34,429 bases of DNA from the IMG/VR virus record IMGVR_UViG_3300036860_000070, positions 1-34,429 of that record; one strand, given 5' to 3'. The DNA is from a virus. Shown here piece after piece: positions 1 to 34,429 of the stretch; position 1 is the stretch's first letter; each line of letters opens with the position of its first letter. The translations under genes were made by a program, and so were the position numbers. The notes under the pieces were generated by a model that was given only the letters and a program-made list of their open reading frames with translations, searched no databases and was not told the origin of the DNA.

Positions 1-74
1 AGCACGACGGTGCCGTCGTTGCGCGCGCAGCGCACGCACGCCTGATCGCGCGCCGCTTCGCGCAGCGCGCTCAT
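1..74 (-). CDS. DUF1364-like phage nuclease, 3' part missing at window edge
   Basis: A reading frame starts at ATG 74 on the minus strand and stays open to the left edge, giving only about 24 residues (MSALREAARDQ..CVRC). The start overlaps the stop of the DUF1367 gene as ATGA, and a GAGG ribosome site lies about 7 bases upstream. The opening MS-LR-AAR-Q-C pattern is the usual N-terminus of the DUF1364 family. These are small zinc-binding, HNH-like proteins found in the ninR/recombination regions of lambdoid phages, and they often sit beside DUF1367. Family and position agree, but too little sequence is present to see catalytic residues. It is the last visible gene of the early-left operon. 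Confidence 0.55.
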   Translation of the reverse strand, partial: MSALREAARDQACVRCARNDGTVV

Positions 75-529
75 GCGGCGAGCCTCGCGATCTCCTCTTC
101 GACCTCGCTGATCTCAACGCCTGGCAGGATCTTGTCGTGGACCACATCGAGCAGGCGCGGCCATGCTGCGGCCCATTCGTCGGCGGTCATCTTGTCGAAC
201 GCAATCGACTTGACGAGCGCCACGCGCGAGCCGTCCGGAAGCGTCAGCATCGCGTCGAACATGCCGGCGAGACCCTTCAAGGTCATGTGGACGGCTTCGA
301 CCGACGGCAGATCGATGCGCGTGTCGCCGACGGTGATGAATTCGCAGTTCTGGTAGATCAGCGAGCAGAGCGCGAAGTAGCGCCGGTGCCATGCGACCGA
401 GCGGGTGTTGCGGGACTTCCAGTCCGCCTCGATGACCTCGCCGGGCGTCAGGCGGCGGTTGAGCCGTGCGCTCGTTTCGCACGCCGGCCAGAGACCGCCG
501 TCGAGGCGCTTTTGCAGGTAGACCCTCAC
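71..529 (-). CDS. DUF1367 family phage protein
   Basis: This 152-residue protein begins at GTG 529, which overlaps the Gp157 stop as GTGA, so translation is probably coupled. The N-terminal pattern (RVYLQKR..GGLWPA, then TPGEVIEADW and a WHRRYFAL block near residues 48-55) matches the DUF1367 family. That family is about 150-200 residues long and common in early recombination operons of lambdoid phages and prophages. Its biochemical role is unknown; the neighbours (RecT-like, Gp157, DUF1364-like) suggest a part in DNA recombination or processing. No membrane segment or signal peptide is present. Recognition of the family is firm; function is inference from context. Confidence 0.82.
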   Translation of the reverse strand: MRVYLQKRLDGGLWPACETSARLNRRLTPGEVIEADWKSRNTRSVAWHRRYFALCSLIYQNCEFITVGDTRIDLPSVEAVHMTLKGLAGMFDAMLTLPDGSRVALVKSIAFDKMTADEWAAAWPRLLDVVHDKILPGVEISEVEEEIARLAA

Positions 530-1029
530 AGCTTGATCTCAAGGCGCTGGTTCTGCGTGACATGGCAACCGGGCACTGGCTGTCCGTTCTTGATGGCGCG
601 CGCGATGGCGGACTTGTCGATGCGCGGCGGTGGCGGCGGCGGTTGCACCTTGAACTCGGCCGGGATTTCCGCCTCGTTGTCGACGATGACGCTCGGCGGA
701 TTGTTGCGGACCGCGAGCGTGAAGAACGGCGAGTCGATCTTGGTGATGCCGCTCGCCTGCATGTTGAACAGCAGATACTCGCGGACGGCTTCGGCGCGTG
801 TGCGCAGGCGCTTGGCGCGCTGGAGCATCAACTCTGCCGTGCCGTCGATGGCGTCGGCGGTCGCGACCAGGTTCTCGACGAAGTGCGCAACCGACACGGC
901 CTTCTCGCGCAGCTCGCCGGTCAAGCCTTCGAGTGTGTCGCGGATGACCTCGGCGGGCAGATCATCGGACTCGGCGAGCGATTCGAGCGCTTTGTACTGG
1001 CCGACGAGCTCGTAGAGCGCGAGGTTCAT
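526..1029 (-). CDS. Siphovirus Gp157-family protein
   Basis: This 167-residue protein starts at ATG 1029, overlapping the stop of the RecT-like gene. The architecture is typical of the Gp157 family: a long helical N-terminal half (about residues 1-85, many Leu, Glu and Ala, likely coiled coil), then a short beta segment (about 96-125, FFTLAVRNNPPSV and IPAEFKVQ), then a C-terminal KSAIARAIKNGQPVPG motif. Family members occur next to single-strand annealing proteins and have been linked to phage resistance in streptococci. Their molecular role is not established. An odd local feature is a run of six prolines before the C-terminal motif. Identification is strong; a role in recombination is inferred from the operon. 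Confidence 0.82.
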   Translation of the reverse strand: MNLALYELVGQYKALESLAESDDLPAEVIRDTLEGLTGELREKAVSVAHFVENLVATADAIDGTAELMLQRAKRLRTRAEAVREYLLFNMQASGITKIDSPFFTLAVRNNPPSVIVDNEAEIPAEFKVQPPPPPPRIDKSAIARAIKNGQPVPGCHVTQNQRLEIKL

Positions 1030-1757
1030 GGCGCGGACGCCTCGGCGAGTTCCGCCTTGCGTGCTTCGTAGGCGGTCTTGAAGGATTCCATGCGCTTCTC
1101 GTCGTTCGCGTCCTTCGCGAGGCGATAGGCGACGGCGAACACGTCACGCAGCGCCGCGAGATCCGGCGCGGTGGCGATGTTGCGCATGTGCGTGTCGACG
1201 TCGGTCGCGACGATCACCGGCTGGTCGAACGACTCGATCGCTTTCTCGATGGGGAGAACCTGCGCGACCTCGACGTCGATGCTCTGGATTTCTTCGGGCG
1301 TGTATTTGCCGGCGATACAGACCGGGTAGCACGTCTTGACGCCCTCGGAGATCACGCGCGAGCGCAGCATCGCGCGGCTGTAGGCTTTCCATACATCCTT
1401 GTCGGCGAGTAGGGCTCTCTTCGCGCGGTCCAGTGTCCAGTCGATGCGGACTGGCTTCGGACTCTTCGGATGGCTGAACGTCGCCTCGCACTTGTCGTCG
1501 GTGTAGGTGTGCCACTCGACCGAGCCGCCCGACTCCTGAAAGCGGGCCAGCATCGTGTCCGCTTTCATCGTGGGCTTGCCGCCCATGATGTGGTAATCGC
1601 GCACGGCGATCATCGCGGGGATGCCTTCGGCCTGTGCGAGCAGCATGAGCGCGAGCGCTTGCTCCGGCGTACGCATGCCGAACAGTCCCGACTTCGCGAC
1701 GGTCGCGGCCATGCGTTCCATCTGCTCGAACGAAACGAGGGCGGTGCCGGCACTCAT
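1026..1757 (-). CDS. RecT-like single-strand DNA annealing protein
   Basis: This 243-residue protein is close in size to lambda Bet and RecT (about 260-270). It contains the block typical of a RecT-related phage family: LMLLAQAEGIPAM, then YHIMGGKPTMKADTMLARF, then FSHP, and later MLRSRVISEGVKTCYP with YTPEEIQ. Such proteins anneal complementary single strands during phage recombination and replication, usually with a partner 5'-3' exonuclease. No exonuclease is visible in the window, so it may lie left of the edge. The start at ATG 1757 overlaps the upstream 51-residue gene as ATGA, and the stop overlaps the Gp157 start, so the whole block is likely one mRNA from PL. The family assignment is by motif, not by search. 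Confidence 0.78.
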   Translation of the reverse strand: MSAGTALVSFEQMERMAATVAKSGLFGMRTPEQALALMLLAQAEGIPAMIAVRDYHIMGGKPTMKADTMLARFQESGGSVEWHTYTDDKCEATFSHPKSPKPVRIDWTLDRAKRALLADKDVWKAYSRAMLRSRVISEGVKTCYPVCIAGKYTPEEIQSIDVEVAQVLPIEKAIESFDQPVIVATDVDTHMRNIATAPDLAALRDVFAVAYRLAKDANDEKRMESFKTAYEARKAELAEASAP

Positions 1758-1909
1758 CGGCGCTCCTTCTTCGCTTTCGCCCTGGTCGAGCGCACGCCGC
1801 GTTTGAAGCCGTCGGCCCAGAACGGCAGCACGGTGCCGATCTGCTGATCGCCGTAGCCGGCGCGGCGCAGGATCGTGCGCCCGAGTGCGAGCACTTGGCG
1901 GTGGGTCAT
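1754..1909 (-). CDS. small hypothetical protein (51 aa)
   Basis: The chosen start is ATG 1909, preceded by an AGGTGA ribosome site about 5 bases away. The frame is open further upstream, but that extension overlaps the neighbouring gene and is Arg-rich shadow sequence. The product opens MTHRQVLALGRTILRRAGYG and ends in a basic Lys/Arg tail. It overlaps both neighbours by four bases, which supports its being a real gene in the polycistron. No known family is recognised. A basic tail and helical body could fit a small nucleic-acid-binding protein, but that is a guess. Confidence 0.6.
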   Translation of the reverse strand: MTHRQVLALGRTILRRAGYGDQQIGTVLPFWADGFKRGVRSTRAKAKKERR

Positions 1910-2091
1910 CGGTTCACCTGATGAGAGAGGAGGCGGCGCGCGCGCGTGGGCACGTCGTAGGCGGACCAGTCGCGCGGCGGCATCGTGAGATCGCGAACGA
2001 TCCACGCTTCGCGCGGTGGCACGGCACGCGAGAGTGCGTGCGGAATGAACAGGCGATAGGGCGCGCGCGATGCGAGGCGGCGGCGTTTCAT
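1906..2091 (-). CDS. small basic hypothetical protein (61 aa)
   Basis: The start at ATG 2091 shares its A with the TGA of the preceding gene, and the stop overlaps the next start as ATGA. This perfect packing is the main evidence that it is translated. The protein starts MKRRRLASRAPYRLF and is rich in Arg, with an acidic-aromatic middle (DLTMPPRDWSAYDV). No domain is recognised. The frame extends upstream to 2193, but that stretch is the shadow of the 89-residue gene. Function unknown; it belongs to the early-left operon. Confidence 0.58.
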   Translation of the reverse strand: MKRRRLASRAPYRLFIPHALSRAVPPREAWIVRDLTMPPRDWSAYDVPTRARRLLSHQVNR

Positions 2092-2360
2092 CACCGCTCC
2101 TCGCACTGCTCGGCGTACTCGCGCACGCCGCGTTCTTCGATCATGTCGGCGAGCGCCTGCTGCACCTCGAGTGGGGCGCTCTCGTTGATCCACTCGGCGT
2201 GCTTGCCGCGGCGCTGCACGGCGCAGATCGTCACGCGATGCGGACCTGCCACGTAGAAGGCGCGGTAGGGCGTAGGACCGACTTCGCGGTCCTGCTGGAA
2301 CGCGTCGATCGTGATCAATCCACCGAGGGTGAATTCGACGGAGGGGAGCTGATCGGTCAT
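2091..2360 (-). CDS. hypothetical protein, first gene of the left operon (89 aa)
   Basis: This is the first gene after the predicted PL promoter, with a leader of roughly 35 bases. It starts at ATG 2360 with only a weak ribosome site (GGTG). The product has a beta-rich first half (VEFTLGGLITIDAF, YRAFYVAGPHRVTI) and a helical C-terminal half (EVQQALADMIEERGVREYAEQ), so it is compact and soluble. No family is recognised. Being promoter-proximal in a lambda-like left operon, the position would suit an antiterminator, a host-takeover or an anti-restriction protein. Nothing in the sequence singles out one of these. Confidence 0.7.
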   Translation of the reverse strand: MTDQLPSVEFTLGGLITIDAFQQDREVGPTPYRAFYVAGPHRVTICAVQRRGKHAEWINESAPLEVQQALADMIEERGVREYAEQCEER

Positions 2361-2401
2361 GACACCGGTGGCGTGCGTCGCGGTTTGCAGATGGCCGCGA
2401 A

Positions 2402-2429
2402 ACTACACCCGCCAGTTACAACGCGTCAA
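2402..2429 (-). promoter_or_regulatory. candidate leftward early promoter PL
   Basis: On the minus strand a TTGACG -35 box (plus positions 2424-2429) is followed after 16 bases by TGTAGT (2402-2407). Transcription would start near 2395 and run into the 2360-71 operon. A 15-bp inverted repeat (2426-2440) overlaps the -35 box, so the repressor could block it directly. The -35 box matches consensus 5 of 6; the -10 box is weaker. Position and operator make this more convincing than the boxes alone. Confidence 0.55.
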
Positions 2430-2440
2430 CCAGTAGTTGA
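2426..2440. promoter_or_regulatory. candidate repressor operator OL
   Basis: TCAAC-CAGTA-GTTGA is a perfect 5-bp inverted repeat with a 5-bp centre. It has the same 5-5-5 layout and AAC/GTT core as the three sites at 2954, 2997 and 3018. It covers the first bases of the PL -35 box. A weaker copy (minus strand TAACT-GGCGG-GTGTA, plus 2404-2418) lies 22 bp downstream in PL and may be a second operator. Confidence 0.5.
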
Positions 2441-2461
2441 AAGAGATATCGACAAAGGAAC

Positions 2462-2510
2462 AGCCACCACCCAAAGGCGGTGGCTGGCCGGCCGATCACA
2501 ACGGCCGGCC
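2462..2510 (-). terminator. tandem-hairpin terminator after the repressor gene
   Basis: Two hairpins lie between the repressor stop (2533) and PL. The first met by leftward RNA polymerase is a perfect 9-bp stem GGCCGGCCG/CGGCCGGCC (2486-2494 and 2502-2510) with a 7-base loop. Directly after it comes AGCCACC/GGTGGCT (2462-2468 and 2479-2485), followed on the minus strand by a T-rich stretch (GTTCCTTTG). This would stop repressor transcription before it enters the left operon, keeping lysogenic and lytic transcripts apart. The T tract is imperfect, so efficiency is uncertain. Confidence 0.68.
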
Positions 2511-2532
2511 GGGGGGAGATCGATTCAGTGGA

Positions 2533-2961
2533 TCAGGACGAGCGCTTCTTGTGGCGCGGTGCCGGGGGGGTGCGTTTCGCGGAAACGGCGGTGAGCGACT
2601 TGAGATAGTCGATGGCGAGTTGCTGCACGTCATCGTCGAAGATCTGCTTCCAGTGGCGCAGCAGCTCGGCCGTCCGGATGGCGTTGTTATCTGTGTTCGA
2701 AGTGCTTGAATTAGCGCCACTTGCCAGCAGCACCAAGGCCGAGTAGTTGACCCCCAAGTTGCGCGCCTGCAAGCGCAGCGTCGCATCCTTCGGCACCGCA
2801 CCGCGCAACCAGCGGGTGACGGCCTGCGGCTTCGTGCCGCTCGCTTTGGCGAGCAAGGTTTGACCGCCGTGCGTGCTGTCCGTGAATACCCGAACCCATT
2901 CTTTGTATTCGGTGAACTCGGCCGGATCGGGAGCGGGCGGTAACTTCGGCTGATAAACCAT
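2533..2961 (-). CDS. HTH phage repressor (CI-like)
   Basis: The chosen start is ATG 2961 (MVYQPKLPP), giving 142 residues. The frame extends upstream to 3270, but that would run through the divergent promoter and under the Cro-like gene. Residues about 33-58 form a helix-turn-helix of the lambda-repressor type (LLAKASGTKPQAVTRWLRG), and the C-terminal third is helical and ends in a basic tail. No LexA-like peptidase domain with Ser/Lys is visible, so induction would need another route than RecA-stimulated self-cleavage. The gene is divergent from the Cro-like gene, with operators between. A TATCAT -10 box places the transcript start at or next to the A of ATG, implying leaderless mRNA and autoregulation through the site at 2954-2968. 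The repressor role is inferred from fold and layout. Confidence 0.75.
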   Translation of the reverse strand: MVYQPKLPPAPDPAEFTEYKEWVRVFTDSTHGGQTLLAKASGTKPQAVTRWLRGAVPKDATLRLQARNLGVNYSALVLLASGANSSTSNTDNNAIRTAELLRHWKQIFDDDVQQLAIDYLKSLTAVSAKRTPPAPRHKKRSS

Positions 2962-2968
2962 AGGTTTA
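2954..2968. promoter_or_regulatory. operator at the repressor start codon (OR3-like)
   Basis: TAAAC-CATAG-GTTTA lies inside a longer perfect inverted repeat (ATAAACC ATA GGTTTAT, 2953-2969). It covers the repressor ATG (2959-2961) and the edge of its -10 box. Binding here would shut off repressor transcription, as OR3 does for lambda PRM. The symmetry is the best of the four candidate sites. Confidence 0.6.
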
Positions 2969-2995
2969 TGATAGCCGATACGCGGTCGCCCGCAA
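2968..2995 (-). promoter_or_regulatory. candidate repressor promoter PRM
   Basis: On the minus strand TTGCGG (plus 2990-2995) and TATCAT (plus 2968-2973) are 16 bases apart. The predicted start is about 2961, the first base of the repressor ATG. The operator candidate centred at 3004 sits at about -43, the same relative position from which lambda CI at OR2 activates PRM. This is an inference from spacing. Confidence 0.5.
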
Positions 2996-2996
2996 A

Positions 2997-3011
2997 TAAA
3001 TTGGAGGTTGA
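2997..3011. promoter_or_regulatory. operator between PRM and PR (OR2-like)
   Basis: TAAAT-TGGAG-GTTGA has the 5-5-5 layout with 4 of 5 positions of its left half matching the TMAAC half-site. Its right half ends in the PR -35 box (GTTGACG), exactly as OL overlaps the -35 box of PL. Its centre is 21 bp, two helical turns, from the next site at 3018-3032, which favours cooperative binding on one DNA face. Confidence 0.45.
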
Positions 3012-3036
3012 CGATATTAAACTGCGAGTGTAAAAC
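3008..3036 (+). promoter_or_regulatory. candidate rightward early promoter PR
   Basis: TTGACG (3008-3013) is followed by TGTAAA (3029-3034, 15-base spacer) or TAAAAC (3031-3036, 17-base spacer). The predicted transcript start is about 3041-3043, only a few bases before the Cro-like ATG at 3046. It would drive the early-right operon. Two operator candidates cover the -35 box and the spacer/-10 region. Confidence 0.52.
3018..3032. promoter_or_regulatory. operator inside PR (OR1-like)
   Basis: TAAAC-TGCGA-GTGTA is an imperfect inverted repeat (4 of 5 symmetric positions) with the same left half as the site at 2954. It fills the spacer and touches the -10 region of PR, so occupation would block the Cro-like gene and the right operon. 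Confidence 0.45.
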
Positions 3037-3045
3037 CGGCGCATT

Positions 3046-3288
3046 ATGGCTAACGCCGGTCTCACCCTGTGTTACGAGAAGTTCGGAAGTCAGGCGGCGT
3101 TCGCCGAGGAATTCGGCGTTACCCCTCAAGCGCTTACGAAATGGAACAACGACGGTGTGCCGCCGGGCCGTGTTCCCGAGATCGTCAATTTCATGCGGCG
3201 GCGCGGAGTCTTGATCACCTACCACGATCTCAGACCCGACTTGTACCCCCGCGATGTCTCGCGTGTTCATGCTGGCGTGTCTCCATGA
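3046..3288 (+). CDS. Cro/YdaS-like HTH transcriptional regulator
   Basis: This 80-residue protein is divergent from the repressor. Residues about 14-45 carry a helix-turn-helix (GSQAAFAEEFGVTPQALTKW) followed by NDGVPPGRVPEIVNF. This is the pattern of YdaS/Cro-type phage regulators, in which the Val-Pro-Pro turn and third helix follow the recognition helix. Its job would be to repress PRM and PL/PR during lytic growth. The ATG at 3046 has no ribosome site (upstream ACCGGCGCATT) and lies about 3-5 bases after the predicted start, so the message may be nearly leaderless. The stop overlaps the next start (ATGATGA). Which genes it controls is inferred from layout. Confidence 0.75.
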   Translation: MANAGLTLCYEKFGSQAAFAEEFGVTPQALTKWNNDGVPPGRVPEIVNFMRRRGVLITYHDLRPDLYPRDVSRVHAGVSP

Positions 3289-3593
3289 TGAAGGGACCGT
3301 CCAATCCTTGTCCTTTTCGTCGTCGCGTGCGCTCTCGCCGATTGGCGGTGGGGGTATGGCGCACAGGATGGGATGGACGGGGGGCGAAATTGTTGCCGAC
3401 CGGGACCGTGCGCAGAAGCAGGGTGTCCCCGAGTTTGCCCATACGGCATTCGCCTAGCGGTATTTCCGCTCAGCAATTCGACGACTTGCGCGAGCAACGG
3501 CAGGCGTGGCGCGACTGGGAAGAGTACCGCCGCGATCAGGAGCGCTATCGCCGCGAAGAGTGGCCCGGCTATCTGGACGTGGCCGATGTGTGA
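3285..3593 (+). CDS. hypothetical protein with acidic/aromatic C-terminus
   Basis: The frame opens at ATG 3285, overlapping the stop of the Cro-like gene. The C-terminal 45 residues look like real protein: a charged helix QQFDDLREQRQAWRDWEEY followed by more Arg/Glu/Tyr repeats and WPGYLDVADV. The first 55 residues are Arg/Ser/Pro-rich and less convincing, so the true start could be GTG 3422 with a weak AGAAGCAGG site. A competing 33-residue frame at 3356-3457 also has a purine-rich site upstream. No family is recognised. The stop overlaps the next gene (ATGTGTGA). Existence of the C-terminal part is likely; the start is uncertain. Confidence 0.5.
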   Translation: MMKGPSNPCPFRRRVRSRRLAVGVWRTGWDGRGAKLLPTGTVRRSRVSPSLPIRHSPSGISAQQFDDLREQRQAWRDWEEYRRDQERYRREEWPGYLDVADV

Positions 3594-3897
3594 AGTCACG
3601 TCAGACGAGGCCCGCGCCGAACTCGCCGCCGCGCTCGCGCGCGATCTGCGGCAGCTGGATCTGCAGGTTGCCGCCGCGTTCGTCGAATCTCAGGAGCGCG
3701 AGGTCGAGCGCCTGCAGCAGCGCGACCGCCTGCTTGACGGCCTGCGCCTGCAGCTCACCGAAGCCGAGGCGCTGATTCGTCGGCTGCTGACGACGGAGAA
3801 GGACATCGCGCCGCACGACCGGCGGCGCGGTGAGCGGCTGGTCGTGACCATCGGCGAACTCTTGACCGCGAAGCAGGAGGGATCGCCCCGTGCCTGA
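3586..3897 (+). CDS. coiled-coil hypothetical protein (103 aa)
   Basis: The chosen start is ATG 3586 (MCEVTSDEARAEL), which overlaps the previous stop. The frame is open further upstream, but that is the shadow of the neighbour. Residues about 8-75 form one long amphipathic helix rich in Arg, Glu, Leu and Gln (ESQEREVERLQQRDRLLDGL), very likely coiled coil, followed by a basic linker. No catalytic motif is visible. The stop overlaps the next GTG start, and the AGGAGG ribosome site of the next gene lies inside this gene. Similar small coiled-coil proteins are frequent in early phage operons without known function. Confidence 0.68.
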   Translation: MCEVTSDEARAELAAALARDLRQLDLQVAAAFVESQEREVERLQQRDRLLDGLRLQLTEAEALIRRLLTTEKDIAPHDRRRGERLVVTIGELLTAKQEGSPRA

Positions 3898-4219
3898 ACA
3901 GCAGAAAGCGAGAGCGAAGGGACGCAAGATCGGGCGTAACAGAAAGCACCAGGCCACGATCTATCGCGCGACCGACCGCGCGAACAAGAACCGCAAGCGC
4001 CGTATGCGGCGGCACCTGCGTAACCACCCGTCCGACGAACAGGGCGCCGCGCTCTACGAGCGCGAGTACGGCGGCATCGCGCACATCGGCGTCACCGCCC
4101 GCGCGAGCCGCAGGGAGTACCGCAAGTTGCACCCGCGCAAGCGCCGTCGGTCACCGGGCGAGATCGCCGAGGCTATCGCGCAGCGCATCGAAGACGCATC
4201 GAGCAGGGCGGCGTCATGA
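3890..4219 (+). CDS. highly basic protein, possible nucleic-acid binder (109 aa)
   Basis: The start is GTG 3890 with a perfect AGGAGG site 7 bases upstream. The first half is extremely basic (KARAKGRKIGRNRKHQ, then NRKRRMRRHLRNH), the middle has DEQGAALYEREYGG, and the C-terminal half again carries HPRKRRR before a helical tail. Charge and length suggest binding to DNA or RNA. No known fold or zinc motif is visible. It sits between two small early genes and overlaps the next start as ATGA. A phage DNA-compaction or transcription-modulating role is possible, but nothing proves it. Confidence 0.7.
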   Translation: MPEQQKARAKGRKIGRNRKHQATIYRATDRANKNRKRRMRRHLRNHPSDEQGAALYEREYGGIAHIGVTARASRREYRKLHPRKRRRSPGEIAEAIAQRIEDASSRAAS

Positions 4220-4410
4220 CGCAGACAGAGCGGATTCGCCAGCATCTGCTCGCGCGCAAGTCGATCACGCCGTTGCAGGCGCTGAAGCGCTACGGCTGCT
4301 TCCGGCTCGCCGCGCGCATCTGTGAACTTCGTAAGGAGGGCTTGGCGGTTCGCAATATCCCGACCCGCACGCCGGGCGGCGCGATCGTCGCGAAGTATGT
4401 CGTGGACTGA
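4216..4410 (+). CDS. small winged-helix/HTH protein (HTH_39-like)
   Basis: This 64-residue protein opens MTQTERIRQHLLARKSITPL and continues ALKRYGCFRLAARICELRKEG, then a short beta wing (AVRNIPTRTPGGAIVAKYVV). That order (helix, 'SITPLQAL' turn, 'GCFRLAARI' recognition helix, wing) is the signature of a small phage HTH family often placed directly before replication genes. It probably binds DNA and may regulate the replication operon. The start overlaps the previous stop (ATGA) and the stop lies 5 bases before the replication gene. The fold is recognised with good confidence; the target is unknown. Confidence 0.78.
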   Translation: MTQTERIRQHLLARKSITPLQALKRYGCFRLAARICELRKEGLAVRNIPTRTPGGAIVAKYVVD

Positions 4411-4415
4411 ACTGC

Positions 4416-5246
4416 ATGGCCGGGTACACGCCAGTGTTCGACTCCGTCTTTGATGGCACCTTGGGTGGTCGTTGGCCGACGCTGCCGGTGTGGCTCTCGC
4501 TCCTGCCGCTGGCGGACAAGAACGGCGAGATCAACTTGACGCCACAGCAGATTTCGGCGCGCACCGGATGGCCGCTCGATCTGCTGACGAAGGGCATCGA
4601 TGAACTGATGCAGCCGGACGCCGAGAGTCGCAGCAAGGTCGAAGACGGCCGTCGCCTTGTGCTGATCGACCCGGACAGTCGCAGCTGGGGCTGGTACGTC
4701 GTCAATCACGAGCGCTATCGGGAGAAGGCGCGCAAGCAGGCATACGACGCGCAGCGCACGGCGTCGGGCGACGATGCCGCGCGCAAGGCGGCGGCGCGTA
4801 GCAAGTGCCGCGAAGTCCCGGCGTGTCCCGCGAAGTCCCGCGACCTCCCGCTCTCAAACGCAGACACAAACGCAGACACAAACGCAGAGAGCATTACCGC
4901 CGCGGTCGCGGCGCACATCACGAACGACGACGACGGGTTGCTCGCACTCAAAGTCGTGTACCCGCTGCGTGCTGGCAGTCAGCCAATGCGCCGCGCGATC
5001 AAGGCGATACACGCGCGGCTCGAAGAGGGCCACACATGGGAAGAGATCATCGCCGGTGCGCGGCGCTATGCCGCGCACTGCGACGCGATGGAGAAGACCG
5101 GCACAGAGTTCGTGATGCAACTCGCGACCTTCTGCGGACCGGACAAGCACTTCCTGCAGCCGTGGTCGTTTCCCGTGAAACAGCACAACGGGGACAAGAA
5201 ACTGAAGTGGCGCCCGCCTGCGGACGAGGACGATGTACCAAAGTGA
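4416..5246 (+). CDS. phage replication organiser-like protein with winged-helix N-terminus
   Basis: This 276-residue protein has an N-terminal half of about 100 residues typical of phage replisome organisers: the PVWLSLLPLADKNGEINLTP block, TPQQISARTGWPLDLLTKGI (winged-helix recognition region), and a wing ending WGWYVVNHERYREKARK. A low-complexity linker (about 115-165) contains three copies of a 12-base repeat encoding NADT. The C-terminal domain (about 170-270) is helical, with WEEIIAGARRYAAHCD and EFVMQLATFCGPDKHFLQPW, a pattern seen at the C-terminal ends of many phage DnaT/O-like proteins. It should bind the origin and recruit a helicase loader. The next gene, which it overlaps by 14 bases, looks like that loader. 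The origin itself may lie inside this gene, as in lambda O. Confidence 0.75.
   Translation: MAGYTPVFDSVFDGTLGGRWPTLPVWLSLLPLADKNGEINLTPQQISARTGWPLDLLTKGIDELMQPDAESRSKVEDGRRLVLIDPDSRSWGWYVVNHERYREKARKQAYDAQRTASGDDAARKAAARSKCREVPACPAKSRDLPLSNADTNADTNAESITAAVAAHITNDDDGLLALKVVYPLRAGSQPMRRAIKAIHARLEEGHTWEEIIAGARRYAAHCDAMEKTGTEFVMQLATFCGPDKHFLQPWSFPVKQHNGDKKLKWRPPADEDDVPK
4855..4888 (+). repeat. 12-bp direct repeats inside the replication gene
   Basis: The unit CAAACGCAGACA occurs at 4855-4866 and 4867-4878, with a 10-base partial copy at 4879-4888. It is in frame and encodes repeated Asn-Ala-Asp-Thr. It is AT-richer than its surroundings and lies in the middle of the replication organiser gene, where lambdoid phages carry origin iterons. 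It may be an origin, or simply a linker repeat. Confidence 0.7.
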
Positions 5247-5670
5247 CTACGACGAGTTCACCGAACTCATGAAGGATCTGTGCGCCGCCAACGACCGGCC
5301 GGTGTCGGATGAGCGCGTGCGCGCATTCTGGGATGCGCTCAAGCCGTTCCCGTTCGCGCAGATCAAGGCGCGCATCAAGGCGCACATCGCCAAGGGCAAG
5401 AAGTGGCCGCTGCCATCGGAGTTGCGCCCGCCCGAGGATGAGCAGCAGAGGCCGCCGCCGCCGTCGGTCGCGGAAGTGGCAGCGCAGCTTACCGACTACG
5501 TGCTGCGCAACTACGAGCTGACGCCGCACCAACGCGCCGGTTTCAGCTGGACGTTCCTGCATCGGAAAGGCGATCCGTGTACGTGCATCGGCTTGCTCAT
5601 TGCGGCCGACGGCGAGCGGACCGGATACCGGGTGATGGTCGAAGACATGCAACTTGATCGGAGGGTCTGA
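5233..5670 (+). CDS. helicase loader/inhibitor-like replication protein
   Basis: This 145-residue protein starts at ATG 5233, overlapping the replication organiser by 14 bases. The N-terminal 75 residues form a small helical bundle (FTELMKDLCAANDRPVS, FWDALKPFPFAQIKARIKAH) followed by a KKWPLPSELRP motif. This 'FP..I..AI..HI...KWPxPxE' arrangement is seen in phage helicase loaders/inhibitors of the G39P type. After a proline-rich linker comes a C-terminal part with TPCTC-like cysteines (DPCTCIG) and a beta-rich end. It would deliver the host DnaB helicase, since no phage helicase gene is visible nearby. The loader role is inferred from motif and position. Confidence 0.6.
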   Translation: MYQSDYDEFTELMKDLCAANDRPVSDERVRAFWDALKPFPFAQIKARIKAHIAKGKKWPLPSELRPPEDEQQRPPPPSVAEVAAQLTDYVLRNYELTPHQRAGFSWTFLHRKGDPCTCIGLLIAADGERTGYRVMVEDMQLDRRV

Positions 5671-5672
5671 CG

Positions 5673-5975
5673 ATGGCGACGAATCAGCATTACGCGCAGG
5701 CAGTGGGGGAGTCGAAGGCCGAACAAATCGGCTATCTCGATGCGCTCGACAACTCGCTCGGGATGACGCTGGGGCAGCTGCGCGAGCTCGCGCAGCGCGC
5801 TCGGTCGCTCGCTGATCGCGTGCTCGGTCCGCAACCCGAGCCGGTGGCACAGCAACAGGGCACAGGCACGACCGGCAACTATCCCGCGATCCGCCGGCTC
5901 GGCGACGCCGCCGACAACCTGCGCGAACTCGCGCACGGCATCGGCGAGACCATGAAGCGCTTGGAAAACCTGTGA
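5673..5975 (+). CDS. hypothetical helical protein (100 aa)
   Basis: It starts at ATG 5673, two bases after the previous stop, with a GGAGG site overlapping the end of the preceding gene. The N-terminal half is helical (LDNSLGMTLGQLRELAQRAR), the middle is a flexible Gln/Thr/Gly linker (VAQQQGTGTTG), and the C-terminus is a second helix (LGDAADNLRELAHGIGETMK). The two-helix form resembles small phage proteins of unknown function that precede membrane proteins. No family is recognised. Confidence 0.68.
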   Translation: MATNQHYAQAVGESKAEQIGYLDALDNSLGMTLGQLRELAQRARSLADRVLGPQPEPVAQQQGTGTTGNYPAIRRLGDAADNLRELAHGIGETMKRLENL

Positions 5976-5984
5976 GGCACGACG

Positions 5985-6119
5985 ATGAAATGGGATTTCG
6001 TGGGCTTCGTGCTCATCGGGCTGGCGGTGTTCTTTCTGATCCTCGCCGGCTTGGTGCTGTACCGGTCATTGAGACGGACGAGCAGTACCGGCGGTATCTC
6101 GCCGAAGTCGAAACGCTGA
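5985..6119 (+). CDS. small single-span membrane protein (44 aa)
   Basis: ATG 5985 is preceded by GTGAGG at 7 bases, a good ribosome site. It encodes MKWDFVGFVLIGL followed by more hydrophobic residues (one transmembrane segment, about residues 5-26) and a basic, Ser-rich tail (LYRSLRRTSST). Positive charge after the segment predicts a cytoplasmic C-terminus. It lies in a different frame from the overlapping frame 5990-6361, and its start is the better placed of the two. No family is recognised; such short proteins are common in early phage operons. Confidence 0.6.
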   Translation: MKWDFVGFVLIGLAVFFLILAGLVLYRSLRRTSSTGGISPKSKR

Positions 6120-6361
6120 TTGCGCTTGATCCCGAGTTGGGCACCGCTGCCGGTGCGCGTCTGGATCTGCTGGCGACGGTGATCGATGAATACGAGAAGC
6201 GCCGCTTCCCGTTCGAAGTGGGAGAGATCATGAAACTGCGCGCGGAGAGATCGAACGATGACGACGCACACATCGGCAAGGGTGCCGCGTGGTTCGTCTG
6301 GTATGTACTCGCGTTCCTCGCCGTGCTGGCGTTCGGCTTGGCGCTGTGCTCGATGAAGTGA
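5990..6361 (+). CDS. HigA-antitoxin-like N-terminal domain fused to a membrane segment
   Basis: The frame is open from GTG 5972 or ATG 5990 to TGA 6361. Within it, about 50 residues (nt 6068-6220; ETDEQYRRYLAEVETLI, then GARLDLLATVIDEYEKRRFP) closely resemble the conserved N-terminal part of HigA-type antitoxins. In that family the block is followed by a DNA-binding HTH. Here the HTH is missing, and the frame continues into KLRAERSNDDDAH and one hydrophobic segment (AAWFVWYVLAFLAVLAFGLA). No good start codon lies directly before the HigA-like block, and the first 30 residues overlap the 44-residue membrane gene. An internal ATG at 6230 with a GGGAGAG site would give only the 43-residue membrane part. 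It may be a decayed antitoxin, a new fusion, or a small membrane gene over an older frame. Confidence 0.5.
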   Translation: MGFRGLRAHRAGGVLSDPRRLGAVPVIETDEQYRRYLAEVETLIALDPELGTAAGARLDLLATVIDEYEKRRFPFEVGEIMKLRAERSNDDDAHIGKGAAWFVWYVLAFLAVLAFGLALCSMK

Positions 6362-6543
6362 TGCCGGACGAGCTCGCGGAGATCGACCAAGTGCGTTGGC
6401 AACGTGACGTGGCGCGGGCCGAGAACGCGCGGCTGCGCGCCCAGAATGAGCGGCTCGCGCTGCTGCTCAAGTATGCAGAGGCGGCGCTGCGCGAGGAGTA
6501 CCGGCTGCGGATCGAATCGGCAAAGCGGGAGGTCGTGTCGTGA
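6361..6543 (+). CDS. coiled-coil hypothetical protein (60 aa)
   Basis: ATG 6361 shares a base with the previous TGA. The product (MPDELAEIDQVRWQRDVARA, then ENARLRAQNERLALLLKY) is one continuous amphipathic helix with heptad Leu spacing, so it should form a coiled-coil oligomer. The frame is open upstream to 6289 but only as the shadow of the preceding gene. The stop overlaps the next GTG start (GTGA). No family is recognised. Confidence 0.62.
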   Translation: MPDELAEIDQVRWQRDVARAENARLRAQNERLALLLKYAEAALREEYRLRIESAKREVVS

Positions 6544-6818
6544 GTCTCAAAGGTCAGCTGAATCGGTATGTGTGCGAGCGCTGCGGTGGCCAGATCATCA
6601 CGGTGGACGCCGACGACGGCGTGACGCCGTTCGCGTTGATGTGCCGTGCGTCGCCGAACTGTTCGGGCATGATGTACTCGTCGTTCTATCAGGGTGTGCG
6701 CGGCGAGCCCACCTACGAATGGCGCAGGCCGAGCGACGCCGAGTACGCCGGCATGTCGGCGGCGATGCGCGCGCACGTCGATCAGGGCGGGCTCGATCTG
6801 TATCTCCGGGTGGCGTAA
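6540..6818 (+). CDS. zinc-ribbon-like hypothetical protein (92 aa)
   Basis: The start is GTG 6540, overlapping the preceding stop. Residues about 11-43 hold YVCERCGGQII and a later MCRASPNCSG, that is CxxC followed by CxxxxxC, arranged as a zinc ribbon. A tail with YEWRRPSDAEYAGM follows; short proteins with 'RC.G' ribbons and 'W.RP....' tails recur in phage early regions. It may be a small metal-binding or nucleic-acid-binding protein. The exact family is not recognised. Confidence 0.66.
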   Translation: MSLKGQLNRYVCERCGGQIITVDADDGVTPFALMCRASPNCSGMMYSSFYQGVRGEPTYEWRRPSDAEYAGMSAAMRAHVDQGGLDLYLRVA

Positions 6819-6822
6819 AGCC

Positions 6823-7191
6823 GTGGACATCGAGCAGGCGTGCAAGGCGTGGGGCGCCGCGCTCTACAAGGGGCTACCGATCAGCGCCGGCCATGACGCG
6901 GCGTTGCACCTGACGCGCGATGACCTGATGGAGCAGATCGAGCGCGAGCAGGCGGATGTCACCGGCTTGCCGGCGGATGTGATCCCGCTCGCGCGCGCTG
7001 CGACGACGATGCTGCCCGAGCAATACCGCGTGCTGTTCGTTCACTTCGTCTTTCCCTGGCATGCGAAGGGGGACGAGAGGCACGCGCCGAAGTGGCAGCT
7101 GCTGTTCGTCGGCCGCACGCGCTATTTCTATTGCCTCGAAGGCGCGCTATCGCATCTGCGCGGCGCGCTCAGCATGCTGGAGCCGTCGTGA
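6823..7191 (+). CDS. hypothetical phage protein (122 aa)
   Basis: The chosen start is GTG 6823 (VDIEQACKAWGAAL), four bases after the previous stop. The frame is open upstream but overlaps the zinc-ribbon gene. The N-terminal half is helical; a central motif MLPEQYRVLFVHFVFPW is followed by a short basic loop and YFYCLEGALSHLRGALS. The 'P..YR.VL..HYV.P' flavour is reminiscent of small phage proteins near antitermination genes, but I do not claim that family. It overlaps the radical SAM start as GTGA, so the two are likely co-translated. Confidence 0.65.
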   Translation: MDIEQACKAWGAALYKGLPISAGHDAALHLTRDDLMEQIEREQADVTGLPADVIPLARAATTMLPEQYRVLFVHFVFPWHAKGDERHAPKWQLLFVGRTRYFYCLEGALSHLRGALSMLEPS

Positions 7192-8087
7192 CGCCTGTGC
7201 AGAGCGCGTGGATCGGCGGGTTGGCCGAGTGGATGATTGGCGATACCGCGTTCCTGTCGGTCGCATTCACGTGGAAGTTGCCCGAGGCGCGCGCCCGCGC
7301 CGTCTGGTATCGCGCGCTCGGGCAGAAGGTGATCTGCGGTGGGCCGGCCGTGCATGAGCATCCGAAGTATCTCGCTGACGTTGCGGAGTGGCGGCGCGAG
7401 TTCCCGGATGCGGTGCGCTATCACAACCCGGCGGCGACGTTCGCGACGAAGGGCTGCAACGAGCGCTGCTCGTTCTGCAACGTCTGGCGGATCGAGGGCG
7501 ACTTCACCTACTACCCGGAATTCGCCGTGCGTCCAGTGCTCTGTGACAACAATCTCTCGGCGATCGACCCCAAATATCAGGAGCACATCATCGCGCGCTA
7601 CAAGGCGGAGCGGGTGCCGCTGCTCGATGCGAACTCTGGGTTCGAGCCCAAGAGCTTCGATGGCGCAGTCTTCGCGCGTTGGCGCGAGATCAACCGCGGC
7701 CCGTGGCGGTTCGGCTTCGATGAGTCAGGCGAGCGCGAGACGGTTCGCCGCGTGATGGCGATGCTGCGCGGCGCGAGCGTGCCCGCCAAGAAGATCCGCC
7801 CGTATGTGCTGATCGGCAATGAGCCGCCGGACGCGTGCCTCGCCCGCATCCGCGAAGTAATTGAGTGGGGCGGCGAGCCGCACGTGCAACCATTCATTAA
7901 GCACAAGTCGCTGGAGAAGCGCGCGCACGTCAGCCGCGCGATGGGTTGGACTCCGCAACTGCTGACCGATATGGCGCGATGGGCCAACCGCCGCATCTGG
8001 CGGTATGCCGCCTTTGATGACTATCGGCGTTCAGCGAAGACCGAGCGCGCGGATCGCTTCGACAAACAGCAGGGGCTGTTCGTCTGA
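7188..8087 (+). CDS. phage radical SAM protein with cobalamin-domain-like N-terminus
   Basis: The start is GTG 7188, overlapping the previous stop, with GGAG 5 bases upstream; the product is 299 residues. Residues 90-97 carry the radical SAM cluster motif C-x3-C-x2-C (GCNERCSFC), preceded by NPAATFATK as in MiaB/BchE-type enzymes ('T.RGC...C.FC'). The three cysteines should bind a 4Fe-4S cluster that cleaves S-adenosylmethionine. Residues about 20-60 (SVAFTWKLPEARARAVWYRA, GQKVICGGPAV) resemble the end of a B12-binding-like domain, but it is short, with no DxHxxG motif seen, so B12 use is doubtful. Later motifs (DANSGFEP, FGFDESGE, PYVLIGNEPPD, QPFIKHKSLEKR) fit a TIM barrel. It is the last early-right gene. 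The substrate is unknown; DNA or tRNA base modification are plausible. Confidence 0.82.
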   Translation: MTPVQSAWIGGLAEWMIGDTAFLSVAFTWKLPEARARAVWYRALGQKVICGGPAVHEHPKYLADVAEWRREFPDAVRYHNPAATFATKGCNERCSFCNVWRIEGDFTYYPEFAVRPVLCDNNLSAIDPKYQEHIIARYKAERVPLLDANSGFEPKSFDGAVFARWREINRGPWRFGFDESGERETVRRVMAMLRGASVPAKKIRPYVLIGNEPPDACLARIREVIEWGGEPHVQPFIKHKSLEKRAHVSRAMGWTPQLLTDMARWANRRIWRYAAFDDYRRSAKTERADRFDKQQGLFV

Positions 8088-8089
8088 AA

Positions 8090-8133
8090 ACCAGCCTATA
8101 GCCTTGTGCGCCGTGAGCGGCGACCAGCCTATA
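8090..8133 (+). repeat. 11-bp direct repeats flanking a small hairpin
   Basis: ACCAGCCTATA occurs at 8090-8100 and 8123-8133. Between them is a 5-bp hairpin CGCCG-TGAG-CGGCG (8109-8122) abutting the second repeat. The structure fills the 53-bp gap between two convergent genes. It lacks a T tract, so it is not a classic terminator. It could be a factor-binding or recombination site, or mark insertion of the adjacent minus-strand gene. Confidence 0.6.
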
Positions 8134-8140
8134 TAACCTG

Positions 8141-8434
8141 TCAGGAGCACACCTGCCGCCAGACGTAGCGGCGTTGCAGCTCGTCATACACCTGCCGCTG
8201 GTAGCAGCGGCTCGTGCCCACCGGCGGCACGCGCGCGGGGTTCACCGGTTGCACTGATGCCGGCACGACCGGGCATACGCGCGGCGCGCACGCTGGCGCG
8301 ACGTCGGTCGAACTCGAACACAGCGCGCGCGTCTCGCCGTTGACGCAGGCGCAGCGGCAGTCAGCGAATGCGACAGCCGGGCATGCGAACAGAAGAACGA
8401 GCGCGAGCCGGATCAGCATGGGGTTCACGTCCAT
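8141..8434 (-). CDS. exported cysteine-rich small protein
   Basis: This is the only minus-strand gene right of the immunity region. The start is ATG 8434 or, equally likely, ATG 8419 (MLIRLALVLLFACPAV); neither has a strong ribosome site. The N-terminus is a typical signal peptide ending AVAFA, with probable cleavage before Asp-Cys. The mature part of about 75 residues holds around ten cysteines (CRCAC, then ALCSSS, ACAPRVCP, SRCYQR and a C-terminal QVC), and the tail has YQRQVYDELQRRYVWRQV. It should be a disulfide-stabilised periplasmic or secreted protein. No lipobox is evident. Position between early and late blocks and opposite orientation are typical of a lysogenic-conversion gene ('moron'). 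A small Rz1-like role is less likely because no spanin partner is near. Confidence 0.7.
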   Translation of the reverse strand: MDVNPMLIRLALVLLFACPAVAFADCRCACVNGETRALCSSSTDVAPACAPRVCPVVPASVQPVNPARVPPVGTSRCYQRQVYDELQRRYVWRQVCS

Positions 8435-8496
8435 GCCCGCAAACGTAGATGGATGACGGGCGGCGTTCCGTGACGCGCATCGCGCGGCGTTGAGCG

Positions 8497-8508
8497 AAGT
8501 CCGGACTT
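8497..8508. promoter_or_regulatory. palindrome AAGTCCGGACTT upstream of terminase genes
   Basis: This perfect 12-bp palindrome lies in the 219-bp gap between the divergent Cys-rich gene and TerS. Its 10-bp core AGTCCGGACT recurs exactly at 15552 and 21078, also between genes. A GATAAT-like box follows about 45 bases later (near 8535-8545). It may be a late-promoter element or operator. The rest of the gap holds no gene I can support. Confidence 0.55.
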
Positions 8509-8653
8509 GCGTCTCACTTGTTCCAATCTCCGTGCATGCTGCTGATAATCCTTTTGCGCCGGGCAAAAGCGGCGCCGCGTTGTTTCCATGTCGAGATCGG
8601 GAACGCGGAGAGCGGGCCAACTCTCCGCGCTTCCCTTCAGCGCAGACAGGATC

Positions 8654-9184
8654 ATGGCCCGTTCCGCTTCGAACAAGTTCACCGATAAGCAGCAGCGGTT
8701 CATCGACGAGTACTTGGTCGATCTGAACGGCACGCAGGCTGCGATCCGCGCCGGCTACAGCCGCAAGACCGCGAACGAGATCGCGGCCGAGCTCCTAGCA
8801 AAACCTAGCATCCGCGCCGCCGTCGACGCGGGACTTGCGAAGCGGCGCGAGCGCACGGAGATCAGCCAAGACTACGTGCTGCGCACGATCCACGAGACCG
8901 TGGAGCGCTGTCGGCAGGTTGCGCCGGTGCTCGATCGCAAAGGCTTCCCGGTCGTAGTTGAGACGCCGAAGGGCAGCGTCGCGCCGGCGTATGTGTTTGA
9001 TGCGAAGGAAGTGCTGAAGGGCTGCGAACTGCTCGGCCGTCACTTGGGCATGTTCCCGACCAAGGTTGAGCACTCGGGCGAGATCCGCCGGAGCGATGCG
9101 CGCGAGCTGAGCGACGAAGAGTTGCTGCTGATCGCCGCCGGCTTCATGGCGGACGGTTCGAACGTGCCCGAGACGACGAACTGA
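8654..9184 (+). CDS. terminase small subunit (TerS)
   Basis: The chosen start is ATG 8654 (MARSASNKFTDKQQRF), preceded by AGGA. An alternative in-frame ATG at 8588 has no ribosome site. The product of 176 residues carries the Terminase_2-type HTH block at about 8-60: TDKQQRFIDEYLVDLNGTQA, then AIRAGYS and NEIAAELLAKPSIRAAV. The rest is helical with a beta insertion (VAPVLDRKGFPVVVETPKG). TerS binds the packaging site and stimulates TerL. It lies 10 bases before TerL, as usual. The cos or pac site could be in or just upstream of this gene. Confidence 0.88.
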   Translation: MARSASNKFTDKQQRFIDEYLVDLNGTQAAIRAGYSRKTANEIAAELLAKPSIRAAVDAGLAKRRERTEISQDYVLRTIHETVERCRQVAPVLDRKGFPVVVETPKGSVAPAYVFDAKEVLKGCELLGRHLGMFPTKVEHSGEIRRSDARELSDEELLLIAAGFMADGSNVPETTN

Positions 9185-9194
9185 TCCGGAAGCA

Positions 9195-10757
9195 ATGGCA
9201 GTCGCCGTCGATGAAATCCACGCCGCCGTTGCCGCGAGAGAGTTGCTACAGCGCCGCGCGGCGCGCCGCACGCTGCTGCCGTTCGTTGAGTACACGACGC
9301 CGAAGTGGACCGCCGGGCGACCGCATCGGGTCATGTGTGAGCAATTGGATCGCGTGGAGCGCGGCGAGATCGACCGGCTCATGCTGCTGCTGCCACCGCA
9401 GCACGGGAAATCAACCGTCGCGTCCAAGCGCTACCCGGCGTTCGCACTTGGGCGGCAGCCGACGCACGACATCATCTCAGCCTCCGCGACGCACGATCTG
9501 GCCGAGGACTTCGGGCGGGAGGTTCGTAACTGCATCTCGGGGCAGGAGTGCGGCAACGTCTTCCGCGATCTCATGCTCGCCGAGGATTCGCAGGCCAAGG
9601 GACGCTGGCAGACGAAGCAGGGCGGCTCGTATTACGCCGTCGGCATTGGCGGGGCCTTGTTCGGCCGCGGTGCCACTCGAGCCATCATCGACGATCCGTT
9701 CGCCACGTGGGAGGACGCACAGAACAAGCTGGCCCGTCAGCGCGTGTGGGACTGGTACACGGGCACGCTCTACAACCGCGTGCGACCTGGCGGTGCCATC
9801 GTGCTGATTCAGCACCGCATGCATCAGGACGATCTCGCCGGGCGGCTGATCGCGCAGATGCAGGCAGGTGCGGACAAGTGGGAGGTCGTGGAGTTGCCGG
9901 CGCTCGGCAGTTACGGCGCGCTCTGGCCCGAGCGCTACGACGTGCCGGCGCTGGAGCGGATCAAGCGCAACACGCCCGAGTTCAAGTGGTCATCGCTCTA
10001 CCAGCAGAAGCCGCTGTCGGAAGAGGGCGGCATCATCAAGCGCGCGAAGTGGCGGCTGTGGCCGGCGCGGGAGAAGTTGCCGCGCTTCCTGTTCGTGATC
10101 ATGTCGCTCGACACCGCCTACACGGAGGAAACCTACGACCGGCGGGCGGCCGAGGCGGACTTCACCGCGTGCTCGGTGTGGGGCGTGTTCGAGCATGAGA
10201 AGGTGCGCAACGCGATGCTGCTCGATTGCTGGGAGGAACGGCTCGGCTTCCCGGAGTTGATCGAGCGCGTCAGGCGTGAGCGGGATGCGAGCTACGGGGA
10301 TGCGGACGAGCCGTTGCTCCGTCCGCTCATCGACGTCGCGCATCGAGCGTCGCACCAGGGCCGAAAGGTCGACCTGCTGGTGATCGAAGAGAAAGGGTCG
10401 GGCATATCGCTGCGTCAGGCGCTCGCCAAGGAGGGCATCCTCACCCGGCCCTACAACCCCGGACGCGCCGACAAGCTGGCGCGGCTGCATCTGGTGTCGC
10501 CGATGTTCACGCACGGCCGCGTGTGGGCGGTCGAGAGCGACAAGATGCCCGGCCGCCCGCGCACGTGGGCCGACCCGCTCATCACGCAGGTGTGCTCGTT
10601 CGCGGGCGAAGGGTCGATCCCCTTCGACGATCTCATGGACTCAGCCGTGCAGGCGCTGCGCGTGATCATGGATGAGTTCTTGGGGCCGCTGACGTTCAAG
10701 CCGGCACCGCATGACAAGGGCTACGTGCCGCCGAAGGTGAACCCGTATGCACAGTGA
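9195..10757 (+). CDS. terminase large subunit (TerL), ATPase-nuclease
   Basis: This 520-residue protein is normal length for TerL. The ATPase domain has Walker A PPQHGKST (67-74), Walker B with adjacent acidic residues AIIDDPF (163-169), and a coupling motif IVLIQHRMHQDDLAGR (about 202-217). The C-terminal RNase H-like nuclease has the first acidic position in VIMSLDTAY (Asp306), the second at LLVIEEKGSG (about 395-403), and the third in PFDDLMDSAV (about 477-485). It pumps DNA into the prohead through the portal and cuts it. GGAAGCA lies before ATG 9195. It overlaps the methyltransferase gene by 11 bases, an unusual neighbour since portal normally follows TerL. Confidence 0.93.
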   Translation: MAVAVDEIHAAVAARELLQRRAARRTLLPFVEYTTPKWTAGRPHRVMCEQLDRVERGEIDRLMLLLPPQHGKSTVASKRYPAFALGRQPTHDIISASATHDLAEDFGREVRNCISGQECGNVFRDLMLAEDSQAKGRWQTKQGGSYYAVGIGGALFGRGATRAIIDDPFATWEDAQNKLARQRVWDWYTGTLYNRVRPGGAIVLIQHRMHQDDLAGRLIAQMQAGADKWEVVELPALGSYGALWPERYDVPALERIKRNTPEFKWSSLYQQKPLSEEGGIIKRAKWRLWPAREKLPRFLFVIMSLDTAYTEETYDRRAAEADFTACSVWGVFEHEKVRNAMLLDCWEERLGFPELIERVRRERDASYGDADEPLLRPLIDVAHRASHQGRKVDLLVIEEKGSGISLRQALAKEGILTRPYNPGRADKLARLHLVSPMFTHGRVWAVESDKMPGRPRTWADPLITQVCSFAGEGSIPFDDLMDSAVQALRVIMDEFLGPLTFKPAPHDKGYVPPKVNPYAQ

Positions 10758-11562
10758 GCCCGCGCCGACGGTCATCGGGAACGCGACGCTGTACTGCGGG
10801 GACGCGCTGCGCGTGCTGGCAGCACTGCCCGATGAATCCGTCGACTGCGCCATGACCGATCCGCCCTACTCATCGGGCGGCATGCTGCGCGGGGATCGCA
10901 TTCAGGACGTACACACGAAGTACGTGAACAGCGACAGCGCCTCGGGGAACCTGCTGACAGGGTTCACCGGGGATAACCGCGACCAGATCGGCTACTGGTT
11001 CTGGACGGCGCTCTGGCTCGGCGAGCTGCGCCGCGTGCTCAAGCCGGGTGCCGTGGTCGGGCTGTTCACGGACTGGCGGCAGCTCCCGGTGACCACGTCG
11101 TCGTTGCAGGCTGGCGGCTTTGTCTGGCGCGGGATCATCCCGTGGCACAAGCCCGCCGCGCGCTGTCAGCAGGGGCGCTTCACGAACAACTGCGAGTACG
11201 TCGTGTGGGGCACGAACGGTCCGCGCGAGTTGGAGGGAAGCCCGCTGCCTGGCTTCTATTCGTGCAACGCGCCTCGCGGGGAGGATCGCGAGCACATCAC
11301 GCAGAAGCCGGTGGAGCTGATGGCGCGTCTCATCAGCGTGACGCCGCCCGGCAGCGTTGTGATCGACCCGTTCATGGGCAGCGGCACGACCGGCGTGGCG
11401 TGCATGGACACCGGGCGCTTGTTCGTCGGCATCGAGCAAGAGCAGTCGCACTTCGCGACCGCGTGCGAGCGGTTGGACCAGACGCAGCGGCAGGTGCGGC
11501 TGTTCGATGGTGCGACCCCGCTGCGCCCGATGCAGGCGGACTTGGGATGGGAAGCCGCATGA
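10747..11562 (+). CDS. DNA adenine-type methyltransferase inside the packaging block
   Basis: This 271-residue protein is a beta-class DNA methyltransferase. The catalytic motif IV is DPPY (38-41) near the N-terminus, and the SAM-binding motif I is FMGSGT (209-214) near the C-terminus, preceded by HITQKPVEL (motif X). DPPY favours N6-adenine over N4-cytosine methylation, which usually has SPPY. The short recognition region (about 45-180) suggests a stand-alone enzyme with a short target. Its start lies inside the TerL end and its stop is one base before the XF1762-like gene, so the three are probably co-translated. Likely roles are protection from host restriction, marking of packaging sites, or preparing a base for further modification. 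No cognate endonuclease is visible. Confidence 0.9.
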   Translation: MHSEPAPTVIGNATLYCGDALRVLAALPDESVDCAMTDPPYSSGGMLRGDRIQDVHTKYVNSDSASGNLLTGFTGDNRDQIGYWFWTALWLGELRRVLKPGAVVGLFTDWRQLPVTTSSLQAGGFVWRGIIPWHKPAARCQQGRFTNNCEYVVWGTNGPRELEGSPLPGFYSCNAPRGEDREHITQKPVELMARLISVTPPGSVVIDPFMGSGTTGVACMDTGRLFVGIEQEQSHFATACERLDQTQRQVRLFDGATPLRPMQADLGWEAA

Positions 11563-11563
11563 G

Positions 11564-12001
11564 ATGCTTGAAGTGATCCCGATCACGCTCCGCGAAGCGA
11601 GCGCCTACGTGGCGCAGCACCACCGGCATCACAAGCCGCCGCAGGGTGCGTTGTTCGCCGTGGCGGTGAGCGATGGCGCAGCGGTGCGCGGCGTTGCGGT
11701 GATCGGCAAGCCGGTCGCCCGAATGAACGATGACGGCTTCACCGTCGAGATCACGCGCTGTTGCACGGACGGCGCGCGCAATGCGTGCTCGATGCTCTAC
11801 CGCACCGCGTGGCGCGCGGCGCGGGCGATGGGATATCGCCGCTGCATCACGTACACGCTCCCCGATGAGGGTGGCGCGAGCCTGCGCGGCGCCGGGTTCC
11901 GGTGCGTAGGGGAAGCCGGCGGCGGTTCGTGGTCTCGCACCATTCGCCCGCGCGTGGATGTTCACCCGCTGCAGGCGAAGTTGAGATGGGAGGTCGCATG
12001 A
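11564..12001 (+). CDS. XF1762-like, GNAT-type phage protein
   Basis: The chosen start is ATG 11564 (MLEVIPITLREASAYVA), one base after the methyltransferase stop; the product has 145 residues. The order of motifs (HHRHHKPPQG near 19-28, VAVSDGAAVRGVAVIGKPVA, RCCTDGARNACSMLY, RRCITYTLPDEGGASLRGAG, then GGGSW) is that of the family named after Xylella XF1762, found in many phages beside methyltransferases. The beta-strands, the RCCTDG turn and the final 'GF..VG' strand suggest a GNAT acyltransferase fold, as in phage Mu Mom, which modifies adenine in DNA. Whether this protein acts on DNA is unknown. The stop overlaps the portal start as ATGA, so it sits within the head operon. Confidence 0.72.
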   Translation: MLEVIPITLREASAYVAQHHRHHKPPQGALFAVAVSDGAAVRGVAVIGKPVARMNDDGFTVEITRCCTDGARNACSMLYRTAWRAARAMGYRRCITYTLPDEGGASLRGAGFRCVGEAGGGSWSRTIRPRVDVHPLQAKLRWEVA

Positions 12002-14583
12002 GCGCACAGCAGGAAGAAGTGCAAGGCGCGGTCGTAGAGCTCGACGAGGAGCAGGCCGACGTCGAGGAAACCCCGGAGGGCGGGGCGATCGTCCGCTTGG
12101 AGCAGGCAAACCAGGTCGGCGCGGAGGCGGACTTCTACGCCAACATCGTCGAGGAGTTCGACGAGCCGCTGCTGGACAAGTTGGCGCTCGACCTGTTGGA
12201 AAAAATCGACTACGACCGCAAGGCGCGGGAGAAGCACGACAAGAAGTACGAGGAAGGGATCAAGCGCACCGGGCTCGGCGATGAAGCGCCGGGCGGCGCG
12301 CAGTTCCAAGGGGCGAGCAAGACCGTCCACCCGATGCTCATGAAGGCATGCGTGGAGTTCGGCGCGCGCGAGATCAAAGAGCTGTTCCCGCCCTCCGGCC
12401 CGGTGAAGGACTTCATCGCCGGCACGCCCGACAAGAAGCGGGTCGAGAAAGCGCGGCGCATCTCGAAATACATGAACTGGCAGCTGACCAAGCAGATGAA
12501 GGAGGCGCGGTTCGAGGTTGAGCAGTGCCTGCCGCAGACGGCGCTTGGCGGCAGTCAGTACCTGATGATCGTCCACGACACGTTCAAGAACCGCCCGGTC
12601 CTCACGTTCGTGCAGAGCGGGCGCGTGCTGTTGCCGTTTGCGGCGTCCTCGCTGTACAGCTCCGAGCGCGTCACGTACATCGAGGACATCACCCGCGCCG
12701 AGTACGAGCGGCGCATCCGCGCGGGCATCTATCGGGACGTGGACGGGCTGCCGCCGGCACAGGTGCCCGAGCCGTCCGGATCGGTCAAGGCGAACCAGAA
12801 GGTCGAGGGCAAGCAGCCGAACCCGTACAACGAGGACGGCGTGCGCCGCGTGTATCGGGTGGCCGTGCATTCGGACATCGAGGCAGACGATGAGGACGAT
12901 GACGACGACGATGACGCGGCCGAGGGAGATGCCCCGTACCTGATCTCGGTCGACGAGTCATCCCGGCGCGTCCTGGCCGTCGTGCGCAATTGGGAGCGCG
13001 ATGACGATGCGCGCGAGGGCATGGACTGGATCATCGACATGCCGTTCGTGCCTTGGGACGGTGCGCAGTCGGTCGGCTTCGCGCACATGATCGGCTCACT
13101 CGCGGGATCGACGACCGGCATCGTGCGCGCGCTACTCGATGCGGCGCACACGAGCAATCTGCCCGGCATGGTCGGACTCAAGGGAATGAATATGTCGGGG
13201 CAGTCGCTGCAGATCGACCCGACGCAGATCACGCTGATCGAAGGAACGATGGGGCAGGATGACATCAGAAAGTTGCTGATGGCGCTGCCGTTCAATCCGC
13301 CGTCCGCCGTGCTGCTGCAGATGCTCGGCATCCTGACCGAGTACGGCGAGAGCGTCGTGCGGATGACGTTCGAGAGCTTGGCCGAAGCGAACCAGAACAT
13401 GCCGGTCGGCACGACGCTCGCGCTGATCGAGCAGGGGCTGAAGGTCTACGGCTCGATCCATAGCCGCCTGCACGATGCGATGAGCCGGCTGCTTGCGATC
13501 CTGTACCGCATCAACCGGATGTATCTGACCGACGAGGAGGTCAAGTTCGACACGGGCGAGCACATCGTCTATCGCGCGGACTTCCAAGGGCCGATGGACG
13601 TGATTCCGGTCTCCGACCCGGAGATCTTCTCCGACATTCAGCGCTTCGCGCAGATGCAGGTGGTCGCGGATCGGGCGAAGGGCAACCCGCTCTACGATCA
13701 GCGCGCGGTCGAACTCATGATCCTGCAGCGGAGCAAGATCCCGGATGCCGAGCGCTTGCTGGTGCCGGTAGCGAAGCCGGACCGCATGAACGCGGTCGCC
13801 GAGAATGTCGCGGCCTCGATGGGCAAGCCGGTCGCCGCCTTCCCCGACCAGGACCACTTGGGCCATCTGCAGGCGCATCTGGACTACATGCAGTCCCCGG
13901 TGCTCGGCTACCTGCCGATCATTGCGCCGACGCTCATCCCGATCATGCTCGGGCACATCCGCGATCACATCGCGATGTGGTACGCGACGCACGTGTACGA
14001 GCAAGCGCGCGAGGCGGTGCAGAAAGCCGGCGTGTCCTTCGGCGGGGCGGGTGACATGGACGAGATCCTGAAGGACAAAGACCCGCGCACACGCGCCGAG
14101 GTCGACAAGTTGCTGGCGTCGCTGTCCCCGGATGCCGTGCAGGCGGCGGCACAGACGTTCCAGAAGGTGCCGCCGATCATCGAGCAGGCCATGCAGGTCA
14201 TGCAGAAGTACGCGCCGCAGCCGCCCGCAGATCCGGCCGTGGCCGTGATGCGCGAGAAGACGCAGAGCGACGCGCAGGCCAAACAGGCACAGCTGCAGCA
14301 GCGCTCGCAGGAGACCGACAAGAAGTCGCAGACCGATCTCGCGAAGGAAACGCTGCGGCAGGATCGGGAGGACCGCCGGCTGGCGGCCGAGATCCAAGCC
14401 GAAGCCGCGGTCGAGGCCGAGCGGCAGCGGGCCGAGACCGCCCGCAAGCTGGTCGACGCCGAGACGCGGCAGGAGATCAACACCGCCGACAACGCCACCG
14501 CGCTGTCGATCGCCGAGGCCGAAGTGCTGGACAACCAGAAGATCGGCGTATCCACCGGGTCCGGGATCAATCCGCAGCCATGA
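11998..14583 (+). CDS. portal protein (head-tail connector), 861 aa
   Basis: The start is ATG 11998 with GGGAGG 5 bases upstream, overlapping the previous stop. Length and motifs match the large portals of P22-like and Bcep22-like short-tailed phages. There is an acidic N-terminus, KTVHPMLMKACVEFGAREIK (about 108-127), LFPPSGPVKDF, MNWQLTKQMKEARFEVEQ, a central SLAGSTTGIVRALLDAAHTS block, and RMTFESLAEANQNMPVGTT. The C-terminal about 120 residues are Gln/Lys/Glu-rich coiled coil (for example REKTQSDAQAKQAQLQQRS), likely the barrel inside the capsid. A run of Asp residues at about 297-309 (DDEDDDDDDD) is unusual. Twelve copies should form the DNA entry ring bound by TerL and later by the tail. 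Confidence 0.88.
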   Translation: MSAQQEEVQGAVVELDEEQADVEETPEGGAIVRLEQANQVGAEADFYANIVEEFDEPLLDKLALDLLEKIDYDRKAREKHDKKYEEGIKRTGLGDEAPGGAQFQGASKTVHPMLMKACVEFGAREIKELFPPSGPVKDFIAGTPDKKRVEKARRISKYMNWQLTKQMKEARFEVEQCLPQTALGGSQYLMIVHDTFKNRPVLTFVQSGRVLLPFAASSLYSSERVTYIEDITRAEYERRIRAGIYRDVDGLPPAQVPEPSGSVKANQKVEGKQPNPYNEDGVRRVYRVAVHSDIEADDEDDDDDDDAAEGDAPYLISVDESSRRVLAVVRNWERDDDAREGMDWIIDMPFVPWDGAQSVGFAHMIGSLAGSTTGIVRALLDAAHTSNLPGMVGLKGMNMSGQSLQIDPTQITLIEGTMGQDDIRKLLMALPFNPPSAVLLQMLGILTEYGESVVRMTFESLAEANQNMPVGTTLALIEQGLKVYGSIHSRLHDAMSRLLAILYRINRMYLTDEEVKFDTGEHIVYRADFQGPMDVIPVSDPEIFSDIQRFAQMQVVADRAKGNPLYDQRAVELMILQRSKIPDAERLLVPVAKPDRMNAVAENVAASMGKPVAAFPDQDHLGHLQAHLDYMQSPVLGYLPIIAPTLIPIMLGHIRDHIAMWYATHVYEQAREAVQKAGVSFGGAGDMDEILKDKDPRTRAEVDKLLASLSPDAVQAAAQTFQKVPPIIEQAMQVMQKYAPQPPADPAVAVMREKTQSDAQAKQAQLQQRSQETDKKSQTDLAKETLRQDREDRRLAAEIQAEAAVEAERQRAETARKLVDAETRQEINTADNATALSIAEAEVLDNQKIGVSTGSGINPQP

Positions 14584-14810
14584 AACACGAGAGCCGGCAA
14601 ATGCTGACGACCCTGTTCACGAGCGCCGAGCGCGTTCAGAAGGAGTGGGACGAACTGTCCGTGCGGCTGGGGAAACTCGCCCGCTTCATGAACGGTCCGG
14701 ACTTCACGGCGCTCAGCGTGAACGAGCAGGTGCGACTCAGGACGCAGCAGATCTTTATGCGTGAGTACGCGGCGGTTCTGCGGGCGCGCCTCGACAGCCA
14801 TTTCGAGTGA
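14580..14810 (+). CDS. small helical phage protein (crAss001_48-related type)
   Basis: This 76-residue protein starts at ATG 14580, overlapping the portal stop. Sequence: two helices (TLFTSAERVQKEWDELSVRL, then SVNEQVRLRTQQIFMREY) linked by GKLARFMNGPDFTAL. The 'EL..R..KL..F......F..L...EQ..L..Q...M..Y' pattern is a widespread small phage family, sometimes labelled crAss001_48-related. Function is unknown. A near-copy of the regulatory palindrome (GGTCCGGACT, 14694-14703) lies inside it, probably by chance. Confidence 0.68.
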   Translation: MKHESRQMLTTLFTSAERVQKEWDELSVRLGKLARFMNGPDFTALSVNEQVRLRTQQIFMREYAAVLRARLDSHFE

Positions 14811-14815
14811 GAGCC

Positions 14816-15238
14816 ATGAACGACGACCGACGCTGGCGAATGACGGTGGACGATGCGGCAGGTGGCCTCGCCTTGGCGACAGTTCGCCGGGATGGGGAGA
14901 TGGGCGACCTCTCATTTAATACGGCAGCGGGGCCACTGCTCACGCTGCGCGGGGACGGGCGCGTCTGGGTCAGCCCGGACGTACAGCCGGACGAAGCGGC
15001 CCGAGCGTTCCTCGAGGAGTTGCGGTCGGCGCTGCCGGCGTGGGTGGCGCAGGTGGGCGAGCGCCACACCCGCCCACTCCTTGAGCGGATCGGCCGCATG
15101 CAGATCACGGCGGATGACTGGGCGGCCACGCTGGTCCGGCAGCACGACGAGCTGGTCGAACTCCGCGCGCAACTTAGGCAGCTGCGTGAACAGGAGCCGC
15201 TGCACTTTGCAAATCGTGGCGGCGATGTTGCGCCATGA
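14816..15238 (+). CDS. hypothetical phage protein (140 aa)
   Basis: The chosen start is ATG 14816 (MNDDRRWRMTVDDAAGG); a GTG at 14807 overlapping the previous stop is an alternative. The N-terminal half is beta-rich (LATVRRDGEMGDLSFNT, LLTLRGDGRVWVSP), ending in a 'G.V.V.....DEAARAFLEEL' helix. The C-terminal half is a helix (LVRQHDELVELRAQLRQLRE). Many phages carry proteins with this 'GDGRV.V......EAA..F...' pattern near the portal. Their role is unknown; they are probably not catalytic. Confidence 0.62.
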   Translation: MNDDRRWRMTVDDAAGGLALATVRRDGEMGDLSFNTAAGPLLTLRGDGRVWVSPDVQPDEAARAFLEELRSALPAWVAQVGERHTRPLLERIGRMQITADDWAATLVRQHDELVELRAQLRQLREQEPLHFANRGGDVAP

Positions 15239-15408
15239 AGCCGGCACGCTCCGTCATCCCGAGCATCCGCCACCGGATGCCGACGATTGACCGGGACGAT
15301 GCGTACCGGCAGATCGGGTACTTGGTGAAGAGAACGCTGCTACGTCGCGCGATTCGCGGCGCGCTGGAAGCGGCACAGCTGAAACGCGAACAGGAGACAC
15401 GACCATGA
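15235..15408 (+). CDS. small basic hypothetical protein (57 aa)
   Basis: ATG 15235 overlaps the previous stop and TGA 15406-15408 overlaps the next ATG, which is the main evidence for translation. The product starts MKPARSVIPSIRHRMP, continues with a helix DDAYRQIGYLVKRTLLRRAI, and is strongly basic. No family is recognised. It is too short to appear in most gene calls, but packing and codon use fit the neighbours. Confidence 0.6.
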   Translation: MKPARSVIPSIRHRMPTIDRDDAYRQIGYLVKRTLLRRAIRGALEAAQLKREQETRP

Positions 15409-15548
15409 GTGAATCAACCCGACAGCACTATCGGCTCGCGACGGGCAAGGGGCTGGAACCGGCACCCGGCGGCAAGACGACGCAGTGGAAGAAGGGCGGC
15501 AGTGTGCGCCGTCCGATTCCGCGCAAGTCGAGCGGACGGAAGCGGTAA
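15405..15548 (+). CDS. tiny basic phage protein with KKGG motif (47 aa)
   Basis: ATG 15405 to TAA 15548. Sequence MSESTRQHYRLATGKGL, then a Gly-Gly-Lys linker, WKKGGSVRRPIPRK and a final basic KR. Strong basic charge and 'KGG' repeats resemble small proteins seen in portal/scaffold neighbourhoods of short-tailed phages. It could bind DNA or a structural partner. It is the last gene before the intergenic palindrome at 15552. Confidence 0.62.
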   Translation: MSESTRQHYRLATGKGLEPAPGGKTTQWKKGGSVRRPIPRKSSGRKR

Positions 15549-15551
15549 GTG

Positions 15552-15561
15552 AGTCCGGACT
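15552..15561. promoter_or_regulatory. palindrome AGTCCGGACT, second copy
   Basis: A perfect 10-bp palindrome lies four bases after a stop codon, in a 73-bp gap. It is followed by a weak hairpin (GCGAC/GTCGC). It is identical to the core at 8498-8507 and to 21078-21087. The next gene start is 60 bases downstream. It may be a start point or control point for transcription of the scaffold/capsid genes. Confidence 0.5.
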
Positions 15562-15621
15562 TGGCGACCGGCCGTTGTGTCGCAAGACGGGTGCAGTAAG
15601 AATGTCTCGGAAGCGTAGATC

Positions 15622-15837
15622 ATGTCTGCGCTAGAGCGCGCCATCGCAGTCATCAAAGACGAAATTGATGACTATCCCAAAGCGGCGCTGCTGAGAACGG
15701 AGGGCACGCAGTTCGACTTCGGTCGCGCGTGCGGATACCAGCAGGGGCTGCTCAGGGCACTCGAAATGCTTGAGCAGGCGATGGCAGAGGCGGATGAGCG
15801 CAGCAGCTTTTCAAAGAAAACCCCAAGTCGCGTATGA
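15622..15837 (+). CDS. hypothetical helical protein (71 aa)
   Basis: It starts at ATG 15622 after GGAAGCGTAGATC, a modest ribosome site. The product is helical: ALERAIAVIKDEIDDYPKAA, then a turn TEGTQFDFGRACGYQQG and a second helix LLRALEMLEQAMAEA. The 'FD.GR..GYQ.GL..AL..L' pattern is a recurrent small phage protein of unknown role. Its 3' end overlaps the co-chaperonin gene by 44 bases in another frame, so translation is coupled or the downstream start is internal. Confidence 0.66.
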   Translation: MSALERAIAVIKDEIDDYPKAALLRTEGTQFDFGRACGYQQGLLRALEMLEQAMAEADERSSFSKKTPSRV

Positions 15838-16234
15838 CTACGCGTCGCTAGAGGAAGCCTTTCCCTCCGTTGACCCTGGCATGCGTCCCTTCGGGGAGCG
15901 CGTGCTGGTGCAGATCCGCACGCCGAAGACGAAGAGTGCCGGCGGCATCATCCTCCACGAAGAAACCCGCGAGACGGACAAGTGGAATGCGCAGGTGGCG
16001 AAAGTCATCGCGCTCGGTCCGCTCGCCTTCCACAACCGCGACACGATGCAGTCATGGCCCGAGGGCGCGTGGTGCGCCGTCGGTGCTTTCGTGCGCGTGC
16101 CGAAGTACGGCGGCGACCGTTTCGAAGTCCCGGTCGCAGGCCGTGCGGACAAAGCGCTGTTCGCGGTGTTCAAGGATCTCGAAATCATCGGCGAGGTGAC
16201 CTGCGATCCGCTCGCGGTCATCGCCTTCATCTAA
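15794..16234 (+). CDS. phage GroES-like co-chaperonin
   Basis: The chosen start is ATG 15794 (MSAAAFQRKPQVAYDYASLE); ATG 15770 is an in-frame alternative. The core begins MRPFGERVLVQIRTP, followed by the mobile loop KTKSAGGIIL. This keeps the SAGGIxL tripeptide region that in GroES contacts GroEL. A beta-barrel follows (VAKVIALGPLAFHNRD, GAFVRVPKYGGDRFEVP) and the domain ends FAVFKDLEIIGEV. Length 146 is longer than host GroES (about 97), with an N-terminal extension of about 35 residues. Phage T4 gp31 uses the same fold to fold its capsid protein with host GroEL. Location before scaffold and capsid genes supports that use here. Confidence 0.83.
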   Translation: MSAAAFQRKPQVAYDYASLEEAFPSVDPGMRPFGERVLVQIRTPKTKSAGGIILHEETRETDKWNAQVAKVIALGPLAFHNRDTMQSWPEGAWCAVGAFVRVPKYGGDRFEVPVAGRADKALFAVFKDLEIIGEVTCDPLAVIAFI

Positions 16235-16246
16235 GGGGTGTGCATC

Positions 16247-17266
16247 GTGTCAGGTGCTGCACAGAGAAAAGACGACGACGAACTGGTGCCGGTGGGTCCG
16301 GGCGTTCCGGAGACGGAAGCCGAGGACGTACAGGAGAAGGGCACCGACCGCGAGAAGGGCGAAGCGGGCGAGCGCGAAGAGGACGACCGCCTCGCTCATG
16401 CCGAGGACGACGCCGACGAGCGCGCCGATGGCGACGGGCGCGCAGAGCGCAAGCATGAGACGTGGAAGGAGCGCAAGCAGCGGCAGCGGGTAGCGAAGGA
16501 ACGCGACAAGCGCGAGCTGAACTTCTTGCGCCAGCGCATCGAGCAGGTCGAGCGCCGCAACATGGAACTGGAAGGCCGCACCTCGCGCAGCGAGGTCGCC
16601 GCCATCGACAGCCGCATTGGTCAGCTGGAAACGCACATCGCGACCGCCGACCAGGTCATCGCCGAAGCGATCAAGCAGCAGAAGGGCGACGACGCAGTCG
16701 AGGCGACCCGCATCCGCGATCAGCTGCGCGATCAACTCGCGCAACTGAAGGGCGTGAAGCAGGCGGCGTCGCAGACGGCACCGTCCGCGCCGCGCATTGA
16801 TCCGGCGATCGAAGCGAACGCCAACGCGTGGCTTTCGCAGCATGAGTGGTTCGACCCGCGCGGTACGGATGAGGACTCGCAGATCGTGAAGGCAATCGAC
16901 AACGCCGTGAAGGCGGAAGGCTTCGATCCGGCGAGCCGCGATTACTGGCAGGAACTGACGCGCCGAGTACGGCGCCGGCTGCCGGATCGCTTCACGTCGA
17001 AGCGCGCCGCCGACGATGACGTCGATGACCTCGATCCGGACGTCGATGACAGGCCGAGCGGGAAGAACGGCAACCACGGCGCCGGTGGCCCGCGCTTTTC
17101 CAGCGGCGGCCGTGAGCGGTCGCTCCGCAAGAACGAAGTGTATGTGAGCCCGGAACGCGTGAGTGCCATGAAGGAGCTCGGCGTCTGGGACGACCCTGTG
17201 CTGCGCAAGCGGTATCTGACCGCCTACAAGCGCTGGGACGAAGAGAACCGACAAGCCGCGCACTGA
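16247..17266 (+). CDS. capsid scaffold protein
   Basis: The best start is GTG 16247, with AAGGGG 8 bases upstream; GTG 16238 is an in-frame alternative. The 339-residue product is very acidic and charged at the N-terminus (about 1-75), has a long coiled coil (about 80-170; KERDKRELNFLRQRIEQVER), then a conserved helical part (WLSQHEWFDPRGTDEDSQIV and YWQELTRRVRRRLP). The acidic linker DDDVDDLDPDVDD and the C-terminal SPERVSAMKELGVWDDP complete it. This is the common plan of podovirus scaffolds, which guide capsid assembly and leave before or during DNA filling. The basic C-terminal region would contact the coat protein. Placement before the capsid genes agrees. Confidence 0.8.
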   Translation: MSGAAQRKDDDELVPVGPGVPETEAEDVQEKGTDREKGEAGEREEDDRLAHAEDDADERADGDGRAERKHETWKERKQRQRVAKERDKRELNFLRQRIEQVERRNMELEGRTSRSEVAAIDSRIGQLETHIATADQVIAEAIKQQKGDDAVEATRIRDQLRDQLAQLKGVKQAASQTAPSAPRIDPAIEANANAWLSQHEWFDPRGTDEDSQIVKAIDNAVKAEGFDPASRDYWQELTRRVRRRLPDRFTSKRAADDDVDDLDPDVDDRPSGKNGNHGAGGPRFSSGGRERSLRKNEVYVSPERVSAMKELGVWDDPVLRKRYLTAYKRWDEENRQAAH

Positions 17267-17279
17267 AGACGAGGGCGTG

Positions 17280-17819
17280 ATGGAAAGTCCATTGCAAGAT
17301 TCGAGGCTGAAGCGATCGACCGGCGAGACGCGCGCGGAACGTGCCATGCGAGATCGGCACGTGACGCAGGACCGCGAGCTGACGGAAGCGACCCGGCTTG
17401 AAGCCTTCCGCAAGTCATTGTTTCAGTCCGCACTGCCGGACCTTCCGACACAACCGGGTTGGCACTACTGCTGGTTGACCACGACCAATCCGCGCGATCC
17501 GATCCATCGCCGTCTGACATGGGGCTACGAACTGCTGAAGGCAGCTGAGGTGCCCGGCTTTGAGAGCCTTGCCATGAAGGGCGGCGAGTTCGCCGGCTGC
17601 GTCTCCGTGAACGAGATGATCGCAGCCAAGATTCCCGATGAGCTGTATCAGCAACTCATGCTCGAAGTGCATCACTACCAGCCGCTACAGGAAGAGGAGC
17701 GACTGAAGGCGAACGCCGAGCTATTGCAGCAGCAGGCACGGGACAAGGGCGCGGACATTCTGATCGAGGAAGGTACGGCGGAGCTGGGCAGGGTGCCTGT
17801 CACTCCGACCTTCGTGTAA
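17280..17819 (+). CDS. conserved head-region phage protein (179 aa)
   Basis: ATG 17280 is preceded by GAGGG; a GTG directly before it (17277) is an alternative. The N-terminal 50 residues are basic and helical. A conserved block follows: PGWHYCWLTTTNPRDPIHRR, then LTWGYELLKAAEVPGF and the C-terminal helix (LYQQLMLEVHHYQPLQEEER). Phages with this head module usually have one such gene between scaffold and major capsid protein. Its role is unknown, possibly head completion or assembly. It is not a protease: no Ser/His/Asp triad is visible. Confidence 0.72.
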   Translation: MESPLQDSRLKRSTGETRAERAMRDRHVTQDRELTEATRLEAFRKSLFQSALPDLPTQPGWHYCWLTTTNPRDPIHRRLTWGYELLKAAEVPGFESLAMKGGEFAGCVSVNEMIAAKIPDELYQQLMLEVHHYQPLQEEERLKANAELLQQQARDKGADILIEEGTAELGRVPVTPTFV

Positions 17820-17869
17820 CGACGAACGAATGAGTGACAGGGAAAAGGAACCGCTTATGAGGCATTCCC

Positions 17870-18436
17870 ATGTCACAAGTCTTCGCTCCCTACGGGCTGC
17901 TTCCCGCGTGGCACCCGTCCGGCATTCTCCGGCCGATGGCCGGCACGATCCTGTCCGGCTACGCAACGTGGATCTACCAGAACGCACCGGTAGCCATCGC
18001 GGCTGACGGCACGATCACCGCCGCCGCCGCTGGCGCGCGCGCGATCGGCACGTTCGAAGGCGTCGAGTGGACCGGCACGGACGGGCGCCGCCACGTCGAC
18101 AACAAATGGACGGCGGGCACGCTCGGCTCCGACATCGTCGCCTACTACTCGTTCGACAACGTCATCACCTACCAGATCCAAGCGTCGGCACCGCTCAACG
18201 TCTCGGACATCGGTAGCCAAGCGGACTGGACGGCGAACGGCAACGCCAACGGCAACCAGACGACGGGCATTTCGACCGTCGCGCTCGATGTCGCGACGCT
18301 GACGAACGCCGGCAACGCCGGCCTTCGCATCGTCGGTCTCGCTCCCTACCCGGACAACGCGTGGGGTGACGCTTTCACCATCGTCTACGTGCAGATCAGC
18401 GAACAGCAGAACACTGCTGATCGGGCTGCCTACTAA
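17870..18436 (+). CDS. capsid decoration/cement-like protein
   Basis: It starts at ATG 17870 after GAGGCATTCCC. The 188-residue product opens MSQVFAPYGLLPAWHPSG and continues beta-rich, with SGYATWIYQNAPVAIAADGT, GTFEGVEWTGTDGRRHVDNK, and later YYSFDNVITYQIQASAP. A Gly/Ala-rich distal part ends VYVQISEQQN. Proteins like this ('FAPYGL.P..HPSG...R') directly precede the major capsid protein in several short-tailed phages and are virion components. The role as a cement protein on the capsid surface is inferred from beta content, size and position. Confidence 0.7.
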   Translation: MSQVFAPYGLLPAWHPSGILRPMAGTILSGYATWIYQNAPVAIAADGTITAAAAGARAIGTFEGVEWTGTDGRRHVDNKWTAGTLGSDIVAYYSFDNVITYQIQASAPLNVSDIGSQADWTANGNANGNQTTGISTVALDVATLTNAGNAGLRIVGLAPYPDNAWGDAFTIVYVQISEQQNTADRAAY

Positions 18437-18451
18437 TCGGAGGACACGAAC

Positions 18452-19366
18452 ATGGCAGTCCCTATGCGATCAACGGACTTCAAGTCCATCGTCGAGCCGA
18501 TCCTCAACGAGTGCTTCGACGGCATCTACACGCAACGCGCGGACGAATGGAAACAGGCGTTCCGGGAAGAGACCGGCATCCCGCGCAACTATCACGAGGA
18601 GCCGGTGCTGTACGGATTCGGCGCTGCTCCGGAAATCCCGGACGGTGCGCCGATCACGTATCAGTCCGGCGGCGTGCTGTTCATCAAGCGGTACGTCTAC
18701 AAGGTCTACGGCCTCGCCTATGCACTGACAAAGGTGCTGGTGGAAGACGGCGACCACATCCGCATCGGCAAGGTGTATTCGGAGCACCTGGCGCAATCGC
18801 AGATCGAGACCAAGGAGACGCTGGCGGCGAACGTGTTCAACCGCGCGTTCAATCCAGCGTTTCCCGGCGGCGATGGTGTGGCGCTGATTTCTCCGAACCA
18901 CCCGATCGTCAGCGGGGTGTTCAGCAATCAGCTCAACATCGCGGCTGCGCTCTCGCAGACCTCGCTTGAGCAGATGCTGATCCAGATCCGCAACGCGGTC
19001 GACAACAACGGCAAGCGCATCCGACTGACCCCGAAGAAGATCGCGGGCGGACCGTCGCAGATTTTCCAAGCGGAAGTTCTGCTGAAGTCCGTGCTGCGCG
19101 CGGGAACGGCGAACAACGACATCAACCCCGTGAAGTCGATGGGGCTGCTCGCCGACGGTCAGGCGAACCTGTCACGCATTCTGTCGACGACGGCATGGTG
19201 GGTGCTCGCGGATGCGCCGCAGGGACTCAAGGTGATGAAGCGTCGAGGCGTCGAGCGCCGCATGGAGGGCGACTTCGAGACGAACTCGATGCGCTACGGC
19301 ACCGACGAGCGCTACGACATCGGCTGGACCGACCCGCGCGCCGCGTGGGGCACTCCCGGCCTGTAA
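18452..19366 (+). CDS. major capsid protein
   Basis: The ATG at 18452 is preceded by GGAGGACACGAAC, the best ribosome site of the window, as expected for the most abundant virion protein. The 304-residue product is of HK97-fold size. It has the N-arm region FKSIVEPILNECFDGIYTQR, a REETGIPRNYHEEPVLYGFG block, an E-loop-like part (LYGFGAAPEIPDGAPITYQS), and the P-domain spine KETLAANVFNRAFNPAFPGG. The A-domain side reads PKKIAGGPSQIFQAEVLLKS, and the end is RYDIGWTDPRAAWGTPGL. It forms the icosahedral shell; no N-terminal delta domain for proteolysis is evident, in line with a separate scaffold gene. A strong terminator hairpin follows. Confidence 0.9.
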   Translation: MAVPMRSTDFKSIVEPILNECFDGIYTQRADEWKQAFREETGIPRNYHEEPVLYGFGAAPEIPDGAPITYQSGGVLFIKRYVYKVYGLAYALTKVLVEDGDHIRIGKVYSEHLAQSQIETKETLAANVFNRAFNPAFPGGDGVALISPNHPIVSGVFSNQLNIAAALSQTSLEQMLIQIRNAVDNNGKRIRLTPKKIAGGPSQIFQAEVLLKSVLRAGTANNDINPVKSMGLLADGQANLSRILSTTAWWVLADAPQGLKVMKRRGVERRMEGDFETNSMRYGTDERYDIGWTDPRAAWGTPGL

Positions 19367-19373
19367 CCATCAA

Positions 19374-19409
19374 GGCGGGGGTCGTTGCTCGACCCCCGCC
19401 GCCTGTTTT
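19374..19409 (+). terminator. intrinsic terminator after the major capsid gene
   Basis: A perfect 11-bp stem GGCGGGGGTCG/CGACCCCCGCC (19374-19384 and 19390-19400) with loop TTGCT is followed by GCCTGTTTT. It lies 8 bases after the capsid stop. It would reduce read-through and raise capsid over downstream mRNA, and also protect the mRNA 3' end. The T tract is short, so termination is probably partial. Confidence 0.78.
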
Positions 19410-19423
19410 CGGGAGAGACGTTC

Positions 19424-20119
19424 ATGCCACTCGACAATCTCATTACGCGGTTCGCAAACGGCGTCGCGACCGCAGGCGACAGCGCCGGCTTCAACAACAT
19501 GAAGGTGCCGGACCCGAGCATCTATCACTGGTTTTTTGAGGACTTCGATCAGTACACCGCCGCGCAGTGGGTGACGGGGGGCGTCGGCGCGCCCGTCGCA
19601 CCGGTGCTGGTGTCCGGGGATGGCGGCATCATTCAGCTCGCCAACTCGGTGGCCAATGGCGACAACAACTGGCTCCAACAGGCGCAGACCGCGTGGTCGA
19701 TCACTGCCGGCAAGCGTCTGTTCTTCCGCGCGCGCGCGGCTCTGAATGCCGTGACGTTCGGCTCGGTCGCGCTCGGCCTGCAGGTGGCGGTGGCGGCCAA
19801 CAACTTCCTGACGCCCGTCAACGGTGTGTTTCTGCGCAAGAGCGCAAGCAATGCCGGCATGGAACTGGTGGTCCGTACCGCTGGGGTCGAGACGGCGTCT
19901 GGCTCGATTGGCGATTACACCGGCGGAATCGTGGACGTGTTCTTCGTGTACGACGGCCAAGGAACCGTCATCGCCGGTGCCAACAACCAACCGTTGGCGT
20001 CGGTGACGCCGGCAGCGTTCACCGGAGTACCACTCAGCATCGTCGTGGGCGTGCAGAACACGTCGGCGGCCTCCCGTGTCTTGGCCGTCGACCAGATTTT
20101 CTGCGCGAAGGAACGGTGA
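19424..20119 (+). CDS. virion structural protein, beta-sandwich-like (231 aa)
   Basis: The chosen start is ATG 19424 (MPLDNLITRFANGVATA) after GGGAGAG. Upstream codons of the frame lie in the terminator. The sequence is beta-rich with few charged residues: YHWFFEDFDQYTAAQWVTGG, then GKRLFFRARAALN, GLQVAVAANN and ASRVLAVDQIFCAKER. The 'W....' start, 'FRARA' strand and final 'VDQIF' strand resemble lectin-like jelly-roll virion proteins that follow capsid genes. It is likely a head-associated decoration or fibre protein. Exact family not recognised. Confidence 0.65.
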   Translation: MPLDNLITRFANGVATAGDSAGFNNMKVPDPSIYHWFFEDFDQYTAAQWVTGGVGAPVAPVLVSGDGGIIQLANSVANGDNNWLQQAQTAWSITAGKRLFFRARAALNAVTFGSVALGLQVAVAANNFLTPVNGVFLRKSASNAGMELVVRTAGVETASGSIGDYTGGIVDVFFVYDGQGTVIAGANNQPLASVTPAAFTGVPLSIVVGVQNTSAASRVLAVDQIFCAKER

Positions 20120-20125
20120 TCGGTC

Positions 20126-20401
20126 ATGCGTTCCGTGCGAATTACGGGCGTCACGGGGACTTCGGCGTGGGTGCCGATCGACACCTATTCACCGGCCCAG
20201 TGCAACGCTCGCGTGTCAGGCGCGGGCAACGGCATTGAGTTCACGCTTGACAACGTGTTCGATACGTCCATCGCTCCTATCGTGATTGCGGCAACGCTCA
20301 TCGATCAGGGCGCGATCCTGCCGCAAGGCGCGCGCGCCGTGCGCGGGACGACGATGGCCCCCGCTGACATTCTCACGGTCTCGCAGCAAGGGATCATGTA
20401 G
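20126..20401 (+). CDS. small virion protein (91 aa)
   Basis: It starts at ATG 20126, six bases after the preceding stop, without a strong ribosome site. The product is beta-rich (RSVRITGVTGTSAWVPIDTY, then GIEFTLDNVFDTSIAPIVIA) with a C-terminal tail ARAVRGTTMAPADILTVSQQG. This 'G....VPID....P..........G......T.DNV......P' layout recurs in small phage proteins near the capsid gene. The size would fit a decoration protein; no catalytic residues are visible. Confidence 0.62.
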   Translation: MRSVRITGVTGTSAWVPIDTYSPAQCNARVSGAGNGIEFTLDNVFDTSIAPIVIAATLIDQGAILPQGARAVRGTTMAPADILTVSQQGIM

Positions 20402-20412
20402 AGGGCGCGCAC

Positions 20413-21045
20413 ATGAAAGGTTTCAAGACGGTCAAAGAGTTCACCTACCCGCGCGAGAAGGGGTTCACCGGCTCCGCCGGTCTCACCCCGGTGCGCGGCT
20501 ACATGCGCGGCGGCAAGATCGAGCGCGCTTCCGTCTCGGATGGGAACGCCGGCACGCTACGTGATGATCCGGTGACCGAGGTCGACCGCTCGCCGCTCGG
20601 CGGGCGCACGGAACTGCGGCCCGGCTACGCTAAGGGCGGGCGCAACTTCATTGCCGGCGCGATCAAGAAGCCCGGCGCGTTGCGCAAGAGTCTCGGCGTG
20701 AAAGCGGGCGACAAGATCCCGGCCGGCAAACTTGCGGCAGCTGCAGAGAAGCCGGGCAAGGTCGGGCGACGCGCGCGGCTCGCGCAGACGCTGCGCAAGA
20801 TGAACCGCGCCGAAGGCGGCAAGGTCAAGAAGGACACCAAGGTTGCCGACGACGACCGCTCGTTCTTGGAGAAGTTGCTCGGCACCGGGACGGCGGGCAA
20901 GACCGGCGAAAAACTCGCGGGTCGTCGCCGGCAGATCGACGATGCCGTGGACGCCGCCGAGCGCGGCTATGCGAAGGGCGGCGAGACCAGGCGCACCGCG
21001 CGGCGCTACGGCGCGTTCGCGCGTAATCCGCTCATCGGCAAATGA
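20413..21045 (+). CDS. basic Gly/Lys-rich virion-associated protein
   Basis: ATG 20413 is preceded by GAGGGCGCGCAC. The 210-residue product is rich in Lys, Arg and Gly with repeated short motifs (RGGKIERA, AKGGRNF, AEGGKVKK, AKGGETRR) and a conserved core AGAIKKPGALRKSLGVKAGD followed by KIPAGKLAAAAEKPGKVGR. The 'GAI..PGAL...LGV..G..IP..KL' core is a recurrent phage motif seen in virion or internal proteins. It probably binds DNA or packs against it in the capsid. No enzymatic motif. The last gene before the third palindrome. Confidence 0.7.
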   Translation: MKGFKTVKEFTYPREKGFTGSAGLTPVRGYMRGGKIERASVSDGNAGTLRDDPVTEVDRSPLGGRTELRPGYAKGGRNFIAGAIKKPGALRKSLGVKAGDKIPAGKLAAAAEKPGKVGRRARLAQTLRKMNRAEGGKVKKDTKVADDDRSFLEKLLGTGTAGKTGEKLAGRRRQIDDAVDAAERGYAKGGETRRTARRYGAFARNPLIGK

Positions 21046-21077
21046 GGTAGCATTCGGCACGGCTGAGTCGCAGGATA

Positions 21078-21087
21078 AGTCCGGACT
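21078..21087. promoter_or_regulatory. palindrome AGTCCGGACT, third copy
   Basis: This copy sits in the 100-bp gap between the basic virion protein and the tail adaptor gene, 59 bases before the next start (21146). It has no clear -10/-35 neighbours. The gap holds no gene. As at 8498 and 15552, it marks a block boundary: head genes end and tail genes begin. Confidence 0.5.
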
Positions 21088-21145
21088 CTGATTTCACACT
21101 TCGGGCGCGCTGAATCTGTGCGCCACGCAAACTGCAGAGGCATGC

Positions 21146-22228
21146 GTGGCGACGTCGGGTTCAGTCTCACAAACGGTTTTCACGACGCGCAAGGTCATCG
21201 ACCATGCGTTCCGTCGCTGCAAGCTGCCCGCGCAGGCGATCACCGTCGAGATGATCGACGTCGCGCGGGATCTCCTGTTCCTGCAACTCTCCGAGCTCCA
21301 GAACAAAGGACTGCCGCTCTGGCGCATTGAGAAGCAGATCCTCGGGATCTACCAAGGCAGCAACGCGTTCGACCTCGACGTCGGCACGGTGGACGTGCTG
21401 AACGCGAACCTGCGCACGCTCCAGCGGATTCTCGGGGAGCCGTCATCGTCCGAAGGCGATGCGGCGCTCGCGTTCGATGGCGACCCGTACACGGCCTGCA
21501 CGCAGATCGCGCCCGGCGGGACGATCACCGTCGAGTACGCGGGACCGACGCCGTTGTCCAATTTCGGCATCCTGCCGAACGCAAACGGCACGTGGAACTT
21601 CCGCATCCAGACCTCCGCCGATGGCGTGACCTGGTTCGATGTGTACGTGAACGCGGCCTACGCAGCGCTGAAGGGGCGCTGGCTGTGGATCGACCGCGAT
21701 CAGCTCATCAACACAGAAGAGAGCGCGTCGCTTAACGACATCCTGTTCTGCCGCATTCAGGCGACCGCGCCAACCGTGCTCGATGTGGCCGAGTTCGTCA
21801 CGGCGAACACGCCGAACGAGATCCCGCTCGCGCGCATCAATCGCGACGACTGGGTCAACTTGCCCGACAAGGTGTTTCAGGGGCGCCCGGTGCAGTTCTG
21901 GCTGGATCGTCAGCGCGACCGGCAGGTGATGCGTATCTGGCCGGCGGCCGACGATGCATCGGACTTCCGGCAGATCGTCGCGTGGTGCCAGATGTACGTT
22001 CAGGACGTCGGCACACTCACGCAGACGCTGGACATTCCGCAGCGTTGGTACAACGCGATCGTGTTCGATCTGGCGTGGCGCGTGGCGATGGAAACGCCGG
22101 ACGTGAAGACCGAACTCGTGCCGCTGCTCAAAGCGCAAGCGGATGAGGCGATGCGCGCCGCGTGGAACGAAGAGGTCGACGCGAGTCCGATCTACCTTCG
22201 GCCGAACTTCTCGGCGTACACGGCTTGA
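21146..22228 (+). CDS. head-tail adaptor, gp4-like, with discoidin-like insertion
   Basis: The start is GTG 21146 (GAGG site 8 bases upstream); 360 residues. The N-terminal about 95 residues (FRRCKLPAQAITVEMIDVAR, LQNKGLPLWRIEKQILGIYQ) and the C-terminal 135 residues (PLARINRDDWVNLPDKVFQG, PAADDASDFRQIVAWCQMYV, QRWYNAIVFDLAWRVAMETP) form one helical module typical of phage tail-accessory proteins that bind the portal, as P22 gp4 does. Between them (about 98-215) sits a beta domain: AFDGDPYTACTQIAPGGTIT, LSNFGILPNANGTWNFRIQT, ADGVTWFDVYV. This is the hallmark order of a discoidin/F5-8C-like carbohydrate-binding domain. The domain is an insertion into the adaptor and may face outward. No active-site residues of a lysozyme are seen. 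Confidence 0.72.
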   Translation: MATSGSVSQTVFTTRKVIDHAFRRCKLPAQAITVEMIDVARDLLFLQLSELQNKGLPLWRIEKQILGIYQGSNAFDLDVGTVDVLNANLRTLQRILGEPSSSEGDAALAFDGDPYTACTQIAPGGTITVEYAGPTPLSNFGILPNANGTWNFRIQTSADGVTWFDVYVNAAYAALKGRWLWIDRDQLINTEESASLNDILFCRIQATAPTVLDVAEFVTANTPNEIPLARINRDDWVNLPDKVFQGRPVQFWLDRQRDRQVMRIWPAADDASDFRQIVAWCQMYVQDVGTLTQTLDIPQRWYNAIVFDLAWRVAMETPDVKTELVPLLKAQADEAMRAAWNEEVDASPIYLRPNFSAYTA

Positions 22229-22237
22229 GGAAGACGC

Positions 22238-22567
22238 ATGCCCATCTTCCTTGATCCGACCGGACGCACCACCTACGGCATCGGTGTCTGCGACCGCTGC
22301 CACTTCAAGTTCTTCCTCGACGAACTGTTCAGCGATCCGAATTCGCCGGGGCTCAAGGTCTGCATCGACGACTTGGACCAGTACGACCCGTACCGCCTGC
22401 CGGCGCGGCAGAGCGAGCGGATCGACCTGCCGTTCGTGCGCCCCGACGTGCCGCTCACCGATCACGCAGCGCCCGTGACGCCGGTCCGGGCGACCGAGGA
22501 CCAGGCTGTGCGCGACACCGAGGATGACGAGATCCGCGAGCCGTCCGGCTGGACGGTGCCGCCGTGA
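22238..22567 (+). CDS. small zinc-ribbon-like tail-region protein
   Basis: ATG 22238 is preceded by AGGAAGACGC. The 109-residue product opens MPIFLDPTGRTTYGIGVCDR and has CDRCHFKFFLDELFSDPNSP then LKVCIDDLDQYDP. This is a CxxC and a third Cys at a distance, in the layout of a metal-binding finger common in phage tail-region proteins of about 100 residues. The C-terminal part is Pro- and Asp-rich and probably disordered. Virion association is inferred from position between adaptor and fibre genes. Confidence 0.66.
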   Translation: MPIFLDPTGRTTYGIGVCDRCHFKFFLDELFSDPNSPGLKVCIDDLDQYDPYRLPARQSERIDLPFVRPDVPLTDHAAPVTPVRATEDQAVRDTEDDEIREPSGWTVPP

Positions 22568-23019
22568 GCGTCTTCGTCGAGCGGTTCGTCAAGATTCCGG
22601 AGTTGCCGCCAGCGACCACGCCGCTCACCGGCGCTGAGTTGTTCGAAGCCGTGCAGGGCAGCGTGAGCGTGCGGCTCACAGCGGCCGACCTGGTTGCCCC
22701 GGTCATCGCGCTCAACCTGCAGGCGGCACCGCTTGCCGCCGGGGCCAACAACGATTTCGCGCTCGCCGTCTTCGTCGGCTTTCTGGACTTGGACACGACA
22801 GCCGGCGCGGCGCAGCTCACCGGGATGTTCGCGCAGTTCAACGGGCAGGTCGTCACGATCAGCAACACCGGCCCGAACCTGCTGACGCTATCGGCGAACA
22901 GCGGCCTGTCCTTTCCCGCAAATCGCTTTCGCCTGCCCGCAAACGTCGGCGTCGTCGCGAACGGCAGCTACACGCTTCGCTACTGCGCGCCCCTCTCTCA
23001 ATGGTTGGCACTCTCATGA
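22564..23019 (+). CDS. fibre-associated structural protein (151 aa)
   Basis: The start is GTG 22564, overlapping the previous stop. The first 40 residues (VERFVKIPELPPATTPLTGA, ELFEAVQGSVSVRLTAADLV) are the recurrent N-terminal module of phage tail fibres, which often precedes triple beta-helix stalks. The rest is beta-rich (NLLTLSANSGLSFPANRFRL, ANGSYTLRYCAPLSQWLALS). Short length suggests a fibre adaptor or baseplate piece rather than a full fibre. It overlaps the next gene by four bases. Confidence 0.66.
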   Translation: MSVFVERFVKIPELPPATTPLTGAELFEAVQGSVSVRLTAADLVAPVIALNLQAAPLAAGANNDFALAVFVGFLDLDTTAGAAQLTGMFAQFNGQVVTISNTGPNLLTLSANSGLSFPANRFRLPANVGVVANGSYTLRYCAPLSQWLALS

Positions 23020-25541
23020 AGAAACTCATCTCGGCCTTGCTCCCGCTGCTGCTCGCGTTCGCGGCTCATGCGCAAACGGCCTATCCGCTGTTCCAGCCGT
23101 CCGACGGCATCATGGTCGGCGACGTCAATACTTACGTGACAACGTCGGCGGCTGCGAGCGATGTCATTTCGCTGTGGGGTGGCACGTGCAACGCGAGCGC
23201 GTTCCTGCGTGGAGACGGCAGTTGCGGAGTGCCGCCGGGCACGGGCGTGACGAGCGTGGGATTGTCAGCGCCGTCAGTATTCAGTGTGACCGGATCGCCG
23301 ATCACAACGAGCGGAACGCTCGCGCTTGCGTTCGCATCCGGGCAGCCCGCTAACCAATTTCTCGCAACGCCGAATGGTTCGAGCGGCGCGCTCGGGCTGC
23401 GCGCCATCGTTGCGGGCGATCTGCCACTGATCAGTCTGACAAGCGGCGTGACGGGCACGCTGCCGGTTGCGAACGGCGGCACGGGCGCGACGACACTCAC
23501 GGGCGTTCTGCGCGGCAACGGCACGTCCCCATTCACCTCGGCCGCTAGCGCGGACGTGATCAGCCTGTGGTCAGGCACGTGCAACGCCTCCTCGTTCTTG
23601 CGCGGTGACGGTGCATGCGCGAGTCCCGCCGGCGGCACGCCTGCCGGTCCGAATCAGTCGGTGCAATTCAACAATAGCGGTGCGTTTGGCGGCGATGCAG
23701 ATCTACTGTGGGACAGCGCCGCCAACACACTCACACTGGCCACGGGGTCTGCTATCCAACCGGCGTCCGGTGGCAGTCTCGCGATCGGTCAGAGCGCCGG
23801 CAATTCCTCGTTGACGCTGCGCGCGGCAGGCGGTTCCAACCTGCTCTTTCAGACGAACGGAACGACTCGGCTCACGATGAATGCATCGGGCGCGTGGCTC
23901 ATCGGTGGCACCGAGGGCACCGCCGGGCAGGTGCTCACATCGAGCGGCGTGGGTGCCGCGCCGACGTGGGCCGCAGCCGGCGGGGGCGGAAGCCCAGGCG
24001 GCTCAGACACCGCCGTACAGTTCAACGACGCAGGCGTATTCGGCGGGCAAAGCACGCTGTTCACGTTTGACAAGACAACGAACATGGTCGGGGTCGGATC
24101 TACCGCCAACACTGGGATCGTTCAAGGTCGGAACAACCCGAGCACCGGCAACGGTGGAGCGCTGAGAGTTGCGGGCGGCGATGGCGGCAGCAACGGTTCC
24201 GGCGGATTCATAACTGTAAGAGGCGGCGCGGGCAACGGTGCCGGCAACAACGGCGGCGGCGTAATTGTAGCCGGCGGCATCCCGGCCGATGGAAACGGCG
24301 GGTCGATAGCTCTCAGCGGACAAAGCGGGGTGGGCACCAGCCGAACTGGCAGCGCAATTTCTCTTTCGGGTGGCGACTCTACGAACGCGGTTGCGGGCGG
24401 TGCGATCACTGCAGATGCGGGCCGAGGCGGTGCTACAGGAAACGGCGGACTGTTGACGCTGACTGCCGGGCAAGGCGGAACGACATCCGGTGATGGCGGT
24501 CTCGCGACTCTGCGCGGTGGATCAGCGGGAGCAAACGGGGCCGGTGGCGGTGTAGCCATCACTGGCCGCAACGCTGCGGGAACTGCGCAGGTCGGCGGCA
24601 GCATCAGCATAACCGCGGGCAACGGCATCACGTCAGGTGCGGCCGGTAACGTAACGATCACTGCCGGATCTTCTCCGTCTGGCACGGATGGTTCCGTCAG
24701 CATCGCGACGAATGCGGCGAGCACTCGTCTTACGATTGACGGGACCGGCGCATGGCTGATGGCGGGAACTACGCCCGGCGCTGCAACGAACGTTCTCACG
24801 TCGAACGGTGCGGGAGCTGCGCCGACGTGGCAGGCGGTTCCTGCAACCGCGCCCGGCGGCTCGACCACTCAGGTTCAGTTCAACAACGCCGGCGCATTCG
24901 GCGGCGACGCCGGCATGACCTACAACTCCGGTACGGATACTTTGAGTATCGGTACTGTCACGGCTGCAACCGCAATCACGGTCGCCGGGCAAAACGTCTG
25001 CCAAGCGAACGGCACGAACTGCCCCGCCGCGGCATCGAACATCGTTTGCACTACCTCCTGCGATATCTCGACACTGACGGTCGGCAACTTCGCAACGGTC
25101 TACAAGACCGCAGCCACGTCGAGGAACAGCACGACGACTCCGGCCGATGATCCAGACTTGATCTTTACGAACGCGCCAAACGGCGCGACGTACATCATGG
25201 ATGCGTTCATCAACTGGGATCAGAACGGTGCAACGACGAACGGCATCACGTTGCGACCCATCGCTGGTTCCGTAACAACTCAGAACCGGCTGTGCACTAC
25301 GGCGGCGAATACATCGTCGGCGAATATCTCCCCGCAATCGAACGGCAACAACCCGAACGCCGACCTTATCTTTACGGCTAGCGGCGGTGGCGGAACGCTG
25401 CGTGTGGCGACTTGCAACGCGAGCTTCACGACCTTCGCAGCGGCCGCCTCATTCGCATTCCAATGGGCGCAGGCGGCTTCGGTAGCCACCAACACCGACG
25501 TCAACGCCGGATCGTGGTATCGAGTGCAGAGGGTCCAGTGA
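23016..25541 (+). CDS. large repetitive tail fibre-like protein with signal peptide
   Basis: The chosen start is ATG 23016 (MKKLISALLPLLLAFAAHAQ), 841 residues. ATG 23001, in frame, would add five residues. The N-terminus is a textbook signal peptide (KK, hydrophobic core, AHA-QT cleavage). The body has imperfect repeats: SDVISLWGGTCNASAFLRGD and a second copy of this about 140 residues later; AVQFNDAGVFGG-type units three times (near nt 23660, 24010, 24870); WLIGGTEG..LTSSGVGAAP twice. A Gly-rich collagen-like region follows (nt 24130-24710; GGDGGSNGSGGF). The C-terminus (from about nt 25000) holds several Cys and a beta-rich domain, the probable receptor-binding end. Most phage fibres lack a signal peptide, so this one may be exported or assembled at the envelope. 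Confidence 0.78.
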   Translation: MKKLISALLPLLLAFAAHAQTAYPLFQPSDGIMVGDVNTYVTTSAAASDVISLWGGTCNASAFLRGDGSCGVPPGTGVTSVGLSAPSVFSVTGSPITTSGTLALAFASGQPANQFLATPNGSSGALGLRAIVAGDLPLISLTSGVTGTLPVANGGTGATTLTGVLRGNGTSPFTSAASADVISLWSGTCNASSFLRGDGACASPAGGTPAGPNQSVQFNNSGAFGGDADLLWDSAANTLTLATGSAIQPASGGSLAIGQSAGNSSLTLRAAGGSNLLFQTNGTTRLTMNASGAWLIGGTEGTAGQVLTSSGVGAAPTWAAAGGGGSPGGSDTAVQFNDAGVFGGQSTLFTFDKTTNMVGVGSTANTGIVQGRNNPSTGNGGALRVAGGDGGSNGSGGFITVRGGAGNGAGNNGGGVIVAGGIPADGNGGSIALSGQSGVGTSRTGSAISLSGGDSTNAVAGGAITADAGRGGATGNGGLLTLTAGQGGTTSGDGGLATLRGGSAGANGAGGGVAITGRNAAGTAQVGGSISITAGNGITSGAAGNVTITAGSSPSGTDGSVSIATNAASTRLTIDGTGAWLMAGTTPGAATNVLTSNGAGAAPTWQAVPATAPGGSTTQVQFNNAGAFGGDAGMTYNSGTDTLSIGTVTAATAITVAGQNVCQANGTNCPAAASNIVCTTSCDISTLTVGNFATVYKTAATSRNSTTTPADDPDLIFTNAPNGATYIMDAFINWDQNGATTNGITLRPIAGSVTTQNRLCTTAANTSSANISPQSNGNNPNADLIFTASGGGGTLRVATCNASFTTFAAAASFAFQWAQAASVATNTDVNAGSWYRVQRVQ

Positions 25542-25573
25542 TGGACCACGCCGCCATGATCGGAGATCAGTAA

Positions 25574-26221
25574 ATGGCGCAGGCGATGACATTCACATCG
25601 CTCAAGGAGGACATCCGCCGTTATCTGGAGCGCGGGTCGCCGCCGGACACGCAGGTGTTCGAGCAGATCCCGCGCCTGATCGCGCTCGCCGAGCGCGCTA
25701 TCGCCGAGGACTTGAAGATTCAGGGCTTCATCGAAGTCCTGACGCAGAACCTGCAGCCCGGCGTGTCGGTGTATCAGAAGCCGGACCGCTGGCGCGACAC
25801 GGTCTCGATGCAGTTCGGCACCGGACTCACGCTCAACACGCGCACACCGTTGTTCGCGCGTGCGTATGAGTATTGCCGCGCATATTGGCCCGACTCCGCC
25901 GAACGGTCGGTGCCCGAGTTCTACGCGGACTACGACTACTACCACTGGCTGATCGTGCCGACGCCGGACGCTGCCTATCCGTGGGAGATCAGCGTGTATC
26001 AGCAACCCGCGCTGCTCGATGACGTGAACCAGACGAACTGGTTGACCGATTACATGCCGAACGCGCTGCTGTATCGGTCGCTGGTGGAGTCCGAGCCGTT
26101 CTTGAAGGAAGACGAGCGCATCAACATCTGGCGCGAGCTGTACCAGGAACGCATCGGTGCCGTGAACGTGCAGGACTTGAAGAAGATCGTTGATCGCTCG
26201 ACGGCGAGGACGGAAGCATGA
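25574..26221 (+). CDS. phage adaptor protein (SU10-adaptor-like)
   Basis: ATG 25574 follows GGAGATCAGTAA. The 215-residue product is mostly helical. It has FTSLKEDIRRYLERGSPPDT, RLIALAERAIAEDLKIQGFI, a beta block VLTQNLQPGVSVYQKPDRWR and WEISVYQQPALLDDVNQTNW, then a final TDYMPNALLYRSLVESEPFL with ERINIWRELYQERI. This is the pattern of phage adaptor proteins that join portal and tail in short-tailed phages, named after phage SU10. It stands between two fibre genes and shares the last four bases with the next. No Walker or protease motif is present. Confidence 0.78.
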   Translation: MAQAMTFTSLKEDIRRYLERGSPPDTQVFEQIPRLIALAERAIAEDLKIQGFIEVLTQNLQPGVSVYQKPDRWRDTVSMQFGTGLTLNTRTPLFARAYEYCRAYWPDSAERSVPEFYADYDYYHWLIVPTPDAAYPWEISVYQQPALLDDVNQTNWLTDYMPNALLYRSLVESEPFLKEDERINIWRELYQERIGAVNVQDLKKIVDRSTARTEA

Positions 26222-27870
26222 GTTGGGTGCAAGTCTTCGGCGGTCAGACGGTCTATCCCGCACAGCTCACGTATCTGCCGTTGGCGCTGTCGACGGATGT
26301 GACGCTCGAGTGGCCCGTTGAGCAGGCAATGCCCGGCGCTCTCGTCTTTGCCGACATCATTGACGTGGACGCGAGCGCTCCGGGACTTTCGATCACGTTG
26401 CCGGCGGCGGACGAAGGATCGAACGGCGCGGCCACGCTGATCAACAATCTGGGGGCGAACACTGTCACGGTGCGCAACGCTATCGGCGGGACAGTGCTGT
26501 CGCTTCCGTCCGGCACGGCGTGGGAAGTCTACCTTGCCGACAACACGACGCCGGCGGGCGTGTGGCGCACGTTCCAGTTCGGCGCGTCAGTCTCGGTCGT
26601 TAACGCCGCCGCGCTCGCCGGTGCCGGGCTCAAGGCGATCGGCTCGACCCTCAACCAGTCGATGCCGTCGCGTCCGTTCTCCGTCAACTACGTGGTCGTC
26701 GATTCTGATCGAGCGCAGGCGCTGGTGTGGACCGGAGGTCTCGGGCTGTTCACGCTGCCGGCACCCGGCGCGGTGGGATCGGATTGGTTCATTGGCGTGC
26801 GCAATTCCGGGAGCGGCGATCTTTCCGTGACGCCGCCCGGCGGCGTACTGATTGACGGCGCGGCATCGAAGACGTTCCCGCCGACAGCGTCGGCGTTTAT
26901 CGTCTGTGATGGCGCTAGCTACTTCACGCTCGGCTTCGGATCGGGCGCAGGCGGTGCCGGCAGCGGCTTCGATTTCGTGACGATTGACGTGGCCGGGGCC
27001 GGCAACTTCGTGCTGGCCGGTGCGCAGCTCAACCGTATCGGCTATCAGTTCATCGGCGTGCTCACCGGTACGCGGAACATCATCGTTCCGAATACGACGC
27101 AGGAGTATTGGGTGACGAACTCAACGACCGGTGCGTTCTCGCTGTTCGTCAAGACGGTCGCGCAAGTCCCCGGCGTCGAGGTGTTGCAGACGCAGCGAAA
27201 TATCCTCTACTGCGACGGCACCAACGTCGTCCCGGCAGAGTCATCGAGTGTGTCGTTCCCGATTGCCATCAACCAGGGCGGCACCGGCGCGACTACGGCG
27301 ACGAACGCGCTGATCAATCTCGGCGGCACCGCAGTCGGCCGCGCGGTGTTCACGGCGGTCGATCAGGCAGCTGCGCGTGCGGCGATGAGTGCGGTGCCGA
27401 CGTCGCGGGCGATCAATACGGGTGCCGGCTTGACCGGCGGCGGGGATCTCACGGCGGACCGCACCCTTGCGCTCGCAGCGAACATCCCGACGTTCGAACA
27501 AGGTTCCTATGTTGGGAGTTTCACTGGATTCACGGCGGCGCAGAACCACACGATTCACTACTGCCGCGTTGGCAACATCGTGCTGCTCGCCGTCGATCAG
27601 TTCGCAGGAACGAGCAACTCGACGTCCTTCGCCGAGAACAGCGGCAACATGCCGGTGTCCATCAGGCCATCGGATACCGTCGAGACCAACGTGTTCTCCG
27701 CTACCGACAGCGGGGCCGGTGCCGTGGCAAGTGCCCGGATTGCGACGAACGGCAATATGACCTTCTTTCGCTGGTCCGGCTCTGGCAGCTGGTTCAACGC
27801 CGGGTCGAAGGGCATCAGCGGAGTGCCGTCCGCTGCCTTGGTCTCAATGACATACATCATCGGGACGTGA
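26218..27870 (+). CDS. tail fibre protein (550 aa)
   Basis: The start is ATG 26218, overlapping the previous stop. The N-terminal part (QVFGGQTVYPAQLTYLPLAL, then LEWPVEQAMPGALVFADIID) is the usual attachment module of phage fibres. It is followed by repeated jelly-roll-like strands (TLPAADEGSNGAATLINNLG, LFTLPAPGAVGSDWFIGVRN). A stalk region with PIAINQGGTGATTATNALIN and AVDQAAARAAMSAVPTSRAI follows, the typical 'GGTGATT..NA..NLG' fibre motif. The C-terminal 120 residues (SYVGSFTGFTAAQNHTIHYC) are the likely receptor-binding head. No enzymatic motif is seen; it is a fibre rather than a depolymerising spike. Confidence 0.82.
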   Translation: MSWVQVFGGQTVYPAQLTYLPLALSTDVTLEWPVEQAMPGALVFADIIDVDASAPGLSITLPAADEGSNGAATLINNLGANTVTVRNAIGGTVLSLPSGTAWEVYLADNTTPAGVWRTFQFGASVSVVNAAALAGAGLKAIGSTLNQSMPSRPFSVNYVVVDSDRAQALVWTGGLGLFTLPAPGAVGSDWFIGVRNSGSGDLSVTPPGGVLIDGAASKTFPPTASAFIVCDGASYFTLGFGSGAGGAGSGFDFVTIDVAGAGNFVLAGAQLNRIGYQFIGVLTGTRNIIVPNTTQEYWVTNSTTGAFSLFVKTVAQVPGVEVLQTQRNILYCDGTNVVPAESSSVSFPIAINQGGTGATTATNALINLGGTAVGRAVFTAVDQAAARAAMSAVPTSRAINTGAGLTGGGDLTADRTLALAANIPTFEQGSYVGSFTGFTAAQNHTIHYCRVGNIVLLAVDQFAGTSNSTSFAENSGNMPVSIRPSDTVETNVFSATDSGAGAVASARIATNGNMTFFRWSGSGSWFNAGSKGISGVPSAALVSMTYIIGT

Positions 27871-27874
27871 AGCA

Positions 27875-29392
27875 ATGGCGACGCGCCCCGTTCCAATCCG
27901 CTCACTCCCCGGCATCAAGCGCGACGGCACGCTGTTCGAAGGGCAGAACTACGTCGACGCGCTCTGGTGCCGATTCCAGCGCGGCCTGCCGCGCAAGATC
28001 GGCGGCTATCGCGCGGTCACCTCGACGATTCCCGAGATCGCGCGCGGCATGGGGTCGTTCTCATCGAACGGCACGCAATTCCTATATATGGGCGGGGCCA
28101 CGACGCTGACGCAGGTGCAGGTCGACTCGCAGGGGCTGTTGCTCGCACAGGCGGATCGCACGCCCGCTGGGTTCGCCGGTAATCCCGACAACCTGTGGCA
28201 GTTCGACACGATGTACAACAGCGTGACCACGCAGACCAGCGTCATCGCACACGCTGCGCCGAATCTGTCGAACATCGACAACACGGCGGTCGCGCCGATC
28301 TATGCGGGCGACGCCATCGGCACCGCTGTGCTCACGGATCTCGGCGTGGCCGGGGAGAGCGGCGGGATCTGCGTCGTGCCGCCGTTCCTGTTCAAGTTCG
28401 GAACGAACGGGCACATCGCGTGGTCGGCTGCCAACGATCCCGCCACCTTCAATCCGGCCGACGAGGCATTCATCGCGAACGGCAGCAAGCTCGTGTGCGG
28501 TTCGCGCATGCGCGGCGGCAACGCGCCGTCGGCGCTGTTCTGGAGCACCGACTCACTAGAGCGCGCGAACTTCACAGGAGTGGCGTCGCCGCTGTGGGAC
28601 TTCGACACGATGGCGGGGGAGTCGTCGATCCTGTCCGCGCAAGGCGTCGTCGAGAATGACGGCCTGTTCTTCTGGCCCGGAGTCGATCGGTTCCTGATGT
28701 TCAACGGTGTCGTGCGCGAAGTGCCGAACAACCTGAACATCAACTGGTTCTACGACAACGTCAACTTCGCGCAGCGCCAGAAGGTGTTCGGCATCAAGAT
28801 CCCGCGCTGGGGCGAAATCTGGTGGCTGTTCCCGTTCGGCAACGCAACCGAATGCACGCACGCCATCATCTACAACCTACGTGAAGAGTTGTGGTACGAC
28901 ACGGCATTGCCCGCGAGCGGTCGAAGCACCGGCATCTTCGCGAAGGTCTACGCCAAGCCGTTCATGGTCGACCGCGCGCTTGACCCGCTGACCAGTCAGT
29001 ACACGCTCTGGCAGCACGAAACCGGAACCGATGCGATCAACGGGTCATCAGTGCAGCCGATCCCGTCGTACTTCGAAACGGCGGAGATGTCCGCCGTCGA
29101 GCAGGGCACTGACAAGGCACTGCACACGGATTGGATCGAGCCGGACTTCGTGCAGGCGGGCGACATGACGGTCGTCGTCTCGGGACGCTCCAACCCGCGC
29201 GCGCCCGATATCGCAAGTGCTCCGAAGACGTTCCCGGCGACCGCGACCGTCACCGAGCAACAGACCGTCCCCGTGAAGGAAACCCGGCGCCTGCTGCGCT
29301 TTCGCTTCCAGTCGAACGTGGCCGGCGGCAACTACGAGATGGGGCAGCCGCTCGCGCACGTGGACACCGGCACGGGGAGGAAGACGACGTGA
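27875..29392 (+). CDS. tail hub/DNA-stabilising protein, P22 gp10-like
   Basis: It starts at ATG 27875, five bases after the fibre stop; the product is 505 residues, close to P22 gp10 (about 470). The N-terminal RDGTLFEGQNYVDALWCRFQ and RGLPRKIGGYRAVTS block is the conserved opening of gp10-type hub proteins. It is followed by six or so beta-blade units (FLFKFGTNGHIAWSAANDPA, TMAGESSILSAQGVVENDGL, WWLFPFGNATECTHAIIYNL) that suggest a propeller. The C-terminal part (LLRFRFQSNVAGGNYEMGQP) is beta. In P22 the protein closes the portal channel and carries the tail spikes. Here adaptor and fibre genes adjoin it, supporting this role. Confidence 0.78.
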   Translation: MATRPVPIRSLPGIKRDGTLFEGQNYVDALWCRFQRGLPRKIGGYRAVTSTIPEIARGMGSFSSNGTQFLYMGGATTLTQVQVDSQGLLLAQADRTPAGFAGNPDNLWQFDTMYNSVTTQTSVIAHAAPNLSNIDNTAVAPIYAGDAIGTAVLTDLGVAGESGGICVVPPFLFKFGTNGHIAWSAANDPATFNPADEAFIANGSKLVCGSRMRGGNAPSALFWSTDSLERANFTGVASPLWDFDTMAGESSILSAQGVVENDGLFFWPGVDRFLMFNGVVREVPNNLNINWFYDNVNFAQRQKVFGIKIPRWGEIWWLFPFGNATECTHAIIYNLREELWYDTALPASGRSTGIFAKVYAKPFMVDRALDPLTSQYTLWQHETGTDAINGSSVQPIPSYFETAEMSAVEQGTDKALHTDWIEPDFVQAGDMTVVVSGRSNPRAPDIASAPKTFPATATVTEQQTVPVKETRRLLRFRFQSNVAGGNYEMGQPLAHVDTGTGRKTT

Positions 29393-29616
29393 TCGATCCG
29401 CGCTTTCTCACCGTCCGCGAGTGGACCGATGCCATGACGGTCGATCTCGATACTTACGGGCCGCTGCCGCGTCTCGATGACGACGAGAAGTGGCGCGACT
29501 GGGCGGTTGCGGTGATCACGTTGCCGGGGATCTCGGTGTTCAGCCCGCCGAGTCCTGTGGAGTTCGATGACTGGAGAACATGGGCCGACCGATTCAACCA
29601 GGCAGTGCCGCTATGA
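29389..29616 (+). CDS. small conserved tail protein (75 aa)
   Basis: The start is GTG 29389, overlapping the hub stop as GTGA, with GGGGAGGA 7 bases upstream. The product opens VIDPRFLTVREWTDAMTVDL and continues GPLPRLDDDEKWRDWAVAVI, then PSPVEFDDWRTWADRFNQ. Conserved Trp/Asp spacing ('W.D.......YG..P......W..WA') is seen in small proteins between hub and large internal virion genes in podoviruses. Function unknown, likely a tail component or chaperone. Confidence 0.72.
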   Translation: MIDPRFLTVREWTDAMTVDLDTYGPLPRLDDDEKWRDWAVAVITLPGISVFSPPSPVEFDDWRTWADRFNQAVPL

Positions 29617-30185
29617 AACCGATGATCTCGGGCATCCTGTCTCAGCTGCAGCGATTGCCCGGCAAGCAGCCGCAACGGATGCCGGGCGGTCCGATGAAGC
29701 CACCTCGGATCATGCCGAGCGGTCCGATGAAGCCACCTCGGATCATGCCGAGCGGTCCGATCAAGCCGGGCGCGCTGACGCGAACACCGCCGGCCATCGC
29801 GGATTACTACTCATACGGCGCACCGCCGATGGGCGTTGCGCCGCCTCAGATGGGCATCCCGATGGTTGCGCCGCGGATGGGCATTCCGACTGTACCGCGC
29901 CCCGTGATGGCCGCGCGTCGCGGCGGTGCGCTGAGCGAGGTGTCATCGCAATTCGTGCGCGGTCCGGGAACGGGCAGATCCGATGCGATCCCGGCGCGGC
30001 TGAGCAACGGTGAGTACATCCTTGACGCCGAAACCGTGGCGCTGCTCGGCGATGGGAGCTCGGACGCTGGCGCGCGCCGGTTGGACGAGATGCGCCGGTT
30101 AATCCGCCAGCACAAGGGCAAGACGCTGGCGAAGGGTAAGTTCAGTCCGGACGCGAAGCGGCCGATGAGCTACCTGCGGAAGTGA
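29580..30185 (+). CDS. Pro/Met/Gly-rich virion protein with tandem repeats
   Basis: ATG 29580 has GGAG 4 bases upstream and overlaps the previous gene by 37 bases. An alternative ATG at 29613 overlaps only the stop. The N-terminal half is low complexity: two perfect copies of an 11-residue unit GPMKPPRIMPS, then further Pro/Met/Gly repeats (PPMGVAPPQMGIPMVAPRMG). The C-terminal 90 residues hold the conserved phage block GPGTGRSDAIPARLSNGEYI followed by LDAETVALLGDGSSDAGAR and a basic tail. That block is common in podovirus internal proteins. It is likely a virion or ejected protein; no enzyme motif is visible. Confidence 0.74.
   Translation: MGRPIQPGSAAMKPMISGILSQLQRLPGKQPQRMPGGPMKPPRIMPSGPMKPPRIMPSGPIKPGALTRTPPAIADYYSYGAPPMGVAPPQMGIPMVAPRMGIPTVPRPVMAARRGGALSEVSSQFVRGPGTGRSDAIPARLSNGEYILDAETVALLGDGSSDAGARRLDEMRRLIRQHKGKTLAKGKFSPDAKRPMSYLRK
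29688..29767 (+). repeat. 33-bp tandem repeat in coding sequence
   Basis: Two identical 33-base units lie at 29688-29720 and 29721-29753, with a partial third copy (GGTCCGATCAAGCC, one mismatch) at 29754-29767. Unit length is a multiple of three, so repeat number can change without frame loss. It encodes the unit GPMKPPRIMPS. Perfect identity suggests recent duplication. Confidence 0.9.
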
Positions 30186-30195
30186 TGGTAGAGTT

Positions 30196-30212
30196 CCGGT
30201 CGTCTCGACCGG
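30196..30212 (+). other. perfect 7-bp RNA hairpin between genes
   Basis: CCGGTCG-TCT-CGACCGG lies in the 94-base gap before the next gene, followed by GGGAAAG and no T tract. It is not a standard terminator. It may be an RNA processing or stabilising site; a small role in expression of the next gene is possible. Confidence 0.55.
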
Positions 30213-30279
30213 GGGAAAGACCGAGCGAGTGCGCTGTTACCTGCGCGCTGCAGTTGCTGAGGAACTGTGGGAAGCAGGT

Positions 30280-32544
30280 ATGGGCATTTTCGACTTTCTG
30301 ACCGATCCGTCCAAAGTCCAGACGACGTCGTCGACGTCGACCGATCTGCCGGACTGGTTCGAGCAATACATTCAGAACCTCGCGTCGGTCGGCGGCCAGC
30401 TCGCGTCGCAGCCGTACCCGACCTATCCCGGCCCGCGTCTCGCGCCATTCAATCCAGCGCAGCAGCGCGCGTTCGACTTGACGCAGCAGGGTGTCGGCGC
30501 GTGGCAACCTGGCATCGACCAGGCAGTCAACACGACGGCGCAAGCGACGAACTTGGGGCCGTTGTCGACGGCGGATCTGTTCGCCGGCGCATCGCGCACG
30601 TTTCCGGGCGCGGTCTCGGAGTATCTGAATCCGTACTCGGAGAACGTCATCAACCGCGCGAGCGAACTCGCCGGCCGCTCGTTCCGCGAACAGATCGCGC
30701 CCGAGATCGAGAACCGCTTCATCGGCGCGGGGCAGTTCGGATCGGCTGGCATGCGTCAGACGATGGACCGCGCGGCGCGCGATCTCACCGAGGGCTTGCA
30801 GTCGCAAGCCGCGGCGCAGCTCGCACAGGGATACGACACGGCCGGTCGGATGTTCGGCGAGGACACCTCGCGTCTCGCGGGTTTGGCAAGCAGCGCCGGG
30901 CAACTCGGACTGCAAGGCGGACAGCAACTCGGCACATTGTCCGAGCTCGCGCAGCGGCTGCGCGCCGGGGACGCGGCAGGGTTGCAGGCGATCGGCGCGC
31001 AGCAGCAGGGACAGAACCAAGCATCGCTCGATCTTGGGTACGAGGACTTCCAACGACAGCGCGACTATCCGTGGCAGCAGCTCGACCGGCTGTCGGGTCT
31101 CATTCGCGGCATCCCGACGCAGCAAACAACGACCACCAACACCAGCGAGCCCGGCCCGAGCAATCTGCAGCAGGGCTTGTCGCTCCTGTCCGGCATCTAT
31201 GGTCTCGGCAAGGAGTTCGACTGGTGGGGCAAGGCTCGCGGCGGTGCGGTGCGCTCCTACCAGGAAGGCGGTGCCGTTGATGAGTTCGCGGACGATGAGT
31301 TCGTGTATCCGGACGGCGACGTCGGCGCTCTCAGTGCGCTCGAGGAGGAGGAGCCCAAGGCCGTCACGCCGACGGACTTTGCGTCGCAGGTGCTGACAGG
31401 CTACCCGGCGGAAATGGAAAAGATCGAGGCGCAGCAGTCCGCACTTGAGAAGCAGGTGGCCGAACGGACCGAGAGCGCGCGCAAGGTGCTGCAGGAAGCG
31501 CGGGCCGGGGTACTTGCCAGACGAAACGCTGCATCGAACCCGTGGCTCGCCGTATCGGGGGCACTGGGCGCGCCGACGAAGACGGGTCTTCTGTCGGAGG
31601 CGATGGGGAATGTCAGCCGCGCGATTGGAGAGAACAGCGCGCAGCGCGAAGGGTTCGAGCAGCAGCGGCAGCGGGAACTCCTCGGCATTGATTCGCAGCT
31701 CTCTGAGGTGGACAAGCAGGCGCTCGAACAGCAGCGCCGGCTCTTGGAAATGCGCCGACGGCAGCAGCAGGAGCTCGCGGTGCGCGCGATGGCCGCGAAG
31801 CGCGGTCCGGCGGCTGGCGGCGGAATCGGGAACTACAATCCCGGTGACTTCACGCCCGAGTCTTGGGCCAAGTTCTTCGCGAGCGGATACACGGACCCGT
31901 CCGTACTTGTTCGCTATGCGGCGCCGCAGATTGCTCTCATCGGCAAGGTGCCGACGATGGTGGGGCGCACCGGCGCGGGCGGCGATACGTCGGCGCTGTC
32001 AACGCTTGAGCGGGAAGCCGAGGGCGCGGCGACGGTCGCGGGCGCAGAAGCCGGCGCGAAGGCGCGGGCGCAGTCGGCCGCCGAGATTCAGAACGCGATT
32101 CAGAAGAAGGGCGCGGACGCGCGCTCGGTGCTGGGCGCGCTCGATCTCGCCGAACCGCTGATCGACGTCGCAACCGGCAGCATGACCGGCAACGCCGCAG
32201 ACAAGATCGCCGGTGCCTTCGGCAAGTCTTTGAGCGGTGCCGAGGCCATCGCGCAGCTCAAGATCATCCAAGTGGGCCTCATGATGAACATGCCGCGCAT
32301 GGAAGGCCCGCAATCGGATCGCGACACGAAACTCTACGCCGAGGCGGCCGGGCAGATCGGCGATCCGAATGTGCCGCGCGGCGTCAAGCGCGCCGCCGTC
32401 ACCATGATCCGCGCGCTGAACGAGAAGTACGCCGAACGCGCGGCCGACGCACAGAACGCCGCGTCGCCCGCGCAAGGCGCGCCGCCCGCTGCGGCTGGGG
32501 GCGGTGAACTTCAGTACATTCCCGGCAAAGGACTGCAGAGGTAA
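30280..32544 (+). CDS. large internal virion/ejection protein candidate (754 aa)
   Basis: The chosen start is ATG 30280 (MGIFDFLTDPSKVQTTSS); GTG 30229 in frame is unlikely. The N-terminal domain (about 20-300) has repeated helices: WFEQYIQNLASVGGQLASQP, PFNPAQQRAFDLTQQGVGAW, FREQIAPEIENRFIGAGQFG. A short 'GG' hinge (ARGGAVRSYQEGGAVDEF, about 321-340) and an acidic segment follow, then a coiled coil (about 370-505; EKIEAQQSALEKQVAERTES). The C-terminal part is Ala/Gly-rich and helical (VAGAEAGAKARAQSAAEIQN). Size, Ala/Gln content and position after the hub suggest a protein packed in the head and injected with DNA, like P22 gp16/gp20. The 'YQEGG' hinge is common in such phage proteins. Confidence 0.72.
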   Translation: MGIFDFLTDPSKVQTTSSTSTDLPDWFEQYIQNLASVGGQLASQPYPTYPGPRLAPFNPAQQRAFDLTQQGVGAWQPGIDQAVNTTAQATNLGPLSTADLFAGASRTFPGAVSEYLNPYSENVINRASELAGRSFREQIAPEIENRFIGAGQFGSAGMRQTMDRAARDLTEGLQSQAAAQLAQGYDTAGRMFGEDTSRLAGLASSAGQLGLQGGQQLGTLSELAQRLRAGDAAGLQAIGAQQQGQNQASLDLGYEDFQRQRDYPWQQLDRLSGLIRGIPTQQTTTTNTSEPGPSNLQQGLSLLSGIYGLGKEFDWWGKARGGAVRSYQEGGAVDEFADDEFVYPDGDVGALSALEEEEPKAVTPTDFASQVLTGYPAEMEKIEAQQSALEKQVAERTESARKVLQEARAGVLARRNAASNPWLAVSGALGAPTKTGLLSEAMGNVSRAIGENSAQREGFEQQRQRELLGIDSQLSEVDKQALEQQRRLLEMRRRQQQELAVRAMAAKRGPAAGGGIGNYNPGDFTPESWAKFFASGYTDPSVLVRYAAPQIALIGKVPTMVGRTGAGGDTSALSTLEREAEGAATVAGAEAGAKARAQSAAEIQNAIQKKGADARSVLGALDLAEPLIDVATGSMTGNAADKIAGAFGKSLSGAEAIAQLKIIQVGLMMNMPRMEGPQSDRDTKLYAEAAGQIGDPNVPRGVKRAAVTMIRALNEKYAERAADAQNAASPAQGAPPAAAGGGELQYIPGKGLQR

Positions 32545-32550
32545 CAGCCA

Positions 32551-34429
32551 ATGCCTCGCGTAAACATTCAGGGCGTCGGCCCGGTCAACTTCCCCGACGA
32601 GATGAGCGCAGAGGAAATCACGCGCGTCATCGAGACCGAGATTCTTCCGCAGGCCCGCGAGCGGCAACGAGCGGAGCGCATCGATGCGCTGAAACGCAGC
32701 GATCCGGGTCAGTACGATCCGGACTCGCCCGAATACAAGGCGCGCTTCGGCGCGACCTCGGGCATGTCAACGCTCGACAAGGTTCGCGCGAATTTCGGCG
32801 CGGGCATGATGGATCTGTATGTCGGTGCCAAGCAGCTGCTCACGCCTGAGAGCCGCGGCGTCAAGTCCTTGGTGACGGGGCGCACGGACATCGAACAGGA
32901 GATCGCCGACAAGCGCAAGCGCGATGAGGAGTTGGCTAACTCGATCACGGGCGGCAAGGCACTGCAGATCGCCGGCAGCGTAGCGCCGACGCTCGCGATC
33001 CCTGGCGGTGCCGTCGTGCGCGGCGTGAGTCTCATTCCACGCCTCGGCACGCTCGCCACGGGACTCGGCATCGGTTCGCGCGTGCTGCCGACGATGATGG
33101 CCGAAGGTTCCGTCTTGGGCGGCGCGTTCGGTGCGCTACAGCCGACCGACAAGGGAGAGAGCACGCTCGCAAATATGGGCGGCGGCGCGTTGCTCGGTCT
33201 TGGCGTGCCGCTGGGCCTCCAAGGATTGGGTGCCCTCTGGCGCAACATTCCCGGCGCGATTCTGCGCCGGCCGCTGGCGCGACGTGAGGTCGAGCGCGAC
33301 CTGATGCGAGACATCGAGGGGACCGCCGAGACGGCAGCGGACAAGGCAACCGCGGTCAGCGATGCCGAGCGGGCGATGATGCAGTACGGCGCGCGCGCAC
33401 CGGATGAGCCGCCCATGTCGACGGCGATGGTTACGCAGAGCCCGCAGTTGGCCGAGCGTGAGCTGGTGGCCCGAGGGGCCGAAGAGACCAGCAAACAGTT
33501 TGCCAAGTTCGACGAGATCATCGACGACGCGCGGTGGGACGTACTCGACAAGAATCTCGCGGATGCGAAGACGGTGAAACAGGCGAAGGAGGCGACCGAC
33601 AAGTTCGCGGAGTCGGTCGTGCCGCAGTTCTTCGCGTTCGTGCAGAAGCCGCGATTCACGCGAGCGCGCGGGAAATTCGAGAAGCACGTCGAGGAACGTC
33701 TCGCGGACCCAGAGGTCATCGCCGACCCGGCGAAAAAGGTCTACACGTATCTCGCGTCGACGAAGAAAGCGCTCGATGAGATTAAGACGGGCTGGACTCC
33801 GGAGGCTCTGTGGTCGGCACGCCGCGCGCTTGCGAAGTGGATGGACGGCACGCCGCCGAGCGGCGTTCCGGAGGTCCGGGCCGAGAACCAGGATCGGTAC
33901 ATCCTCGACGCGATGAAGGAGATCGACAAGACTCTCAACACGTCGAGCAACAATAAGTGGACGCCGTTCCTGCAGTCGCTCGCCAAGCGGCTCAAGGAGG
34001 AAACGGCACAGAAGGCCGGCGCGAACGTCCGCAATGCGTTCGTGGATGAAGCGCTGACGACGAGCCGCGTCCCGACGACGGGCGCCGGCAAGCCACGTGT
34101 GACGGAGGCGGCGCTGCGTCGTGCCTTCTCAAAGTTCGGCACGGACCAGTTTGGGCGCGTCATGAAGCCGGAGCAGGAGAAGGCCGTCCGCAACGTGCTC
34201 TCGAATCTGGAAGCGCAGGGCGTCCTGCAGCGCGCGAAATCGACGATGACAGGACGCGGCGGTCCGCAGACCGCGATGATGGCCGCGCGTCTGTTCGGCA
34301 ACGTGACCCGCTTCCCGCTGCTGAGCGATCTGCTGCGGCTGCAGGCGAAGTACGGCAAGGGGCCGCAACGCGAGATGCTGACGCGCGCGCTGGTCGATCC
34401 GGAATACGCGCTGCAGCTCCTGCAAGGGG
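32551..34429 (+). CDS. large internal virion/ejection protein, 3' end beyond window
   Basis: ATG 32551 is preceded by AGAGGTAACAGCC, and the frame is open to the right edge (626 codons). It opens MPRVNIQGVGPVNFPDEMSA and continues with a helical N-terminus. Two hydrophobic Gly/Ala-rich segments follow (about 132-165 with SVAPTLAIPGGAVVRG; about 185-230 with GSVLGGAFGALQ and GGALLGLGVPLGLQGLGAL), then charged coiled-coil stretches (EVERDLMRDIEGTAETAADK, TVKQAKEATDKFAESV). Amphipathic Gly-rich segments followed by long helices are typical of DNA-ejection proteins that form a channel across the envelope. A lytic transglycosylase or other domain may lie beyond the window. Several long antisense frames over it are shadows. 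Confidence 0.72.
   Translation, partial: MPRVNIQGVGPVNFPDEMSAEEITRVIETEILPQARERQRAERIDALKRSDPGQYDPDSPEYKARFGATSGMSTLDKVRANFGAGMMDLYVGAKQLLTPESRGVKSLVTGRTDIEQEIADKRKRDEELANSITGGKALQIAGSVAPTLAIPGGAVVRGVSLIPRLGTLATGLGIGSRVLPTMMAEGSVLGGAFGALQPTDKGESTLANMGGGALLGLGVPLGLQGLGALWRNIPGAILRRPLARREVERDLMRDIEGTAETAADKATAVSDAERAMMQYGARAPDEPPMSTAMVTQSPQLAERELVARGAEETSKQFAKFDEIIDDARWDVLDKNLADAKTVKQAKEATDKFAESVVPQFFAFVQKPRFTRARGKFEKHVEERLADPEVIADPAKKVYTYLASTKKALDEIKTGWTPEALWSARRALAKWMDGTPPSGVPEVRAENQDRYILDAMKEIDKTLNTSSNNKWTPFLQSLAKRLKEETAQKAGANVRNAFVDEALTTSRVPTTGAGKPRVTEAALRRAFSKFGTDQFGRVMKPEQEKAVRNVLSNLEAQGVLQRAKSTMTGRGGPQTAMMAARLFGNVTRFPLLSDLLRLQAKYGKGPQREMLTRALVDPEYALQLLQG

Follow-up and report, generated by a model that had tools for sequence, protein, structure and literature searches.

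In a virus sequence of 34,429 nt (IMG/VR record IMGVR_UViG_3300036860_000070; this whole stretch of DNA is referred to as the window), the genes for TerL and the portal protein flank a translationally coupled pair of genes. One encodes a DNA methyltransferase (MTase) and the other a protein of the XF1762 family, which, according to profile comparisons and a predicted structure, is a compact relative of Mom, the DNA-modifying protein of phage Mu. The explanation that we consider probable is that the pair represents two independent late DNA-modification enzymes, which are carried as anti-restriction cargo within the packaging-gene operon.

The TerL, MTase, XF1762 and portal genes are read in one direction and are all translationally coupled (Table 1). 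TerL and the MTase gene overlap by 11 nt (10747-10757), a single base (11563) separates the stop codon of the MTase gene from the ATG of XF1762 at 11564, and the TGA stop codon of XF1762 (11999-12001) is located in an ATGA shared with the start of the portal gene (11998), which is immediately preceded on its 5' side by a ribosome-site-like GGGAGG. An in-frame ATG at 11507 would lengthen the XF1762 open reading frame; the relatives begin at about 11564. The coordinates and overlaps of these four genes in the original prediction, which was made from the sequence alone, proved to be exact, and its assignment of a methyltransferase with DPPY and FMGSGT motifs and of an XF1762 protein was confirmed by profile matches; the matches identifying the MTase, XF1762, TerL, TerS and the portal protein are far beyond chance. 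Based on the gene order, expression of the pair together with the packaging genes is plausible. Elsewhere in the window, the start of a gene for a radical SAM protein overlaps the preceding gene, and genes for a Mu Gam-like end-protection protein and a RecT-like annealing protein are located on the opposite strand.

Table 1 Features of the window and of the interval between the TerL and portal genes in related phages. Positions refer to the window or to the respective locus.
Sequence	Feature	Positions	Strand	Profile match or content
Window	Genes for Mu Gam-like (end protection) and RecT-like (annealing) proteins	526-1757	-	
Window	Radical SAM protein (CxxxCxxC)	7188-8087	+	phrog_9298 (3.1e-11)
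Window	TerS (context)	8588-9184	+	PF03592 (1.9e-26), phrog_51 (5.7e-35)
Window	TerL	9195-10757	+	phrog_38 (1.5e-86), PF03237 (1e-8)
Window	DNA methyltransferase (N6A/N4C), 271 aa	10747-11562	+	PF01555 (1.8e-30), phrog_67 (4.8e-69)
Window	XF1762-family protein, predicted compact Mom-like GNAT fold, 145 aa, pI 9.8	11564-12001	+	NF045478 (2.6e-61), phrog_1384
Window	Portal protein	11998-14583	+	phrog_1216 (2.7e-8)
L101	TerL-portal interval	4250-7900		PcfJ-domain protein
L103	TerL-portal interval	3920-6900		ART-PolyVal, Pfam above cut-off
L104	TerL-portal interval	6730-10150		Sequence homologous to ART-PolyVal cargo
L105	TerL-portal interval	5200-8510		Sequence homologous to ART-PolyVal cargo
L106	TerL-portal interval	650-3300		ART-PolyVal, Pfam above cut-off
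L107	TerL-portal interval	950-3310		GDSL hydrolase
Phage DSL-LC04	TerL-portal interval			PcfJ-domain protein
ctpbd312	TerL-portal interval			GP88-domain protein
HTVC027P and 023Pt_psg01	TerL-portal interval			Unnamed long proteins
Caulobacter phage RW	TerL-portal interval			tRNA
Caulobacter phage RW (L181)	Two annotated large-terminase genes with a SAM-dependent methyltransferase gene between them	2445-5247		

The MTase harbors the motifs DPPY (residue 38) and DPFMGSG (residue 207), i.e. in the beta-type order with DPPY before FMGSGT, and its score of 107 bits against PF01555 (cut-off 26.7), together with both motifs, places it in this family. The match to phrog_67 covers residues 9-254, and the nearest solved structures are DpnA (5HEK, "adenine specific DNA methyltransferase", 1.2e-21) and CcrM (6PBD, 1.9e-21). 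Judged by these sequence features, the protein is an intact N6-adenine/N4-cytosine DNA methyltransferase. Such enzymes are already common in phages, and matches to the MTase were obtained in 1245 records; phage methyltransferases of PHROG 67/PF01555, for example BPP-1 bpm and gp64 of Gordonia phage Sidious, are 48-54% identical to it over 85-90% of the length. Counts of tetranucleotide palindromes gave no clear pointer to the MTase target; CTAG was the most under-represented one, as is common to many bacterial genomes.

The XF1762 protein matches the NCBIfam model NF045478 ("XF1762_fam") with 205.6 bits (cut-off 50) over positions 2-143 of 143, and phrog_1384 ("Mom-like DNA modification protein") with an E-value of 5.6e-35. 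Since Mu Mom matches phrog_1384 as well (7.8e-84), this PHROG is common to XF1762 and Mom. Taken alone, the window protein remains below the cut-off of the Pfam model Mom (PF25680; E 0.0099, 16 bits, cut-off 27.1), but the same model matches 41 of 49 XF1762 relatives (best 3e-11), whereas the general GNAT model (Acetyltransf_1) matches one, at 0.023. Comparing the XF1762 profile (49 proteins) with a Mom profile (8 proteins) by hhalign resulted in a probability of 97.6% (E 2.9e-12). Against single Mom sequences, the XF1762 profile reached 91-95% for those of P12002L, CRP-902 and HermioneGrange, and 3% and 5% for Mu Mom and TCUEAP3 Mom, respectively, both of which were aligned over 117 columns. 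The controls yielded 2.7% for RimJ and at most 0.4% for each of RimI, SpeG and the two non-GNAT proteins RsmC and MTase; with values of at most 3%, RimI, RimJ and SpeG were rejected as better homologues of XF1762.

A sequence search of solved structures, conducted with XF1762 either alone or as a profile, gave no meaningful match, so that the link to Mom required profile or fold comparison. We built an AlphaFold (AF2) model of XF1762 from the window and locus sequences (mean pLDDT 92.5, pTM 0.85). In a Foldseek search with this model, rank 1 of 1125 PDB matches was chain B of 8BV8 (E 1.6e-7, TMq 0.75), the title of which refers to phage Mu Mom as "inactive mutant S124A". Many GNAT acetyltransferases acting on proteins or small molecules follow with similar TM-scores, so the predicted fold by itself points to a GNAT protein only, and it is the ranking together with the sequence profile that points to Mom. 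The connection to Mom that had been proposed from the sequence, with fold comparison as the suggested check, is thus supported by the top PDB match, with which the PHROG, Pfam and profile evidence agrees.

Mu Mom is a methylcarbamoylase, which puts a bulky acyl-derived group on adenine N6 (N6-carbamoylmethyl-type adenine). In the hhalign alignment, H20, E62, R65, N73 and S76 of XF1762 are paired with H58, E108, R111, N121 and S124 of Mom, respectively. Among the XF1762 relatives H20, E62, R65 and S76 are invariant (49/49) and N73 is present in 46 of 49; in the eight aligned Mom proteins H58, E108, R111 and N121 are invariant and position 124 is Ser or Thr, the active-site Ser of Mom being represented in XF1762 by S76. 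Mu Mom (8BV8, PF25680, PHROG 1384) is like XF1762 in being phage-encoded, in its GNAT fold and in five residues, all of which are kept in XF1762. However, it comprises 241 aa compared to 145 aa, and the alignment stops at about Mom residue 170, such that the C-terminal third of Mom (~170 to 241), which holds the Mom-invariant Y217 and P240, is missing from XF1762. Moreover, the Asp of the Mom SFAD motif, which is conserved in the aligned Mom proteins, is Leu (Leu99) in 46 of 49 XF1762 relatives, and the HYS motif of Mu Mom reads HRH in XF1762. The two genes also differ in their context, since Mu mom is overlapped by the com gene and located at the genome end, whereas the window XF1762 gene lacks such an overlap and is located in the packaging operon. 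The XF1762 family is basic (median pI 9.65), which fits a nucleic-acid substrate. As judged from the profiles and the structural model, XF1762 is a compact relative of Mom that is Mom-like in its core and forms a separate branch rather than being an orthologue. We know of no enzyme of this branch that has been assayed, and no paper in the literature collection searched mentions XF1762 by name.

Relatives of XF1762 are found in 79 viral contigs and are mostly 50-67% identical; RefSeq names some of them, including those of Min1 and ZF40, "Mom-like DNA modification protein". In contrast to the window, the eight named isolates examined show neither a direct coupling to an MTase gene nor a position between TerL and the portal gene. 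The immediate neighbours, which were chosen by a simple longest-ORF rule, are very mixed and include recombination genes, PAPS reductase, terminase, portal, endolysin and integrase genes. The top viral fold match of the XF1762 model is A0A6J5LU57 (BFVD), an 877-aa ART-PolyVal-like viral protein that contains an XF1762 domain (45% identity), so that polyvalent proteins delivered by the virion may carry the Mom-like domain as well.

Next to the identity of the two proteins, their location has to be considered. The original prediction took the portal gene as the normal successor of TerL and regarded the pair as inserted between them. TerL and portal genes are indeed contiguous in CRP-901, Pag-Yong1 and Pam1, but the rule does not hold for other phages with which the window shares its portal or TerL and which carry different genes at this position (Table 1). 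Within this lineage, the interval between TerL and the portal gene is a cargo slot of variable content, and the MTase gene and the Mom-like gene are one more filling of it, which is the sense in which the insertion was correctly recognized. Proteins of the ART-PolyVal type are regarded as virion-delivered anti-host effectors (Iyer et al. 2017, PMC5512222), and the cargo slot of four relatives accordingly holds an anti-host cargo type. The ART-PolyVal and PcfJ proteins occupy the same interval in phages that share the portal protein of the window; they are predicted to be effectors delivered by the virion, whereas the window pair would act on DNA, either ahead of packaging or in the course of it.

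With respect to the flanking genes, the window portal protein is 44% identical over 99% to a protein of Caulobacter phage RW, the closest isolate by portal, and 38-51% identical to the portal proteins of L101 and L103-L107; a portal-based search of viral contigs for close phage relatives recovered one distant locus only. In phage RW, a SAM-dependent methyltransferase gene is located between two annotated large-terminase genes (Table 1), and its product shows no similarity to the window MTase. The window TerL is a mosaic. Its nuclease half (residues 276-519) shares 54-56% identity with the TerL proteins of L102-L105, whereas its ATPase half (residues 1-275) does not match the same proteins significantly (E 0.8 or worse); on the level of the sequence, the terminase gene thus gives the impression of an internal exchange of domains.

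If the two enzymes acted in sequence, the MTase would make m6A or pick the site, and the Mom-like enzyme would build a bulky group there. The tight coupling in the window is in line with such a pathway, as is the recurrence of coupled or adjacent pairs, since a PF01555 gene directly adjoins XF1762 in 3 of 50 XF1762 virus records, i.e. upstream with a 4-nt GTGA overlap in L034, downstream in L042, and downstream and overlapping in L043 (these MTases are only 31-33% identical to the window MTase, or different). In addition, a methyltransferase gene adjoins the true Mom gene of Polaribacter phage P12002L, and two methylase genes are located a few genes upstream of XF1762 in the Mycobacterium prophage prophiGD51-1. 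Using gene positions entered by hand from the PF01555 survey of the 50 records, we also found that the two genes are at most 5 kb apart in 10 of the 14 records with both (4.6 expected, p 0.0009). However, the excess within 1 kb was not significant (3 vs 1.2 expected, p 0.1), and counted among the XF1762-bearing viral records only, PF01555 is absent from 36 of 50, although these records may be fragments. Likewise, within the fetched DNA around MTase relatives XF1762 was present at one of 20 loci (L087). Across phages, the two genes thus do not co-occur as an obligate two-gene system, and an obligate MTase partnership was rejected on the basis of the 14/50 records; rather, MTase and XF1762 genes show a tendency to lie close together, which is common for genes of DNA modification, and each occurs alone, too. 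To our knowledge, catalysis by Mu Mom needs no phage methyltransferase. We consider a sequential hypermodification improbable, and we regard with the same scepticism its bolder form, in which XF1762 would be a minimal Mom with a different adenine modification, the coupled MTase would provide the site choice or the first methyl, and both would make up a two-enzyme hypermodification module in the packaging-gene cargo slot. The original suggestion of a joint pathway that includes the radical SAM enzyme encoded upstream is not supported by these records, and the occurrence of phrog_9298 in 0 of 50 XF1762 virus records led to the rejection of this enzyme as a third partner; we know of no radical SAM partner gene needed by Mu Mom.

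The main rival to two DNA-modification enzymes is that XF1762 is a RimI-like protein acetyltransferase acting on host or virion proteins, to which the MTase would be unrelated. ART-linked GNATs of polyvalent proteins have been classed as RimI-like, with protein substrates being predicted (Iyer et al. 2017, PMC5512222), and the ART-PolyVal-like A0A6J5LU57, which shares the XF1762 domain, possibly belongs to that GNAT family; the PDB fold matches after Mom are, furthermore, mostly protein or small-molecule acetyltransferases. However, the profile comparison fails for RimI, RimJ and SpeG and succeeds for Mom relatives, the Pfam models favor Mom over Acetyltransf_1 within the family, and the residue at the position of Mom S124 is invariant, and we therefore consider a protein substrate unlikely, albeit less so than any other alternative. 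The MTase could also regulate the Mom-like gene or packaging, by analogy with phage Mu, in which mom expression depends on Dam methylation of the promoter region (PMC10434257). Considering that the MTase gene is located upstream in the same operon as XF1762, that no possible com gene lies between them, and that XF1762 usually has no methyltransferase neighbour, this appears the least likely of all. Finally, the pair could be passenger DNA, i.e. a moron that was acquired at a permissive site and hardly benefits the phage, which would agree with the very varied neighbourhoods of XF1762 and with the empty slot in CRP-901 and Pag-Yong1. Yet both genes are intact, their catalytic residues are conserved and their coupling to essential genes is exact, which points to selection on the pair and renders a mere passenger improbable.

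For the two independent late enzymes that we favor, we infer the DNA substrate, the chemical product, the timing and the anti-restriction effect as follows. The MTase would recognize a target sequence of its own and methylate it at adenine N6 (or cytosine N4). The XF1762 enzyme would, like Mu Mom, attach a bulkier acyl-derived group to adenine N6 at other sites, and would rely for this on the invariant H20, E62, R65 and S76 (the counterpart of Mom S124) at a Mom-equivalent active site. Because both enzymes are presumably translated together with TerL and the portal protein, their substrate would be concatemeric DNA shortly before its packaging, so that progeny DNA would withstand many restriction enzymes on arrival in the next host. 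That the TerL-portal slot of relatives often holds anti-host cargo types was counted in favor of this explanation; the absence of the Mom C-terminal third and of the SFAD Asp, the weak match to single Mu Mom and the many acetyltransferase fold matches were counted against it.

The designation of XF1762 relatives as "Mom-like" in RefSeq and PHROGs and the location of Mom beside a methyltransferase in P12002L are already known. What is new is that evidence from fold and residues directly supports a compact Mom branch, that MTase and XF1762 are coupled within a packaging operon, and that the TerL-portal interval was recognized as a cargo slot. The widespread XF1762 proteins, which are without a function in the NCBI family model, hereby gain support at the level of fold and residues as compact Mom enzymes. 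In many phages, among them named isolates such as Min1, ZF40, Kapi1 and prophages of Mycobacterium abscessus, they would then represent anti-restriction factors that modify DNA and are amenable to testing, and the TerL-portal slot of this lineage would be a place to seek further counter-defence genes.
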